This document shows, piece after piece, positions 1 to 64,000 of a stretch of 64,000 nt of DNA (position 1 is the first letter of the stretch; each line of letters starts with the position of its first letter). The stretch is from Longitalea luteola. Lineage in GTDB: Bacteria > Bacteroidota > Bacteroidia > Chitinophagales > Chitinophagaceae. The stretch covers positions 1 through 64,000 of the forward strand of contig NZ_JAFIQX010000007.1 of the NCBI RefSeq assembly GCF_017356035.1, given 5' to 3'. Below the pieces are notes generated by a model. The model worked only from the letters and a program-made list of their open reading frames with translations, was not told where the DNA came from and made no database searches. A program made the translations under genes and the position numbers.

Positions 1-171
1 TCCTTTGGAGTGAAGTGTTTGGCCATTGTATTCGGCCGGTGGAAGGTTCTTTTCTTCCAAAAACAACACAAAACCTTCCTTATCTTTTATAAAATGCGTT
101 ATATCAAAATATTCAAGTGTCCCTTCCGGTAAAAAATAGCCTAACAATTGTTTTTCCTGGTCCTTTTCCAA
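1..171 (-). CDS. ISAon1-like transposase, N-terminal region (cut by window edge)
   Basis: The minus strand reads LLGYFLPEGTLEYFDI followed by FLEEKNLPPAEYNGQ, the style of the short N-terminal protein of split ISAon1-type DDE transposases of Bacteroidota. The frame is open to base 1 and the rest lies outside the window. An in-frame TAA at 187-189 closes the frame upstream and no ATG follows before the conserved part, so the start would be the TTG at 171 or the 5' end is damaged. The family is recognised from memory of its motif, so the call is moderate; whether the element is complete cannot be seen here. Confidence 0.55.
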   Translation of the reverse strand, partial: MEKDQEKQLLGYFLPEGTLEYFDITHFIKDKEGFVLFLEEKNLPPAEYNGQTLHSKG

Positions 172-324
172 TGTTTCTTGTCCGTTTTATTTGGCTGCAA
201 AACAACTACTTTTCTCCTAAATCCCCCAACTTTTCAACCTGATCCGTAATAAGATCATTCAATAAAAAAAGGCTCACATTGCTGTGAACCTTTCTGTTTC
301 TTTGCTCTCTTTCGGTGAGCGCTG

Positions 325-399
325 TGGGAGTTGACGGGGTCGAACCGCCGACCCTCTGCTTGTAAGGCAGATGCTCTAAACCAACTGAGCTAAACTCCC
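325..399 (-). tRNA. tRNA-Val (anticodon UAC)
   Basis: The minus strand folds as a full cloverleaf. The acceptor stem GGGAGTT (399-393) pairs with AACTCCC (332-326), with discriminator A at 325. The D-arm is GCTC...GAGC. The anticodon stem TCTGC/GCAGA encloses loop CTTACAA, giving anticodon UAC for valine. The T-arm is GGCGG-TTCGACC-CCGTC. CCA is not encoded. Confidence 0.93.
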
Positions 400-412
400 A
401 TTATTTTAAAAA

Positions 413-486
413 ACTTACTTACTCTTGAACCGTCGACTCTCGCGACTGTAAGTCGGGATGCTCTAAACCAACTGAGCTAAACTCCC
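413..486 (-). pseudogene. tRNA-Val-like pseudogene (degenerate copy)
   Basis: The first ~29 nt on the minus strand, from the acceptor 5' strand through the D-arm, are identical to the neighbouring tRNA-Val. After that it decays. The anticodon arm still presents a CTTACAG loop but has a C-C mismatch in the stem. The T-stem no longer pairs, and the 3' acceptor strand AACTCCC is replaced by an unrelated AT-rich run. It therefore cannot form an acceptor stem and should be a non-functional partial duplication. Confidence 0.75.
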
Positions 487-683
487 TTTTTGTTCCCTTT
501 CCCTCTCTTTCTATACCGCTGTTCCGTTTTGGGAGTGCAAAGATAAGGGATCTTATTTTTCCGCCAAATTTTTTTACATTGATAAAGAGGATTTTTTCTC
601 TTTTTTAAACCACCGGGCACCCGGAAAATCAATAAATTGCATTAGCTCTCCATCCGGGGCAATTTTAAATCTTACCTGTTACA

Positions 684-1502
684 ATGGACTATCGTATTAT
701 TTTGCCGCCTGAAAATTTACAGCGCTATGTAAAGTACTTCTGGGTGCTGGAAAGTAGTAATACCGGTGGATCCACCGTAACGTTCAGTCCGCTCGCCGAT
801 GGTTGTCCCGGCATCATGTTCCAACAGCCCGAAAAAGGCAGTTTCTACCTCGATGAAAATAAACAACTGCCCGGCATCTTCCTCTATGGCCAAACGGTTC
901 AACCCACCAAAATGTATTTGAACGGAAAGCTGGATACGGTAGGCATCTGTTTGCAACCGCATGCTCTGCAAAGCGTCTTCGGCATCGACGCTCATGAACT
1001 TACCGGTACCTGTGTTGACCTGGGACTGGTTCAACATAAAAAAGAACGGCACCTGCAGGAACAACTTATGGCTGCCGTTGCTGTAGAAGAACAGATCAAC
1101 CTGATTGCGGCCAGTTTACTCGATTCTGCGGCGCGCAACAGTGAACGGCAAGATGCCATTTCAGGATTTGCCTTAAAGGAAATAATCCATGGCAAAGGGG
1201 AGATCTCCTTTGCTGACCTGCAAAAAAAGCTGCAGCTTTCCGAACGCACAATGGAGCGCCGGTTCAAACAATCCATCGGCATTTCTGCTAAGTTATTCTC
1301 CCGCATCTGCCGTTTCCAGGAAGCGCTGACCCAGCTTCGGAAAAACAATTATCAGAAATTGTCCGATATCGCGTATGAGAACGGCTATGCCGACCAATCG
1401 CATTTTATTCGTTCCTTCAAAGAATTCACCGGCGTATCGCCTTTCGATTACCGTACTCAACTGAGTGAAGTGGCAGAAAATTTCCCTGTTATAAAAAAAT
1501 AA
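684..1502 (+). CDS. AraC-family transcriptional regulator
   Basis: 272 aa. The C-terminal third carries two helix-turn-helix units (…ISFADLQKKLQLSERTMERR… and …LSDIAYENGYADQSHFIRSF…) ending in the AraC signature FTGVSPFDYR. The N-terminal ~150 residues look like the cupin-like sensor of the Bacteroidota AraC group that starts with MDYRIILPP...YVKYFWVLES. It lies just upstream of a diheme cytochrome gene on the same strand and may regulate it, but no operator was identified. Ligand unknown. Confidence 0.88.
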   Translation: MDYRIILPPENLQRYVKYFWVLESSNTGGSTVTFSPLADGCPGIMFQQPEKGSFYLDENKQLPGIFLYGQTVQPTKMYLNGKLDTVGICLQPHALQSVFGIDAHELTGTCVDLGLVQHKKERHLQEQLMAAVAVEEQINLIAASLLDSAARNSERQDAISGFALKEIIHGKGEISFADLQKKLQLSERTMERRFKQSIGISAKLFSRICRFQEALTQLRKNNYQKLSDIAYENGYADQSHFIRSFKEFTGVSPFDYRTQLSEVAENFPVIKK

Positions 1503-1617
1503 GGTTCAAGGCTCAACTTACAACACAAGGTACAAGGCACAAGGCCCCGCTACAAGGCGTTGCATTTCCGTGCAAAAGTGTATTCCATTATCATATAATC
1601 ATATTATCACATTAGTC
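1501..1617 (+). repeat. Degenerate 7-bp then 8-bp tandem words
   Basis: From 1501 the gap runs in heptads built on AAGGTTC / AAGGCTC / AAGGTAC / AAGGCAC. From 1587 it runs in octads ATTATCAT-ATAATCAT-ATTATCAC-ATTAGTC. The heptads begin inside the last codons of the AraC gene. Same style as the arrays in most gaps up to 36.5 kb. Confidence 0.6.
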
Positions 1618-1683
1618 TTGTCGGTTTTGTTCTATTTTCCACATGGCAGCGCTTATAATTTTGGTTTCATAAAGTTCGCATCT

Positions 1684-2664
1684 ATGTACCGGATAATAAC
1701 TGTTGCAATATTGGTGGTTTCAGGGGCATTAACGGCTATTTACCTGCCGGGTGCACAGGCCTACGGCGCTGCACCAAACGTTACCGGTATGCTGTTACCG
1801 CGGATCTCTGATTACAATATTTTTACAGGTGATCCGGTTAACCTTACGCCTGGCAATGGCTTTCAGGTATACGAACTGGCTACCGGTTTGTTCACCGATC
1901 ATGCGGAAAAACAACGGCTCATCAAAATACCCGCGGGGCTGGCACTTACCGCCACCAATGATGGGTTGCCTCAATTTCCCGATGGAACCATACTCGTCAA
2001 GACCTTTTATTATTTCAACGATAAAACAGATCCGTCAGGAGGTAAACGCCTTATTGAGACGAGGCTGATGATCAAAAACAACGGTCAATGGCTGGCTGGT
2101 ACATACGTATGGAATAACGATCAAACCGATGCCGTGCCTGGCACCAATGGGTCGAATATTGTCATTAGCTGGATCGACGAACAGGCTAGTACCAGGAAAA
2201 TAACCTATCGTATTCCGGCTGCCAGGGATTGCGCCAGTTGTCATAATACCGGTAATTCCCTGATGCCGGTAGGGCCGAAAATCAGGAACCTGAACCGGGA
2301 CGTACTGCGAAACAATAAATCAGTGAACCAGTTACAATATCTTCAGGAAGCCGGTATATTAAATGCGGTTAACCCTAACCGGTTTTCCCGTTTGCCCGAC
2401 TGGCAAAACGAATCGTATCCATTGCCTGAAAGAGTTCGCGCCTACCTGGACGTGAATTGTGCGCATTGTCATAGCGACGAAGGTTCCTGCGCCCGTTCGG
2501 CAGTCCGTTTTGGCTGGGAAGTTCCATTTGCCGACACCCGGATCTCAGCCAAAAAGAACCGTATTATCAGTTTGATGGAAAAGGGCAGTATGCCCCGTAC
2601 CGGAACTACCACGGTTGATACGAAAGCGCTTTCGCTAATAAAGAAATGTTTTCAAGTTCAATAA
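1684..2664 (+). CDS. Diheme c-type cytochrome (SO2930-like)
   Basis: 326 aa from the ATG at 1684. A longer frame from GTG 1570 exists, but 1684 places a signal peptide (MYRIITVAILVVSGALTA) at the N-terminus, ending near AQA-YG. Two CxxCH haem-c motifs are present: CASCH at residues 183-187 and CAHCH at 259-263. The order, with the first haem after a long non-haem β-rich domain and the second in a VRAYLDVNCAHCH context, resembles the SO2930-type diheme cytochromes. Probably periplasmic electron transfer; partner unknown. The DUF1772 membrane protein follows 92 bp downstream. Confidence 0.8.
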   Translation: MYRIITVAILVVSGALTAIYLPGAQAYGAAPNVTGMLLPRISDYNIFTGDPVNLTPGNGFQVYELATGLFTDHAEKQRLIKIPAGLALTATNDGLPQFPDGTILVKTFYYFNDKTDPSGGKRLIETRLMIKNNGQWLAGTYVWNNDQTDAVPGTNGSNIVISWIDEQASTRKITYRIPAARDCASCHNTGNSLMPVGPKIRNLNRDVLRNNKSVNQLQYLQEAGILNAVNPNRFSRLPDWQNESYPLPERVRAYLDVNCAHCHSDEGSCARSAVRFGWEVPFADTRISAKKNRIISLMEKGSMPRTGTTTVDTKALSLIKKCFQVQ

Positions 2665-2756
2665 CATTATTACAATCACAAAGTATAAATCACAAAAACC
2701 AGATACCTTCCAAAATACAAAGCCGAAAAAATAAATAAATTATAAACACCAATACA

Positions 2757-3266
2757 ATGACCTTCGCTAACATCGCTCTTCTGATAACCGCTTTTACAAC
2801 TGCGCTTATTGCAGGACTCTTTTATGCTTATTCCTGCTCGGTTAACGCGGGGCTGGGCAAATTACCGGATGCCGGTTACCTGGCTGCCATGCAATCGATC
2901 AACCGGGAAATACTGAATCCTTTATTCTATATGAGCTTTATGGGCACGCTGCTCTTATTGCCGCTCAGCGCCTGGTTGCAATACAGCCATCCTGCGCCCA
3001 TGCGTTTTTATTTATTACTGGCGGCTACCCTCGTATATGCTATAGGTACTTTTGGCGTTACCATTATGGGCAATGTGCCGCTCAACAATGCGCTGGATGG
3101 CTTCAACATCCAGGCCGCTTCTCCCGAATTGATCAGTCAGCAACGATCGCTGTTTGAAAAGCCCTGGAATCAATTGCACAGCATTCGCACCATTGCCAAT
3201 GCCATTGCATTGATCCTGGTATTGCTGGCCTGCCTCGTGAAACAGGATGGGATGAAAGCGTTGTAA
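2757..3266 (+). CDS. DUF1772 / anthrone-oxygenase-like membrane protein
   Basis: 169 aa with four hydrophobic segments (about residues 5-25, 55-75, 83-105 and 145-162) and the family-like stretch GTFGVTIMGNVPLNNAL between helices 3 and 4, followed by ...W...HSIRTIANAIA. These features match DUF1772 (anthrone oxygenase family) proteins, whose bacterial members are mostly uncharacterised small inner-membrane proteins. Follows the diheme cytochrome on the same strand and ends at a hairpin terminator. Confidence 0.75.
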   Translation: MTFANIALLITAFTTALIAGLFYAYSCSVNAGLGKLPDAGYLAAMQSINREILNPLFYMSFMGTLLLLPLSAWLQYSHPAPMRFYLLLAATLVYAIGTFGVTIMGNVPLNNALDGFNIQAASPELISQQRSLFEKPWNQLHSIRTIANAIALILVLLACLVKQDGMKAL

Positions 3267-3302
3267 TTGTACTCTGTTCAAAGTATTGCCCATTTATACA
3301 AA

Positions 3303-3329
3303 GGCCACTCAATTACGAGTGGCCGTTTT
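3303..3329 (+). terminator. Bidirectional hairpin terminator
   Basis: Perfect 8-bp stem GGCCACTC/GAGTGGCC (3303-3310 and 3317-3324) with a 6-nt loop and a short T run, between two convergent genes. It probably stops transcription from both sides. Confidence 0.7.
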
Positions 3330-3350
3330 GCTGCGTATGAAAAATACTCC

Positions 3351-5225
3351 CTACCAACCGGGAGCCTGTTGTAAGGCCGGATCTTTTATCAATTCATCCT
3401 GCATAATAGGGAAGAAGTAGTGCGTAGGGGCTACGAATACCCAGGTGGAAACATAAAACCGCTGCATACTGTATTTCTTTCCACCGATCATTATTTTGCC
3501 ATTGGCATCTTCTACCGGTTTCATGCCATTTACCATGCGCTGGCATTTTGGATATGGCCAGAAGTTTTGCGAGCGGGTATCGTTATCGTTACCGGCTGCC
3601 TGCCAGGCCTGTTCCCTCGCCAATTGTACAGCGCTGCTGGGTTCCAGGTACAGGCGTGCCGTAAACCAGCGTTTGTTCTCATAAAAGAACTCTACCCTGC
3701 GTTCGCGTTGAATGTATTCATTGGTTTTTTCTTTATCGCCTTTAACGGCCGGTGGTACCGGCGCCATAAACGACCGCTGTCTTATGGTGTTCAGCATGGT
3801 CATGATCTCATCGGGTGAACCGCCGGTCTCATTCAGCGCTTCTGCATAAATGAGCATGATCTCGGGTAACCTTATCAGCGGAAAATGGATCTGGAAACCC
3901 ACGCCATTACCGGGCCGGTAATCTTCTCGGTAGAATTTGCGCAGGAAATAACCGGTGGTAGTGGAATTGGTGGCGCCGATCCTGTCGGGGCCGGTAGCCA
4001 TATTCTTGACCGAATTGCGGAAGGTGGCGCCATTGTAAATAACGTCTCGGTACAGCCGCGGATCACGTTTGATGCCATCATAGGGGTTGGCATCGTCATA
4101 GCCATCGGCCACTGCGCGGGCATCGTATATGGGGTAGCCATAACCATCGGGAGCAATGTATTCATACTCATCTACCTGTTCCTGCACAGGTTGCTGCCGC
4201 GACCCACCGCCTTCTGAAGGGGGATAGTTGTCGCCCTGCCATGCTTCCCATTTATCGTTCATGAGCATAAAGATGCCTTCTGTTCTAAACGCATTGAAAT
4301 CATAGAAAAGCTGGTATAACCGCGTGTACACTTTATTGTTACTGCCCGATACAAAATCGCCTGGTCCGTAGTTGGCATACAATCCATAACGAAGCTGGCC
4401 GTTTTCCATTCTCAGGTTTAGCACGGCTTTGGCGGCATCGCGGGCGGCTTCCCACCGTTTATTGTCACGGCCGCTGTAGCTCTCTTTCCCTATGCGGGTA
4501 TCATTGGGTAAAACACCGCCATTGTACAGGGGGGTAGCGGCCATCCAGCGTACAATCGCTTTCAAGGCCAGGGCTGTTCCTTTTTCAACCCGTGCAAATT
4601 GCGGATCGGTTTGATTTACCGGCAACAGGGCTATGGCCGAATCGCAATCGCTGCTGATCTTTTCTACCAGGGTATGAAAGGGTTCCTGTTTAATGGCCAG
4701 GTCGCCATTGGGATCGATCAGGTAATCGATATAAGGTACTTCGCCATACAACCTGGCGGCCAGGTAATGATAATAGGCCCGCATAAAATAGGTTTCACCC
4801 AGCCGTACGTCCAGGTCGCCTTTGTTGAGCGGGTTATCTGGCGTACCATACATCTTTACGCCATGAAGGATCAAATTGGCAATTCGAAGGGTGGCATAGA
4901 TATCGCCCCATTTAAATCCGCTGCCCGGCTGGTCGTTGGGATTCCAGCCGCCTGTATTGTAGGTGCGCGACTGGCCATTCTCAACCGTTGATCCGCGGCA
5001 TTCATCGGTAATGGCGCTCAGGGAAAAATGTTGCAGGAAGGCCAGGCCGCGTGAGCGTGATTTGAGATCGCTGTACAGATCGGTGACCAGCTTGTTCACT
5101 TTTTCATAATCGGCGAATACCTGCTGCTCTGTCATCTGATCATCAGGTTTACGATCGAGGAAGTCTTTTTTACAAGCAAAAAGCCCGATGGCAAGTATGT
5201 TTATTATTAAGATTGCTTTTTTCAT
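3351..5225 (-). CDS. SusD/RagB-like nutrient-binding lipoprotein
   Basis: 624 aa. The N-terminus MKKAILIINILAIGLFAC is a lipoprotein signal with Cys followed by KKDFLDRKP, as usual for SusD proteins. Further SusD features are TPR-like helices in the N-terminal half (ETYFMRAYYHYLAARLYGEVPY), the RagB/SusD C-terminal part with RLPEIMLIYAEALNETGG, and ERRVEFFYENKRWFTARLY. It works on the cell surface as the substrate-binding lid of the SusC transporter encoded 106 bp upstream. Substrate cannot be told: no glycoside hydrolase or peptidase lies in this unit. Confidence 0.93.
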   Translation of the reverse strand: MKKAILIINILAIGLFACKKDFLDRKPDDQMTEQQVFADYEKVNKLVTDLYSDLKSRSRGLAFLQHFSLSAITDECRGSTVENGQSRTYNTGGWNPNDQPGSGFKWGDIYATLRIANLILHGVKMYGTPDNPLNKGDLDVRLGETYFMRAYYHYLAARLYGEVPYIDYLIDPNGDLAIKQEPFHTLVEKISSDCDSAIALLPVNQTDPQFARVEKGTALALKAIVRWMAATPLYNGGVLPNDTRIGKESYSGRDNKRWEAARDAAKAVLNLRMENGQLRYGLYANYGPGDFVSGSNNKVYTRLYQLFYDFNAFRTEGIFMLMNDKWEAWQGDNYPPSEGGGSRQQPVQEQVDEYEYIAPDGYGYPIYDARAVADGYDDANPYDGIKRDPRLYRDVIYNGATFRNSVKNMATGPDRIGATNSTTTGYFLRKFYREDYRPGNGVGFQIHFPLIRLPEIMLIYAEALNETGGSPDEIMTMLNTIRQRSFMAPVPPAVKGDKEKTNEYIQRERRVEFFYENKRWFTARLYLEPSSAVQLAREQAWQAAGNDNDTRSQNFWPYPKCQRMVNGMKPVEDANGKIMIGGKKYSMQRFYVSTWVFVAPTHYFFPIMQDELIKDPALQQAPGW

Positions 5226-5253
5226 AAAAGAAAATTTTACGAATTAAATGAGC

Positions 5254-5329
5254 GTTGCAGGTTACAGGTTGCATTTTGCCGGGTTCTTCGCGAATGGCTG
5301 GTTTTCCCTGTGACCTGAAACCTGTAACG
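5254..5329. repeat. Heptad words forming an inverted repeat between susC and susD
   Basis: GTTGCAG-GTTACAG-GTTGCAT at 5254-5274, and the complementary ACCTGAA-ACCTGTA-ACG at 5313-5329. The two arms could pair in the mRNA between susC and susD. The same GTTACAG word recurs near 20,945 and, inverted, near 25,450. Confidence 0.55.
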
Positions 5330-5331
5330 TA

Positions 5332-8300
5332 TTAGAGGGTGATATCGAGTCCGAAATTCACCACTTTCATGATCGGGTACCAGTTACCATTGGCATCGTT
5401 GGTTTCGGGATCAACATCAACAGTTTTCAGGTTATCGAACGTGATCATGTTCATACCCTGAATGTATATGCGGGTCCGCTGCAGTCCTGCCCGTTTCATC
5501 CACCTTGTTGGCAGATAGTAGCCCACTTCAAAATTCTTTAACCGCAGGTATTGGGCGTTATACAGGAACAGACTGCTGTTGTATTGTTTGTTGTTGTCGT
5601 ATTTGCCATAATGCAGGGCTGGATATTTTGCGGTTGCTGCGGTCTCGGGTGTCCACCGTTGCAGGTGCATGGGTTTTACTTTACCCACTTCATCGTTCTG
5701 ATAGATCGGGAAATCGTAAGTGGCCGGCCCCCCCAGTAACAGTGAAGTATGGGTAGCGCCCTGGAAGAGGATGCTCACATCGAATGATCTGTAGCGGCAA
5801 CTGATGGGAATGCCGAACTGGATCTCCGGTACACGGGGATAACCCCTGGCTATGCGGTCGTTCAGGTCGGTGATCTGGCCGTCGCCATCGATATCGACAT
5901 ATTTTACATCACCAGGTATTACGGTGCCCCATTTTTGAAAACCGGTGCCATTATTCATCTGGTTCAGGTCATCTGCTTCTTTCTGGCTATTGATAAATCC
6001 ATCGAATACATATACAAATGGTTGCCCCACGGGCCTGCCTGTACGATATTGCCAGGGATAGGTGCGAAGGACTTCACGCTGGTATTTGATCTTGTTGCGG
6101 GCAAAGGAAAAGTTAGGCCGTACGGAATAAGTAAAATGGCTGCCGATCTTATCGCTCCAGGTTATTTCAAAGTCGAGCCCCCTGTTGTCAACAGTACCTA
6201 CATTCAATAAAGGAGCATTGGTGCCTACGAGCGAAGGAAATCCCTGTTTATCGGCGCCGCTGAGGTCGGTAATGATATCGTAGCGGTGCTCATGGAACAG
6301 GTCGACGGTAATGGTGAGTCTTCTGCGTAAAAATTCGAGGTCAACGCCCAGGTTGATCTTTCTGGCTTTTTCCCAGGTAAGTATCGGGTTAGCCAGCCGG
6401 CCGGGGCGTATACCGCCGGGATTATTATTGTTTTGGGTACCGAAATTATAGGAGTCACCGGAGTTGTTGTAAAACTGCAGGTAGCCGAACCGGTTATCGC
6501 TGGGGTTTGAACCGGCCTGGTCGTTGCCTACGAGTCCAATGGAACCTCTGATCTTAAACAGATCGAGCCAGTTTTGTGTGAACTGCATGAAATGTTCATT
6601 GCTTACCACCCAGCCTACAGAACCGGCGGGAAATTTGCCATAGCGCCGGCCGGGGCCAAAGTTTTCAGAACCATTATACCCCATATTGAACTCCAGCAGG
6701 TAACGCTGATCGTAGTTATAAGTAAGGCGGCCTGAAATGCCCTGGTAACAGAACGGAACTTCGTTGTTCTTTATTCTGATAGAACGGTTGGCCAGGATTA
6801 AGCCGGATATATTGTGTTTGCCGAATGTTCTTAGGTAGTCGAGCTTGAGCTGGTAATAGGTGCGGCCGATCTCGTCGTCGCGCGAATACGTATTGCCCAG
6901 TGTGTTATCGGTAGAGCGGCGGGGGGTACTGTATGCACCCGTATAATGACCGGCTTTCATATATACGTCAACGCCTTCGGTGGGATAAAAAGTTGCATAG
7001 CCGGGATATACGCGGTAGCCCTGCGATTCGGTGGGCACTGAGCGTGTTACCCAGTAACCGCCCTGCCGGTCGTAGGAGAACATGCCTTCAAACTTCAGAC
7101 CTTTCGTAAGAGCATCCAGCTTGTAACCCATAATAAAGGTACCATCCAGGTAATTGACGCGCTGGTTCAAATAACCGGTTTTCGACAATTCGCCCAGCAT
7201 ATTGAACCGGTAGGTTTGCGTGCCAAAGAGCATGCCATTGGGAAAGTTCACATTGTAGGCTGCATTGCTCGGGTGGTCATTGCGCTCGAGTACGATGGGG
7301 TAGTGGGGCGGTTGGGTGTTGGCAATTTCAATCACCCGGTTAGCGGTAGTGCCAGGCGCATTGCGGTCGGTTAAACGGGCGCCCAGTATCAGGGTGGCGT
7401 ATAGCGATGGGGTGATATCTACATCTATATTCGATCTGAAATTATACCGCTTGAAAATGGCCTGGGTGTTATATGGATCTTTTATGGTTTGCCGGTAATT
7501 TCCGTTCTGTTGAAAATAGTTGCCCATGATGAAATACCGGGCCTTGTTGCTTCCGCCCTGGATGGTTAAACTGTAGTCCTGTTGAAAGCCGGGTTTGAAA
7601 GCATAATCGAAATAATCTATGTTATACCCAAGGCCATCGGAATTGTCGCCTTTGGCCTTCCGGTAATTTTCTATTTGTTCTTCGGTAAAAAGGTTCAGGT
7701 TACCCGGTGAAACGCCGGGGTTATCGTTGATCCTGGCTTCGTTGAACAAAACGGCGTAATCGGCCGAGCCCAGGTATTTGGGAAAATGGATTGGGGTATT
7801 TATGCCGTCGGATACTTTGAAGTTCAGGGACGCTTTTTCCGAAACCTTACCTCTTTTGGTTGAAATGACAATTACGCCATTAGCGCCGCGTACGCCAAAT
7901 ACAGCCGTAGCTGAAGCGTCTTTCAGAATGGTGAAGCTTTCAATTTCATCGGCGCTTAAATAATTCAGCGATCTTTCCACGCCATCGACAATGACAATAG
8001 GCCGGGCATTACCATAGGTGCCGATGCCGCGGATATAGATATCGCTGATGTCTACACCCGGTTCACCGCCCGCAAACTGGTTAACGTTCAGTCCGGGCAG
8101 CCTGCCGGCGAGGGCATTGGTTAAATTGGCGGTGGGGCTTTGCTGCAGCTCGCGGGAAGAGATAGCAGCTACAGCGCCGGTGACCGTCATCTTTTTTTGG
8201 GTGCCGTAACCAACGACCACTACGTCTTTCAAATTCTGCGCATCTTCTTTTAAAGAAACGGCCAGCGATGTGCGTCCCTGCAAGGCTATTTCCTGCGATT

Positions 8301-8868
8301 GAAAGCCGATAAAGGAAAATACGATCGTTGCTTCTGCATACGGCACATTTAAAGAGAACCGCCCTTCGCGGTCTGTGGTGGTGCCGGTGGAGGCGCCGCG
8401 TACCATCACTGATACGCCAGGCAGCGGTGTGCCTTTGTCACTTAGAACCTGCCCGCTTACGGTGATGGGTGGCGGTGTTTCTGGATGCGCTGCCTGTTCG
8501 ACTGTTTTTTTGGGAATGGCCGGTGCATTGTAAAGCAGGATCTGCTTTTCGTCGATGACGCTGAAGAGAATGCCTACCGGTGAAAGCACATTGGCGAAAA
8601 GTTCGGCCAGTTTCCTGTTCACCAGCCGGCAGGTAACTTTTTTATTCAGGTTAATGATGTCGCTGCTGTAAATGAAGGAGACACCTGTTTGTCGTTGAAT
8701 TTCCTGAAGCACTTTTTTTACTTCAACCTGGTCTATGCTGAGGTTGATCTTTTTGTCGAGCACATTCTGTGCATGTGCCTGTACTGTGTTGCTGCAGGTA
8801 ATGATAAGGATCAGTTGCCACAAAAGGAGGCGTGTAACGATCCCGATATGCAATCGTTCTTTTCTCAT
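5332..8868 (-). CDS. SusC/RagA-family TonB-dependent transporter with STN signalling domain
   Basis: 1178 aa. Order of parts: signal peptide (about 1-34); STN domain (about 38-115) of the kind that contacts a FecR anti-sigma; carboxypeptidase-D regulatory-like β-sandwich (about 133-205); TonB plug with VVVGYGTQKKMTVTGAV, NLTNALAGRLPGLNV and GVRGANGVIVISTKRG; then a ~830-residue outer-membrane barrel. Imports an unknown oligomer across the outer membrane with the SusD partner. The STN domain and the upstream sigma/FecR genes show that it also signals substrate occupancy. Confidence 0.95.
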   Translation of the reverse strand: MRKERLHIGIVTRLLLWQLILIITCSNTVQAHAQNVLDKKINLSIDQVEVKKVLQEIQRQTGVSFIYSSDIINLNKKVTCRLVNRKLAELFANVLSPVGILFSVIDEKQILLYNAPAIPKKTVEQAAHPETPPPITVSGQVLSDKGTPLPGVSVMVRGASTGTTTDREGRFSLNVPYAEATIVFSFIGFQSQEIALQGRTSLAVSLKEDAQNLKDVVVVGYGTQKKMTVTGAVAAISSRELQQSPTANLTNALAGRLPGLNVNQFAGGEPGVDISDIYIRGIGTYGNARPIVIVDGVERSLNYLSADEIESFTILKDASATAVFGVRGANGVIVISTKRGKVSEKASLNFKVSDGINTPIHFPKYLGSADYAVLFNEARINDNPGVSPGNLNLFTEEQIENYRKAKGDNSDGLGYNIDYFDYAFKPGFQQDYSLTIQGGSNKARYFIMGNYFQQNGNYRQTIKDPYNTQAIFKRYNFRSNIDVDITPSLYATLILGARLTDRNAPGTTANRVIEIANTQPPHYPIVLERNDHPSNAAYNVNFPNGMLFGTQTYRFNMLGELSKTGYLNQRVNYLDGTFIMGYKLDALTKGLKFEGMFSYDRQGGYWVTRSVPTESQGYRVYPGYATFYPTEGVDVYMKAGHYTGAYSTPRRSTDNTLGNTYSRDDEIGRTYYQLKLDYLRTFGKHNISGLILANRSIRIKNNEVPFCYQGISGRLTYNYDQRYLLEFNMGYNGSENFGPGRRYGKFPAGSVGWVVSNEHFMQFTQNWLDLFKIRGSIGLVGNDQAGSNPSDNRFGYLQFYNNSGDSYNFGTQNNNNPGGIRPGRLANPILTWEKARKINLGVDLEFLRRRLTITVDLFHEHRYDIITDLSGADKQGFPSLVGTNAPLLNVGTVDNRGLDFEITWSDKIGSHFTYSVRPNFSFARNKIKYQREVLRTYPWQYRTGRPVGQPFVYVFDGFINSQKEADDLNQMNNGTGFQKWGTVIPGDVKYVDIDGDGQITDLNDRIARGYPRVPEIQFGIPISCRYRSFDVSILFQGATHTSLLLGGPATYDFPIYQNDEVGKVKPMHLQRWTPETAATAKYPALHYGKYDNNKQYNSSLFLYNAQYLRLKNFEVGYYLPTRWMKRAGLQRTRIYIQGMNMITFDNLKTVDVDPETNDANGNWYPIMKVVNFGLDITL

Positions 8869-9016
8869 AGTGAAGATTTAATTCAATCAGTAAATAGGTT
8901 CGCAGTTTTGGTTTTATATATACAATAGAGGGCCTGTCTGCATTATGCAGCGCAAGACATACCGCAGCAGGCCCCGGTATTTTTCTTAACAGTTTTAAGT
9001 GATGAAATGACAGGTG

Positions 9017-10084
9017 TTACAGATCGCCTGTTCTGGTTTCTTTTATGATTATTTGTGTGCCGTTTATCTCGTAAAAGGTTTGGGTTGATCTACAGATATA
9101 TTCTAACTGTGTGAACAGGCTATACGTTGACAGGTCTCCGGTAAAATGGCGCCGGCCCAGTTGTTCGTTCTCTACTGTTATAAGAATGCCATATGCATAA
9201 CTCAGGGTTTCAACTACCTGTTGTAATGCAGCCTCTTCAAATACAAATGGTTCTTTGACTGGCTGGCTGGCGGTGCCGGGTTGTTTGTTTGTTTTTGACA
9301 GGGGTTGCGGGTCAGCTACAAGGCCCGTGATCAATTGTTTTGAAGCGGCATTGAAAGTTACTTTTTTGTTAGGGGTAAGCACCACGCCTGTGCTGGCGTC
9401 CTGTTCAATTGTATTTTCGGATGCCTGCTGTTTATACACCAATACTTTTCCCGTAACAACAGCCACTTCTATATCCGGGTTGGTTGTATGTTGGGTGATC
9501 TGGAAGCTGGTGCCCAGCACTTCTGTTGTTAATCCGTCGTTCAGATGCACTTTGAAATGTTTTTTTTCATCATGATACACGTTGAAAAAAGCGCTTCCCT
9601 TTAAATAGATCTCGCGGGTAGTGCCTGTAAATACAGGCGGATAATATATAATGGCGCCGGGTTGCAACGTGATCTTAGTACTGTCTGCCAGCAACACCAA
9701 ACGCACCTGATCCGTTCTATTCGTCAGGCTGTCATACCCCGCCTGTTTGGCTATAGTTGCCAGTGACCCGTTTTTTGTCGGTTGCTGCCGGTACAAAATA
9801 ATAGCGGTAGCGATCATTATCAGGAATGCGGCAGCGGCAACCACGCGATACCAAAGCCGCGCCGTGACAGATTTCCGATGCACCGGTTCCGCCTGATCCT
9901 GCAGCTTCCCCCGCAAATTCTTCCACAGCCTGGCTTCGATCTGTGATCTTTCGGCTTCGGACAAATGAAGATCGCTGTTCCTGGTCAAGGTCTCATACCA
10001 TTCCAGTACAAGCTTCTCTTCAGCCGAAGTGCATTCGCCTGCAAGGTATTGTTGTAATAAACGATCAAAGTTCGACTGGTTCAA
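9017..10084 (-). CDS. FecR-family anti-sigma factor
   Basis: 355 aa. Cytoplasmic N-terminus (FDRLLQQYLAGECTSAEEKL), one membrane helix near residues 80-102, a periplasmic FecR β-domain, and a C-terminal DUF4974-like domain (FEEAALQQVVETLSYAYGI) that would meet the STN domain of SusC. The frame starts with TTG at 10084: an in-frame TAA lies four codons upstream (10094-10096) and no earlier ATG exists, so TTG is the most likely start. Transmits the outer-membrane signal to the sigma factor encoded upstream. Confidence 0.9.
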   Translation of the reverse strand: MNQSNFDRLLQQYLAGECTSAEEKLVLEWYETLTRNSDLHLSEAERSQIEARLWKNLRGKLQDQAEPVHRKSVTARLWYRVVAAAAFLIMIATAIILYRQQPTKNGSLATIAKQAGYDSLTNRTDQVRLVLLADSTKITLQPGAIIYYPPVFTGTTREIYLKGSAFFNVYHDEKKHFKVHLNDGLTTEVLGTSFQITQHTTNPDIEVAVVTGKVLVYKQQASENTIEQDASTGVVLTPNKKVTFNAASKQLITGLVADPQPLSKTNKQPGTASQPVKEPFVFEEAALQQVVETLSYAYGILITVENEQLGRRHFTGDLSTYSLFTQLEYICRSTQTFYEINGTQIIIKETRTGDL

Positions 10085-10164
10085 TAACGGTGTTTAGTAT
10101 ATGACGTAGTTTTGAAGGTGATCCCTAAAATATAATACAAGTTTTTTTGAAAGAGAGCTGGGAT

Positions 10165-10330
10165 CAGTTTACAGTTTACTGTTCGCAGTTATTGAGATAT
10201 TAAGTGCTGTAAAGGAGATGCGGAAAACCGTGAAACCGGCAGCCGTGAAACGTGAAATGCTGAAACCAAATCCTGCCTGTTTGCCGATTATCGATGACGG
10301 TTATCGATTGCAGGCCGCCGATTGCCGCAT
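10165..10330. repeat. Degenerate heptad words between sigma and fecR genes
   Basis: Runs such as CAGTTTA-CAGTTTA, GTGAAAC / GTGAAAT, and near 10,285-10,325 GCCGATT / TATCGAT words. The last are related to the GATTGCC heptads near 18.9 kb. No open frame or hairpin of note. Confidence 0.45.
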
Positions 10331-10336
10331 TTACAA

Positions 10337-10900
10337 TTACAACAATGTAAAATAGGTATTCAGGTAATTGCTTAAATGCTGGCGGAGCAGTTTAAGCGAT
10401 TTGGTGATGTGGTATTCTACGGCTTTTTCGGTGAGTTGCATATGGCCGGCGATTTCCTTGACCGATTTGTGTTCGTACCGGCTTAATTTGAAGATGATCT
10501 GCGTTTTTTCGGGTAATTCATGCAGGTGGTTTTCGATCAAGACCATCAGTTGTTCCTGGTCAAGCTGCTCCGCCAAACTGGCCGTGGCGGCAGTGGGTTG
10601 ATAACTTTCCAGAAATTTATTTTTAACAGCCTGTTGCCGGTGATGATCTATGACCATATTTCTCAGGGAGACCGTAAGAAAGGCGCCCCAGTTCTTTACC
10701 TGTAAAGAGGTGCGGTTACGCCATATTTTTTCAAAAAGATTTTGCACCAGTTCTTCAGCGTCGGGCGCAGAACCGGTGTATTTGAAAGCCACACAATATA
10801 ATTGGTACCAGTACTTTTTATACAAAGCTTCAAAAGCAGCCATGCCGTCCCGTTGCAGGGACAATTCATTTCCACTATTTGACGCGGCGCTGGCAAACAT
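10337..10900 (-). CDS. ECF-type RNA polymerase sigma factor
   Basis: 187 aa. Region 2 is visible (FEALYKKYWYQLYCVAFKY...DAEELVQNLFEKIW), as is region 4 with a helix-turn-helix (LPEKTQIIFKLSRYEHKSVKEIA...AVEYHITKSLKLLRQ), separated by a short linker as in ECF sigmas of the Bacteroidota FecI-like group. First gene of the sigma, fecR, susC, susD series and expected to drive it when FecR receives the transporter signal. Confidence 0.93.
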   Translation of the reverse strand: MFASAASNSGNELSLQRDGMAAFEALYKKYWYQLYCVAFKYTGSAPDAEELVQNLFEKIWRNRTSLQVKNWGAFLTVSLRNMVIDHHRQQAVKNKFLESYQPTAATASLAEQLDQEQLMVLIENHLHELPEKTQIIFKLSRYEHKSVKEIAGHMQLTEKAVEYHITKSLKLLRQHLSNYLNTYFTLL

Positions 10901-10985
10901 ACTGTAAGAGGAAAGGGTTTACTACTAATTTACTTTGAAAGTATGTGTTTTTTGCCAGATAAAAAACGATTTTGCAAAAAATATA

Positions 10986-11498
10986 TTAAGGCTTCTTCAT
11001 GGGCATGCTGCTGTTCCCGATGTCGCGATAGATCTTCCAGGTGCCGTTTTCGGGTTTCCATACTACTACATATTTGCCTTTGTCAAGCGTTTTATTGTTT
11101 GCCCCGATCATTTCATACGTTCCGGTTTCGGCGAGCACCTCGGCACTGCCGATAACATCCTGGGTAGTGATCTTCAGATCTTTCATGCCCATTCTAATGA
11201 CACCACCCCAGGCGGAAACTATGTCTTTGCCTTTAAATGGTTCTGCATTATTGAACATGAGCCATCCATCAGTTGTGTAATGAGCCGCTAAGGCGTTTGA
11301 GTCGCCTCTTTTTGCTTCCTCCATAAACTTTGCGTTATCGCTTTCGATGGCTGCTCTTGCTTTGGAAAGATCAAATGCAGCTGCGGTGTGCCTGTTGGCA
11401 TTGTTGGCATTGTTGGCTGCGTTTTCAGTAGCAGCATTTTCGCAGGCTGTTATAAAAAGGTTACCAGCCGCTAATAATAAGAAGCAATAGTTTTTCAT
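10986..11498 (-). CDS. NTF2-like (DUF4440/SnoaL-type) lipoprotein
   Basis: 170 aa from ATG 11498; GTG 11513 would add five residues. MKNYCFLLLAAGNLFITAC is a lipoprotein signal, followed by a low-complexity Asn/Ala linker (ENAATENAANNANNANR) and an NTF2-like fold: AIESDNAKFMEEAKRGDSNA, then LMFNNAEPFKGK, then KYVVVWKPENGTWKIYRD. Such domains often occur as stress- or catabolism-linked proteins without known chemistry. Lies 85 bp upstream of the sigma gene on the same strand; whether it belongs to that unit is unclear. Confidence 0.7.
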   Translation of the reverse strand: MKNYCFLLLAAGNLFITACENAATENAANNANNANRHTAAAFDLSKARAAIESDNAKFMEEAKRGDSNALAAHYTTDGWLMFNNAEPFKGKDIVSAWGGVIRMGMKDLKITTQDVIGSAEVLAETGTYEMIGANNKTLDKGKYVVVWKPENGTWKIYRDIGNSSMPMKKP

Positions 11499-11699
11499 GT
11501 TGATGTTTTGCACTAAAGGTAGTTCAAAACTTAACCAATGATTTCGATTTTGATAATTGTCAAATCCTTTTGCTATTTAAATGGTTCCAACAGTAACAGA
11601 CAAGTGAAAACATGATCATTGTCAATTTTGTGAATGAATTTCGAATGTATAATTATCATAATTTTAAACAACCATTTTTTCACCATTAAACTACATCTC

Positions 11700-12236
11700 A
11701 TGGAGGGTTATATTGGTCAGGTCATTTTATTTGCCGGTAACTTTGCTCCCCGAGGTTGGGCTTTTTGCCAGGGCCAGCTGTTATCGATCGCGCAAAACAC
11801 AGCACTGTTCTCTATTCTTGGAACAACGTATGGCGGCAACGGTCAAACTACTTTTGGGTTGCCAGATCTTCGTGGCAGGGTGCCCGTTGGTACGGGAACC
11901 GGGCCGGGGTTGAGTGCCTGGGATCTGGGGCAGATGGAAGGCGCCGAGAATGTAAGCCTTGGGGTAAATCAAATGCCTGCACATAACCATAGTGTTATGG
12001 TAAGCAGCGGTGCTGCCAATTCCGCCACGGGTAAAGGCAATTATCTCGCCAGTCCCAACGGGACGTTTGCCGGTGATCCTGTAAAGGTCAACGCATATAA
12101 TGGTACACCTACCGATCTTTTGGGTACCAGCACCATAACCAATTCGGGCAGTGGTGCACCGCATTCCAATATTCAGCCTTCACTCGGCTTGAATTATATC
12201 ATTTGTATGGAAGGTATTTTCCCATCGAGGAATTAA
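11700..12236 (+). CDS. Phage-tail-collar domain protein (microcystin-dependent-protein type)
   Basis: 178 aa from ATG 11700; an upstream in-frame ATG at 11634 would add 22 residues unlike the family. It begins MEGYIGQVILFAGNFAPRGW and continues with FCQGQLLSI, ALFSILGTTYGGNGQTTFGLPDLRGRVPVG, the hallmark of tail-collar (PF07484) proteins. Bacterial chromosomal members (MdpB type) are not part of phages; no other phage genes are near. It heads a plus-strand trio with a formyltransferase (29 bp later) and a T9SS cargo protein. Confidence 0.88.
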   Translation: MEGYIGQVILFAGNFAPRGWAFCQGQLLSIAQNTALFSILGTTYGGNGQTTFGLPDLRGRVPVGTGTGPGLSAWDLGQMEGAENVSLGVNQMPAHNHSVMVSSGAANSATGKGNYLASPNGTFAGDPVKVNAYNGTPTDLLGTSTITNSGSGAPHSNIQPSLGLNYIICMEGIFPSRN

Positions 12237-12264
12237 GGGTCTGCTGATTAGTGCCTGGAATAAT

Positions 12265-13197
12265 ATGAGAACAGGCATTGTTTCGAATTCAACACTTAGT
12301 TTGCCGCTTTTAAATTACCTGCATAGTGCGGGAGAAGACATTATTGTTTTTTCAGCAGAAAAAGCGGTTTATGATAAAGGCGCTGTGGCTTCTTTTTGTG
12401 CGGGCGCAGGCATTGCCTGTTTGCATGAAAAGAGCAGCGGCCAGTCTTTATACGATTGGGTAGCTGCACAGCATCCCGATATCGTATTTGTAATTGGCTA
12501 TGACCGCATCATACGCACGAACAGGGTAGCCAACGTCATGCCCCATATTTATAATGTGCATTTTGGTCATTTGCCAGAATACAGGGGACCTAATCCTGTA
12601 TTCTGGCAATTAAAAAATGGTGTTCCGTCGCTGGCCATTACTATCCATCGCATCAACGACCAGCTCGATGCCGGCGATATTTCTTGGAAAAAAGAATATC
12701 CAAACGAACCTTTTTACAATTATGGATATGTGCATCAACTGATGAGTTATTACCTGGTGGAAGGTGTCAGTTCTTTGTTGCAATTAAAAAAACGCGGACA
12801 AACGATACCCAATACGGCGCAGGACGAACAAAAATCGGCATATTTTACCCGCCCAGGCATTGAAGACGTCTGTATATGCTGGAAGACCATGAGCGCCACG
12901 GCTATTTGCGATCTTGTAAAAGCCTGCAATCCCTGGAACAATGGGGCTATCACTTTTTACAATGGTTTTGAACTGCGGATCACCGATGCCGAGCCTGTTT
13001 CGCCGGAGGAAGCAGGAGCCGCAAAAGAAAATTATCCTCCGGGAACTATCCTCGATACTTCTCCCTTATTACTGGTTGCATGCAATCATAATGAAGTTGT
13101 CAAAATTCATTCCCTTGTAGTTAATGGCACATTAATGCCCGGGCGGTTTGCAGCGAACTATGGATTCTCCATAGGACAGTCATTTGCTAATATCTGA
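12265..13197 (+). CDS. Formyltransferase-family protein (Fmt-like fold)
   Basis: 310 aa. It has the formyl-transfer core: NVHFGHLPEYRGPNPVFW (the Asn and His plus the PxYRGxxP loop) and an Asp in RINDQLDAGDI, matching the N-x-H-x-S/G...D triad of 10-formyl-THF-dependent enzymes, and a C-terminal Fmt-C-like β-barrel (about 205-305). True Fmt sits with other translation genes; here it lies between a tail-collar gene and a secreted protein, so a sugar- or peptide-modifying role is more likely. Substrate unknown. Confidence 0.8.
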   Translation: MRTGIVSNSTLSLPLLNYLHSAGEDIIVFSAEKAVYDKGAVASFCAGAGIACLHEKSSGQSLYDWVAAQHPDIVFVIGYDRIIRTNRVANVMPHIYNVHFGHLPEYRGPNPVFWQLKNGVPSLAITIHRINDQLDAGDISWKKEYPNEPFYNYGYVHQLMSYYLVEGVSSLLQLKKRGQTIPNTAQDEQKSAYFTRPGIEDVCICWKTMSATAICDLVKACNPWNNGAITFYNGFELRITDAEPVSPEEAGAAKENYPPGTILDTSPLLLVACNHNEVVKIHSLVVNGTLMPGRFAANYGFSIGQSFANI

Positions 13198-13208
13198 AAA
13201 CATGAATT

Positions 13209-14555
13209 ATGGTCAGAAAATTACACGCTGCATACATCGTATGTTTATTACTCCAATTCGTTATCCAGGAAACGGTATGGGCTCAAACTACTCTGGTGGC
13301 CGGTGATATTGTTGTTGTAGGACTAAATGCTGATGACGCATATCCTAATCAACGTTGGGCATTTATTACAACAAGAAGTATAGCTGCTGGCACGGTTATT
13401 CATTTTACCGATAAGGGGTACGATGCTACTACTGGTAATTTCAGGCTGCCTAATGCTGATCCTGCCAATGAAAATGATGGGTATATGACATGGACGGTGC
13501 CTTCGCCCATTGCAGCAGGAGTTGTGATTTTTGCTACCAATAACACGGTGAATGGCTCTACGAGTGGGGTAACAGGGCAGTTAGGAAGTGCATCGGGCGG
13601 AGAAGGATTTACGTTTCAGGGCGACCAGATCATTGTGTACCAGGGAACAAGCGGCACGGCGGCCGGAGCCACTTTTATTTACGCAATAAACACAGGCCAA
13701 CATGTAAGTTATGGAGCCAGTCCGGGCAGCTGGACCACCACCGGCACAGTTGACTTTGACCATTTTTCTTACCTCCCGCCAGGATTAACCAATGGGTCAA
13801 CAGCTGTGAGCTTAACATCGAATGTTTCAAATACCCCTGTAACAACGGCTGGTGGTAATTTCGGATACGATAACATGTATTACGGCGGACCAACTACCGG
13901 TACCAGGGCGGCTTTACTTACCGCCATTGGTAATCCCGCCAACTGGTTAGGCAACAATACGACTGCTTTCAATTTGTCATCAGGCGGTGTATTACCTGGC
14001 ACTTTCTCGGTATTACCTGTTACCTTACTTCATTTAAGGGCGGAAGAAGCCACTACCGGCACCGTCACGCTTAACTGGAGTACGGCCATGGAAATTAATA
14101 ACGACCATTTCACCATTGAACGAAGCGGGGATGGCATTCATTATACGGTGATCGCTATGTTACCGGGCAAAGGGAACTATGACCAGCCAACAGATTATTT
14201 ATATACAGATCATACAGCCGGTCAGGGCGATAATTTTTACCGGTTAAGTCAAACCGACCGCGATGGTAAAATGACAATACTGGGTGTGCGGCTGGTAACG
14301 ATCCAACAGGTCCACTTACAGGTGGGGCCCAATCCGGCCGTACACTATATTGACGCTGCCTTTAACAGGGGCGACTGGCACGAAATAAAACTGTATAACA
14401 GTGCCGATCAGCTGCTGCAACAAGTTCCATTGGCTGAAACAACCACCCGCATTCGGATCGGTTTGCAGAACTACAGGCCGGGGACTTATTACGTTGCATT
14501 TATCGGGCGCAATGGCAAGGGTCATACGGTGCGGAGGATCGTGAGGACTAATTAG
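13209..14555 (+). CDS. T9SS type A sorting-domain secreted protein
   Basis: 448 aa. Signal peptide to about residue 25 (…QETVWA-Q). The N-terminal β-domain has the theme AGDIVVVGLNADD...FITTRSIAAGTVIHFTDKGY, seen in many exported Bacteroidota proteins. A linker LPVTLLHLRAEEATTGTVTLNWSTA...NNDHFTIERSGDG and a C-terminal ~80-residue sorting domain (VGPNPAVHYI...YRPGTYYVAFIGRNG) mark export by T9SS. It starts 11 bp after the formyltransferase gene and is probably in one transcript with it. Confidence 0.82.
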   Translation: MVRKLHAAYIVCLLLQFVIQETVWAQTTLVAGDIVVVGLNADDAYPNQRWAFITTRSIAAGTVIHFTDKGYDATTGNFRLPNADPANENDGYMTWTVPSPIAAGVVIFATNNTVNGSTSGVTGQLGSASGGEGFTFQGDQIIVYQGTSGTAAGATFIYAINTGQHVSYGASPGSWTTTGTVDFDHFSYLPPGLTNGSTAVSLTSNVSNTPVTTAGGNFGYDNMYYGGPTTGTRAALLTAIGNPANWLGNNTTAFNLSSGGVLPGTFSVLPVTLLHLRAEEATTGTVTLNWSTAMEINNDHFTIERSGDGIHYTVIAMLPGKGNYDQPTDYLYTDHTAGQGDNFYRLSQTDRDGKMTILGVRLVTIQQVHLQVGPNPAVHYIDAAFNRGDWHEIKLYNSADQLLQQVPLAETTTRIRIGLQNYRPGTYYVAFIGRNGKGHTVRRIVRTN

Positions 14556-14563
14556 CTGATGTG

Positions 14564-14600
14564 CTGATTAGCTAATGTGATAATTTGATAATTCAATGAT
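14564..14600. repeat. Octad array (TAATGTGA / TAATTTGA)
   Basis: Words GCTGATGTGCTGATTAGCTA then ATGTGATAATTTGATAATTC in 8-bp steps. The same word family is found after nuoH (24,808) and nuoK (26,447). Confidence 0.55.
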
Positions 14601-14721
14601 CAAAGTGCGGGTACGAAGTCATAGTTGGGGGCCGTGGAAACCGTGGTTGGTAAACACTGTTCTTGCGACAGTCAACTAAAAAAGAAACGCGGGCAATGCT
14701 GATCGGAAACAGTAACCAATA

Positions 14722-14945
14722 ACGTAACCGGTAATTAGTGTCAGGCATTTGTAATGGGTAACTGGTATCAGGTATCGGGTCACCGGTAACTTGTATCAGG
14801 CATTCGTAATGGGGTAACTATTATCAGGCATCGGGTCACCGGTAACTAGTATGAGGCATCCGGTAATGGGTAACTAATATCAGGTATCAGGTCACCGGGA
14901 ACTAGTATCAGGCATCCGGTAATGGGTAACTAGTATCAGGTACCC
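14722..14945. repeat. Four tandem 56-bp units, each eight heptads
   Basis: Units at 14722-14777, 14778-14833, 14834-14889 and 14890-14945. Each splits into 7-bp steps on the theme GGTCACC-GGTAACT-AGTATCA-GGCATCC-GGTAATG-GGTAACT-AGTATCA-GGTATCG, so there is a 28-bp half-unit and a 56-bp full unit. The rest of the 14,556-15,144 gap holds only further word-like sequence (AACTGCC repeats near 14,970-15,035) and an AT-rich leader before the CBS gene. Confidence 0.85.
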
Positions 14946-15144
14946 GGTACGCGGCAAAGAGCATTATGTAACTGCCCGCTGGAAAATGCGCATTGCCCAT
15001 TGCGTACGGCCAACTGCCCGCTGTGCAACGCCAACTGCCTGTTTCACCGGCCCTAAACGGCCACCTGCATTTTCGCGGATAAATTTTTTATTTAATAAAA
15101 AAAATTTAACTTAACAGTATAAATAAGCTCTTAAAACAATTACC

Positions 15145-15576
15145 ATGGATACGGTAAGAGATATACTGCAAATCAAAGGACACGTAGTATATACGGTAAA
15201 TCCGGAGAGCTCCGTGTACGAAGCATTGGAGACCTTGGAGTCGAAAAATCTCGGTTCACTGGTGGTACTGGAAGAAAATGGTAAACTGGATGGAATTTTT
15301 ACAGAACGTGACTACGCCCGCAAAGTAATATTAAAAGGAAGATCCTCAAAAGAGACCAGGGTACGGGATATAATGACCGAAAGCCCGGTGTTTGTTACTC
15401 CTGATTCAAAGATCGAATACTGCATGCAATTGATGACCGATAAACATATCCGTCATTTGCCTGTACTGGAAGACAATGAATTAATTGGACTCGTTTCAAT
15501 CGGTGACCTCGTTAAGTACATCATCGATCAGAAAGATTTCATTATTCAGAACCTCGAACATTATATTACAAGTTAA
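15145..15576 (+). CDS. Two-CBS-domain protein
   Basis: 143 aa made of two CBS motifs: residues ~8-62 (VYTVNPESSVYEALETLESKNLGSLVV…GIFTERDYARKV) and ~72-130 (IMTESPVFVTPDSKIEYCMQ…HIRHLPVLEDNELIGLVSIGDLVK). Such stand-alone pairs bind adenine nucleotides and sense energy state. It lies 110 bp before nuoA on the same strand, which would fit an energy-sensing link, but no direct regulatory evidence is seen. Confidence 0.9.
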   Translation: MDTVRDILQIKGHVVYTVNPESSVYEALETLESKNLGSLVVLEENGKLDGIFTERDYARKVILKGRSSKETRVRDIMTESPVFVTPDSKIEYCMQLMTDKHIRHLPVLEDNELIGLVSIGDLVKYIIDQKDFIIQNLEHYITS

Positions 15577-15600
15577 GCAACCAACCTGATCGTACTAACA

Positions 15601-15634
15601 TTGTGGGTGTTTGGCCTGGGTGCCTTTAGATTTG
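15601..15634 (+). promoter_or_regulatory. Candidate nuo promoter (Bacteroidota type)
   Basis: TTG at 15601-15603 and TAGATTTG at 15627-15634 fit the TTG-N17-23-TAnnTTTG pattern with a 23-bp spacer, 52 bp before the nuoA ATG. The spacer is at the upper limit, so this is a tentative call. Confidence 0.35.
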
Positions 15635-15686
15635 ATCATCTGAAGGACGTTTATGCATCTGTATAAATGTCCCTCAAGCTAGCCGT

Positions 15687-16112
15687 ATGTTTATGCCGGG
15701 AAATGAAATCCATAGTAATCCATTATGGCCAATGCTATTGTACGCAGGACTGGTAGTCTTTCTGCTTGCTGCCATTCTGTTACTGTCTTACCTGTTAGGT
15801 CAACATCACCATGACCGTGCTACCAATAAACCATACGAAGGAGGAATAGAACAAACAGGTTCTGCGCGACTTCGTTTTTCTGCCCAGTTTTACCTCGTTG
15901 CCATGTTGTTTGTGATCTTCGATGTAGAAGCCGTGTTTATCATCCTCTGGGCATTGGGCTTTTACGAACTCGGCTGGCCGGGCTATATTGGCGTTGCTAT
16001 CTTCATCGCCCAGCTGGTAGTGGTATTGATTTACGAATGGGGGATAGGGGCACTGGATATAGGGCTCAATGTTAAGAAAATCATGAAAAAATATAAGCAG
16101 TTGACGAGTTGA
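15687..16112 (+). CDS. nuoA: NADH-quinone oxidoreductase subunit A
   Basis: 141 aa, three membrane helices (about 14-36, 70-92 and 99-121). The NuoA hallmark YEGGIEQTGSARLRFSAQFYLVA is visible, and FDVEAVFIILWAL in helix 2 carries the conserved acidic residues. ND3-like subunit at the junction of the membrane and peripheral arms of complex I, near the quinone channel. First gene of the nuo operon. The last codons (…KQLTS) are formed by the octad array that fills the following gap. Confidence 0.96.
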   Translation: MFMPGNEIHSNPLWPMLLYAGLVVFLLAAILLLSYLLGQHHHDRATNKPYEGGIEQTGSARLRFSAQFYLVAMLFVIFDVEAVFIILWALGFYELGWPGYIGVAIFIAQLVVVLIYEWGIGALDIGLNVKKIMKKYKQLTS

Positions 16113-16262
16113 CAAGTTAACATGTTGACAAGTTGATAACGGTTAAATAGACAATACGGTTGGATTAATAAGTTGATATAGTTAATACGTTGACAAGTTG
16201 AAGTTATTAAATTCTCAGAAGCACGCTTCTGTTAACAGTGAACTGTAAACTTTGAACTATTT
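16100..16262. repeat. Octad and heptad words between nuoA and nuoB
   Basis: GTTGACGA-GTTGACAA-GTTAACAT-GTTGACAA-GTTGATAA from 16100 to 16139, starting 13 bp inside nuoA. Looser copies reach 16,205, and an AGTGAAC-TGTAAAC-TTTGAAC heptad run (16,238-16,258) ends just before nuoB. The first word reappears inverted before nuoJ. Confidence 0.65.
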
Positions 16263-16901
16263 ATGAAATGGTGGTTAAGCAAAACAAATGATTCCACCGG
16301 GAATTTTTCCGGGAACGGCAGCATGGAAGAGGCCGTGCGGCAAAGCATTATGCTTACCTCCGTACAAAGCCTGCTGGCCTGGGGCCGGAAAAATTCCATG
16401 TGGCCGTTCCATTTTGGTTTAAGCTGTTGTTTTGTTGAAATGGCCACCAGTATTACCAGTAAATACGATGTGGCGCGTTTTGGCGCCGAAGTCATCCGCG
16501 GTACCCCCCGCGAAGCCGATGTGATGGTGATAGCAGGAACGGTATTCATTAAAATGGTGCCTATCATCAAACGGTTACACGAACAAATGATGGAGCCCCG
16601 CTGGGTGATCTCTATGGGAAGTTGCGCCAACAGCGGTGGTATGTACGATATATACAGTGTAGTGCAGGGCGTTGACAAATTCCTGCCGGTTGATGTATAC
16701 GTGCCCGGTTGCCCGCCCCGGCCCGATGCATTTATGCAGGGACTGATGTTACTGGCCGATGCTGTAGGTAAAGAGAAGCGGCCATTAAGCTGGGTGATCG
16801 GTGAACAGGGCGTAATTAAACCGGCCATGACTTCCATGAAGGAAGTGAAACGCGAAGAAAGATTGAACCGGGTAGATTTTAAAGGGGTTGATGAAATATA
16901 A
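16263..16901 (+). CDS. nuoB: NADH-quinone oxidoreductase subunit B
   Basis: 212 aa; ligand set for the terminal [4Fe-4S] cluster N2: adjacent C55-C56 ([10 protein letters not shown]), C121 ([11 protein letters not shown]) and C150 (PGCPPRPDA). This PSST subunit passes electrons to quinone at the NuoB/NuoD interface. The N-terminal ~20 residues are Ser/Asn/Gly-rich and variable. A strong inverted heptad region separates it from nuoCD. Confidence 0.96.
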
Positions 16902-17010
16902 AACGTTTATTGTTTATGGTTTCTGGTTTATAGTTCTTTCCGGGGCAGATCCCCGTTTTTACTCGAACAGCCAGATAGTTTGAAACCATAAACAAAAAAC
17001 AATAAACAAG
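16902..17010. repeat. Heptad words forming a long inverted repeat
   Basis: Left arm GTTTATTGTTTATGGTTTC (16906-16924) is complementary to GAAACCATAAAC…AATAAAC (16982-17007, with a 6-7-nt insertion). A nested GGGG-CAGAT-CCCC hairpin (near 16,939-16,952) sits in the loop. Each arm is built from 7-bp words (GTTTATT-GTTTATG-GTTTCTG). Sits wholly between nuoB and nuoCD. Confidence 0.7.
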
Positions 17011-17020
17011 AAACCGTATT

Positions 17021-18769
17021 ATGGACGATGCCGATTCCATATTGCAACAATTACAACAACAGCTGGGCGTTGGATCTTTGTACCAGCAGCAAACTGTTGA
17101 TGACATACTCACCCTGTGGGTATCGAAGGAGAAAATTATACCTGCCATACAATTCCTGAAGACAGCTGCTGCCGGTCCGTTTAAAATGTTGTATGACCTG
17201 TTCGGTATCGATGAACGGAACAGGAACCGCTACAATGGCCTGCCAATGGCCGATTTCACCGTTGTATACGTGCTGTTCTCATTTGAACAGAATTGTTTCA
17301 TCAAGCTGAAAGTGGCCCTGCGTGGCGAATATCCTTCAATAGCTTCCATTTGTTCTATATTCAAAAATGCGAACTGGTATGAACGCGAAGTATATGATAT
17401 GTTCGGCATCCGGTTCGACGGACACCCGCATTTGACCCGCATCCTGATGCCGCTTACCTGGGAAGGGCATCCTTTGCGTAAGGAACATCCGGCACGGGCA
17501 ACCGAAATGGGACCTTTTCAGTTGCGGGATGAATACCAGGACCGCCAGCAGGAAGCGCTCCGCTTCAAACCGGAAGACTGGGGCCTGCTGGAACATGGCG
17601 ATGATGCCGATTTTATGTTCCTGAACATCGGCCCGCAACACCCGGGCACCCATGGTGTGTTACGCATCATTTTACAGCTGAATGGAGAAGATATAGTGGA
17701 TGCCGTACCAGAGATCGGCTTTCACCATCGGGGGGCCGAAAAAATGGCCGAGCGTCAAAGCTGGCATACCTACATTCCTTATACCGACCGTGTTGATTAC
17801 CTGGGCGGCGTTATGAATAACCTCGCTTACCTGCAGTCAGTGGAAAAGCTGGCAGGTATTGAACTGCCCGACCGGGCGTTGGTGATCCGCGTAATGTTGT
17901 GCGAACTGTTCCGTATTGCCAGTCACCTCGTTTGGTTTGGCACTTTTGCCCAGGACCTGGGTCAGTTGTCACCCGTTTTTTACATGTTCACCGACCGGGA
18001 AAAGATTTTCGATATTGTTGAAGCTATCTGCGGCGGCCGTATGCATCCCAACTGGTTCCGCATTGGTGGGGTGGCGCAGGACCTGCCCAACGGCTGGCAG
18101 CAATTGGTACAACATTTTGTCGACTATTTTCCGCCCAAGATCAGAGAGTATGAAAAGATGGTCATTCGCAACAGTTTGTTCAAGGCCCGCACCAAGGGAA
18201 TTGGCATTTATACGTTGGAAGAAGCCATCGAGTGGGGCGTTACCGGACCCGGTTTGAGAGCCTGTGGCCTGGAATGGGACTGGCGCAAAAAACGTCCATA
18301 CAGCGGGTATGACATGTTTGAATTCGATATACCTGTTGCCCAGCATGGTGATTGTTTCGATCGCGCATTGGTACGGGTGGAAGAAATGCGGCAAAGCCTG
18401 CGTATTGTTAAGCAGTGCCTGGAAAATATGCCGGCCGGAGATTATAAATCGAGCCACCCGTTGACCACGCCGCCATTGAAGAAATTTACCATGCAGGATA
18501 TTGAAACGCTAATCACGCATTTTCTGAATGTGAGCTGGGGACCGGTAATCCCAGCGGGTGAAGCCATGAGTTGTATTGAAGCTACCAAGGGTGCCAATAG
18601 TTATTACTGCATCAGTGACGGCAGTACGGCAGCCTATCGCGTACGCATCCGCACCCCGTCATTTCCGCACATGCAAATGGTACCCTATATCAGTAAGGGA
18701 TATACTGTCGGCGATCTGTTAAGCATTTTGGGAAGTATAGACTTTGTGTTGGCTGATATTGATCGGTAA
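17021..18769 (+). CDS. nuoCD: Fused NADH-quinone oxidoreductase subunits C and D
   Basis: 582 aa. Residues ~1-180 are the 30-kDa subunit (Nuo[29 protein letters not shown]). Residues ~195-582 are the 49-kDa subunit (Nuo[35 protein letters not shown], and a C-terminus ending in [13 protein letters not shown]). The NuoD part forms the quinone pocket with NuoB. The fusion is continuous in one frame with a short linker, and C-D fusions are known in several bacterial groups. Confidence 0.96.
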
Positions 18770-18770
18770 T

Positions 18771-18798
18771 CCCCCCAGCCCCCTAAAGGGGGAGAAAG
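18771..18798. repeat. GC-rich palindromic element, intergenic copy
   Basis: CCCCCCAGCCCCC-TAAA-GGGGGAGAAAG immediately after the nuoCD stop codon. It is the reverse complement of the element type found inside coding sequences at 41,667 and 43,354. Confidence 0.7.
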
Positions 18799-19064
18799 AA
18801 GTATGAAGTAAGAAGAGGTATGAAGTAGGAACTGCGAAGTATGAAGTATGGAGGAGATTTAAGACTGGAGTGGTTGGGTTTGACGATTGTCGATTGTCGA
18901 TTGTCGATTGTCGATTGCCGATTGTTGATTGCCGATTGTTGATTGCCGATTGCCGTTTGACAATTGCCGTTTGCCGTCTGCCGACTCGCCCGGGTGCCGC
19001 CCTGGCGGAGGCCGATTCACCATTCACCATTGACCATTGACCATTGACCATTGACCATTTGACC
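18799..19064. repeat. Three heptad arrays in the nuoCD-nuoE gap
   Basis: (i) GAAGTAT / GAAGTAA words, 18,799-18,856. (ii) 18,885-18,982, fourteen 7-bp units of GATTGTC, GATTGCC and GATTGTT grading into GTTTGCC. (iii) 19,019-19,060, six units of ACCATTC/ACCATTG. Array iii is the same word, inverted, as the array at 36,125. Together with the palindrome this fills the 316-bp gap; no gene is seen. Confidence 0.8.
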
Positions 19065-19085
19065 AAAAAGCCTGAACAATTATAA

Positions 19086-19634
19086 ATGATAACACAAAAA
19101 ATAAATAAGGACAATATAACTACATCCGGTGACACTGCTCATTACACCGAGGGCTTACAGGAAGAACAATACCTGACCGACCTGGAACGGCAGGCTATTG
19201 ATCATGAAGTGGCCCTTGTTCCCTATAAAAGCGCAGCAGTGATTGAGGCATTGAAAATTGTGCAGCATCACCGCCGGTGGATCAGCGATGACAGCCTGAA
19301 TGCCATTGCAGCTTACCTGCAAATGAGTCCGGCCGAAGTAGACAGCGTGGCCACTTTTTATAACCTCATTTTCCGTAAGCCGGTGGGCCGCCATGTGATC
19401 CTGGTATGCGACAGCATTTCGTGTTATGTGATGAAATATGGTGACATCTATAAAGCCTTGCAGGAAAAGCTGCATATAAAATTTGGTGAAACCACCAGCG
19501 ATCAATGTTATACGCTATTGCCGAACTGCTGCCTGGGTTGTTGCGACCATGCGCCGGCAATGATGATTGATAATGATCTGTACAAAGATGTAACTGTAGA
19601 CATGCTCGACCGCATATTACAAAAATACAGCTGA
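19086..19634 (+). CDS. nuoE: NADH-quinone oxidoreductase subunit E
   Basis: 182 aa thioredoxin-like [2Fe-2S] subunit. The ligands are seen in CDSISC and NCCLGCCDHAPAM, and the helical N-terminal part (ALKIVQHHRRWISDDSLNAIAAYLQMSPAEVDSVATFY) is typical. The first ~25 residues are variable; ATG 19086 follows the heptad arrays. Partner of NuoF in the NADH-oxidising head. nuoF starts two bases after its stop. Confidence 0.95.
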   Translation: MITQKINKDNITTSGDTAHYTEGLQEEQYLTDLERQAIDHEVALVPYKSAAVIEALKIVQHHRRWISDDSLNAIAAYLQMSPAEVDSVATFYNLIFRKPVGRHVILVCDSISCYVMKYGDIYKALQEKLHIKFGETTSDQCYTLLPNCCLGCCDHAPAMMIDNDLYKDVTVDMLDRILQKYS

Positions 19635-19636
19635 TC

Positions 19637-20914
19637 ATGGAACGTCCGCTCACACAATACATTCATCCAGGCTGCCCGCCCTTCGATATCCGGGAATATG
19701 AAATGACGGGCGGTTATTCAGCGCTGCAAAAAGTGCTGAAAAGTATGACACCCCAGGAAGTGCAAAAGCTGGTGCAGGACAGCGGACTCAAAGGCCGTGG
19801 CGGCGCTGGTTTCAATACGGGTATGAAATGGAGTTTTGTGCCGATGGGTGATAGTGCCCCGCATCCGAAATATCTTATTGCGAATGCCGATGAAATGGAA
19901 CCCGGCACCTTTAAGGATCGCCTGTTGCTTGAAGGCAATCCGCATCAATTGATCGAAGGTATGATACTCGCGGCCTATGCCATTCAGGCCGATGTATCTT
20001 ATATCTTTTTGCGCTGGGCTTATAAGAAAGCCGCGCAGTTGCTGCGTAAGAGCATTCATGAAGCGTATGCGGCCGGCTTACTGGGTAAGAACATTCTTGG
20101 CAGCGGCTTCAGTCTGGAAATGCATTTGCATACCGGCGTTGGCCGCTATATGTGTGGCGAGGAAACAGCGCTCTTGAATGCCCTTGAGGGAAAGCGGGCC
20201 ACACCAAGAGCCAAGCCTCCCTTCCCGCAGATAAGTGGTTTGTATGGCAAGCCAACCATTGTGAATAATGTAGAAACACTTTGTAACCTCCCACACATCG
20301 TGAATAATGGCGCCGAATGGTTCAAAAGCCTGGGTAATGGCAGTGCAGACAGCGGTACCAAATTATACGGGGTTAGCGGAAAAGTCAATAATCCCGGATG
20401 CTGGGAACTGCCCATGGGTGTCACCGTGCGCGAACTGATCGAAGAGCATGCCGGTGGAATGAAGAATGGTTACCAGTTAAAAGGTTTCTTACCAGGTGGC
20501 GCTTCCACCGATTTCCTGACCGCTGAACACCTCGATGTAAAAATGGATTTTGCGTCTGTGACTGCGGCGGGCAGCCGGTTAGGTACTGGTACTATGGTCG
20601 TGATGGACGATGCCACCTGCCCGGTTGGCTTTGTACATAACCTGCAACATTTTTTTGCGCAGGAAAGCTGCGGCTGGTGTACGCCCTGCCGGGAAGGTTT
20701 ACCGTGGGTAGAAAAACTGTTACTGAGCCTGGAGCAGGGTAGTGGCACCACGGAAGATGTAGAACTGCTGCAGATGCATACACAATGGCTGGGGCCCGGT
20801 AATACGTTTTGTGCTTTAGCGCCGGGCGCTATGGAGCCATTGCAGAGTGCGTTGAAGTATTTTAGGGAAGATTTTGAGAAGCATGTGGCGCTACGTAGAT
20901 GCCCTTATCAATAA
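19637..20914 (+). CDS. nuoF: NADH-quinone oxidoreductase subunit F
   Basis: 425 aa. NADH/FMN-binding part with GLKGRGGAGFNTGMKW and the CGEETALLNALEG stretch, SLBB region (residues ~250-335), and the N3 [4Fe-4S] motif ESCGWCTPCREG with a fourth Cys in GNTFCALAPGA. Accepts hydride from NADH and feeds electrons through FMN to the cluster chain. Presence of E, F and G shows that the complex uses NADH, unlike the headless enzymes of some Bacteroidota. Confidence 0.96.
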   Translation: MERPLTQYIHPGCPPFDIREYEMTGGYSALQKVLKSMTPQEVQKLVQDSGLKGRGGAGFNTGMKWSFVPMGDSAPHPKYLIANADEMEPGTFKDRLLLEGNPHQLIEGMILAAYAIQADVSYIFLRWAYKKAAQLLRKSIHEAYAAGLLGKNILGSGFSLEMHLHTGVGRYMCGEETALLNALEGKRATPRAKPPFPQISGLYGKPTIVNNVETLCNLPHIVNNGAEWFKSLGNGSADSGTKLYGVSGKVNNPGCWELPMGVTVRELIEEHAGGMKNGYQLKGFLPGGASTDFLTAEHLDVKMDFASVTAAGSRLGTGTMVVMDDATCPVGFVHNLQHFFAQESCGWCTPCREGLPWVEKLLLSLEQGSGTTEDVELLQMHTQWLGPGNTFCALAPGAMEPLQSALKYFREDFEKHVALRRCPYQ

Positions 20915-20940
20915 AAATATAAGTATGAGAAATTAATAAA

Positions 20941-21025
20941 GCGTTACAAGTTACAGGTTGCAAAGTTGCAGGGCAGAAAACTGAATTGACGGCCTTGAAA
21001 CCTGGAACTTGTAACCTGCAACAGT
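20941..21025. repeat. Inverted heptad words between nuoF and nuoG
   Basis: GTTACAA-GTTACAG-GTTGCAA (about 20,943-20,963) faces complementary CTTGTAA-CCTGCAA near 21,008-21,021. This could form a hairpin in the mRNA. Same word family as the susC/susD gap. Confidence 0.55.
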
Positions 21026-21075
21026 TACTTAGGATCCCAAAACGGTTAATTGAACGAAATACATTTTTTAGTTTC

Positions 21076-23784
21076 ATGTCAACCATCTACATCGATAACA
21101 AACAATACGAAGTAAAAGCAGGTAAGAACCTGCTGGAAGCCTGTTTGGGGTTGGGCATCGACCTGCCTTATTTCTGCTGGCATCCGGCACTGGGAAGTGT
21201 GGGCGCCTGCCGCCAATGTGCCGTTAAGGTTTTCAAAGATGAGAACGATACCCATGGCCGGCTGGTCATGAGCTGTATGGAAAGTATAAGGGACGGATTG
21301 CATTTGTCGGTGTCAGATAAAACGGCCAAAGCTTTTCGCAGCCAGGTGATAGAATGGCTGATGACCAATCATCCGCACGATTGCCCCGTATGTGACGAAG
21401 GGGGTAGTTGCCACCTGCAGGATATGACCGTAATGACAGGACATGATTACCGGCGGTATCATTATAAAAAAAGAACCTATACCAATCAATACCTGGGTCC
21501 CTTCATTCATCATGAAATGAACCGTTGCATACAATGTTACCGGTGTGTGAGGTATTATCATGAGTATGCAGGAGGCAAAGACCTGAATGTATTTGCCGCC
21601 CATAACCATGTTTACTTTGGCCGGGAACGCGATGGCATATTGGAAAGCCCGTTCAGCGGGAACCTGGTAGAAGTTTGTCCGACCGGTGTATTTACCGATA
21701 AAACGCTGCGCGAGCATTATACCCGGAAATGGGATCTTACCACCGCGCCGTCTGTATGTAATCATTGCAGCGTGGGGTGTAATACCATTGCGGGCGAGCG
21801 GTACGGACAATTGCGCTGTATCACCAATCGCTACAACAGCCAGGTGAATGGTTATTTTCTTTGCGACCGCGGACGGTTCGGGTATGAGTTTGTGAACAGT
21901 GCGAACCGCATTACGCAACCGCTTATCCGGAATCGCACTGTCGAAGCGGTGGACGAAGCGGTGTTAATGGATCACCTGCGTGCTTTATTGACCAATCATA
22001 CTCTTATAGGCATTGGCTCGCCAAGGGCTTCTATGGAAAGTAATATCGCGCTGATGCAGCTGGTGGGCAAGGAAAACTTTTACCAGGGCATTAGTGACAA
22101 TGCAGTATTCGTTGAAAAGCGGATCGTAGAAGTGATGCAATCAGGTGTTATCAAAACGGCTTCCCTGCATGACATCCAGCAATCAGACGCCATAGTTATC
22201 CTGGGCGAAGATCTCTGGAACACAGCCCCGGTAATGGCCCTGGCTGTTCGGCAGGGCGTGATGAAAACAGCCGCCCATCAGGCGCTGCAAAACCGGGCGA
22301 TCGCTGAGTGGCACGATGCTGCCGTTAAAGAACTGGTGCAGCAGGAAAAGGGTTTCCTGGCCAATTGTACGGTGAGTTCTTCACCGCTCGATGAGATCAG
22401 CAGTAGTGTAATGCATAAAGCCCCCGAGGATCTCGCCCGGTTAGGTTTTGCCATTGCGCAGCGATTGAATATGGTATTGCCTGTGGTACAGTTGAACGAC
22501 GACATGAGCACGCCGGCAGCAGTCATCGCCGCTGCTCTACAAAAAGCAAAACGGCCGGTGATCATCAGCGGCGCGGGTTATTACAATGAAGCTTTGATAA
22601 GGGCCGCTTTCGATATTGCCGCAGCTTGTAAAGCAACCGCTGAAGAAGTGCACCTGGCTTATGTAATGCCCGAATGCAACAGCATGGGGCTGGCCATGAT
22701 GCAGGCCTCCGGTTTCGAGAATGCAGTGCTGCGCACCAGCCGCGTCAATAACGTCACCGCTATTGTGCTGGAAAACGACTTATATAGAAACGTGCCTGCA
22801 CAGATTGCGGATGTATTCTTTAACAACTGTCAGCATTGCATCGTGCTCGATTCCTTACATAACGCTACCACCCAACATGCCGATGTATTGATACCTGCCG
22901 CCAGTTTTGCCGAAGCCGATGGCACGCTGGTGAATTATGAAGGCCGTGCCCAACGGTTCTACCAGGTGTTTGTGCCGGCGAATAAAAACATGCAGGAAAG
23001 CTGGAAATGGCTGATGAAAATGCAGCCGGTACAAACCGGATCAGCCGTTGAACGATCTTATCATCCGGAAGAAGTGCTGGCAATGGGCGAACAACTGTTG
23101 CCCCGCCTGTCGGGAATAACGGCGGTTGCGCCTCCTCGTAACTTCAGGGTGAACGGGCAACCCCTGCCGCGCGCACCGCATCGCTATAGCGGACGCACAG
23201 CTATGTTGTCGAACCTGACGGTTAGTGAACCCAAACCAAAGCAGGATTACGATTCGCCCTTCACATTTACGATGGAAGGCTATTCCGGTATGCCGCCGTC
23301 GCCACTGATCCCCTTTTTCTGGTCGCCGGGCTGGAATTCGAATCAGGCGGTGAATAAATACCAGGAGGAGCCGGGTGGTTCGCTGAAGAATGAACATGCC
23401 GGGAAACTATTGTTTGAATATAAACAGGATGCCACACCGGTTTATTTTAAAGATATCCCGGAAGCATTTATGGTGCGCCACGAAAAGTGGCTGTTGTTAC
23501 CACAGTACGAGGTATTTGGTTCAGAAGAATTGAGTGCGTATTCAAAAGGGATCAGCGAGCTGTCGCCATCGCCCTATGCCGCTTTGTCGCAGCTGGATGC
23601 AGACCCGCTGAGTCTGGTAAACGGATCGTTGATCACGGTAAAAATATTTGAACAGGTGTATGAATTGCCGGTGAGGATCAATGCTGCCATTCCCAAAGGT
23701 GTAATGCTGATGCCTGCGGGACTGGCGGGAATGCCGGTGATGGCCTGGAACTCTTGGGTGCAGATCATCAGCATCAGGTTATAA
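21076..23784 (+). CDS. nuoG: NADH-quinone oxidoreductase subunit G
   Basis: 902 aa from ATG 21076. The frame is open from 20986, but those 30 codons are built from the repeat words and lie before the family start STIYIDNKQYEVKAGKNLLEAC. Cluster motifs in order: [2Fe-2S] YFCWHPALGSVGACRQCAV; the His-Cys3 site HDCPVCDEGGSCHLQD; CIQCYRCVRYY; the N7-like CNHCSVGCN; then a molybdopterin-oxidoreductase-like fold. Electron conduit from NuoF to NuoI. Confidence 0.94.
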   Translation: MSTIYIDNKQYEVKAGKNLLEACLGLGIDLPYFCWHPALGSVGACRQCAVKVFKDENDTHGRLVMSCMESIRDGLHLSVSDKTAKAFRSQVIEWLMTNHPHDCPVCDEGGSCHLQDMTVMTGHDYRRYHYKKRTYTNQYLGPFIHHEMNRCIQCYRCVRYYHEYAGGKDLNVFAAHNHVYFGRERDGILESPFSGNLVEVCPTGVFTDKTLREHYTRKWDLTTAPSVCNHCSVGCNTIAGERYGQLRCITNRYNSQVNGYFLCDRGRFGYEFVNSANRITQPLIRNRTVEAVDEAVLMDHLRALLTNHTLIGIGSPRASMESNIALMQLVGKENFYQGISDNAVFVEKRIVEVMQSGVIKTASLHDIQQSDAIVILGEDLWNTAPVMALAVRQGVMKTAAHQALQNRAIAEWHDAAVKELVQQEKGFLANCTVSSSPLDEISSSVMHKAPEDLARLGFAIAQRLNMVLPVVQLNDDMSTPAAVIAAALQKAKRPVIISGAGYYNEALIRAAFDIAAACKATAEEVHLAYVMPECNSMGLAMMQASGFENAVLRTSRVNNVTAIVLENDLYRNVPAQIADVFFNNCQHCIVLDSLHNATTQHADVLIPAASFAEADGTLVNYEGRAQRFYQVFVPANKNMQESWKWLMKMQPVQTGSAVERSYHPEEVLAMGEQLLPRLSGITAVAPPRNFRVNGQPLPRAPHRYSGRTAMLSNLTVSEPKPKQDYDSPFTFTMEGYSGMPPSPLIPFFWSPGWNSNQAVNKYQEEPGGSLKNEHAGKLLFEYKQDATPVYFKDIPEAFMVRHEKWLLLPQYEVFGSEELSAYSKGISELSPSPYAALSQLDADPLSLVNGSLITVKIFEQVYELPVRINAAIPKGVMLMPAGLAGMPVMAWNSWVQIISIRL

Positions 23785-23823
23785 GTTCAAAGTTTATAGT
23801 TGAAAGTTCAAAGTTTTAAGTTC
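23784..23823. repeat. Heptad array AGTTCAA / AGTTTAT / AGTTGAA
   Basis: Five successive 7-bp words starting at the nuoG stop codon (whose last A is the first base of the array), followed by CACTCACCATTCACC-like words up to nuoH. Confidence 0.6.
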
Positions 23824-23845
23824 ACCACTCACCATTCACCATTAT

Positions 23846-24802
23846 ATGAGTGCAACAGAACATATACTAATTGTCGTCGGCGTTTTATTCGTGCTGCTGA
23901 ATATTGCGGCCGGGTTGATCTGGGTTGAACGCCGTTTGCTGGCGCTCTGGCAGGACAGGCTGGGACCGAACCGGGCCGGTCCGCTGGGAGTCCTGATCGT
24001 GCTGGCCGATACGCTGAAATTATTCTTCAAAGAAGACTGGATCCCGCCTTTTGCCGATAAATGGGTGTTTATACTGGCGCCGGCCATAGTGGTTGGCAGT
24101 GTATTGTTAAGTTTTGTGGTCATTCCGTTTGCACCGGGCATTGTTGTCGCCGATCTCAACATCGGCATCCTTTTCTTTTTAGCCATGTCATCGCTCGGCG
24201 TGTATAGTATTGTGTTAGGCGGCTGGGCTTCGAATAATAAATATGCTTTGCTGGGTGCTTTACGCGGCGCTTCACAGATGATCGCTTATGAAGTGTTTAT
24301 GGGACTGTCGCTGATGGGGGTAGTAATGCTGTCTGGTTCTTTCAACCTGGGTGATATAGTAGCTGCCCAGCAGAACTTATGGTTTGTAGTGACCCAGCCT
24401 GTTGGCTTTGTCATATTTTTTATTGCGGGTATTGCCGAAACGCATCGACTGCCATTTGATATTCCGGAAGCGGAAAGTGAGCTCATTGCCGGTTATCATG
24501 CAGAGTATTCCGGAATGAAATTCGGGATGTTCTTTATCGGTGAGTACCTCGGTATCACTTTGATCTCGGCCATGATCGTTACGCTGTTCTTTGGCGGCTG
24601 GCTGGGACCTGCATTCTTGCCGCCACTGGCCTGGTTTGTGATCAAGTTGTTTTTCTTTATCGGGTTGTTCATTCTTTTACGTGCCTCGTTGCCCCGGCCG
24701 CGGTATGATCAACTGATCTCCTATGGCTGGAAGATAATACTGGCGATAGTACTGGCGAATCTGTTAATAACAGGCGCTATCGCTTTATGGTTAAGAGGGT
24801 AA
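23846..24802 (+). CDS. nuoH: NADH-quinone oxidoreductase subunit H
   Basis: 318 aa, about eight membrane helices. Conserved [21 protein letters not shown], the acidic loop [28 protein letters not shown] and a C-terminal [17 protein letters not shown]1-like subunit that forms the quinone entry channel with NuoB and NuoD. Confidence 0.96.
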
Positions 24803-24807
24803 TGGTG

Positions 24808-24846
24808 AATGTGATAATTGGCTAATGTGATAATATGATAATGATC
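24808..24846. repeat. Octad array AATGTGAT
   Basis: AATGTGAT-AATTGGCT-AATGTGAT-AATATGAT-AATGATC, starting six bases after the nuoH stop; related arrays at 14,564 and 26,447. Confidence 0.65.
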
Positions 24847-24913
24847 TTCACTTAACGCCAATTGATAATGGTCGATTCACGATTGAATCTTTTGAAGTAA
24901 TAAATCAGTGATT

Positions 24914-25429
24914 ATGATAAGTCATTTAAGAACAATGTGGTTGGTGTTTCTACACCTTTTCAAAAAAAAGGTAACGATCGAGTATCCCGAAGAAAAAGCG
25001 GAATTGCATCCGCGTTACCGGGGCCGCATCGTGTTGACCAAAGACCCTGATGGCGGTGAACGTTGCGTGGGTTGCTATTTGTGTGCAGTGGCTTGTCCGG
25101 TAGATTGTATAGCGCTGCAGGCGACGGAAGATGAGAATGGCCGCCGTTACCCCGACTTTTTCAGGATCAATTTCTCGCGCTGTATTTTCTGCGGTTATTG
25201 TGAAGATGCCTGTCCAACCTATGCTATACAGCTGATCCCGGATTTCGAAATGGCTGACTATAACCGGCAGAACCTGGTGTTTGAAAAGGAAGATCTGTTG
25301 ATTGATAGCCAGGGAAAATACCCGGGTTATAATTTTTACCGCGTGGCTGGTCTGGAAGCCGGCGTTAAGAAAAAAGGGGAAGGGGAGAATGAGGAGAAGC
25401 CTGTGGATGTGCATAGTTTATTACCGTAG
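24914..25429 (+). CDS. nuoI: NADH-quinone oxidoreductase subunit I
   Basis: 171 aa from ATG 24914; a GTG six bases earlier is in frame. Two [4Fe-4S] motifs, [18 protein letters not shown] and [18 protein letters not shown], carry clusters N6a and N6b. The N-terminal amphipathic helix is [23 protein letters not shown]-type subunit linking NuoG to NuoB. The C-terminal tail is Glu/Lys-rich and variable. Confidence 0.95.
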
Positions 25430-25449
25430 GTAATGGTGTTCCAGGGTCC

Positions 25450-25555
25450 CCTGTAACCTGCAACTTGTAACCTCTTACGGCCTCTTAGGTTCCCTAACAA
25501 CAAAATTGTCAACCAACCTACTTATTCATTTATCAAACTATCAACTTGTCAACTC
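25450..25555. repeat. Heptad and octad words running into the start of nuoJ
   Basis: CCTGTAA-CCTGCAA-CTTGTAA-CCTCTTA (25,450-25,477), then octads ATCAAACT-ATCAACTT-GTCAACTC (about 25,532-25,555), which are the reverse complement of the nuoA/nuoB gap word. The nuoJ TTG start and its first codons lie within these octads. Confidence 0.65.
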
Positions 25556-26142
25556 TTTTTTATATATCGTCCATCGTGGCCATAGCATCAACCATCATGG
25601 TGATCACAAGGTATCATCCGGTGCATGCCTTGTTATATCTGGCGGTGTCTTTTCTGTCAGTGGGAATGATCTTTTTATCGCTGGGCGCTCCTTTTGTGGC
25701 AGCGCTTGAGATCATTGTGTATGCCGGGGCCATCATCGTGCTGTTCATATTCGTGGTGATGATGCTGAACCTGGGGCAGGAAACAGCCCAGCAGGAGAAA
25801 GAATGGCTGAAACCAAAAGTATGGGTAGTGCCATCGGCCCTTGTATTGGTATTACTTGCCGAAATGCTGTTATTGTTGTTTACCGGCAGTCAGCAGGTGA
25901 TGCAGGTATCGCAGGTAGATCCGCGCAAAGTTGCGCTCTCCTTATATGGTGAATATATTATTGCTGTGGAGCTGATCGGTTTTCTCCTGATGGCCGGTAT
26001 CGTGGGAGCAGCCCATATCGGCAAACACAGGAAACCGTCTTTGCACCGGTTCCTGCAGAATGGTGATACGGAAAAAGAGAAGGCAATGCCGGTGCGGGAG
26101 CAGGAAGTTATTTCAAACGAACAAACCGTATTACATGACTGA
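25546..26142 (+). CDS. nuoJ: NADH-quinone oxidoreductase subunit J
   Basis: 198 aa, five membrane helices. The body (ALLYLAVSFLSVGMIFLSLGAPFVAALEIIVYAGAIIVLF) is clear ND6/NuoJ with the π-bulge helix. The only in-frame start that keeps the first helix is TTG at 25546; the next ATGs fall inside helix 1 or later. The start lies in a repeat array, so the original ATG may have been lost. Ends overlapping nuoK by 8 bp. Confidence 0.92.
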   Translation: MSTLFYISSIVAIASTIMVITRYHPVHALLYLAVSFLSVGMIFLSLGAPFVAALEIIVYAGAIIVLFIFVVMMLNLGQETAQQEKEWLKPKVWVVPSALVLVLLAEMLLLLFTGSQQVMQVSQVDPRKVALSLYGEYIIAVELIGFLLMAGIVGAAHIGKHRKPSLHRFLQNGDTEKEKAMPVREQEVISNEQTVLHD

Positions 26143-26440
26143 TAGCGCCAATATGGTATTGATGGTTGCCACGGTATTGTTTGCCCTGGGACTGGTAGGT
26201 GTGCTTACGCGCAAAAATGTAGTGTTTATGCTGATCTCTGTCGAGGTCATGTTGAATGCTGCGGGAATGGCATTTATAGCGGCGGGGTCCAAATGGCAAC
26301 AACCCGATGGGCAGGTCATGTTTCTATTTATTCTGGCCATGGCTGCCGCCGAAGTGTCGGTGGGACTGGCGCTGGTCTTACAGATCTATCATCAGCATAA
26401 AACGATGGATGTTGAGGATCTGAAAGAACTCAAAGACTAA
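26135..26440 (+). CDS. nuoK: NADH-quinone oxidoreductase subunit K
   Basis: 101 aa from ATG 26135, overlapping the end of nuoJ by 8 bp, which suggests translational coupling. A longer open frame from 26060 is only the nuoJ region in another frame. Three helices with the ND4L/NuoK glutamates in MLISVEVMLNAAG and MAAAEVSVGLALV. Proton-pathway subunit. Confidence 0.95.
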   Translation: MTDSANMVLMVATVLFALGLVGVLTRKNVVFMLISVEVMLNAAGMAFIAAGSKWQQPDGQVMFLFILAMAAAEVSVGLALVLQIYHQHKTMDVEDLKELKD

Positions 26441-26446
26441 CTAGCT

Positions 26447-26482
26447 GATGTGATAATTTGATAATGTGATAATTCGATAATG
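26447..26482. repeat. Octad array GATGTGAT / AATTTGAT / AATGTGAT / AATTCGAT
   Basis: Four 8-bp words between nuoK and nuoL, then a TAAACTG-TAAACTA heptad pair just before the nuoL ATG. Confidence 0.65.
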
Positions 26483-26503
26483 AAATACAATAAACTGTAA
26501 ACT

Positions 26504-28387
26504 ATGAATAGTTTACTGGCATATATACCAGCCTTACCATTACTTGGTTTTATAATCCTGTCATTGTTCGGAAGACGGTCGCCGAAGCCCGTCATTGCAT
26601 GGGTTGGCGCCGGAACAGTGTGTTTGGCTGCACTCATTACCATCGCCGTTGGAGTGGCATTCATGCAATCGACACCAGCGAATGGCGCGTACAGTCAATT
26701 GTTGTGGTCCTGGTTCAGAGTAGGGGCGTTATCGGTTGATATCAATCTGCGTGTTGATGCATTAACCCTTGTCTTTATTTTTATCATCACCTTCGTTGGG
26801 GCCCTCATTCATATATACTCGGCTTTCTTTATGTGGCACGACAGGGATATGGCCCGCTTTTTTGCCTCGATGAACCTGTTCGTGTGTTCCATGTTGTTAC
26901 TGGTTATGGCCGATAACCTGGTGCTCCTCTACCTGGGCTGGGAGGGCGTTGGTCTGTGTAGTTACCTGCTCATCGGTTTCTGGTATGAGGTGCCCTCCAA
27001 CAGCCGGGCAGCCAATAAGGCCTTCCTCATTACCCGTATCGGCGATACCGCTTTGCTGATCGGTTTATTCCTGTTGTTCAAAGAACTGGGCACCCTGAAC
27101 ATGAATGCCATTCAGCAACAGGCGCCACAGCATTTTACCACCGGAAGCGCTGACATCGTGCTCATTACGGTTCTTTTGCTGGTAGGCGGTATGGGTAAAT
27201 CGGCACAAATGCCTTTGCAGACCTGGCTGCCCGATGCCATGGCGGGACCTTCCCCGGTAAGTGCGCTTATTCATGCAGCTACAATGGTTACCGCCGGGGT
27301 ATATCTTATTGCCCGCATGCATGGACTGTTTTTGCTATCACCGGTAACCATGGCGATTGTCGCAATTGTCGGGGCAGTCACCCTGCTGGTTGCGGGGTGC
27401 AGCGCGCTGGCGCAAACAGATATCAAAAGGATACTGGCGTATTCAACCATCAGCCAGATCGGTTATATGTTCCTTGCATTGGGAGTGGGCGCCTGGAGTG
27501 CAGCCATTTTCCATTTCTTTACCCATGCTTTTTTCAAAGCCCTGTTATTCCTTGCTGCCGGGGTGGTAATAGAAGCCCTGCATCATGAGCATAATATTTT
27601 CAGGATGGGCGGACTCCGAAAAAGAATGCCGGAAGTATTTATCACTTTCCTGGCCGGAGCGGCGGCGTTGAGCGCCCTGCCGCTGGTGACTGCAGGATTT
27701 TTCAGCAAGGATGCTATTCTCTGGTATAGCTGGAGCAGTGCCGGCGGAACTTCCGTATTATGGTTCATGGCATTGGTGGGTGCTTTCATTACGGCTTTGT
27801 ACAGCACCCGTTTAATGCTGGTAGTATTTTGGGGCGAAATGCGAACGCCTGTTCATCAGCAACCTGATCGCGGTATGGTCATTCCCCTGATCATTCTGGC
27901 TTTTTTCTCCATTACGGCCGGGTTTATAGAATGGCCGCACAATATGCTCCATCTGTCGCTTTTCTCTGACCATGTTCAACAGGTATTACCCGCGACAGTA
28001 ATGAAACGCGACCTGCCCTCCGAGTGGTTGTTCCAGGCAATAGCAACGGTCATTACACTAACGGGCGTATACATAGGCTACATGTTGTATTACGGGAAGT
28101 CGGGTGTACGGTGGCAGCAATCGCCGCCTTTGGCAGCCACCCGCGATTTCTTTTTCAGCGGATGGAAATTCGATCAGTTGTATAATTTTCTGTTTGTAAA
28201 ACCATTCCTGTTCTTAACCCGGGTAAATAAAAGTGATGTAATCGACAAATTGTACAACGGCATTGCCCAGGCGGGTTTGCGTCTGAACGGCTGGTTCTCC
28301 GTTTCGCAGAACGGCTCCCTGCGCTTGTATATCGTAGGTGTGCTGGCAGGCATCCTGTTTATTATAACCCTTCAATTATTGTTATGA
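26504..28387 (+). CDS. nuoL: NADH-quinone oxidoreductase subunit L
   Basis: 627 aa antiporter-like subunit with ~15 membrane helices. Motifs LGWEGVGLCSYLLIGFWYE, GKSAQMPLQTWLPDAMAGPSPVSALIHAATMVTAG and the long C-terminal amphipathic helix region before the last helix. Distal proton pump (ND5). Its stop overlaps the nuoM start (ATGA at 28384-28387). Confidence 0.96.
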   Translation: MNSLLAYIPALPLLGFIILSLFGRRSPKPVIAWVGAGTVCLAALITIAVGVAFMQSTPANGAYSQLLWSWFRVGALSVDINLRVDALTLVFIFIITFVGALIHIYSAFFMWHDRDMARFFASMNLFVCSMLLLVMADNLVLLYLGWEGVGLCSYLLIGFWYEVPSNSRAANKAFLITRIGDTALLIGLFLLFKELGTLNMNAIQQQAPQHFTTGSADIVLITVLLLVGGMGKSAQMPLQTWLPDAMAGPSPVSALIHAATMVTAGVYLIARMHGLFLLSPVTMAIVAIVGAVTLLVAGCSALAQTDIKRILAYSTISQIGYMFLALGVGAWSAAIFHFFTHAFFKALLFLAAGVVIEALHHEHNIFRMGGLRKRMPEVFITFLAGAAALSALPLVTAGFFSKDAILWYSWSSAGGTSVLWFMALVGAFITALYSTRLMLVVFWGEMRTPVHQQPDRGMVIPLIILAFFSITAGFIEWPHNMLHLSLFSDHVQQVLPATVMKRDLPSEWLFQAIATVITLTGVYIGYMLYYGKSGVRWQQSPPLAATRDFFFSGWKFDQLYNFLFVKPFLFLTRVNKSDVIDKLYNGIAQAGLRLNGWFSVSQNGSLRLYIVGVLAGILFIITLQLLL

Positions 28388-29868
28388 TATTGGTTTTAAT
28401 GATAGGCATATTACTCGTGGGTGGCCTTACCTGCTGGCTGGTGGCCCAACGGTATCCGTTAATGGGCCGGTTGATCGCATTGATAGCAGTCATCATTGCC
28501 TTCCTGTTGCCGGTGGGCTGGTATGCACAGTATGCGTCGGAGCTCACGGTAACCGGTAACAATTGGTTAATTGATTACCAGGTGAACTGGATCCCTGCAT
28601 TTGGTATCAGCTTTCACCTGGCTATGGACGGACTGAGCTTTATTATGATACTGCTCACTTTTTTGCTGGGCATGTTATCGGTATTGTGTTCCTGGAATGA
28701 GGTGCGTGAGAAAACCGGATTTTATTTCTTCAACCTTTTATGGACACTGGCTGGCATTGCCGGCGTTTTTGTCGCCATGGACCTTTTCCTGTTTTATTTC
28801 TTCTGGGAAGTGATGCTGGTGCCCATGTACTTCCTGATCGCCATCTGGGGTGATTTCAATCGCCGGTATGCTGCGTATAAATTTTTCATTTTTACCCAAA
28901 CCGGTGGACTGCTCATGCTGTTGGCCATACTGGCCCTGTATTTTATTCACGCCCAACAGAATGGCGGCCAGTTTACATTTGATTATTTCGCGCTGTTAAA
29001 TACCACATTCGACAACAATGTTACTGCCCGCTGGATCATGCTGGGATTCCTGATCGCTTTTGTGATCAAGCTGCCTATGGTGCCGCTGCATAACTGGCTG
29101 CCCGATGCACATAGCGAAGCGCCTACCGCCGGTAGTTTGATCCTGGCCGGATTGTTATTAAAGACGGGTGCTTATGGTATCATCCGGTTTGTATTGACTT
29201 TGTTCCCTGAAGCTTCAGCAAGTATTGCCTGGTGGGCCATGCTGTTAGGTGTGGTGGGTATTGTGTATGGCGCTTTGCTGGCCTTTGCACAAACCGATCT
29301 TAAACGGCTTATTGCCTATACATCAGTGAGCCATATGGGATTCGTGTTGTTGGGTGTTTTTGCTTTTCGGGAAATAGCCCTGCAGGGGGTGGTCATGCAA
29401 TTGCTGACGCACGGTGTAAGCACAGGCGCATTGTTTGTGCTGGCCGGCATGTTAAAAGAAAGATTACACACGAGGGATATCAATCAAATGGGTGGTTTGT
29501 GGACGGCCATGCCGCATATGGGCGCCCTGGCGATGGTATTTGTGATGGCTTCGCTGGGCCTGCCCTTCCTGGGAAATTTCATTGCCGAATTCCTGATCCT
29601 GATGGGCGCCTTTGAAGTGAGCCCGGTATTGACCATCATTGCCAGTGCCGGTTTGGTGTTGTCGGCTTTGTATTCCCTGCGGATCATGCAGAAAGTATTT
29701 CAGGGGCAGTTGCAAACTGTTTCGGAACCGCCTAAAGACCTTAGTGCCAGAGAATGGATCATCATGGCCTCTTTAACAGCGACGATCATTTTTCTCGGTC
29801 TTTATCCGCAACCGGTCCTTGATACGGTACAGGGTTTTGTAGCGCAGTTAGCACGTTCTAATTTATAG
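28384..29868 (+). CDS. nuoM: NADH-quinone oxidoreductase subunit M
   Basis: 494 aa. ND4-like pump: FFWEVMLVPMYFLIAIWG, KLPMVPLHNWLPDAHSEAPTAGS, LLLKTGAYGIIRF and AQTDLKRLIAYTSVSHMGFV. Coupled to nuoL through a 4-bp overlap. Its stop codon TAG lies within the first word of the heptad array that follows. Confidence 0.96.
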   Translation: MILVLMIGILLVGGLTCWLVAQRYPLMGRLIALIAVIIAFLLPVGWYAQYASELTVTGNNWLIDYQVNWIPAFGISFHLAMDGLSFIMILLTFLLGMLSVLCSWNEVREKTGFYFFNLLWTLAGIAGVFVAMDLFLFYFFWEVMLVPMYFLIAIWGDFNRRYAAYKFFIFTQTGGLLMLLAILALYFIHAQQNGGQFTFDYFALLNTTFDNNVTARWIMLGFLIAFVIKLPMVPLHNWLPDAHSEAPTAGSLILAGLLLKTGAYGIIRFVLTLFPEASASIAWWAMLLGVVGIVYGALLAFAQTDLKRLIAYTSVSHMGFVLLGVFAFREIALQGVVMQLLTHGVSTGALFVLAGMLKERLHTRDINQMGGLWTAMPHMGALAMVFVMASLGLPFLGNFIAEFLILMGAFEVSPVLTIIASAGLVLSALYSLRIMQKVFQGQLQTVSEPPKDLSAREWIIMASLTATIIFLGLYPQPVLDTVQGFVAQLARSNL

Positions 29869-29955
29869 TTTACAGTTTATAGTTTAAAGAATCCGGTTTT
29901 TATAAGTTAAAACTGAGAACTTAAAACTTAGAACTTAGAACTTAGAACTTAAAAC
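29862..29955. repeat. Two heptad arrays between nuoM and nuoN
   Basis: TTTATAG-TTTACAG-TTTATAG-TTTAAAG (29,862-29,889; the first word contains the nuoM stop) and AACTTAA-AACTTAG-AACTTAG-AACTTAG-AACTTAA (about 29,919-29,953). Confidence 0.75.
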
Positions 29956-29961
29956 GTTGTT

Positions 29962-31398
29962 ATGACAAATTTACAATTGCTTGCTCTTCTGCCTTTCATG
30001 GTGCTGGCCACCGCAGCTGTTGTGGTGATCCTGCTTATTGCGTTTAAGCAAAGTCATACCGTTATACAGGTTACCGGCTTTTTCATGATGTGCGCAGTAG
30101 TGCTTGCGATGTGGTTTGTGCGCGATACCCTGCCGCGCGAAGTACCGCCCCTGTTGGTGGTGGATGGACTTGCCGCTTTGTTTACCGGGCTAATTATTTT
30201 TTCGGTATTGGTGGTAGGGCTGCTTTCCTATATTTATTTTGAAGAACGGGAAGAGAACCCGAAGGAATATTATATCCTGCTCTTTCTGGCCACGCTTGGA
30301 GCGGCTGTTCTTACCATCAGCCGGCATTTTATTTCTTTTTTTATAGGGTTGGAATTATTGAGTGTAAGCCTGTATGCGTTGATCGCCTATTTGCGCAACC
30401 GCAATAATGCAATAGAAGCGGGCGTGAAATACCTGATGCTGGCCGCCTTGACCTCGGCTTTCCTGTTGTTCGGCATGGCCCTCATCTATATGGAAACAGG
30501 CAGCATGGAGTTTACAGCCATTGGCAACGCTATCACAAAAAGCGGTACTTCGGTATTGTTCCTGATGGGCATTGGCTTAATAGTGGTGGCCATTGGATTT
30601 AAGCTGGCGCTGGTGCCTTTTCATCTATGGGCTGCAGATGTTTACCAGGGCGCACCTGCGCCGGTGACTGCGTTTATTGCCACTGTTTCGAAGATCGGGG
30701 TGTTTGCGGTGTTTGTACGATTTGCCCAGGCGATCCATTTACATGAAAATGCGCTGGCTGTAACCGTTCTTACAGTTATTGCCATTGCCTGTATGATTGC
30801 CGGCAATGTGCTGGCCCTGATGCAGCAGAATATTAAGCGACTGCTGGCATATTCTTCCATTGCCCATTTTGGCTATTTGCTGGTGGCGTTTTTGTCGGGA
30901 GATGCCGGTGTTGGCGCCGGGGTATTTTACCTGCTTGCCTACAGCATTACGCTGTTATCAGCTTTTGGGATCATTACCTTGTTATCAACCCGCCGGAAGG
31001 ATGCCGATGAGTTGAGCGGCTATCGCGGACTGTTCTGGCGTAATCCGTTAATGGCGGCGATCTTTACCGTGGCGCTGTTGTCGTTGGCAGGCATTCCGCT
31101 GACGGCAGGTTTCCCGGCCAAATTCTTCATACTTACAGTTGGCGTGCAACAGCATATGTGGTTGCTGGCCGTCGTACTGGTGCTCACCAGTGTTATCGGT
31201 TTGTATTATTACCTGCGCATCATCAGCACGTTGTTTGCATCGCCGCCATTGTCACCGGCAAAGGAAAAAAGCCTGCATCCATTGTTTTATGCAGCCACAT
31301 ATACCTCTTTGGTGGTGTTAATGTTCCTCCTGGCCTGGCTCGGTATTTTCCCTGGCTTCATAATAGACAATGTGCAGGAGTTTTTGGTCATAAGATAA
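29962..31398 (+). CDS. nuoN: NADH-quinone oxidoreductase subunit N
   Basis: 478 aa. ND2-like pump with about 14 helices: FIGLELLSVSLYALIAYLRN, ALVPFHLWAADVYQGAPAPVTAF and QNIKRLLAYSSIAHFGYLLV. Last gene of the operon; a convergent AraC gene begins 24 bp later. No strong terminator is visible between them. Confidence 0.96.
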   Translation: MTNLQLLALLPFMVLATAAVVVILLIAFKQSHTVIQVTGFFMMCAVVLAMWFVRDTLPREVPPLLVVDGLAALFTGLIIFSVLVVGLLSYIYFEEREENPKEYYILLFLATLGAAVLTISRHFISFFIGLELLSVSLYALIAYLRNRNNAIEAGVKYLMLAALTSAFLLFGMALIYMETGSMEFTAIGNAITKSGTSVLFLMGIGLIVVAIGFKLALVPFHLWAADVYQGAPAPVTAFIATVSKIGVFAVFVRFAQAIHLHENALAVTVLTVIAIACMIAGNVLALMQQNIKRLLAYSSIAHFGYLLVAFLSGDAGVGAGVFYLLAYSITLLSAFGIITLLSTRRKDADELSGYRGLFWRNPLMAAIFTVALLSLAGIPLTAGFPAKFFILTVGVQQHMWLLAVVLVLTSVIGLYYYLRIISTLFASPPLSPAKEKSLHPLFYAATYTSLVVLMFLLAWLGIFPGFIIDNVQEFLVIR

Positions 31399-31422
31399 CG
31401 GCGGGCACAGGAAAAGGCCATC

Positions 31423-31812
31423 CTAAGCTGTTGGCGGCAGTGAAATAGTTTCCCGGAAGGTTTTGGGAGTCATACCGGTGAACCGTTTGAAGAATTTTAC
31501 AAAATTCGACGGATCGTACGTAAGCTGACGCGCTATTTCCGAAATGGACAAAGGAGAAGTAGCTAACAGATCTTTTGACAACGCTACCAGGCGCTCTTCA
31601 AAAAGATCGCAGCTCGAACGGCCCGTTACTTCCTTTACGGTATTGCTTAAATGAATGGGATGGATATGAAGAATATTCGCAAAGTCGGCGATCTCATGCA
31701 TAACCTCTACCTGTCCGGCCTTTAATTCCTGGATATGTTTGTCAAGCTCAGCAACATACTGGTTTACGATCTCTCTTTGGCGGGCAGAAGTTATTGTCGT
31801 AGTCTGTTCCAT
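31423..31812 (-). CDS. Short AraC-type DNA-binding protein
   Basis: 129 aa from ATG 31812 (GTG 31821 is also in frame). It is almost only the AraC double helix-turn-helix: FANILHIHPIHLSNTVKEVTG, then ISEIARQLTYDPSNFVKFFKRFTGMTPKTFR. An N-terminal ~45-residue helical part may dimerise. There is no sensor domain. Convergent with nuoN; targets unknown. Confidence 0.85.
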   Translation of the reverse strand: MEQTTTITSARQREIVNQYVAELDKHIQELKAGQVEVMHEIADFANILHIHPIHLSNTVKEVTGRSSCDLFEERLVALSKDLLATSPLSISEIARQLTYDPSNFVKFFKRFTGMTPKTFRETISLPPTA

Positions 31813-31888
31813 ATTGATCACTAAAGTTACGAATAATTATGACAGCCCTTAGCCACCAGGGATTGAGTTAAATTCCGCCAGCCAACAG

Positions 31889-32875
31889 CTATTTAATGCC
31901 AGCTGAATATTTTTTAAAGCTAACGAAAACTGTCTGCCCTCGGCCAACTTCACAAGTATCCATTTTCACCGTGACCATGCTTTCAGGCAATGCAATTTCT
32001 ATTTCATAACTGCTGCCCAGGAATGTAATTTCGGTTACTTTTCCCGCAACCGCTGTCTTGCTTTTTTTTGCAGAGAGGGTAAAGGCTTCCGGCCGGATAA
32101 ATAATTTCTTACCATTACCGTATCCTTTAGGGATCTCACCGAAAGCAGCGGCCTGTGTTTTTGTCAGTACGATAAATTTGCCGAACAGGCCCGCTACATA
32201 GTCATTGACCGGTTGCCGGTAGATCATTTCAGGCATATCCTGTTGAACGATCTGGCCGCTTTTCATAACAATAATTTCATCGGCCCAGCTGAGGGCGTCT
32301 GCCGGATCATGAGATACCATTAAACAGGTAATGCCCAGTTTTTCACCCATCGCCCTGATCACTGCCCGCAGGGTATTACGGTGTAAAATATCGAGGTTGG
32401 AAAAAGGTTCATCGAGCAAAAATAATTTAGGCGCACCGATCAGTAAACGTGCCATCGCGATCCGTTGTTTTTCACCCCCCGAAACCTGGTCAGTTTTCCG
32501 TTTCAGTAAATGACTGATATGACATATTTCATAGAGGTTCTGAGCTTCCTCCCCAGGCAGTGTATTGGCATATTCCAGGATCTCTTCTACGCGGTAATTG
32601 TTTCTTAACTCAAAATGCTGCGACAAATACGCCATTTTCGGATGACCGGGGATCAGTTTTTCATTCGGTCCTTCTACGTGTTTGTTCTCAAACAATACAT
32701 CGCCGCTATCAGGTTGAATCAGTCCGCCAATGATCTTCAGCAGGGTACTTTTACCAGAGCCTGATTCGCCCACGATGGCCAGTTTCTGAAATTTTTTCTG
32801 ATTGAATGAAATGTCCTGCAGAACCTGGTTGCCATTGATTTCCTTACTGATCGACTGGACCTTTAATAACGTCAT
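31889..32875 (-). CDS. ABC transporter ATP-binding protein with C-terminal TOBE-like domain
   Basis: 328 aa. Walker A GESGSGKS (residues 36-43), signature VSGGEKQRIAMARLLIGAP, Walker B LFLLDEP and a switch His in VSHDPADAL. Residues ~235-328 form a TOBE-like β-domain (KLFIRPEAFTLS...VTEITFLGSSYEIEIALP), as in CysA/PotA/FbpC-type importers. No permease or binding protein gene is adjacent, so it serves a transporter encoded elsewhere. Confidence 0.88.
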   Translation of the reverse strand: MTLLKVQSISKEINGNQVLQDISFNQKKFQKLAIVGESGSGKSTLLKIIGGLIQPDSGDVLFENKHVEGPNEKLIPGHPKMAYLSQHFELRNNYRVEEILEYANTLPGEEAQNLYEICHISHLLKRKTDQVSGGEKQRIAMARLLIGAPKLFLLDEPFSNLDILHRNTLRAVIRAMGEKLGITCLMVSHDPADALSWADEIIVMKSGQIVQQDMPEMIYRQPVNDYVAGLFGKFIVLTKTQAAAFGEIPKGYGNGKKLFIRPEAFTLSAKKSKTAVAGKVTEITFLGSSYEIEIALPESMVTVKMDTCEVGRGQTVFVSFKKYSAGIK

Positions 32876-32940
32876 ATTGGCCTCAAAAGTAATTCAATAA
32901 GGCGCAAGTTCCAAGGTAGGCAGGATGATAAAGGTTTGAA

Positions 32941-33363
32941 TTAGCTGGCTTTTTCAGCAAATCCAAGTATGTAACCATTGGGGTCTTTCAGATAAAATTC
33001 ATGCATGCCGTACCAGGTTGTTTTTAAATCGGTTACCTGCAGGTTTTTCGCTTTCATTTTTTGATGGAATTCTTTGATTCCGGTAATGTCCATATAAAAG
33101 GAAACCGAGGCGCCGATAGACAAACCCTGTGAAAAAACAACATCTTCTTTGAATGTGTCGGAACGCTGGAAAAAGATCTCTACAGAATCCTTTTGCATCA
33201 TGGCATAAACGTATGATTTGTCTTTTGCAAAGGATTGTTCAACTCCGTCTTGTGATTCAGGAACGCACATCACCAGTTTAAACCCGAAATGCTCTTCGTA
33301 ATAAGCAACAGTTTGAATTACGTCTGTCACTTCAAAATTGGGGGTGAGTTTTGTAATTTTCAT
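32941..33363 (-). CDS. VOC-superfamily (glyoxalase/bleomycin-resistance-like) protein
   Basis: 140 aa with the paired βαβββ layout of VOC proteins: LTPNFEVTDVIQTVAYYEEHFGFKLV, a middle strand set with SVEIFFQR, and the end FYLKDPNGYILGFAEKA. The FYLKDPNGY ending supplies the usual C-terminal metal-site region. Follows an AraC regulator gene by 31 bp, so the two probably form an operon. Substrate unknown. Confidence 0.85.
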   Translation of the reverse strand: MKITKLTPNFEVTDVIQTVAYYEEHFGFKLVMCVPESQDGVEQSFAKDKSYVYAMMQKDSVEIFFQRSDTFKEDVVFSQGLSIGASVSFYMDITGIKEFHQKMKAKNLQVTDLKTTWYGMHEFYLKDPNGYILGFAEKAS

Positions 33364-33394
33364 TATAATCGTTCTTTTGATTTATAATACAAAA

Positions 33395-34138
33395 CTACCG
33401 GTAGGATTTCGTGGTCAATTGTAAAAATCGGACGTTCTGGTTTTTGAACAGTTCGCGCGGTGTAGTACCCGTAAACTTTCTGATCTCTTTTATAAAATGT
33501 GACTGGTCAAAGAAATTATTATCCGGAAAAAGGTTTCCTTTAGCGATCTCATGATAGGAAGCGTTGCATCGTACGATGTTTAGAAAAGTTTTTAGGGAGA
33601 AGCCAAACTGACTGTTAAAGTATCGGTTGATCTGGCGGCTACTCCAAAAAACTTTATCAGCAAGTTCGTCAACAGAAAGAATTTGCTTATTATAGACCAG
33701 GTCAAAAAGTTTGAGTTTCCTGTTGTCAATCTCTTTTAAGTGTTTAATGGAATATTCCAAACGATTGGTTATCTCCAGGGTGAATCTTTCAAAATCATTA
33801 CGCTGATACTCGTCAATATTCCAAAACTGTAACGGTAAGTTTTTGCGGGTGTTGAGTAGGGATCTAATTTCGTGTTGAAATAAATATTCGGTTGCTAAAA
33901 GTTTAAAGCGAATAGCAAATAGTTTGGTGGATGTTGGAATGCTTACGTTTATTGGTTTTGTCCAAACGCCTGTTAAGTTTACGCGGCTTAAAATTCCATC
34001 TTCAAATGCTGCGATCAGGTCGAAATAGCCGTCTGGAATGATGGTGTGTTCAACTTCCGTGTCAAAAGTTTCATATTCCCAAAAACTTTGGATAAAGTTT
34101 GTTAAAAATCCTTTTGCTGCTATTTCTCTGTATCTCAT
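33395..34138 (-). CDS. AraC-family transcriptional regulator
   Basis: 247 aa. N-terminal sensor-like region (FLTNFIQSFWEYETFD...HTIIPDGYFDLIAAF) as in the DUF6597 type, and a C-terminal AraC domain (LSVDELADKVFWSSRQINRYFNSQFG…FDQSHFIKEIRKFTGTTPREL). Likely controls the VOC gene downstream. The cyclase gene upstream ends 9 bp before its start and may be co-transcribed. Confidence 0.87.
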   Translation of the reverse strand: MRYREIAAKGFLTNFIQSFWEYETFDTEVEHTIIPDGYFDLIAAFEDGILSRVNLTGVWTKPINVSIPTSTKLFAIRFKLLATEYLFQHEIRSLLNTRKNLPLQFWNIDEYQRNDFERFTLEITNRLEYSIKHLKEIDNRKLKLFDLVYNKQILSVDELADKVFWSSRQINRYFNSQFGFSLKTFLNIVRCNASYHEIAKGNLFPDNNFFDQSHFIKEIRKFTGTTPRELFKNQNVRFLQLTTKSYR

Positions 34139-34147
34139 CGAAGTACT

Positions 34148-36061
34148 TTAAATGCCCATTCTTTGCTTCAATCCTTCAAACCTCGGGTCTGCTTTCACCA
34201 CTTTATACGGCGGGTATTCAATGAAGCAGGCCACAGGTCCCATTCTTTTGTCGATGCATTCGTTCAGGTAATGAAAAGTTTTATCAAGGTCGCCGATGCC
34301 CAGCCAAACGGCGGCAAGGTCGCCATCCACCACAGAGTCGGGTTCTTCCTGTTGCCTTTTTTCGAGTTTATGCACGCATTCCATAGCTTTATCCATCATG
34401 CCTAGGCGGGCATAACAAACACCGAGTCCCATAATACCTTTCAACGGGTGATTGGTAAGCCGGTGCACTTCTTTGAACAGCTCAAGGGCGGCATGCCAGT
34501 CGCCTTTCATGCCTATGGCCCACGCTTTCAGCTCGATCGCACTACGCATTTCGGGATTCATCTCCAGCAGTTTTTCTGCCTGGCGAACGGCATCATCGAA
34601 GCGTTCCTGGAATATATACATGTTGCCGAGCGACCGGATGATGCCGGGAGACAGTGGATCGATCTGTTCTGCCTGTTCCAGCACTTTTACGGCCTGTGCT
34701 TTTTGCGCCTGGGCCACATAATAAAAACCGAGCAGGTCGTAGGCGGCTACCTCGCTGGGATTTAATTCAATGGCTTTTTGCAGGGCATCGTATGCTTCCT
34801 GCCATTTCCACTCATAATATAAGTACGCCATCGCCTTGGCAATATAGCCTTCAGCAATGGTGTCATCCAGCTCCAGGGCTTTATCGGCATATTGATGACC
34901 GATCTCGAAAGCCGTGTGCGGGATCATTTGCCCGTATGATCCGAGGGCGCAATAGGTTTGGGCTACCATGGCATAGGCCTGGGCATAACCGGGCTCCAGG
35001 GCAATAGCCTGCTTAAAACATTCAATGGCCTTACGATTGTCAGCCGGCGTTATCTTGTTCTTGAAATGTAATCCTTTCAGATAATGGGTATAGGCGGTAA
35101 TGTTTTTGATGCTCGATTTAATGGTCGGTTTTTCCCTGCCCGTCAGATCTTCCTTCAGTTTGTTGGCAATGATACCGCTGATCTCATCCTGTACTTCAAA
35201 GATATCATCGAGCTTGCGGTCGTAGGTTTCGCTCCAGATATGAAAACCATCGGCGGCGTTGATGAGCTGGGCGGTAATGCGTACGCGGTTACCGGCTTTG
35301 CGTACGCTGCCTTCGAGGATCTTGTCAACGTTCAGTTGAATGGCAATGTCGCGAATGTCGTCGTGTTTGCCTTTAAAGGCAAATGCCGATGTACGGGAGG
35401 TCACCTGCAACCCATCTACGCGGGTAAGCGCGTTCAGCAATTCTTCGGTAATGCCGTCGCTGAAATATTCGTTTTCAGGATCAGCGCTCATGTTTACAAA
35501 GGGAAGAACAGCCAGCCGGTTTACCGGAGCCGCCGTCTTACCTCGAACTTCGTTGCGGCCCGGTACCACTATGCCGTTGTTGGCAATGGCAAATACCCTG
35601 ACAGGCTGTTTGATGTTCTTGAGTTCGAAATAACCCAGCTCACGGGTTTGAATATGTTCCTGGTTACGGATCTCGTCAAACACTTTTTCTGACACAAAAA
35701 CACCGCCGGGTACGGCCAGCGATTCAATGCGGGAAGCAAGGTTAACGCCATCGCCATAAATTGCTTCTTCTTCAATGATCACATCACCGGTATGGATGCC
35801 GATGCGTAATTCTACCCTGGGATGTTGCTGTAATTGCTGTTGGATATCAATAGCGGCGTGTACGCTATCTATAGCGCTGTTGAAAATGCTCAGGGAACCG
35901 TCGCCATAATATTGTAAAATTTTACCATGGAACCGGGCGATGGTGGCTTCCAGTACTTCCTTAAGCCGCTGGCGTTTACTGCGGGCCAGTTGCTCATTTT
36001 CCTGCATGAGGGCTGTGTAGCCGGTCATATCGGCAAATAATATAGCTGCAAGTTGACGCAT
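34148..36061 (-). CDS. Class III adenylate/guanylate cyclase-like protein with TolB-like and TPR regions
   Basis: 637 aa. Residues ~1-165 form a class III cyclase domain: ILFADMTGYTAL with the first metal Asp at position 11, YYGDGSLSIF with the second, and GDGVNLASRIESLA. Residues ~185-310 (RLAVLPFVNMSADPENEYFSDGITEELLNAL…QLINAADGFHIWSETY) are the TolB/FlgO-like region common in this family. Residues ~330-630 are TPR repeats. No membrane helix is evident. Substrate (ATP or GTP) cannot be told safely by eye. Confidence 0.88.
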   Translation of the reverse strand: MRQLAAILFADMTGYTALMQENEQLARSKRQRLKEVLEATIARFHGKILQYYGDGSLSIFNSAIDSVHAAIDIQQQLQQHPRVELRIGIHTGDVIIEEEAIYGDGVNLASRIESLAVPGGVFVSEKVFDEIRNQEHIQTRELGYFELKNIKQPVRVFAIANNGIVVPGRNEVRGKTAAPVNRLAVLPFVNMSADPENEYFSDGITEELLNALTRVDGLQVTSRTSAFAFKGKHDDIRDIAIQLNVDKILEGSVRKAGNRVRITAQLINAADGFHIWSETYDRKLDDIFEVQDEISGIIANKLKEDLTGREKPTIKSSIKNITAYTHYLKGLHFKNKITPADNRKAIECFKQAIALEPGYAQAYAMVAQTYCALGSYGQMIPHTAFEIGHQYADKALELDDTIAEGYIAKAMAYLYYEWKWQEAYDALQKAIELNPSEVAAYDLLGFYYVAQAQKAQAVKVLEQAEQIDPLSPGIIRSLGNMYIFQERFDDAVRQAEKLLEMNPEMRSAIELKAWAIGMKGDWHAALELFKEVHRLTNHPLKGIMGLGVCYARLGMMDKAMECVHKLEKRQQEEPDSVVDGDLAAVWLGIGDLDKTFHYLNECIDKRMGPVACFIEYPPYKVVKADPRFEGLKQRMGI

Positions 36062-36124
36062 AACAGATGCAATTTAAGTAATCTGTGGCAGGTAGCGAGT
36101 AGGAAGTGGCTACTGGGGGGAATT

Positions 36125-36236
36125 GGTCAATGGGGAATGGTCAATGGTGAATGGTGAATGGTCAATGGTGAATGGTGAATGGTCAATGGTCAATGGGGAG
36201 TGGTTAATGGGAAAAGGTCAGTGATCGATGGTCAAA
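36125..36236. repeat. Sixteen-unit heptad array GGTCAAT / GGTGAAT
   Basis: Exact 7-bp phasing over 112 bp: GGTCAAT, GGGGAAT, GGTCAAT, GGTGAAT, GGTGAAT and so on, decaying at the 3' end. It is the reverse complement of the ACCATTG array at 19,019. Confidence 0.85.
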
Positions 36237-36329
36237 CATAAGGAATGTTGCGCTATTCCGTAAATTCCGGCACGGCCCAGGCGATTTAAACCCGGGCATA
36301 TAATGATAATCATTTACTCCCGTATTTTC

Positions 36330-36549
36330 ATTAGCACATTAGCAGATTATCAAATTAGCGTATTGGTTTTTCCATTTTTATTCAGATATGCATAACTGGT
36401 ATAGTTATTGGAAGGAAGGGGCGGTTTTTAAAATGCTCATATGTGATAATAACTTATAATTAGCCGATAAAGCAGTGGTATAATGCACGATCATCACTTT
36501 ATCTGTTCTCTATTAGCATATTGGCAGATTATCCCATTATCACATTGAC
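36330..36549. repeat. Octad words upstream of the GH114-like gene
   Basis: ATTAGCAC-ATTAGCAG-ATTATCAA-ATTAGCGT (36,330-36,361) and ATTAGCAT-ATTGGCAG-ATTATCCC-ATTATCAC (36,512-36,543). They are separated by AT-rich sequence with no gene. They are inverse relatives of the TAATGTGAT words in the nuo operon. Confidence 0.6.
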
Positions 36550-36566
36550 GAAACAATCCTTATAAT

Positions 36567-37592
36567 ATGAAGAAGATCCAAACCCGCTATCTGTGGATAG
36601 CAGCCTTGTTAGTTTATGGAACAGCCTGTAAGAAGAACACAGGAGACGCTGGCTCAAAAGAAAAAGAAACTTCAAAGATCAATGCAACCGTTGATCATGT
36701 GGAGGAAATGAGGACTTTTATTGAAGACATCAGTGCTTATGCCCGGCAACAGAAGCCCGGCTTTTTGATCGTACCGCAGGATGGACTTCCGTTGTTAACC
36801 AATACAGGTGATACAACCGGTTTGCCTGATACTGCTTATCTGAATGCAATCGATGGCGTAGGGCAGGAGGAAGTGTATTATGGCTACGATAATGCGGATG
36901 ATGTAGCCACTCCATCCGGCGCGCGCAATGCTTACCTGCGCATGTTGCGCCTGGCAGAAAGAAACGGCAAACAGGCGCTTGTCACCGACTATTGCTACAC
37001 GCCTCTGAAGGTTACCAACTCGTACACCAATAATTTCAACAATGGTTTTATTTCCTATGTTGCTACGAGTCGCGAGTTGGATAATATTGCCATCACCACA
37101 CCGCATAATGTGCATGCCGGTAATGTGAATACGCTGAACGATGCAAAGAACTTTCTGTACCTGATCAACCCGCATACCTATTCGAGTAAGTCGGCATTCG
37201 TGAAAAAATTAGATTCTACCAATTTTGATGTGCTTATCCTGGATGGCTTTTTTAACGATGATTCGGAGCCTTTGACGTACAATGACCTGCAGCTGTTAAA
37301 AACAAAAGCCAACGGAGGCAGGCGGTTGGTGCTGGCTTATGTGGCCATTGGACATGCGGAAGATTATCGCGCTTATTGGAATCCGGATTGGTTTACGAAT
37401 CCACCGGCCTGGTTAGATATCGCAGAAGATGAGGATTGGGAGGGCAATTACATGGTACGGTACTGGATGCCCGAATGGAAATCGATCGTTTATGGAAACG
37501 ATACGTCTTATATAAAGCGGTTTACAAATGTTGGTTTCGACGGTGCATACCTCGATCTGTATGATTATGAATATTGGGAAACACATGATTAA
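36567..37592 (+). CDS. GH114-like endo-α-1,4-polygalactosaminidase lipoprotein
   Basis: 341 aa. MKKIQTRYLWIAALLVYGTAC is a lipoprotein signal with Cys followed by KKN. The body is a TIM-barrel of the GH114/TM1410 type: RTFIEDISAYARQQKPGFLIVPQDG, DVLILDGFFNDD, LVLAYVAIGHAEDYRAYWNP and a last strand GFDGAYLDLYDYEYW. Family members cut α-1,4-galactosamine polymers such as Pel-type exopolysaccharide. No polysaccharide genes lie next to it. It ends before two strong hairpins. Confidence 0.75.
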   Translation: MKKIQTRYLWIAALLVYGTACKKNTGDAGSKEKETSKINATVDHVEEMRTFIEDISAYARQQKPGFLIVPQDGLPLLTNTGDTTGLPDTAYLNAIDGVGQEEVYYGYDNADDVATPSGARNAYLRMLRLAERNGKQALVTDYCYTPLKVTNSYTNNFNNGFISYVATSRELDNIAITTPHNVHAGNVNTLNDAKNFLYLINPHTYSSKSAFVKKLDSTNFDVLILDGFFNDDSEPLTYNDLQLLKTKANGGRRLVLAYVAIGHAEDYRAYWNPDWFTNPPAWLDIAEDEDWEGNYMVRYWMPEWKSIVYGNDTSYIKRFTNVGFDGAYLDLYDYEYWETHD

Positions 37593-37683
37593 AGCACATA
37601 ACCGAAAGGTGTAAGGATCATATTTATGGCGTTTGACCATTAATGCCTTTATCTTTTTTGCATTATAGCCATGAATGCATCAG

Positions 37684-37740
37684 CATTCCGCTTCACGCGG
37701 AATGGCTTAACGGAGAACCCGCTGCAAAGCGGGTTTTTTT
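37684..37740 (+). terminator. Tandem hairpins; the second is a rho-independent terminator
   Basis: Hairpin 1: CATTCCGC/GCGGAATG (37684-37691 with 37697-37704), perfect 8 bp. Hairpin 2: AACCCGCT-GCAA-AGCGGGTT (37716-37735), perfect 8 bp with a GNRA-type loop, followed by a run of T. The second has the full form of an intrinsic terminator. Confidence 0.85.
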
Positions 37741-37949
37741 ATTTGCCAGAGGTATCAGATATCGGTATGCTAAAATTCGTATCGGGTGTTGTTTGCACAC
37801 TTATCGCCTAAAACGACGCGCTTTTCGTCTAAAACTGCACAGTTATTTTTTATTAGGTTGTTTTTGACGGGATGATTAATTTTATTGTCAACCGGCTATA
37901 TTTGTTATGTGGTTATGTGCCTAATTGGTAACTAAAAACTAACGGAAAA

Positions 37950-37982
37950 TTTGCCGGTCGATTATCAGGTACTGTATATTTG
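37950..37982 (+). promoter_or_regulatory. Candidate promoter for the 38-61 kb locus
   Basis: TTTG (37950-37953), a 21-bp spacer, then TATATTTG (37975-37982), a good fit to the Bacteroidota -33/-7 pattern. It lies 263 bp before the first gene of the fibre/RHS locus and would leave a long leader; the rest of the 37,741-38,245 gap shows no gene. Confidence 0.45.
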
Positions 37983-38245
37983 CATCATATAGCACTCTCC
38001 AAAAAGAACCTGGAACCATTTTAATAACCCAACCAAAACCTGTTTATGATTTGTAGTATGGAACCAAAACCTTATCGCTTTACCACCCATTTTTCCATTC
38101 ATTCATTTTTCCATTTTATTTATTGAAGCGATCAGCGTGCCGGCTGAACTGACAATGTTTTAGTTCGTCGGTTATTTGTAGTCTTTACCTCCCTTGTTCA
38201 GGGAGCAGGGAATTATTTTTTGTAATTGTAAAACAAAAGTGTTTT

Positions 38246-39352
38246 ATGAATCGCTTCCTTATGTTGCTTGTACTCACCTGTACGGGCCAGGCAATCTATG
38301 CCCAATATGTATACACGATCAAAGCGGATAGTGTGAAGATCACTAACACCTGTGATACCGCGGAGCTCATTATCGAAAACCATACACAAAATGTTCCCGG
38401 GTTCCTGTATAATAAAGGTAAGGGACGTACGGAGTTCCGGCGAGGGGTGTTTGCCATCAATGACAGTCTCTATCTTATAGGCGGCGATACGATGAACCTG
38501 TATAAAGGCCGGGTGAACGTAACAGCTTCGAATGGTTTGCATGCTAATGACGGCCACGTGAAGATGGGCGGTGAATTGGTTGACATCGAAACAGACCTGA
38601 AGTTCCGGTTCACGGATGAAGAGCTTTTTACCGCCAAGTGGTTCCGGGTCAAATCGCACGATGATAATTCTTTCTTCCAAATTCAGGAAAATTATGAGGG
38701 GCAGGATCCTAATGGGCAGGAATATAACCCCACTTCATTAGTTTTTCATTCCTGGACGCCCTCTTCACATGCAAGTTTTGGGTGCGATCATACGGGCTTT
38801 TCTGTTTCCGCCGGTGCACCCGGAAATATGAATAAAGCATTAAGGTTTGATACGGTTGCTTTGCAGGTTATTAATGGGCGTATGACGGTTGGTTTCCCGG
38901 GCGGAGGCCCCCATTATAGTCTTGGCACAGCAACGTTGCATATTGCTGCCGGAACTTCTGCGCCCGGTACCGCTCCCCTGAAATTTGCTCCAGGCCCATT
39001 ACTTACTACCATAGAAAACAATGCTGTGGAATACGATGGCAATGATCTGTACTTAACACAAGGTTCCATTCGGTACAAGCTTGCCAAAATGCTCGACGGC
39101 CAGTTGACCACCAATTTTGGCGGCCCCTCTTTAGGCGCCTTCAATTCAGTTACTACCAGCCTTACGGTTACCGGCGCCAAACCTGGCGATGTTGTAAATG
39201 TAAGCGCCAACAGCGGCGCCGTTAATCCGCCTTCTATTATAGTTACCGCTTATGTAACGTCGAACAACACCGTAACGCTGCAGGCTTACAATGCCAGCAA
39301 CAGTGCCGTAACCATTGCAGCTGATACTTATAAAGTAAGAGTGATCAAGTAA
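38246..39352 (+). CDS. Secreted protein with repeated N-terminal module (copy 1)
   Basis: 368 aa. Signal peptide MNRFLMLLVLTCTGQAIYA, then the module YTIKADSVKITNTCDTAEL…IIENHTQNVPGFLYNKGKG…RTEFRRG (about residues 22-75) shared with genes at 61,241, 63,114 and 63,259. The rest is β-rich with short Thr/Gly/Asn repeats (NVTASNGLHANDG, ITVTAYVTSNNT-like) and lacks the coiled-coil tail of copy 2. No known domain recognised. Probably a surface fibre or adhesin-like protein opening the locus. Confidence 0.75.
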   Translation: MNRFLMLLVLTCTGQAIYAQYVYTIKADSVKITNTCDTAELIIENHTQNVPGFLYNKGKGRTEFRRGVFAINDSLYLIGGDTMNLYKGRVNVTASNGLHANDGHVKMGGELVDIETDLKFRFTDEELFTAKWFRVKSHDDNSFFQIQENYEGQDPNGQEYNPTSLVFHSWTPSSHASFGCDHTGFSVSAGAPGNMNKALRFDTVALQVINGRMTVGFPGGGPHYSLGTATLHIAAGTSAPGTAPLKFAPGPLLTTIENNAVEYDGNDLYLTQGSIRYKLAKMLDGQLTTNFGGPSLGAFNSVTTSLTVTGAKPGDVVNVSANSGAVNPPSIIVTAYVTSNNTVTLQAYNASNSAVTIAADTYKVRVIK

Positions 39353-39441
39353 TCGAACAGATAGCATTGACCACTTTTTAAGCATAGCTGATGGGCTCAT
39401 GTAACAAAGTAAATATGTTCTCAATTATTTAAATATTTTTT

Positions 39442-41907
39442 TTGCCTAAGGGTATCGTAACCATATTGATCCTGATGTGCTGCATGGGTGCAAATGCACA
39501 GATAATTCAACCTGACATTGGCAAAGAGGTGAGGCCTGTTTTGTCAACGCTTAAACAAAAAGCAAACACCGTGAAGGATTCCGTAATTACATCAACCAAA
39601 CAGGTATTGCAACAGGCGCCGGTTCAACGCGGTGCAGGTACTGTGCTGCATGCGGTTGATACGGCCATCCCGAAAAGGGCCTTGCCGGCAGAGCCGCTCA
39701 CAGCAACGGATGACGATGCACCTACCACCTGGCTCCTGGAGCACCGCGGTTGCAAAACCGTCATTAAAGTGCCCATTTATGCTTATGTATATGTGCCTGT
39801 CATGAAAGAACCCATGAAGATGATTGAACCTGCAAAGCCAGCGCGCACGCCTTTCCTGCAGGTGCATGGTAATATCATGTACAATGTGAATTATTATAGT
39901 AATATAGATACGCCTTTTAACGAACAGGATATTTATCAGCATACGGTTCAAACCTACCTGGACGTAACAGTTAAAGGAAAATATCCCATGCGGGTGTACC
40001 TGACCAACCGGTTCACCAATTCCAGGCTATTCCGGAATTTTTCAGACCTCAATTTGAATTATAACAATACCCAATTCACCCAGAAAATAAAGACCCAGGT
40101 ACGGGATAAGTTCCTGGCTTCTTTACCATCCCCAACTGCACCGGACAGTTTGAAAAATGAACTGGAGGCGGCGATCAAAAAATTAAAAATGCTCGATGGA
40201 TGGATCAAAAATCCGGGGCTGATCCAGAAAATGGTAGAAGCAAGGGAGAAAGCCATGTGCGATTCCCTGGCGAGGCTGGCGAACAAATGGGACACCACTT
40301 TCCAGGTTCAACCTTCATTAAAAATAGTAGATACGGCATTGTCCCGCCTGGGTTTAGATACTTCAGATATCCATGCTGAGTATGCAAAGCGTAAGCAACA
40401 GGCCGATTCATTGCGTGCGCAGGTGGTGGTATTACAGCAACTGATCAAAACAGCTAAAGGAAGATCGCAGGAAGCGGTGAACAAAGTGCTCAGGGATATA
40501 GAACAGGCAAAAAGTGCGGGTAAGCTGAAAGAGATCATGGAAGAGAACCAGATCGCTGATACTATTCTACCCAAAGGTTATAAAACATTAATGGCTACCC
40601 GTTCATTCGGTATAGGCAGGACAGTGGTGAATTATTCCGAACTGTCGGCCAAAAATATCTCAGTGAATGGATTCCAGGCGGAATACAATCCGGATGCATA
40701 TTATGCAGTTGCTACCGGCAGTGTTGATTACCGGTTCCGCGATTTTATTGTAAAAGGGCCGAAGCAGTCGGGCCAATACCTCACGGTGTTGCGCTATGGC
40801 CGGGGATTGAAAGACGGCAATAATATCATCTTTACCTGGTTTGGCGGCCGCCGGCAATTATACAACTCCGGTATGGTGGATTCGCAACAGGTACAAACGC
40901 CTTCTTCCGGTTTGATGGGTTTTACGCTGGAAGGTACTTACAAGCTCACCAAAAATATTTTGTTGACGGCTGAAGTAGCCAAATCTTCTTATCCCGTTTA
41001 TGCAAAAGATTCATCGCATAATAACAGCCTGCCTTCGCAGATGCTGGAGATGAGCAATCGTCATAATGAAGCGTATTCGCTGAAAGCAGATGCTTTCTTT
41101 CCTAAAACAGAAACTACGGTACGAGGCATCTTAAAACGCCTGGGCGCCAATTTTCAATCGTTCAGCACCTTTACGGATGGTTCTGCGCAAACTGCCTGGA
41201 GTGCTCATGTGCAGCAGCTGTTCTTCAAACGGCAGCTGACCATGGTCTTGGGCGCAAACACAAACGACTTCAGCAATCCGTTTATTGGCAGTCAGTATAA
41301 AAGTACAACGATATTCAAAAGTATACAGGCCACCTGGCGCAGGAACCGATGGCCGGTTATGTCGGCAGGTTATTTCCCCAGCAGCCAGATCACTAAACTG
41401 GGTGACGGGCAATACCAGGAAAATCTCTTTTATACACTTACTGGTAATGTTACGCATACATACAAAGTGCGCCAGTTAATGATGAATTCGGCATTGGTGT
41501 ATACCCAGTTCTATAACCGTTCTTCCGATTCAGGTTTTGTGTACTTCAATACAAAGAACCTGTTGCTGAGCCAATCGGCGTTCATGCAGCAGTTAACGCT
41601 GCAAGCCAATGCGGCCGCCGCCATTAACCAGGATTACCGGTTATATACACTTGAAGGCAAATTTTTGCTCCCCCTCCTCGGGAGGGGGCAGGGGGGAGGC
41701 CTCGACCTGTCAATAGGTGCAGGTCTTAAATACAATTATCAAACGCAATTTAATATAGAACAGCTTGGGTATTCTGCAGAAACAACCGTGCAGCTGCCGA
41801 AGTTGGGACAAATACAATTTTCAGCCGAGAAAGGGTTTATTCCCGGTATGAATAAACAACTCGTGCCGAATAATACCGGCAGGGCCACTTATTTTAAAAC
41901 TTTTTGA
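39442..41907 (+). CDS. Predicted outer-membrane β-barrel protein with periplasmic coiled coil
   Basis: 821 aa starting at TTG 39442; an in-frame TAA lies 12 bp upstream and no ATG precedes the signal peptide (…GIVTILILMCCMGANA-Q). Residues ~215-370 are helical and charged (coiled-coil-like: DSLKNELEAAIKKLKM, AYAKRKQQADSLRAQV-type). Residues ~380-821 alternate like β-strands and end in Phe (…GRATYFKTF), the usual outer-membrane assembly signal. A GC-rich palindrome inserted at 41,667 adds LPLLGRGQGGG. Not recognised as a known family. Its place 10 bp before the Ig-like gene and upstream of two giant proteins suggests a transport or anchoring role. Confidence 0.7.
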   Translation: MPKGIVTILILMCCMGANAQIIQPDIGKEVRPVLSTLKQKANTVKDSVITSTKQVLQQAPVQRGAGTVLHAVDTAIPKRALPAEPLTATDDDAPTTWLLEHRGCKTVIKVPIYAYVYVPVMKEPMKMIEPAKPARTPFLQVHGNIMYNVNYYSNIDTPFNEQDIYQHTVQTYLDVTVKGKYPMRVYLTNRFTNSRLFRNFSDLNLNYNNTQFTQKIKTQVRDKFLASLPSPTAPDSLKNELEAAIKKLKMLDGWIKNPGLIQKMVEAREKAMCDSLARLANKWDTTFQVQPSLKIVDTALSRLGLDTSDIHAEYAKRKQQADSLRAQVVVLQQLIKTAKGRSQEAVNKVLRDIEQAKSAGKLKEIMEENQIADTILPKGYKTLMATRSFGIGRTVVNYSELSAKNISVNGFQAEYNPDAYYAVATGSVDYRFRDFIVKGPKQSGQYLTVLRYGRGLKDGNNIIFTWFGGRRQLYNSGMVDSQQVQTPSSGLMGFTLEGTYKLTKNILLTAEVAKSSYPVYAKDSSHNNSLPSQMLEMSNRHNEAYSLKADAFFPKTETTVRGILKRLGANFQSFSTFTDGSAQTAWSAHVQQLFFKRQLTMVLGANTNDFSNPFIGSQYKSTTIFKSIQATWRRNRWPVMSAGYFPSSQITKLGDGQYQENLFYTLTGNVTHTYKVRQLMMNSALVYTQFYNRSSDSGFVYFNTKNLLLSQSAFMQQLTLQANAAAAINQDYRLYTLEGKFLLPLLGRGQGGGLDLSIGAGLKYNYQTQFNIEQLGYSAETTVQLPKLGQIQFSAEKGFIPGMNKQLVPNNTGRATYFKTF
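41667..41700. repeat. GC-rich palindromic element inside the barrel gene
   Basis: GCTCCCCCTCCTCGGGAGGG followed by GGCAGGGGGGAGGC; in frame, giving a Leu-Pro-Gly-Arg-rich stretch in an extracellular-loop-like position. Same element as 18,771 and 43,354. Confidence 0.8.
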
Positions 41908-41917
41908 ACAGGTTATT

Positions 41918-43021
41918 ATGTCTAGAAAATGGATGCTGCTTTGTTTATTGCTGTCCGGGGTAATGGTTACTTCACAAGCACAGCTAAGCATGACATTACA
42001 GGTGCCACCGGCAGGCGTACTCATGAAAAATCAGTTATGGAATGTAGTGCTGGTAAATGCCGGTAATTTCAATATGCTGGTAAAAGTAAATCTGGTTTTG
42101 CTGGATGCGCAGACCAACCAGCCGGTGATCACTGCGGTATCGGCGCCCGTGGCCTTGGGCAAAGGCGCCCGGCAGTTACAGGCCAAAGATGTTGCCCCTG
42201 TTCAATACACCTATAGTATTACGGCCGGGAAGGTTGATATGGACCCAAACGGTTTGTTACCGGCCGGCCGTTACCAGGCCTGTTATTCAATAGTGAGCGC
42301 AGACAAAGGGAATATTACCTGGGTGGAGAATTGTATTCCCGTTAACGTGGATCCGTTGAGCCCGCCCTTGCTGAATACCCCTGCCAACGAGGATAAATTG
42401 ATTACGCCATATCCGCAATTTACGTGGTTGCCGCCTACGCCGTTAGGACTGTTCAATGACCTGGGTTATGCCATTGTGGTCGTAGAGGTTTTGCCGGGGC
42501 AGGGAAAAGCCGATGCTATTCAACAGAATGTGCCATTGAACGCTTCTGTATATACGAAAGATCTTTTTTGGAATTATCCTGCATCAACCAGGTCATTGGA
42601 TACCGGCAAGGTGTATGCATGGCGGATAGTAGCTATGAATAGTGGCAAAGCGGTTGCGTTGAGTGATATCTGGACGTTCGGGGTAACGGCTGTTAAACCG
42701 GCTGTTGCCACTGTAAAAGAAGCGCCTTATGTTGAAGTACAACGCGCCCAGGACGCCTCTATTGCCACTGCAGGGAACGTGCTGCGGGTAACTTATAATA
42801 ATGCAGCCGCCGATACCTCAATAAAATATACCATTACCAGTATTGAAGAGCCCGGTAACCCGGTCGTACAGGAAGGTGAGTTGAAGGTGCAATATGGCCC
42901 CAACCAGTTGCAGGTGCCCATAAAGAAAAATAGAAGGATCGTTGAAAGCAGGGTATACCTGTTCCGGTTTACCAGCAGCCGTAATGAAAGCTGGAGTGTA
43001 AAATTCACTGTGACGAAATAA
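41918..43021 (+). CDS. Secreted protein with Ig-like and fibronectin-III-like regions
   Basis: 367 aa. Signal peptide MSRKWMLLCLLLSGVMVTSQAQ. Residues ~25-145 form a β-domain (LSMTLQVPPAGVLMKNQLWNV...). Residues ~150-245 look FnIII-like: PPLLNTPANEDKLITPYPQFTW then DTGKVYAWRIVAMNSGKAVALSDIWTF. A third β-region closes the protein. Starts 10 bp after the barrel gene. Function unknown; probably a periplasmic or surface partner of the barrel or the giant proteins. Confidence 0.7.
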   Translation: MSRKWMLLCLLLSGVMVTSQAQLSMTLQVPPAGVLMKNQLWNVVLVNAGNFNMLVKVNLVLLDAQTNQPVITAVSAPVALGKGARQLQAKDVAPVQYTYSITAGKVDMDPNGLLPAGRYQACYSIVSADKGNITWVENCIPVNVDPLSPPLLNTPANEDKLITPYPQFTWLPPTPLGLFNDLGYAIVVVEVLPGQGKADAIQQNVPLNASVYTKDLFWNYPASTRSLDTGKVYAWRIVAMNSGKAVALSDIWTFGVTAVKPAVATVKEAPYVEVQRAQDASIATAGNVLRVTYNNAAADTSIKYTITSIEEPGNPVVQEGELKVQYGPNQLQVPIKKNRRIVESRVYLFRFTSSRNESWSVKFTVTK

Positions 43022-43097
43022 CCAGCTATCTAAAGAACGCATAACGTTGATATAAAGACTTGAATAATTACTGCACCACCATATATACCCCAGTACT

Positions 43098-46000
43098 ATG
43101 ATATTGAGTTTAGCTTATAGGTATCAGAAACATATCGCCTTATTCCTGATAAGTATTTCATTTGTTCAGGTGACAATTGCAGAGCGGATTGTTTACTATA
43201 AAGGATCGTCAACAGTAACTTTTTCTTATAAAAGTTATGGTGAAAAGGGTATTGGAAGTCCTGCCTTTTCATTTGAGAAGATGAAGAGCCCGGAGTTGGA
43301 TTACAAGCCCCGAATTTCGGAAGTTGGCCAATATAGTCAGAGTGATGCAAACTCCCCCTCCACTGAAGGGGGCCGGCGGGAGGCCGTATTCATCGGCGGT
43401 CCCACACAACCCGAGAGCCAGTCGTTCTCATCGGTTAACAGCAACAACATGGTTGACCTGTTCACCGGTGATTTCAGCTACAATATTCCGTTGCTCGATG
43501 TGGGCGGTTACCCGGTCAATATCGCTTATCACAGTGGTATTACCATGGATGAAGAAGCCAGCTGGGTAGGTCTTGGCTGGAATATCAATCCTGGTTCCAT
43601 TACGCGTAATATGCGTGGTGTGCCGGATGATTTCAATGGCGGGGCCGATACCATGAAGAAAGTGTCTTCGATAAAGCCAAATAAGAACTGGGGAGTTACA
43701 GTAGGAGCGGATTTTGAATTGTTTGGTCTTTCTGCGTATGCAAAAAACAACCAGATTGTTATCGATACCGTTAGTAAGGGCATAACCGTTGGCGGAAGTT
43801 TTGGCATCTTTCACAATACCTATAAAGGCTGGGGTTTTGAACGTTCTTTGAATGCCTCAATTAATGTAGGTAACAAATCAACCGGTACCCTGAGCGGGGG
43901 CCTTTCCCTGACGGATAATTCGCAGGAAGGTATTACCATAAGGCCCAGTTTGTCGTACCAATATACGTTGAATACCAAAAATGAAAATTTTACTGCCGGA
44001 GCCGGCATATCTCTGGCTGCTCCTTACAATTCCAGAACTGGCTTAAAAGCCATTCAGTTAGGAATGAATGTAAAGCCAAGGATATATGGTATAAGCAGAC
44101 GCTTCGAGGCTGGTCTCGACTTTGCCTGGCCTACCTATTCACCCAGCATCACGATGCCAATGACCAATTCAAACACCAGCGTCACAATTAAGGTGGGATA
44201 TGAGGCAAAAGGAACCCATCCTACAGGATTCATAAGTGGCTATTGGGGTCAGGAGTATATAGCACCAGCAGATACCTCGGTGTCCATCCCTGTCTTTGGT
44301 TACCTTAATTACCAGAACCTGGTTGGTAACCGCGACGCCGTAACAGATTTTAACCGGGAAAAAGAAATGATCTACCGCGAAAAACCGGCTATTCCACACA
44401 TTGCTGTACCATCTTACACTTATGATGTGTTTTCAATGTCGGGTGAAGGTACGGGAGGGAGCTTCCGGCCATATCGCGGCGACATAGGATTTATTGCAGA
44501 TCACCGCAGCCGCACAAAAACAACTACCGATGCTGCGAGTATTGATATCGGATTAGGCGACGCCGTTCATGGTGGAGTGGATTTGAACCGCAATTATTCA
44601 TATACTCAAACCGGACCCTGGGAATCGGAAAATATTATAGCAAATACGATCAATTTCAAAAGCAGTAAAAAGCTGTTTGAAGCGGTGTATTTTCGTAATC
44701 CAGCAGAAAAAGCGATCAATACAACTGCTTTTTATGACGCTATTGGCGGCGATGACGTAGTGGTGCCTGCCCTCGCACAGGACAGCAGGAACAGTCCGTC
44801 AATAACTGCCTCCAATACACTTAACAGATACAGCGGAAAAACCAAGGTAGGCAGTATTGATATCAATGCAGCCAGTGCTACCCGCAATACCCGCGACAAA
44901 CGGTCGCAGGTGATTACCTACCTCACTGCACAGGAAGCAGCTGTTTCGGGATTGGATAAATACATCTATCATCATACTATAAATAAATTCGGATCCCGCC
45001 ATTGTGACGATGTTTCTGTAAGTGACAAATTGGGTAAAGGCGTCGGTGTGATCGGCTATTATTACCCCAATAGAGAATTCAAACCTCCCTATTTTAATCC
45101 GACACAACTAAACTCAACTATTTACTTCGATTGGGAAAGGTGGACGCCTTACTGGCTTGATAAGGACGGGTATCCGCGAATCAAGATTGACAGAAATTTC
45201 GTGAATGATAATTTCACTGTTCGCTGGCTGGGCAGCCTGAAAGCTCCGGTGACGGGCACTTATGATTTTGGCGTGCGGATGGACGACAGATGCCGGCTAT
45301 GGATGAATGATACCTTGTTGTTTGATAACTGGAAGCCAGGTTCCGGCCCCGATTGGATGACGAAAAGGATAAACCTGGTCAAGGACCATTTCTATAAACT
45401 TCGGGTAGAATACATAGAGTTGGGTGGTAATGGTTATGCACATATGGCATTTGCCTGGAGAAGACCCGACCAGCAAAATCGCCCGTGGGACAAGGACCAT
45501 AAAGATTCTATTCCCGGAATCTACATGTATCCTCCCACATATGTTGATACCGCTATTGTTGATGAGGTCATTACACGCGAAGACCGCGTGAATAATTTCC
45601 GTAAAAGCAACCATATCTCAGAAATAAATGTGCTGAATCCCGATGGGCGGCGATATGTATACGGTATACCGGTATATAATATTCAACAGAAGGAAGTAAG
45701 CTTTTCTGTAACAAAAGACAACCGTCAGAATAACCAGACGGGGATGACCACTTTCTCTCCCGATGAAAACAGTACGCGTAACTCCAGTGGTAAGTCGGGC
45801 TATTACAGCCGGCAGGAAACGCCCGCCTATGCACACTCGTTCCTGTTGACGGGCATTTTGTCGCCCGACTATGTAGATGTTACCAGTAATGGTATCAGCG
45901 ATGATGACATTGGCGATGCGGTGAAATTCAATTATGCCAAAAGCGCCGGTATTGCAAGTCCTTTTGAATGGCGCGCACCTTATAACGACAGCGCCAATTA

Positions 46001-49000
46001 CAGCGAGGGGTTGAAAACCTATAACCGGGATGATAAAGCGCATTATATCAGCGGTAAAAAAGAAATGTGGTATTTGCATTCTATTGAATCAAAGACCATG
46101 ATAGCCACTTTTACGCTTCAGCACAGGGAAGACCTGCAAGCGATCAGCGAAAGCGGTATGAAATCTAAAAGCTTAAAAGCTTTCTGCCTGAAACAGATCG
46201 ATCTGTATTCAAAAGCTGACTTTTTAGCCCGTGGCACCAACGCGACTCCTGTAAAAACAGTTCATTTCGAATACAGCTATGAGTTGTGCCGTGGAATAAA
46301 CAAATTTGGAAATAATCAGGGTAACGATTCAGGTAAACTGACGTTGAAAAAAATATGGTTCACTTATAATGGCAACGAGAAAGGCAAGTTGAATCCGTAT
46401 GTGTTTTATTATCACAAGAACAATCCCCGGTACATAAGCAATGCCAGCGATAAGTGGGGAACCTATAAGGATCCGGCGCAAAACCCGGGTGCCACTGCAG
46501 GCAATCCGCTGACCAATGCCGACTATCCATATGCATTACAGGACAGCGCCCTGGCTGCCTATAACGCAGCTGCGTGGATGCTGGATTCAATAAAATTACC
46601 TTCCGGCGGGCGCATTAAAGTGAAATACGAAAGTGACGATTATGCGTATGTTCAAAACAGGCGGTCGACACAAATGCTGCAACTGGCAGGCTTTGGACAA
46701 ACCAGCTCCGGCTCGTATAACGATAGATTGTATACAGTGGAGGGGGATCTAAGCACCCACGATCATTTATTTGCTTATGTAAGGATTCCGGTACCGGTAG
46801 CTACAAAAGCAGAATTGTATGCCCGCTACCTGGAAGGTATGAGCAAACTATACTTCAGGCTGTTTGTGCAGATGCCCGATAATGATGGGTATGGTTCCGG
46901 TTCGGAGTATGTGCCCTGTTATGCGGAACCTGATGTGGCAGCCGCCAACTGGTATGGATTTACCAACGATCCGAATGTGATCTGGATCAAAGTAGCTGGT
47001 GTGAACAATGACGGTGATGGCGGCGGATCGTTGAGTCCGCTGGCACAGGCTGCCATCAACTATCTGCGGTTAAACCTGCCATCAAAAGCATACTACCGGT
47101 CAGAGCCAGGTGATGATCTTAACCCCATGGATGCTGTACGGGTGCTGGTGCCTTCATTGCCCGACCTGTCGAATATGCTGCTCGGCTATACCAAATCGGC
47201 ACGGTTCAGGAACCAGGCTGCTCATACTGTTCCGGCCCGTTCATATGTTCGGTTGAATTATGCAACCGGCAAAAAGTTAGGTGGCGGTTTACGGGTAAAA
47301 ACCATTCTGATCTATGATCACTGGAACGCCATGACGCGGAAAAAGGAAACCATATACGGACAAAACTATGATTATACAACAACGCAAACCATAAATGGAA
47401 AAGAAACGCGCGTAAGCAGTGGCGTGGCTGCCTGGGAACCGGTTATCGGCGCAGAGGAAAACCCTTTCCACCTGCCCATCGAATACCAGGACCGGGTTTC
47501 GATCATGGCGCCTACTGCGGCGCAGTATAGTGAAGAACCATTGGGGGAAGCATTTTTTCCAGGAGCAACAGTTGGATACAGCAAAGTGCGGGTAAGAGGT
47601 ATACACACCGATAAAACCCGCTCTGCGAATGGTTATGCTGAAACAAGATTCTATACGACTTATGATTTCCCCACTACATGGGACTGGTCGGTAATTGATA
47701 ATGATACCAAGAAGCGCTATAAACCACTGCTCAGGAATTTCCTCCGCATAGATGCCAAAAGCTTCCTCAGCATTGCACAGGGTTTTAAAGTGGAACTGAA
47801 TGATATGAACGGAAAACTGCGTTCTGAAGCCAGCTATGCAGAAAACGATCCTAAAAACCCTGTTACTTACACAGAGTATTTCTATCATGTTGAAAATGGC
47901 GATGTAACGTTTAAACAATTGAAAAATCTGGTTACGACCATCGATCCCTACGGAAATGTTGATACGGCGGCTACTATTGGTAAGGATGTGGAATTGATGG
48001 CTGATATGCGCGACCAGACTTCTGTCTCCATCGGCGCCAACGTAAATGTGAACAGCGACTTTTTTACGGTGGGATCATTCCCTGCGCTCATTCCAACACT
48101 CATCCCGCTGTTCCAGAAAGAGACTAACCAGTTCAGGTCAGCGGCAATGACAAAAGTGATCCGCCGGTATGGAATTGTTGACAGTGTAGTGGTCATTGAT
48201 AAAGGAAGTAAGATATCTACAAAAAATATCCTGTATGATGCAGAAACGGGTGATCCGTTGCTGACAAGAACACAAAATGAGTTTAATGATCCGGTTTACA
48301 ATTTCACTTACCCGTCACATTGGGTGTATAAAGGGGTGGGACCAGCCTACCAGAATATCGGTGCTATTCTTGAACACCTGGAAGTAAAGAATGGTAAGAT
48401 CACTGACGGATTGAACGGTTTGGATACGTTATACCTGACGGCCGGCGATGAATTGTTGGTGTACAGCAAGGAAACTATAAATGCAACAGGCTGTTCTATC
48501 AGTTCCTATGCGTTCTTCCCGGATAGTTATAAATTATGGGTCATAGATTCCAATGCTGTTAACGGAGGTCCGCAGCAACTGTTCCTTGTAGATAAGAACG
48601 GAACACCCTTCTCTGGTAATGATATAACACTAAAAGTAACCCGTTCAGGCCACCGGAATATAAATGGTTCCGTAGGTTCCGTAACATCATTGCGCAGCCC
48701 ATTGGTAAGGGGCGGCGATGGAAAATATCACCTGGTGTTTGATACGGCTACAAAGGTGGTAAATGCCGGCGCCAGTGAGCTGGCGCAATACTGGAAAGTA
48801 GCTGATAGAAGAAGAATGGATGTGCTGAAAGATTGTGTACCTACATCCAGGGATAGTGCGCGGTTTGCCAATGAAGCCTGCTCCTGTATGAAACCGTTCT
48901 TCGATCATCTGATACAGAGCAATCAGTTATTTATAAGAAGTTTTTTTCAGCGTAAAACCATAGGCCAGTTGGTGAGTGAAATAAATACGCCAGGTTTTGA

Positions 49001-51095
49001 TATAAACAACTGTCCTATATTGAAGGAGAACCTGAACAGCTATTTCCGGCCCGTATCTGCCGATCCTAACGGGGAAGTGTATGCCTGTCGTATTGGAAAT
49101 ATTGAGATCAACCTGCTTCGCCGCAGTCCTTCCAGTATGTCATTCTACGATCTAACGACGAGCACATGTACTTCGGAAGGGGTTATATATAAAAGTCCGA
49201 ACGTGGTGATCCCCGAACCGGATACCGTTACCGTTCGCATAGCGCCTGATTTTTCGGCCAGCATGTTGTCGACACAGAATTGTCCAACATTCAGGGATTC
49301 GCTTACGCTGATCGATTCAACGTCAGACAGGTTGTTGGTAGAAACCAACCTCAACCTGGGTGGCACTGAACGCAATGCTATTTCCATTATGCGCTTCAAC
49401 AATGTAAGCCAGATCCCCGCCAGGGCCGACATTTTATCAGCCCGGCTCATTTTGCAGGCCGATCAGCGCGGACATCATCCTACTTATTTCCCCTATGCCA
49501 ACTCGGTGAATCCGGTTGATACCCTGAGTGTGTCCTTGTCTGCAACAGGGTGGTTTCCCCGGGTGCCGCTGGAATCGTTGCACGATCAGTTGACCACCAG
49601 TCCGTGGCATAGAGAGATCGGGAGAACGGTGCCATTCCAGAATGATACGATCGACGTAAGATCATACGTGGAAGGTTACAGGAATAGAGATTACACTTCT
49701 GCGTCGTTCATCCTGGCGCAGGGCTCCAAGGATTTTCATACAAATGTTTCAGGTTATGGTGCAGGTTATGAAGAAGCGCCCGGTTACATGCAAAGCGGTT
49801 ATGGAAATTATTATTCAACCATTTATTCGCAGCGATATGCCGATCCGGCGAAATGGCCGGTGATGGAGGTGACCTACGTAGTATATCCGCCATTCCCCGA
49901 TACCATGGGCGCTGTGCTGCGCTATAATTCTACCCTGGAATGTACTGATATCAGCAGCAGCTTATGTTATAGTGCTGTTACTGATACTACGGTAAACCCT
50001 TATCAATATGGCATCCTGGGTAATTATCGTGCGTTGCGCAGTTATGTATATTATGGCCGTCGTATAGAATCTGATCCCCTGCAACCCATCAATACTCGTA
50101 AAAATGGGGTTATAAAGGATTTCGCACCATTCTGGATCTTACAGGGTAAAAACTGGGTGCCCACTTATGATACTACCCGATGGGTATGGAACGCACAAAC
50201 CACCTTGTTTAACCGAAAAGGTTTTGAGCTCGAAAATAAAGATCCGCTCGGCCGCTATAATGCAGGTATCTATGGCTATGGTTTAACGCTGCCCGTAGCA
50301 GTGCTGCAGAACAGCCATTTCCAGGAAGGCGCTTATGAAGGCTTTGAAGATTATGGCTTTGAAACAAACAACTGTGACAATGCCTGTCCGGTGGCTAGAT
50401 CCTTCGACTGGTCATCGCACCAGGACGATTTCACCAAAGTACAATCGCATTCAGGTTTGTATAGTTTGAAGGTAGACAGAGACAGCCTCACAAGTATTAC
50501 CACCGATATACTGCCTGCTGCTGATGGCGTTGTCACCACGTTGTCATCAGCACTGAAATCAGGCCCCTGTGGTAACCAGCTCAAGGGTATGCAGGCCTCA
50601 AGGAGCACCGTGCTGCCAAACTTTGCACCGATAGCCGGTAAAAAGGTGATCGTGGGGGGATGGGTAAAAGAAGAGAACAGTTGCCAGTGTAAAAGCTACA
50701 CCCGCAATCATATTCTGGTTGGCTTTACGGTAGGCGGAACCGTGAATACCGTTCAGTTAAGTCCATCGGGCAACCTGGTTGAGGGATGGCAGCGATATGA
50801 AGCAGTGGTAGATATTCCTGCCAATGCCACAAAAATGACGCTGACATTGCAGGCCTCGGATTCTGCCACTACGTATTTCGACGACATCCGCATTCATCCT
50901 TTCAATGCACAAATGAAATCGTTTGTATACAATGCGGTGAACCTGCGCTTAATGGCGGAGCTGGATGAGAACAACTATGCTACTTTCTATGAATACGATG
51001 ATGATGGCACGTTGGTGCGGGTAAAGAAGGAAACCGAACGCGGCGTGCAAACGATTAAGGAAAGCAGGAGTGCGCTGTTAAAAGAACCACAATAA
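43098..51095 (+). CDS. Giant SpvB/RHS-like secreted protein with PA14 domain
   Basis: 2665 aa. Signal peptide at the start, then the RHS-associated opening NMVDLFTGDFSYNIPLLDVG and SGITMDEEASWVGLGWNINPG (residues ~115-180). A PA14-like domain at ~672-790 has YFDWERWTPYW…FTVRWLGSLKAPVTGTYDFGV. A DNRLRE/CBM96-like region lies at ~2078-2265 (ILSARLILQADQRG), a carbohydrate-binding-like jelly roll at ~2415-2615, and an end ATFYEYDDDGTLVRVKKETER. There is no RHS core closing motif and no toxin tail, so it is likely a structural or adhesive companion of the toxin-bearing RHS protein. A palindromic element is inserted near residue 86-97. Confidence 0.82.
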   Translation: MILSLAYRYQKHIALFLISISFVQVTIAERIVYYKGSSTVTFSYKSYGEKGIGSPAFSFEKMKSPELDYKPRISEVGQYSQSDANSPSTEGGRREAVFIGGPTQPESQSFSSVNSNNMVDLFTGDFSYNIPLLDVGGYPVNIAYHSGITMDEEASWVGLGWNINPGSITRNMRGVPDDFNGGADTMKKVSSIKPNKNWGVTVGADFELFGLSAYAKNNQIVIDTVSKGITVGGSFGIFHNTYKGWGFERSLNASINVGNKSTGTLSGGLSLTDNSQEGITIRPSLSYQYTLNTKNENFTAGAGISLAAPYNSRTGLKAIQLGMNVKPRIYGISRRFEAGLDFAWPTYSPSITMPMTNSNTSVTIKVGYEAKGTHPTGFISGYWGQEYIAPADTSVSIPVFGYLNYQNLVGNRDAVTDFNREKEMIYREKPAIPHIAVPSYTYDVFSMSGEGTGGSFRPYRGDIGFIADHRSRTKTTTDAASIDIGLGDAVHGGVDLNRNYSYTQTGPWESENIIANTINFKSSKKLFEAVYFRNPAEKAINTTAFYDAIGGDDVVVPALAQDSRNSPSITASNTLNRYSGKTKVGSIDINAASATRNTRDKRSQVITYLTAQEAAVSGLDKYIYHHTINKFGSRHCDDVSVSDKLGKGVGVIGYYYPNREFKPPYFNPTQLNSTIYFDWERWTPYWLDKDGYPRIKIDRNFVNDNFTVRWLGSLKAPVTGTYDFGVRMDDRCRLWMNDTLLFDNWKPGSGPDWMTKRINLVKDHFYKLRVEYIELGGNGYAHMAFAWRRPDQQNRPWDKDHKDSIPGIYMYPPTYVDTAIVDEVITREDRVNNFRKSNHISEINVLNPDGRRYVYGIPVYNIQQKEVSFSVTKDNRQNNQTGMTTFSPDENSTRNSSGKSGYYSRQETPAYAHSFLLTGILSPDYVDVTSNGISDDDIGDAVKFNYAKSAGIASPFEWRAPYNDSANYSEGLKTYNRDDKAHYISGKKEMWYLHSIESKTMIATFTLQHREDLQAISESGMKSKSLKAFCLKQIDLYSKADFLARGTNATPVKTVHFEYSYELCRGINKFGNNQGNDSGKLTLKKIWFTYNGNEKGKLNPYVFYYHKNNPRYISNASDKWGTYKDPAQNPGATAGNPLTNADYPYALQDSALAAYNAAAWMLDSIKLPSGGRIKVKYESDDYAYVQNRRSTQMLQLAGFGQTSSGSYNDRLYTVEGDLSTHDHLFAYVRIPVPVATKAELYARYLEGMSKLYFRLFVQMPDNDGYGSGSEYVPCYAEPDVAAANWYGFTNDPNVIWIKVAGVNNDGDGGGSLSPLAQAAINYLRLNLPSKAYYRSEPGDDLNPMDAVRVLVPSLPDLSNMLLGYTKSARFRNQAAHTVPARSYVRLNYATGKKLGGGLRVKTILIYDHWNAMTRKKETIYGQNYDYTTTQTINGKETRVSSGVAAWEPVIGAEENPFHLPIEYQDRVSIMAPTAAQYSEEPLGEAFFPGATVGYSKVRVRGIHTDKTRSANGYAETRFYTTYDFPTTWDWSVIDNDTKKRYKPLLRNFLRIDAKSFLSIAQGFKVELNDMNGKLRSEASYAENDPKNPVTYTEYFYHVENGDVTFKQLKNLVTTIDPYGNVDTAATIGKDVELMADMRDQTSVSIGANVNVNSDFFTVGSFPALIPTLIPLFQKETNQFRSAAMTKVIRRYGIVDSVVVIDKGSKISTKNILYDAETGDPLLTRTQNEFNDPVYNFTYPSHWVYKGVGPAYQNIGAILEHLEVKNGKITDGLNGLDTLYLTAGDELLVYSKETINATGCSISSYAFFPDSYKLWVIDSNAVNGGPQQLFLVDKNGTPFSGNDITLKVTRSGHRNINGSVGSVTSLRSPLVRGGDGKYHLVFDTATKVVNAGASELAQYWKVADRRRMDVLKDCVPTSRDSARFANEACSCMKPFFDHLIQSNQLFIRSFFQRKTIGQLVSEINTPGFDINNCPILKENLNSYFRPVSADPNGEVYACRIGNIEINLLRRSPSSMSFYDLTTSTCTSEGVIYKSPNVVIPEPDTVTVRIAPDFSASMLSTQNCPTFRDSLTLIDSTSDRLLVETNLNLGGTERNAISIMRFNNVSQIPARADILSARLILQADQRGHHPTYFPYANSVNPVDTLSVSLSATGWFPRVPLESLHDQLTTSPWHREIGRTVPFQNDTIDVRSYVEGYRNRDYTSASFILAQGSKDFHTNVSGYGAGYEEAPGYMQSGYGNYYSTIYSQRYADPAKWPVMEVTYVVYPPFPDTMGAVLRYNSTLECTDISSSLCYSAVTDTTVNPYQYGILGNYRALRSYVYYGRRIESDPLQPINTRKNGVIKDFAPFWILQGKNWVPTYDTTRWVWNAQTTLFNRKGFELENKDPLGRYNAGIYGYGLTLPVAVLQNSHFQEGAYEGFEDYGFETNNCDNACPVARSFDWSSHQDDFTKVQSHSGLYSLKVDRDSLTSITTDILPAADGVVTTLSSALKSGPCGNQLKGMQASRSTVLPNFAPIAGKKVIVGGWVKEENSCQCKSYTRNHILVGFTVGGTVNTVQLSPSGNLVEGWQRYEAVVDIPANATKMTLTLQASDSATTYFDDIRIHPFNAQMKSFVYNAVNLRLMAELDENNYATFYEYDDDGTLVRVKKETERGVQTIKESRSALLKEPQ
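43354..43385. repeat. GC-rich palindromic element inside the 2665-aa gene
   Basis: CTCCCCCTCCACTGAAGGGG followed by GCCGGCGGGAGG, near-identical in plan to the copy at 41,667 but read in another frame (NSPSTEGGRREA). The host frame is kept. Confidence 0.8.
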
Positions 51096-51164
51096 TTAAA
51101 AATGAATAATTAAGCTGTCAGGCTACCAGCCTGGCAGGCCTGTAATAAAGTATAAAATCATTGT

Positions 51165-51914
51165 ATGAGAAAGATCATATTGTGTATGCTCACAGGGTGT
51201 TTGCTGATCCAGGTTTCAGCTACGGCCGCAGATTCTACAGGTGCAGTGAAACAGTTTATGCAGCGGGTGCAGCAGGCATACAGGTCGGCGTCGTACCTAA
51301 GCTTTCATGTGCATTACCGGTATGCGAATCAGAACCAGCCTGAAAATTATATCGACACGATGTCGGGCGAAGTGGCAATGGATAAGAACCGCATGCGGTA
51401 TTTGATCGAGGATATAGAAACGGTCACCAACGATAAGTATACGATACAGGTAATAAAGGATCAAAAGCTGATCTATCTCTCTATGCCCCGGCCGGCCCAA
51501 TTGCCCGATCCGGTGGCTATGCTCGATACGGTGCTGGCCCGTCTGGATGGAATACGTACGCAGATCACCCGTGACAAAGGCATTGCTACGTTGCAAATCA
51601 ATTTTCCACCCGGGCAAACCTATAAGAACATAACTATGTCGGTGAATGAAGCAACGGGTTATTTTCAAAAAATAGTGTATGAATTATATACCGAAGGTTT
51701 CGTGGAGAAAGATCAGTTGAAGCAGCCAGGTAACAATGGATCTTATCAGGCGGAAGGTCGTATAGAGATCTTGTTTACTGGTTACCGGCAGGGGCAGTTC
51801 ACCGATAAACTGTTCAGCGAAGACCAGTACTTCACCCGGCTGGGCCAGGGAACGTATGAGCCATCGGAAAAGTACAAGGATTACCAGCTATTCCTGGCAT
51901 CTCCAAAATTGTAA
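51165..51914 (+). CDS. LolA-like periplasmic protein of unknown role
   Basis: 249 aa. Signal peptide MRKIILCMLTGCLLIQVSATA. The body has the half-barrel-like order of LolA/LolB-type proteins: VQQAYRSASYLSFHVHYRYA, GEVAMDKNRMRYLIEDIETV, LIYLSMPRPAQLP, and ITMSVNEATGYFQKIVYEL. Similarity is at fold level only. It lies between the two giant genes (69 and 77 bp gaps) and may act as their chaperone on the way to the surface; this is inference. Confidence 0.6.
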   Translation: MRKIILCMLTGCLLIQVSATAADSTGAVKQFMQRVQQAYRSASYLSFHVHYRYANQNQPENYIDTMSGEVAMDKNRMRYLIEDIETVTNDKYTIQVIKDQKLIYLSMPRPAQLPDPVAMLDTVLARLDGIRTQITRDKGIATLQINFPPGQTYKNITMSVNEATGYFQKIVYELYTEGFVEKDQLKQPGNNGSYQAEGRIEILFTGYRQGQFTDKLFSEDQYFTRLGQGTYEPSEKYKDYQLFLASPKL

Positions 51915-51991
51915 GCTTAACCAGAGACCTTAACCATATAGAAGCTTTTTCAGGCATTGTAACACTGAGAAAGGTATAAAATAAGATTAAC

Positions 51992-54900
51992 ATGCAGACC
52001 CATTTCCTTTATCGTTATTTACTACTGATCGGCTTTATTTGTAGTATAGCTGTAGCCCGTGCCGGTGATGGCGGAGGCGTGGTGGCGCGAACTGTTCTGG
52101 ATGGTAGTAAAAACCAGGTGCATGCAGATTCTTCACGTACCGTAGAAGATTCCGCGTTCTTCAATGCTGCTGCCATTGGAGTTGATACCGGTTATTCGGT
52201 TCAGAATGTGATCACGTTTAAAATAAATGAAGCCGCGAAAATATACCTGCGAACAGCGTTCACCGTTACCGCACACCTGCGGATCATTTATAGCAATGGG
52301 TCTGCTATAGATTCGATCGACAGGCCATTTACCATCAACTACGATTCGGCCAACAGTTACAATGCCCGCAACAGTTTTGTGTTTTATGGCGGCCGCCGAG
52401 TGACGGTAAAAGTGTTGTCGATAGACTCCAATGGCGCTACCTGGAATGTATCATCGGCACTGATGATCGAGAACCAGCTGACCGCCAAACCTAAATATGT
52501 TTTCTCCTGCACGAATACGGTAACCAATATTACAGTAACACCCGTGGCTGATACGGCCGATGAACTGCCGGTAAGCTGGACGGCTGTAAGAGGCGCCGAT
52601 CAATATGACCTGGAATGGACCTACATCGATGCTTCAGCGCTGGCGCTGGGCCGGTACAACACCAATGGTGTGCCTGACCCGGCATTGATCTTTTATCATA
52701 ATGCCACCCGCGTTAGCACGACCGGTAACTCGTATAACATTCCATTGATGTATGAAAACAACGGAACATTATTTATAAGGGTGCGACCGGTGCAGATCGG
52801 TAAAGCGAATGCTGTCCTGGCTGCCCTCTGGAGCTCGGAAGCATCGCCATCGGTAATGGGACAGTATACATTTAACGGTCATGAACGAATGCTGAACTGG
52901 CAATCAAGCGTCAGTTTTGCCGAAGAAGGCAAAAGAAAAGTGGTGGTGCAGTATTTTGACGGGGGCCTTCGTGGCCGACAGACCGTGACGAAAGACAATA
53001 CCAATAACAATGTAATTGTCGCAGAGACTTTTTATGATTACCAGGGCCGGCCGGCCATCCAGGTGATGCCTTCCCCTTCATTGAGCAATGTGATCCGGTA
53101 TGCTGCCGGTTTCAATGTAAGCATCAATAACGCGGAGTACAGCCAAAGTAATTATGATACGCTGATCAGCCCTGATCTGTATTGTAACACGCATGCAGAG
53201 GCGATGGGGCCCGGTTCAGGCGCCAGCCAGTATTATTCCCCCAACAACCCAAAGAAAACGATCGGGATGAACCAGTTCATTCCCGATGCGCAGGGCTATC
53301 CTTTTACCGAAACGGAATATACCCCCGATAATACCGGCCGCATCAGCCGGCAAAGTGGAGTAGGGCCTGACCACCAACTGGGCAGCGGTCATGAGACAAA
53401 ATATTTTTATGGCACGCCCGATCAAAAAGAACTGGATGGCCTGTTTGGTACGGACGTAGGGGATGCCTCGCACTACTTTAAGAATATGGTGCGGGATGCC
53501 AATGGGCAGTTCAGCATCAGCTATGTTGATATGCATGGCCGCACCATTGCCACCGGCCTGGCTGGTGAAGCCCCAACAAACCTGGCGCCATTGGCGTCGA
53601 ACGGCAGCCGCCAGGTGACGGAGAACCTCGTTGATTCTGCCGGAAGGTTCATTCAGAACTGGGACCTGCTGAGCCAGAAATCGCTGGTAGTATCCAAACC
53701 GGGGGAGCACACCTTTAAATATAAACTCGACCCTGCCTCTTTAATAGAGCAGAACTGCGATACGCAAAATATTTGCTATACCTGCTTGTACGACCTGCAG
53801 GTAACGATCACCGACAATTGTAATAACCAGTTGTTGCCTGGTAAAAAAGCCTTTGATACGGTGCTGCATAATTTTTCCCTTGGTGCTATTACGCCTGACT
53901 GCAGCAGCCCTTCACCGGTAAATCTGAACTTTACTTTGTATTTGCCTGCAGGCAGCTACCAGATAACCAAACGGCTTACGGTGAACCGCAATGCCTTTAA
54001 TTATTATCGCGATAGCCTGTACATGCCCAACAATACGTGCCGGTCACTGCAGGATTTTATTACGGAGCAACGCAAATTGATTGCGGAGCAGAATGCTAAC
54101 TGCGAGCCCACCTGTGATGGCTGCCGGGCCAGTGTAGGTACGCTGGAGCAGTACCGCACTAAATTTATCACGCAAACCGGTATAGCGCCGCAAGACGTGG
54201 CAGGTTATGAAACGCAAATAGCGCTGGCTTATAAAAGCGCCATTGAAGCCTGTAATGAACTTTGTGGCGATAGTTCCTCCACCGATAATGATGTTCGCGC
54301 CGCGATGTTGCAGGACCTGACGCCGCCTTACGGCCAGTATGCAGATACGACCAAAGAGAACGGCGAAGATATTTATTCGATCTTTTATATAGATCCCAAG
54401 AAAGAATTTACCTATGATCCGGTATTTAAGCTGGAAGGTGTGGTGTACCGTGATGCCAACGGTCAACCTGACAAGGTCTACAACCTGCAAACCAACCTGA
54501 TGGTAGAACCGAACGCGCTGACGAAGCTGGAGTTTACGCAAAACTTCCGCACAAGTTGGGCGGAAGCTTTGTTGCCCTATCACCCGGAGTATTGCAAGCT
54601 GAAGGTGCTGGAATCATTAAAGGCCAGCAATGTGTGGGACCGCCGGATGGAGAAGGTAGATAACTACCATGATGCCATTGACTCGGGTTACCTGAACCCT
54701 ACGGGCATACAAAGCTTAAGTGGTAAGTATCCGATCAAGGCCAGCAATCTGGATCCATTTATCAGTTTACGTCCGGATAAAAAGGCGGAGCTGGAGACCA
54801 GACTGAATCAATACCTGCAGTTGAAAAACGGCCCGATGGTGAATATGTGGAGCATGGCCAATGCGATCGTGAAGTGTGATTCAGGTAATACAGCCTGCGT

Positions 54901-57900
54901 AAGTTATTACCACAATAATGGCAATCAGTCGCGCAATTTTGATCCTTCCTGGTGCGATGGCGATCTGGACCAGGCGTGGCAAACCTTCCGACAGTTGTAC
55001 CTGGCGGCGAAACAGGACATCATCAACAAGCTGGTGAACAATCCAACGGGCTGTACACCGCTCAACCAGGCGTTTAATAATAAGATCCCGACGCGTAAGG
55101 AGCTCATCGATAAAGGGCATCAGCCGCAGTTTACAGAAGATACCAAACAGGCAGCCAGCGATGAAGGGCTTGATTATATGAATGATCCTGATAAGGTGAA
55201 CGAGGCTAAAGCCGGCGGCCAGCAGGAGCTGAATAGAATGTACGATGAGAACTGCACGGCGCTGGTAGAGCAGTGGCGCGCGCAATTGTCGCATTGTTAC
55301 AATGAGGGTGCGTTAAATACGATCCTACCCTTGTTGAAGGGGCTGTGCCGCACGGCTTGTGATCTGGAGCATTTATTTGGCGCCAGTACGTTGCCTGCCG
55401 GAAGAGATTACCAGGGTTATCACAGCTTTAAAGAGATCATAGACAATTATAACAGTACCCATGGCATAACCAATAATGTAGATTGTAATGCCGAGTTGAT
55501 CACGATGCCTGCTCCCTATGACAAACAACCGGCATATTATAACAAACCGGTTTTTACCAAACCTGGGGACTGTGAGTGTAAACTGATCAATGATCATTAT
55601 ATCCGTTACACGGTAGGCAAAAGACGGGGCAGTGGCGATGGCAGTTTTTCGGCTTATATGAAAAGAACGCAAGGGGTGACGATGACCGACAGTGATCTTG
55701 AGATCTTACGCAATGTATGTAACACCCTTAGTACTCCTACGGAAGCAGGTATAGCGTGTACATTCCTGAAAACGCCCATTTACCTGCCACCGGCGCTGCA
55801 ATGTAATACAGGAGAGTCATGTAGCTCCTGCACGGTGGTACAGGGCCTGTATCAAAGTTTTAAACAAGAGTATCCCAACGATACGCCGCGTATCGCAGAA
55901 GCAGATGATACGTTACAGATCAAACGCAATACGCTTTTCCAGAACTATATGAATAACCGGTTGGGTTATTCCCTCCAAAGCTGGGAGTACCTGCAGTTTT
56001 TGAAGCAGTGCGCCGACTCAGCCGGCACGATCCGCAATGTTACCGAGTGTGTAGATCAGCGGATCGGTGGGTTCTTCCTGGCGGCCGCTTCGGGTAAACT
56101 GGAAGATGTGCAGGCAACGCCGGATCATGGTTATATCATGGCTGGTAAAACAGGTTCCAATGCGGTATTGATAAAAACCGACAGTGTGGGCGCCATTCAA
56201 TGGTCAAGACAATATGAAGGCAGTAGCGACGATTACTTTAAACGGGTACGGCGCACCGCTGATAATGGGTACATCTCTATTGGTACAACCAAATCGGGTC
56301 ATTATGCAAGCGGCGCCATACTGGTGGTTAAGACCGATGCGAGTGGTGCGGTCCTTTGGGAAAAAGCGATTGGTTTTGGAACACCTTTGGGTGAGCGTGG
56401 TTATGATATTATTGAGACTACCGACGGTGACTACGCTGCACTGGGCTTATATAACCAGCATACTGGTTTTGGAGAACTTGTACTGACCAGTCTGCAAAGC
56501 AATGGAACCATAAACTGGACACACCGTTTTGGCACCAGCCGGTTGCAGAATAATAGTTATGCCTGTTATAACCCCGGCGCCGATACGGTGGACTATGATG
56601 GTTCTCCGTCTTACGGCCTGTTGCAGGATGCCGATACGTTGCTGGTGACCGGCGCAGCTTATGACCGCAATGTAAGTGATCGCTATTTTGGCGTGGTGCA
56701 CCGCATCGATAAGAAGAATGGCAGCCTGCTATGTTCCTGGCATTATGCCGATAGCACCAGTGAAACGAAGAGCCTTTGGTTCAGGGATATTTATGCTACA
56801 GCCAATGGCTACTTGTTGATGGCCAATAATGCCGAAAAGCTTGGAACAGTCAACCAGCAGGTGTCAGTAGTGAACCTGGCAAAAAGCGGTGAAGTAATAT
56901 CTTATAAACGGTTCAATGTACCAGCGGGTAGTAATAGGATGGTGACCTCGGCCGTGTTCCCAACTACCGATGGAGGTTACATGATAGCACAAACAGGCAA
57001 CAACAGCCAGCATATAATCTGGCAGCGGATGGATGCAGCGGGAACTTTATTATGGTCAGCTGAAACAGCATTACCCGGTACGCAAACCGTTGGCCGGATC
57101 ATCCAGAAAAATGACAGCAGCTTTGCGGCAGTGGGTGATAATAATGGCCAGATGGTGATGCTGGTGATAAAACCGAATTTTGGTTGTTATGATAATACGG
57201 TTCAGTTGGGTACTGCTGATCCGGTTATGGGCCGGATCAACTGGGCGCCGGTGGCCAGTGAGTTTGTAACACCTGCGAACACCGAAATCAGTCTAACGCC
57301 AATGGCGGTGATGGCAAAAGATTCAAGCCTGACCTGCCCCGGTAGTGGCAATTGTTATGAATATTATGAAGGGCCAAGGTTGTGTGGTAAATCACAGCCT
57401 GTACTGCCGCCCTTCCGTGATGAATACATAGGCGCCTGTTCTGACAGTACGTTCTTTGCGATCACTAAAGGAACAGAGTTGCATAAAGTATATACCGATT
57501 CACTAACGGGTGCCTTTGAGCGGAACTATATTGAAAAATGTTTGCAGGCTTACCGGTATGAGTCGTTTACGGTTACCTACACGAAGAATGAATATCATTA
57601 CACATTGTATTATTATGATCAGGCGGGCAATTTGATCCGTACGGTATCACCCGCGGGTGTAAATCCAATCACTGATTCTATAGAATTGGAACAGGTAAAG
57701 GCAGCACGGGCTGCGGGTACAGAGAAGCTGCCAGGACATACGTTATACACCGATTACCGGTATAATACCCTGAACCAGGTGGTGGCGCAGCATTCACCCG
57801 ATGGAGGAACGAGCGCCTTCTGGTACGACCGGTTGGGACGATTAGCAGTGTCGCACAATGCGAAGCAGGAAGACAGTGCACAATACAGTTATACGAAGTA

Positions 57901-60706
57901 TGATCTAATAGGCCGGATCACAGAAGTTGGGCAGTTAACCAGTAGTACGGTCATGGCGGATGCCACGAGCAGAAACCAGGCAGGGTTGGAAAGCTGGTTG
58001 ACAAATGCAGCGCCTACGGCAGAACAGATCACTAAAACTACCTATGATATTGAATATCCGGGTGTGGACCCTGTGTTGAAGACGAGGAACCTGCGCAACC
58101 GGGTGTCATGGACTGCCTTGTACAATAAAGCTAGTGAACTGGGCAGTTTCAATTTCGCTGCCGCCAGCTTTTACACGTATGATATCCTGGGTAATGTAGA
58201 TACCTTGTTGCAGTATTATAAGCAGGGCATACTATATGATAACAACATTGGAGTAAAGAAGATTGCTTATGACTACGATTTGGTAAGTGGTAAAGTGAAC
58301 CAGGTAAGTTATCAGCCTGGCCAGCCGGATGCATTTTATCATAAATACTTGTACGATGCCGAGAATCGTATAACGAATGTGCTTACGAGTACAGATAGTA
58401 TCAATTGGGATAATGATGCCTTCTATCAGTATTATGATCATGGACCGCTGGCCCGAACCGTCTTGGGCGAACAACAGGTGCAGGGTATAAACTATGCGTA
58501 TAACCTGCAGGGCTGGTTAAAGTCGATCAATCCGGATGTGTATGTTGGCGCGGGATACACCTTAAAGCCCGATGGCAGTACAGGCAGTGTGGTTGGAAGA
58601 ACCGCTTACAATGTAATGCTAAATTATTATAATGGAGATTTTAAAGCCATCAGCGGCGCTACGCCGGCCGATGCTGCACTGACCACTAGATTAATAAGTG
58701 AGCAAGCTTATCGACCGCTGTACAATGGAAACATCAGCAGTATGGCGGTGAATATTGAGAAGCTGGGTAATCCGCAATTGTACAACTACCAGTACGATCA
58801 GCTTAACAGGATCGTAGCTATGGATGCCTGGAAAATGACAGGAAATACATGGGGTGATCTAACGCATCAGGGCGACTTCCAGGAGCGGGTGAGCTACGAT
58901 GCCAATGGAAATATATTAAGTTATAAGCGGAATGGGAATACAGCTGGCGGCAAGCCGTTGGATATGGATAAGCTGACTTACAGCTATAAACCAGGCACCA
59001 ATCAACTGGACTACGTATACGATACAGTGCCTGCTGGTAACTACGATGTTGATATTGATGCGCAGACTGCCGCAAACTACGCGTATGATTCTATTGGGAA
59101 CCTGGTTAAAGATAATGCGGAAGGGATCACCAGTATCAGTTGGACAGTGTATGGAAAAATAAGCCGCATTGTCAAAGGAGATAGTGTTGATATTAGATAT
59201 GTCTATGATGCCGGTGGAAACCGGATTGGTAAAACCGTGGTGAAAACCGGATCAACTGATACGGCACGGACCTGGTATGTAAGAGATGCGCAGGGTAATG
59301 TGATGAGTGTGTATGAGGCAGGTAAACCAGCAGTGAACAATGGCCATCTGACGCAATCGGAGTTGCATTTGTATGGAAGCAGCCGGATAGGCTTGTTGAG
59401 ACGTAAATTGGATATGGGTTATCAGCCGGATCCTGGCGCTGATCCATCGAAAATAACCATGCCGTTATTAGGTACGGGTGATAGTCTTACCTTTGTACGA
59501 GGAGACAAGCTCTTTGAACTAAGTAATCATTTGGGGAACGTACTGGTGACTGTGAATGATAAAAAGCTGGGGGTTTCAGCTGATAACAGCATCGTTGATT
59601 ATTTCAATCCCCAGGTTGTAAGTGCACAGGATTATTATCCGTTTGGCATGTTGCAGCCAGGAAGGAGTTATAATGCGGGTGGGTATAGGTTTGGGTTTAA
59701 TGGGCAGGAAATGAACAATGATGTTAAAGGATTGGGTAGTAGTTATTCTTCACAATTCTGGGAATACGATAGTAGATTGGGGAGGAGGTGGAACATTGAT
59801 CCAATTTATAAGAATAGCCCCTATGAAGTTTTTGGCGGTAATCCGATTGCATTTTCCGATCCAAGTGGAGCTGATACAATTAACATTAATAGAACAACAA
59901 CAGTAAGGAGATTTGCTAGTAGAGGTGGAGGATTAGACGGAGTATCTGTAAAGAAGGTTCCTGATCAAGTTACAAGGACGGCTGATATTGGTATTATACA
60001 GGCCAGCGGTGATGATGTGTTTAGAATAAACGATAAATACGTCATAATTGATGAAAATGGGCAAGTAACAACAACTTCAACAACAACTACGTTAAATCTC
60101 AATAATGCTCAAACCTTTTATAGAACGGGTGGGCATAACATGAAGGGCTACATAGATGACAGATATGCGCTAGCTGCAAATTCACCTGACTGGCTATTGC
60201 ATTACTATGCAAATAAGAGTGGCGATATAGGAGTCAGAACGGCATTGGCTTATCAGAAAGACGTTCCTTTCGCAGCCGGGGTAGAAAAAATTACAAATGT
60301 TGCCTATGCTCTCAGTGGAGCCTATGGCGTATTCAGAATGCTGGTTCCTCGAACAGCATTTACTTCATATATTAATTTGGCAAGTCAGCAGCGGACCATA
60401 CATATTTTAGCAGGTGACGCAACTGGTGGTGGGCATTCATGGTTTAGTAGCTTAAAAAGTTTTACTAATGGGATCACAGGTAAGAAAAGTATGTTTCCTG
60501 CAAGTTGGAGTGGTAAAAAAATTATGCATGCCATATCGGATGTGGCTGTGAATAATCCCTGGATACAACAAAGTGGTAGAGCAGGAGCGCAATTTACCCG
60601 AAGCGGTGCGCCGGTTAGGTATGCGGTTGAAGGTTACTATGAGGGGGTGAAAATCAAAGTTATAACAACAGCGGACGATATTATAACAGCGTTTCCAATT
60701 AAATAA
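51992..60706 (+). CDS. RHS-repeat polymorphic toxin with C-terminal EndoU nuclease domain
   Basis: 2904 aa. Signal peptide (~1-24); β-rich N-terminal part to ~300; a DUF6443-like RHS-entry region (~300-530); a Cys-rich helical middle (~580-1350); a seven-fold style β-propeller-like stretch (~1358-1726; TPDHGYIMAGKTGSNAVLIKT, TADNGYISIGTT); RHS/YD repeats (~1870-2540); and an RHS core end YYPFGMLQPGRSYNAGGYRF…NPIAFSDPSGAD (~2548-2628). The variable tail ends in an EndoU fold: H2804 (HILAGDATGGGHSW, second His 2815), FPASWSGKKIMHAISDVA, GVKIKVITTADDIITAFP. EndoU toxins of CdiA and MafB cut RNA. The tail is visibly AT-richer than the body and is followed 3 bp later by a MafI-like gene. Confidence 0.88.
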   Translation: MQTHFLYRYLLLIGFICSIAVARAGDGGGVVARTVLDGSKNQVHADSSRTVEDSAFFNAAAIGVDTGYSVQNVITFKINEAAKIYLRTAFTVTAHLRIIYSNGSAIDSIDRPFTINYDSANSYNARNSFVFYGGRRVTVKVLSIDSNGATWNVSSALMIENQLTAKPKYVFSCTNTVTNITVTPVADTADELPVSWTAVRGADQYDLEWTYIDASALALGRYNTNGVPDPALIFYHNATRVSTTGNSYNIPLMYENNGTLFIRVRPVQIGKANAVLAALWSSEASPSVMGQYTFNGHERMLNWQSSVSFAEEGKRKVVVQYFDGGLRGRQTVTKDNTNNNVIVAETFYDYQGRPAIQVMPSPSLSNVIRYAAGFNVSINNAEYSQSNYDTLISPDLYCNTHAEAMGPGSGASQYYSPNNPKKTIGMNQFIPDAQGYPFTETEYTPDNTGRISRQSGVGPDHQLGSGHETKYFYGTPDQKELDGLFGTDVGDASHYFKNMVRDANGQFSISYVDMHGRTIATGLAGEAPTNLAPLASNGSRQVTENLVDSAGRFIQNWDLLSQKSLVVSKPGEHTFKYKLDPASLIEQNCDTQNICYTCLYDLQVTITDNCNNQLLPGKKAFDTVLHNFSLGAITPDCSSPSPVNLNFTLYLPAGSYQITKRLTVNRNAFNYYRDSLYMPNNTCRSLQDFITEQRKLIAEQNANCEPTCDGCRASVGTLEQYRTKFITQTGIAPQDVAGYETQIALAYKSAIEACNELCGDSSSTDNDVRAAMLQDLTPPYGQYADTTKENGEDIYSIFYIDPKKEFTYDPVFKLEGVVYRDANGQPDKVYNLQTNLMVEPNALTKLEFTQNFRTSWAEALLPYHPEYCKLKVLESLKASNVWDRRMEKVDNYHDAIDSGYLNPTGIQSLSGKYPIKASNLDPFISLRPDKKAELETRLNQYLQLKNGPMVNMWSMANAIVKCDSGNTACVSYYHNNGNQSRNFDPSWCDGDLDQAWQTFRQLYLAAKQDIINKLVNNPTGCTPLNQAFNNKIPTRKELIDKGHQPQFTEDTKQAASDEGLDYMNDPDKVNEAKAGGQQELNRMYDENCTALVEQWRAQLSHCYNEGALNTILPLLKGLCRTACDLEHLFGASTLPAGRDYQGYHSFKEIIDNYNSTHGITNNVDCNAELITMPAPYDKQPAYYNKPVFTKPGDCECKLINDHYIRYTVGKRRGSGDGSFSAYMKRTQGVTMTDSDLEILRNVCNTLSTPTEAGIACTFLKTPIYLPPALQCNTGESCSSCTVVQGLYQSFKQEYPNDTPRIAEADDTLQIKRNTLFQNYMNNRLGYSLQSWEYLQFLKQCADSAGTIRNVTECVDQRIGGFFLAAASGKLEDVQATPDHGYIMAGKTGSNAVLIKTDSVGAIQWSRQYEGSSDDYFKRVRRTADNGYISIGTTKSGHYASGAILVVKTDASGAVLWEKAIGFGTPLGERGYDIIETTDGDYAALGLYNQHTGFGELVLTSLQSNGTINWTHRFGTSRLQNNSYACYNPGADTVDYDGSPSYGLLQDADTLLVTGAAYDRNVSDRYFGVVHRIDKKNGSLLCSWHYADSTSETKSLWFRDIYATANGYLLMANNAEKLGTVNQQVSVVNLAKSGEVISYKRFNVPAGSNRMVTSAVFPTTDGGYMIAQTGNNSQHIIWQRMDAAGTLLWSAETALPGTQTVGRIIQKNDSSFAAVGDNNGQMVMLVIKPNFGCYDNTVQLGTADPVMGRINWAPVASEFVTPANTEISLTPMAVMAKDSSLTCPGSGNCYEYYEGPRLCGKSQPVLPPFRDEYIGACSDSTFFAITKGTELHKVYTDSLTGAFERNYIEKCLQAYRYESFTVTYTKNEYHYTLYYYDQAGNLIRTVSPAGVNPITDSIELEQVKAARAAGTEKLPGHTLYTDYRYNTLNQVVAQHSPDGGTSAFWYDRLGRLAVSHNAKQEDSAQYSYTKYDLIGRITEVGQLTSSTVMADATSRNQAGLESWLTNAAPTAEQITKTTYDIEYPGVDPVLKTRNLRNRVSWTALYNKASELGSFNFAAASFYTYDILGNVDTLLQYYKQGILYDNNIGVKKIAYDYDLVSGKVNQVSYQPGQPDAFYHKYLYDAENRITNVLTSTDSINWDNDAFYQYYDHGPLARTVLGEQQVQGINYAYNLQGWLKSINPDVYVGAGYTLKPDGSTGSVVGRTAYNVMLNYYNGDFKAISGATPADAALTTRLISEQAYRPLYNGNISSMAVNIEKLGNPQLYNYQYDQLNRIVAMDAWKMTGNTWGDLTHQGDFQERVSYDANGNILSYKRNGNTAGGKPLDMDKLTYSYKPGTNQLDYVYDTVPAGNYDVDIDAQTAANYAYDSIGNLVKDNAEGITSISWTVYGKISRIVKGDSVDIRYVYDAGGNRIGKTVVKTGSTDTARTWYVRDAQGNVMSVYEAGKPAVNNGHLTQSELHLYGSSRIGLLRRKLDMGYQPDPGADPSKITMPLLGTGDSLTFVRGDKLFELSNHLGNVLVTVNDKKLGVSADNSIVDYFNPQVVSAQDYYPFGMLQPGRSYNAGGYRFGFNGQEMNNDVKGLGSSYSSQFWEYDSRLGRRWNIDPIYKNSPYEVFGGNPIAFSDPSGADTININRTTTVRRFASRGGGLDGVSVKKVPDQVTRTADIGIIQASGDDVFRINDKYVIIDENGQVTTTSTTTTLNLNNAQTFYRTGGHNMKGYIDDRYALAANSPDWLLHYYANKSGDIGVRTALAYQKDVPFAAGVEKITNVAYALSGAYGVFRMLVPRTAFTSYINLASQQRTIHILAGDATGGGHSWFSSLKSFTNGITGKKSMFPASWSGKKIMHAISDVAVNNPWIQQSGRAGAQFTRSGAPVRYAVEGYYEGVKIKVITTADDIITAFPIK

Positions 60707-60709
60707 GTT

Positions 60710-60958
60710 ATGGAACAATTATTAACAAATATAATCAATAAGGCGGCTCTGTTTGGGCTACCTCCTTCAGACATCTCTAATGCGAAAGAGTTTTTAGACC
60801 ATCATGAGTATGCATTGTGTCTTGAAACGATCACTGTTCAATTATATGAAAATGAAATAAGGATTGATAATGAATTTTATCAACTGGTAGTAAATGCAGC
60901 TAAAAAGATGAAGGCTTCAATAAGTGATTTCGATTATATTATATCGTTGATTGGGTAA
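60710..60958 (+). CDS. MafI-family immunity protein
   Basis: 82 aa, all helical. LFGLPPSDISNAKEFLDHHE, then YALCLETITVQLYENEIRID, fits the MafI immunity pattern (LG-P…DI…A…FL…EY…A-ET…LYE). MafI proteins protect against MafB toxins, several of which carry EndoU domains. ATG lies 3 bp after the stop of the RHS-EndoU gene, so the two are translationally linked. Expected to bind and block the EndoU domain in the cytoplasm. AT-rich like the toxin tail. Confidence 0.87.
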   Translation: MEQLLTNIINKAALFGLPPSDISNAKEFLDHHEYALCLETITVQLYENEIRIDNEFYQLVVNAAKKMKASISDFDYIISLIG

Positions 60959-61240
60959 TCTTTAGTTGCGTCGTAAACTGAGCAATCAGGAACTTTATTA
61001 GAGATAAAGTAAGGCGCTTTTACATTAGGTGAAATCTATACTTTGCAGTAGGATAAATGAGCCAAATTTGTAGGCAAACCAAGTGAATTTAATTGAGCTG
61101 CATAAAACCATGTAAAACAACAGCAGAAAATTCTTGAATTAAAAAATCGAAAATAAAGAAGCCGGATTTGATAGCTGCCCACAGAGGAGAAATTAAAACC
61201 GCTCGAATAAAATAGCCTAAGTAAAATTATATAAATATCT
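60959..61240 (+). other. AT-rich gap with a possible decayed coding remnant
   Basis: The frame from 61,052 to about 61,170 reads KFVGKPSEFN, then NHVKQQQKILELKNRK, broken by TGA, TGA, TAA and TAA. It has the look of a short coding relic (for example an old immunity or toxin end) but could be chance. No hairpin or heptad array is seen here. Confidence 0.3.
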
Positions 61241-63082
61241 ATGAAGCGAATTCTGTTCGTTCTGGCATTATTGTGCCTGGAAAAGGCGCTCAATGCCCAA
61301 ACCCCCTACATCTACACTATCAAAGCCGATAGTGTGAAGATCACTAACAATTGCGATACGGCTGAACTCATCATTGAAAATCATACGCAAAACGTGCCTG
61401 GCTTTTTGTTCAACAAAGGCCGGGGAAGAACGGAGTTCAGGCGACCCCTGGCGAAAGTCAGTGACAGTATCTATTTGATAGGCATAGATACCTTACGATT
61501 ATCCGGTGCCTGGTTGCAGGGCGGAAATACCTGGGGAACCACGGGTTATTTCGGTACACGTGATAATAACCATATCGATTTTTATACAAATAATACACAG
61601 CGGGGTCGCTGGACCAATGCCGGTAATCTGTTACTGGGAACAACCAGTGATAATGGCGTTAAATTACAGGTCAACGGCGGGATCTCCCTGGTAAATAGTT
61701 CGAATGATTATCTTAGTTCGACAAGATTTCCCATCCTGATTGGCGATGATGCCGGCGCAGGCGGCATCGGGTTTTTATTTGATGGCGATGCAACTGGACG
61801 GCTTATACGGATAGGAGGTGGGCATTCGGGTAACTTTCATAAATTCCAGTTCCAAAGTGCGGGACAGGCGGGTGACAGTGTTGCGCATTACAATTTTACA
61901 TATAATAGCAACACAGCCCATGCGCTCAATATATTTAACTTTGCTGATGGAAAAGCAAAATTATTGCTCACAGCACCCGGCAACTTGTTAGTTGGTGCAG
62001 CCTATGATGATGGCAGTCGATTGCAGTTGGCAAATAATGGAACAATTTCTATCAATCCAACCTTGTCGAGGCCGGGTGATAAAATAATGTTCGGCGGATA
62101 CATCAACACCTATGATGGACAGAATACGATAATTCGTACTTCAAACGATAACGGAGGTACCTATAAAGATATTCTGGTAGAGCGGGATGGAAATATTGGA
62201 TTGGGAACAAGTAATGTTCCTTATGGCTGGATGGTAGGCAATCCTGCATTGCGAATATATAGTGATGGAAGAACCCAGATAATGGCTCGCGGCCACTATT
62301 TTGGAAATACAGGAGGACCAGCAAATTCATCAGCCCTCGTCACTGCAGTATCTAACATTAATGAATGGCAGCAGGGGGTAGGAAGTTACCCCAACAGGCA
62401 AAACTATTACTATATTGCTACCACGCTTACCGGAACAGGAACGGAATACCAAAACGTACGGGCGCCGCTGTACATTGGCGCTCGTGAACTAAGATTCATG
62501 ACCGGGCCTGCAGATACTACAGCGGTTGTCATTACTGAGAATAGAAGCTTTTTACTGGGAACGGTTACTGATAATGGTAATAAATTACAGGTAAGTGGCA
62601 ATAGCTATTTTAATGGTGCGGAACATGTAACCGGCACCGTACGTTTTTCCGGCTTGACAAATGATAACACCCAGGCCCGAATTATTGTAAGCGATGCCAA
62701 CGGTAATTTGTATTACCGTGATGTATCCTCTTTGGCATTGAATGAAAGCATCAATTCAGATTTGGCAGTGAAAGGCCGCGTTTCTGCCCAAAAAATGCTT
62801 ATCACCCAAACAGGCCGCTGGCCCGATTACGTCTTCACCAATGAATACAAACTTCCATCATTGGCAGAAGTAGAAAAATTTATTAAACAGAATAATCACC
62901 TTCCCGGAATTCCCTCCGCTGCAGAAGTAGAGCAAAAAGGCATTGATGTTGGCGATAGCCAGGCTGCATTGCTGAAAAAGATCGAGGAGTTGACCTTATA
63001 TTCCATTCAGCAGGATAAAGAATTACAGGCACTGAAACAGGAGATGGCTGAATTGAAAACATTAATAAAAGAGAAAAGATAA
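61241..63082 (+). CDS. Fibre-like secreted protein with repeated N-terminal module and coiled-coil tail (copy 2)
   Basis: 613 aa. Signal peptide MKRILFVLALLCLEKALNAQ; shared module at ~25-78 (YTIKADSVKITNNCDTAELI…). A body of short β-repeats of the form GNLLLGTTSDNGVKLQVNG (near 130, 245 and 430) as in tail-fibre-like proteins. Residues ~525-613 form the Bacteroidota fibre end: YVFTNEYKLPSLAEVEKFI, HLPGIPSAAEVEQKGIDVG, then a heptad coiled coil EELTLYSIQQDKELQALKQE. Probably a trimeric surface fibre. Immediately follows the toxin-immunity pair. Confidence 0.78.
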   Translation: MKRILFVLALLCLEKALNAQTPYIYTIKADSVKITNNCDTAELIIENHTQNVPGFLFNKGRGRTEFRRPLAKVSDSIYLIGIDTLRLSGAWLQGGNTWGTTGYFGTRDNNHIDFYTNNTQRGRWTNAGNLLLGTTSDNGVKLQVNGGISLVNSSNDYLSSTRFPILIGDDAGAGGIGFLFDGDATGRLIRIGGGHSGNFHKFQFQSAGQAGDSVAHYNFTYNSNTAHALNIFNFADGKAKLLLTAPGNLLVGAAYDDGSRLQLANNGTISINPTLSRPGDKIMFGGYINTYDGQNTIIRTSNDNGGTYKDILVERDGNIGLGTSNVPYGWMVGNPALRIYSDGRTQIMARGHYFGNTGGPANSSALVTAVSNINEWQQGVGSYPNRQNYYYIATTLTGTGTEYQNVRAPLYIGARELRFMTGPADTTAVVITENRSFLLGTVTDNGNKLQVSGNSYFNGAEHVTGTVRFSGLTNDNTQARIIVSDANGNLYYRDVSSLALNESINSDLAVKGRVSAQKMLITQTGRWPDYVFTNEYKLPSLAEVEKFIKQNNHLPGIPSAAEVEQKGIDVGDSQAALLKKIEELTLYSIQQDKELQALKQEMAELKTLIKEKR

Positions 63083-63113
63083 CACGACATGTTTATTCAG
63101 TAAATACCATTAT

Positions 63114-63341
63114 ATGAAAAAATTGCTGTTTTTCCTTATCCTCGGGTGCTTCAACAAGGTGCTCCAAGCTCAGTACATCTACACCATCAAAGCCGATAGT
63201 GTAAAGATCACCAACAACTGCGATACGGCGGAGTTGATAATCGAGAATACAATTGTTTATGAAGCGAATTCTCTTCGTTTTTGCACTGCTGTACCTCGAA
63301 AAAACTCTACGTGCCCAAACCCCGTACATCTACACCATTAA
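63114..63341 (+). pseudogene. Truncated copy of the N-terminal module (copy 3)
   Basis: Starts as an intact signal peptide plus module (MKKLLFFLILGCFNKVLQAQ, YTIKADSVKITNNCDTAELI) but breaks at IEN (63,249). The frame then runs into the 5' end of the next copy in a wrong register and stops at 63,341. A deletion or recombination inside the conserved module is the likely cause. Confidence 0.8.
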
Positions 63342-63759
63342 AGCAGATAGTGTTAAGATCACCAATACCTGCGATACGGCGGAGCTGATTATCGAGAATC
63401 ATACGCAGGAAGTGCCGGGCTTTTTATTCAATAAGGGGAGGGGCAGAACCGAATTTAGGAGAGGACTCTTGAAAATATCGGATGGTGTATATGTCGTTGG
63501 GGCAGATACGTTGAAACTAAACCCATGGCTGCAGGGGGGTAACCGCTTTGGAACGACCGGCGTTTTAGGTACTATGGATAATAATAATATTGATTTTTAT
63601 ACGAATAGTACATTCCGCAGCCGTTTCACAAATACCGGTAATTTGCACATAGGTGTTGTTGCAGATAACGGTGATAAATTACAAATGTCACATAACGGCG
63701 TAGTGACGGTTTCGGCAAATCTGTCCAGGCCAACAGCTGGACGGTTTATTAAAAGATAA
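63259..63759 (+). CDS. Truncated fibre-like protein with N-terminal module (copy 4)
   Basis: 166 aa from ATG 63259. Signal peptide MKRILFVFALLYLEKTLRAQ, full module (…CDTAELIIENHTQEVPGF), one β-repeat GNLHIGVVADNGDKLQMS. It follows copy 2 up to about NLSRP (63,733) and then ends abruptly because an RHS fragment is joined in another frame. The coiled-coil tail is missing, so it is probably non-functional, or a secreted short form. Confidence 0.75.
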   Translation: MKRILFVFALLYLEKTLRAQTPYIYTIKADSVKITNTCDTAELIIENHTQEVPGFLFNKGRGRTEFRRGLLKISDGVYVVGADTLKLNPWLQGGNRFGTTGVLGTMDNNNIDFYTNSTFRSRFTNTGNLHIGVVADNGDKLQMSHNGVVTVSANLSRPTAGRFIKR

Positions 63760-63860
63760 GCCGCATTGTTAAAGAAGATAGTGTTGATATATCATATTTT
63801 TATGATGCTGGCGGACAATACAAGCTGGCTAAATTTATACCGATAAAGCAGGAAATTTAA
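63735..63860 (+). pseudogene. RHS-gene fragment fused to the truncated fibre gene
   Basis: Reads SWTVY-stop-KISRIVKEDSVDI then SYFYDAGG, matching SWTVYGKISRIVKGDSVDI-RYVYDAGG of the RHS protein (59,135-59,220). After GGQYKLAKF the similarity ends and the frame stops at 63,858. The DNA match starts near 63,738. A piece of an RHS toxin gene left by recombination. Confidence 0.8.
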
Positions 63861-63893
63861 TTAACACATATCCATTAGTAACCCAGTAAGTCA

Positions 63894-64000
63894 ATGAAAA
63901 AAGAAGAAATGTATTTTTTAAAGTTATGGGACGACTTAAGGAGTAAAGTTGAACACAATAAGCAATCAATTACTCCCATAGATATATATAAATTGTGTTC
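63894..64000 (+). CDS. Unknown small gene, 5' part only
   Basis: ATG 63894 opens a frame to the window end: MKKEEMYFLKLWDDLRSK and onward, hydrophilic and probably helical, AT-rich like the MafI gene. Placed after an RHS remnant, it could be an orphan immunity gene or part of a displaced toxin cassette. Not recognised. Confidence 0.5.
   Translation, partial: MKKEEMYFLKLWDDLRSKVEHNKQSITPIDIYKLC

What the first reader, a model, noticed from the sequence alone, without database searches (positions are those of the whole stretch)
51992..60958. RHS toxin with an EndoU nuclease tail and a MafI-type immunity gene in a Bacteroidota
Seen: the last ~100 residues of a 2904-aa RHS protein carry an EndoU-like signature (HILAGD…GGGH, FP-x-SWS, DVA-NNP, ending in TAFP). 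Three bases later an 82-aa all-helical gene matches the MafI pattern. Known: EndoU domains occur in CdiA and MafB toxins, and MafI proteins neutralise MafB toxins. Inference: the MafB/MafI pairing of Neisseria has been mounted on an RHS carrier with an ordinary signal peptide here. How the tail reaches a neighbour cell is open, because no T6SS gene is in view.
Basis: partly seen in the sequence, partly recalled or inferred. Interest (0 to 1): 0.72.

Follow-up and report, generated by a model that had tools for sequence, protein, structure and literature searches.

The report
RHS toxin operon with EndoU-MafI tail
A Bacteroidota bacterium carries a giant swappable-tail toxin whose present tail looks like an RNA-cutting enzyme with a matching antidote gene; that pair is a known kind, but the toxin sits in a repeated, conserved gene cluster with its own predicted outer-membrane barrel and lipid-carrier-like protein that I found described in none of the papers I could search.

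Summary
The last 115 residues of the 2904-aa RHS protein match bacterial EndoU (PF14436, E 2.8e-12, over cut-off), and the 82-aa gene 3 bases on matches MafI (NF033691, 49 bits, cut-off 31). The tail is an exchangeable cassette: a Longitalea homologue is 92% identical over residues 1-2630 and then unrelated. The pair is not special to Neisseria: it is annotated on an E. coli conjugative plasmid, and a MafI gene follows a Salmonella PAAR-Rhs in print. That part is a new member of a known kind.

What surprised me is the carrier's operon. In 40 of 40 loci with a downstream gene in view a LolA3-family gene is followed by such an RHS carrier, and in 39 of 40 preceded by a second giant protein. Upstream lie a predicted outer-membrane barrel and an Ig-like protein, or in other families a lipoprotein and an Skp-like protein. 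Five such modules occur in this genome. Its T6SS has a different Rhs. I propose Sec export, chaperoned transit and surface assembly; delivery is inferred.

The parts
39442..41907 (+). 821-aa predicted outer-membrane beta-barrel (TTG start as called), 'OMP821'
   Evidence: AlphaFold2 of residues 131-821 with 21 sequences: 22 long strands in the last 436 residues, pLDDT there mostly above 70 with dips to 43 in loops, overall 71.8, pTM 0.54; C-terminal Phe. Structural matches: VIA-align ranks FimD usher pores first (Z 17.9), Foldseek ranks LptD first (E 9.3e-7, low TM). No Pfam/NCBIfam hit at E<=0.01.
41918..43021 (+). 367-aa exported Ig/fibronectin-like protein (fold by eye), 'fn367'
   Evidence: Homologue directly upstream of protein A in 39 of 53 named loci with at least 900 nt in view; OMP821 homologue also upstream in 34 of 39 loci with at least 1800 nt and fn367 in view. 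No family hit at E<=0.01.
43098..51095 (+). Protein A: 2665-aa exported giant with a PA14 domain and a conserved YD-like C-terminus (YD by eye)
   Evidence: PA14 E 4.5e-21 at residues 700-796; C-terminal 110 aa aligned in 29 loci with 15 invariant columns; no NCBIfam hit at E<=0.01.
51165..51914 (+). LolA3-family protein, 249 aa, predicted periplasmic
   Evidence: NF053579 E 6.6e-69, 232 bits, cut-off 83; no Pfam LolA model among matches at E<=1.
51992..60706 (+). Protein B: 2904-aa RHS polymorphic toxin carrier
   Evidence: DUF6443 over cut-off at 308-473; YD repeat over cut-off, RHS core 27.6 bits, below its cut-off 32.5; body conserved, tail variable.
51992..52063 (+). Signal peptide of B, residues 1-24 (AxA at 22-24), no lipobox
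   Evidence: Hydrophobicity and regex heuristic; 0 of 74 B homologues scanned have a lipobox by that regex.
59633..59869 (+). RHS core region (residues 2548-2626), with a DPSG motif at its end
   Evidence: TIGR03696 below cut-off; DPSG read in the sequence; homology to five relatives stops at residues 2628-2688.
60362..60706 (+). EndoU nuclease tail (residues 2791-2904 and stop)
   Evidence: PF14436 over cut-off; conserved H, H, K and [ST]; 41% identity to plasmid EndoU proteins.
60710..60958 (+). MafI-family immunity gene, 82 aa
   Evidence: NF033691 E 4e-13.

Best explanation
The locus is one of five copies in this genome of an exported RHS polymorphic-toxin operon: [outer-membrane barrel]-[Ig-like protein]-[giant protein A]-[LolA3]-[RHS carrier B with swappable tail]-[immunity]. 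SHOWN by sequence: gene order and its conservation, exchange of the tail at the end of the RHS core, EndoU and MafI membership, Sec-type N-termini without lipobox. INFERRED: A and B cross the inner membrane by Sec; LolA3 (and, in other families, an Skp-like protein) acts as a dedicated periplasmic holdase or hands over a module lipoprotein; the barrel is the way through, or the anchor in, the outer membrane; B, with A, forms a YD cage at the cell surface that carries the tail; on contact the tail enters a neighbouring cell and cuts RNA (tRNA or U-containing RNA, as for known EndoU toxins); MafI binds the tail and protects kin.
For: EndoU and MafI over curated cut-offs. Known EndoU toxins cut tRNA-Glu (PMC9086364, passages) or U-containing RNA, blocked by MafI (PMC4287609, passages). 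B bodies (residues 301-900) alike in 2145 of 2211 pairs but the last 130 aa alike in only 8 of 2211 (67 carriers). Clean break at residues 2628-2688 against 5 of 5 relatives whose tail is in view; 92% identity up to 2630 in Longitalea. A displaced tail cassette lies downstream at C41:65553-67562, 82% identical to B 2239-2628 and then different. LolA3 followed by B in 40 of 40 and preceded by A in 39 of 40 loci, 30 genomes. Starting from A instead: B downstream in 79 of 80 loci (the 80th ends), LolA3 between them in 58 of 80 and anywhere in view in 60 of 80. fn367 and OMP upstream; lipoprotein family in 23 of 28 and Skp-like in 17 of 26 loci of other families with enough sequence; OmpH PF03938 over cut-off in 2 of 2 Skp-like proteins scanned. 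The same genome has a separate T6SS with its own Rhs.
Against: LolA3 is not needed everywhere: absent from view in 20 of 80 loci, 18 of them with A abutting B. 10 of the 12 mapped genomes that hold such loci have an over-cut-off LolA3 in another place, two have none; a role in trans is possible, not shown. Of 53 loci with enough view, 14 lack fn367 directly upstream of A, 10 of them altogether. The barrel is a predicted fold with pTM 0.54; usher, receptor and LptD barrels are all near in score, so a protein-conducting role is not shown. Lipoprotein/Skp-like and OMP/fn367 are different partners in different families, so the export part is not one fixed machine. NF053579 also matches 341 of 395 genomes at E<=0.001, most below its cut-off and probably ordinary LolA, so the family is defined only by its cut-off, and no Pfam LolA model hits the window protein. 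lolA3 deletion in F. johnsoniae affected neither gliding nor amylase secretion (PMC11885536, passages); whether that gene lies in such an operon was not checked. No structure of the EndoU-MafI complex was obtained.
Confidence: 0.58

Rival explanations
1. B is a T6SS effector: the tail is loaded on the T6SSiii found elsewhere in the genome.
For: The genome has TssC and, beside it, VgrG and an Rhs (TssB and TssD-like genes there by eye); Rhs proteins are classic T6SS effectors (PMC13224477, passages).
Against: B has a Sec-type signal and no PAAR or DUF6531 match at E<=1; the T6SS locus is on another contig and has its own Rhs with DUF6531.
Confidence: 0.08
2. B and A leave by the type IX secretion system, as proposed for TANFOR toxins of Bacteroidota; the operon barrel only anchors them.
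For: SprA is in the genome; TANFOR toxins are hypothesised T9SS cargo and include EndoU tails (PMC7073777, passages); some module loci have neighbours that look by eye like T9SS sorting-domain proteins.
Against: No T9SS sorting-domain model among the matches of B at E<=1 or A at E<=0.01; the C-terminus of B is the toxin.
Confidence: 0.2
3. LolA3 serves only to carry a module lipoprotein (U1) to the outer membrane, and has nothing to do with B itself.
For: U1 in 23 of 28 loci of other families with enough upstream sequence, 14 of them with a lipobox by regex and more by eye; one own-genome module (C12) has a 181-aa lipoprotein-like gene just before A (by eye).
Against: No U1 match in the 80 named loci, 60 of which hold LolA3, nor in the window; but some of those loci show little sequence upstream of A.
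Confidence: 0.3
4. The tail acts on eukaryotic grazers or inside the producer, not on neighbouring bacteria.
For: The EndoU tail of a MafB cut RNA of bacterial and human origin in vitro (PMC4287609, passages).
Against: A specific immunity gene 3 bases downstream is the usual mark of antibacterial toxins (general knowledge).
Confidence: 0.1

Closest known systems
MafB-MafI of Neisseria (EndoU MafB, PMC4287609, passages)
   Same: EndoU tail with a small MafI immunity gene directly downstream; alternative tail cassettes nearby.
   Different: Carrier is an RHS protein with no MafB match; operon with LolA3, protein A and a barrel; other phylum. The Neisseria proteins themselves were not compared here.
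PAAR-Rhs with MafI in Salmonella Tennessee SPI-6 (PMC13224477, passages)
   Same: RHS carrier followed by a MafI-family gene.
   Different: T6SS gene cluster, PAAR domain, tssI-eagR-rhs order; tail of unknown function there. B here has no PAAR and is preceded by LolA3.
EndoU-MafI pair on a conjugative plasmid (NZ_MN823987.1)
   Same: 41% identical EndoU over nearly the whole tail, annotated MafI next to it.
   Different: Annotated there as a small gene without a carrier, beside an IS1 transposase.
TANFOR polymorphic toxins of Bacteroidota (PMC7073777, outline and passages)
   Same: Giant exported carriers in Bacteroidota with variable tails, EndoU among them.
   Different: No TANFOR match seen for B; conserved LolA3/A/barrel operon instead.
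EagR-Rhs of T6SS (gene order from PMC13224477; EagR function recalled)
   Same: A small chaperone-like gene directly upstream of an RHS toxin.
   Different: EagR works in the cytoplasm (recalled); LolA3 is predicted periplasmic and of another family.
LolA3 of F. johnsoniae and P. gingivalis (PMC11885536, PMC13103446, passages)
   Same: Same named LolA paralogue group.
   Different: Neither main text contains the word Rhs; no role or partner is given in the passages seen. Their sequences were not compared here.

Membership tests
Bacterial EndoU nuclease (PF14436) | Score over the curated cut-off | tested here: met
   47.6 and 37.5 bits against 25.3
Bacterial EndoU nuclease (PF14436) | Two catalytic His (PMC3482391, table passage) | tested here: met
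   H15 and H26 invariant in 5 of 5 tails
Bacterial EndoU nuclease (PF14436) | Two [SNT] catalytic positions (same passage) | tested here: inconclusive
   T/S at position 110 in 5 of 5; the second position was not placed, as no structure-based alignment was made
Bacterial EndoU nuclease (PF14436) | RNA cleavage | not testable with these tools
   needs an assay
MafI immunity (NF033691) | Score over the curated cut-off | tested here: met
   49 bits against 31
MafI immunity (NF033691) | Neutralises the adjacent toxin | not testable with these tools
   pseudo-cofold pLDDT 35.9, uninformative
Maf system of Neisseria | MafB carrier domain | tested here: not met
   only EndoU, DUF6443 and a sub-cut-off RHS repeat match B at E<=1 in Pfam; that Pfam holds a MafB model is recalled
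RHS polymorphic toxin | YD/RHS repeats | tested here: met
   TIGR01643 22.1 bits over its cut-off 15.8
RHS polymorphic toxin | RHS-associated core (TIGR03696) | tested here: inconclusive
   E 3e-6 but 27.6 bits, below the cut-off 32.5; DPSG motif at its end
RHS polymorphic toxin | Conserved body, variable C-terminal tail | tested here: met
T6SS Rhs effector | PAAR or DUF6531 N-terminus beside T6SS genes | tested here: not met
   no such match at E<=1; T6SS lies on another contig with its own Rhs
TANFOR polymorphic toxin | TIGR02542 at the N-terminus | tested here: inconclusive
   no such match at E<=1, but I did not verify that this model is in the library
T9SS cargo | C-terminal sorting domain | tested here: not met
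   the C-terminus of B is the EndoU tail; no sorting-domain model among matches of B at E<=1 or A at E<=0.01
LolA3 family (NF053579) | Score over the curated cut-off | tested here: met
   232 bits against 83
LolA3 family (NF053579) | Lipoprotein carrier function | not testable with these tools
   no function given for LolA3 in the passages seen
Chaperone-usher barrel | FimD/PapC fold | tested here: inconclusive
   VIA-align best Z 17.9, receptor barrel next at 15.8; Foldseek puts LptD first; no Pfam hit at E<=0.01

The most novel reading that the evidence does not exclude
Bacteroidota have a dedicated, so far undescribed export and surface-assembly route for RHS polymorphic toxins, built from a giant partner protein (A), a large outer-membrane barrel with an Ig-like partner (or a lipoprotein with an Skp-like chaperone), and a LolA paralogue (LolA3) given over to this job. 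This would give LolA3 its missing function and explain how Sec-exported RHS toxins reach neighbours without T6SS.
Probability: 0.42. Interest if true: 0.82.

Novelty: new variant of a known kind. Interest (0 to 1): 0.62.

Why it matters
The EndoU-MafI pair by itself adds one more carrier to a known toxin-immunity cassette. The operon is worth more: the two LolA3 papers whose passages I saw give that protein no role, and how Sec-exported RHS toxins of Bacteroidota cross the outer membrane is open. A gene order this tight (40 of 40 and 39 of 40) points to candidate partners, and a relative with a single module would make it testable by single-gene deletions.

Tried and rejected
Co-fold of tail and MafI: only a one-sequence run of the read-through product was made, because relatives from genome-search loci are not among the sequences the tool admits; pLDDT 35.9, discarded. 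Relatives of the tail in viral contigs: 65 stretches matched a pattern, none confirmed. MafI in plasmids by single sequence: none at E<=1e-3, though a MafI lies beside the plasmid EndoU that I opened; their BLASTP match is short (37% over 43 aa, E 7e-6). PDB sequence search: none for the tail at E<=10, its profile at E<=1 or B at E<=0.01; one weak, unrelated-looking match each for MafI and LolA3; nine weak ones for the MafI profile; only PA14-type chains for A.

A Fisher test that seemed to link fn367 to LolA3 (p 9e-7) was dropped: many LolA3-less loci show too little sequence upstream of A, so absence there is partly a matter of view. The first count of LolA3 (58 of 80) looked only just downstream of A; two more loci have it upstream of A.

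Prior-art searches in the open-licence library (listings with titles and starts of abstracts seen; passages only where said): eight of which bear on LolA or Bacteroidota RHS toxins (all but 13 and 29). In these listings I saw no report of a LolA-RHS operon; DUF6443 occurs in no paper held. Subscription papers and preprints are not covered. Absence of a family name for the barrel in Pfam/NCBIfam at E<=0.01 is no evidence that it is not an usher, receptor or LptD-like barrel.


Full report
Observation. The 2904-aa ORF at 51992-60706 and the 82-aa ORF at 60710-60958 are as described. The tail passes PF14436 (47.6 bits, cut-off 25.3) and the small protein passes NF033691 (49 bits, cut-off 31). The Pfam match covers only the second half of the EndoU profile, but tblastn aligns residues 3-113 of the 115-residue tail to plasmid-borne EndoU proteins at 41.2% identity in the 20 rows shown (350 records, 342 with at least 80% of the query). 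An alignment of five tails keeps two His, a Lys, FPxxWS and a T/S near the end.

Is the pair chance? In 395 genomes of the class EndoU matches in 15 and MafI in 8, of which 5 over the MafI cut-off. Of the 16 EndoU matches, 4 are followed by a MafI-type gene: the window, a second one in the same genome (C38, weak), G380 and G307. The loci of the other 12 gave no match to my MafI profile, so MafI is one of several partners, or EndoU stands alone, in this class. Of the 9 MafI matches 4 lie beside EndoU; the other 5 do not, and 3 of these are below the MafI cut-off. The close tail type is rare: 3 of 294 genomes of the family, the third a weak match in a large protein that does not look like EndoU. 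MafI-like matches occur in 9 of 294, but 4 of these are parts of proteins of 230-280 aa that look like another family. On E. coli plasmid NZ_MN823987.1 the EndoU gene is directly followed by an annotated MafI gene. A PAAR-Rhs with MafI in Salmonella Tennessee is in print (PMC13224477, passages), and EndoU tails on Bacteroidota TANFOR toxins too (PMC7073777, outline and passages). So the pair is a shared cassette, not a Neisseria loan.

The tail is swapped. Against Longitalea arenae (L120) the carrier is 92% identical over residues 1-2630 and then has no match; four further relatives break at 2628-2688 (L121-L124). Two more, L125 and L197, end before the tail and say nothing. The break falls just after the DPSG motif at the end of the RHS core. 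Over 67 carriers whose stop is in view, bodies match in 2145 of 2211 pairs and the last 130 residues in 8 of 2211. Pfam names the last 260 residues in at most 9 of 67: AHH 2, EndoU 2, glucosaminidase 2, Tox-HNH-HHH 1, Tox-MPTase3 1, WbsX 1. Beyond the window end, C41:65553-67562 holds a displaced cassette: 82% identical to residues 2239-2628 and then another tail.

The operon. Upstream of B lies a LolA3-family gene (232 bits, cut-off 83). In the own genome a LolA3 hit lies directly upstream of all five giant DUF6443 carriers, in one of them below the cut-off (72.2 bits). The three other DUF6443 hits have no LolA3 hit on their contigs, two of which are short (6.3 and 3.8 kb). In the class, 41 of 395 genomes pass the LolA3 cut-off; 341 match at E<=0.001, most of these probably by ordinary LolA. 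I fetched 37 of the 55 over-cut-off places outside the own genome, and the four other own-genome modules. B follows in 40 of 40 with a gene in view, and a match to A precedes in 39 of 40; in the exception an ORF of 158 aa comes first and an A match after it. Of the 20 without LolA3 in view, 18 have A abutting B and two have an S74-peptidase-like gene between them. The A terminus is found in 13 of 203 genomes of the phylum, 6 of them outside the class, and at exactly the five module sites of the own genome.

Upstream of A. In the window lie an 821-aa protein predicted to be an outer-membrane barrel and a 367-aa Ig-like protein. Homologues keep this place: fn367 directly before A in 39 of 53 loci with at least 900 nt in view (4 of the other 14 have it farther off, 10 do not show it), the barrel too in 34 of 39 loci with at least 1800 nt and fn367 in view. 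VIA-align ranks FimD usher pores first (Z 17.9, rmsd 3.9 over 310 residues) with a receptor barrel at 15.8; Foldseek ranks LptD first at low TM-score. It is a large barrel of undecided kind. In other families of the class the place is taken by a 200-aa lipoprotein family (23 of 28 loci with enough sequence) and an Skp/OmpH-like protein (17 of 26); neither was found in the 80 named loci, some of which show little upstream sequence. One own-genome module (C12) has a barrel-sized, an fn367-like and a lipoprotein-like gene together (partly by eye).

How it may get out. A and B start with Sec-type signals: of 70 A and 74 B homologues, 56 and 72 have a clearly hydrophobic start and none has a lipobox by my regex, so ordinary lipoprotein carriage of A or B by LolA3 is unlikely. 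The genome has a T6SSiii with VgrG and a DUF6531 Rhs of its own and a T9SS translocon gene, but B has neither PAAR/DUF6531 nor a sorting domain. I therefore favour Sec export, periplasmic holding by LolA3, and surface assembly of A and B through or at the barrel. The comparison with EagR, whose gene precedes T6SS rhs genes, is an analogy; the function of EagR is recalled.

LolA3 in print. F. johnsoniae lolA3 deletion affected neither gliding nor amylase secretion (PMC11885536, passages); P. gingivalis LolA3 binds LolB only weakly and was thought to have a separate function (PMC13103446, passages). Neither main text contains 'Rhs'. My paper searches showed no report of a LolA-RHS operon (listed under Tried and rejected).

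Verdict. Finding confirmed. EndoU-MafI on RHS: new member of a known kind. The operon makes it a new variant of a known kind, with a possible new export route that the evidence does not exclude.

Noticed in passing
38246-39352, 61241-63082, 63114-63341, 63253-63759; further copies in L013 (C41:60000-79999): A family of genes with a shared start ('YIYTIKADSVKITN.CDTAELIIEN') is repeated on both sides of the toxin operon; related genes in L154 and L160 have a Peptidase_S74 match and sit between A and B.
   Followed up: partly
C41:65553-67562 (beyond the window; L013:5554-7563): Displaced RHS tail cassette: 82% identical to B 2239-2628, then another tail, overlapped at its end by a 172-aa ORF.
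   Followed up: yes
G000 C40:106000-139999 (L116, L117): T6SSiii cluster with TssC, VgrG and a DUF6531 Rhs (TssB and TssD-like genes by eye), separate from the LolA3 modules.
   Followed up: partly
G000 C38:630000-635007 (L012:1-859 and 2630-5008): Further RHS tail pieces downstream of the second EndoU/weak-MafI module.
   Followed up: no
G000 C6:69984-79811 (L118): A 1127-aa plus 2146-aa YD/DUF6443 pair without LolA3: a second class of RHS pair.
   Followed up: no
L190:1074-1808 and L193:1068-1802: LolA3 lies upstream of A instead of between A and B.
   Followed up: partly
L209 (G547:C19): RHS tail and an EndoU-like end in separate ORFs, followed by a MafI-like gene; the carrier looks broken there.
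   Followed up: no
NZ_MN823987.1 (L213) and 349 further plasmid records: EndoU homologues on plasmids, 318 of 350 records typed conjugative; in the one opened, a MafI gene is next to it.
   Followed up: partly
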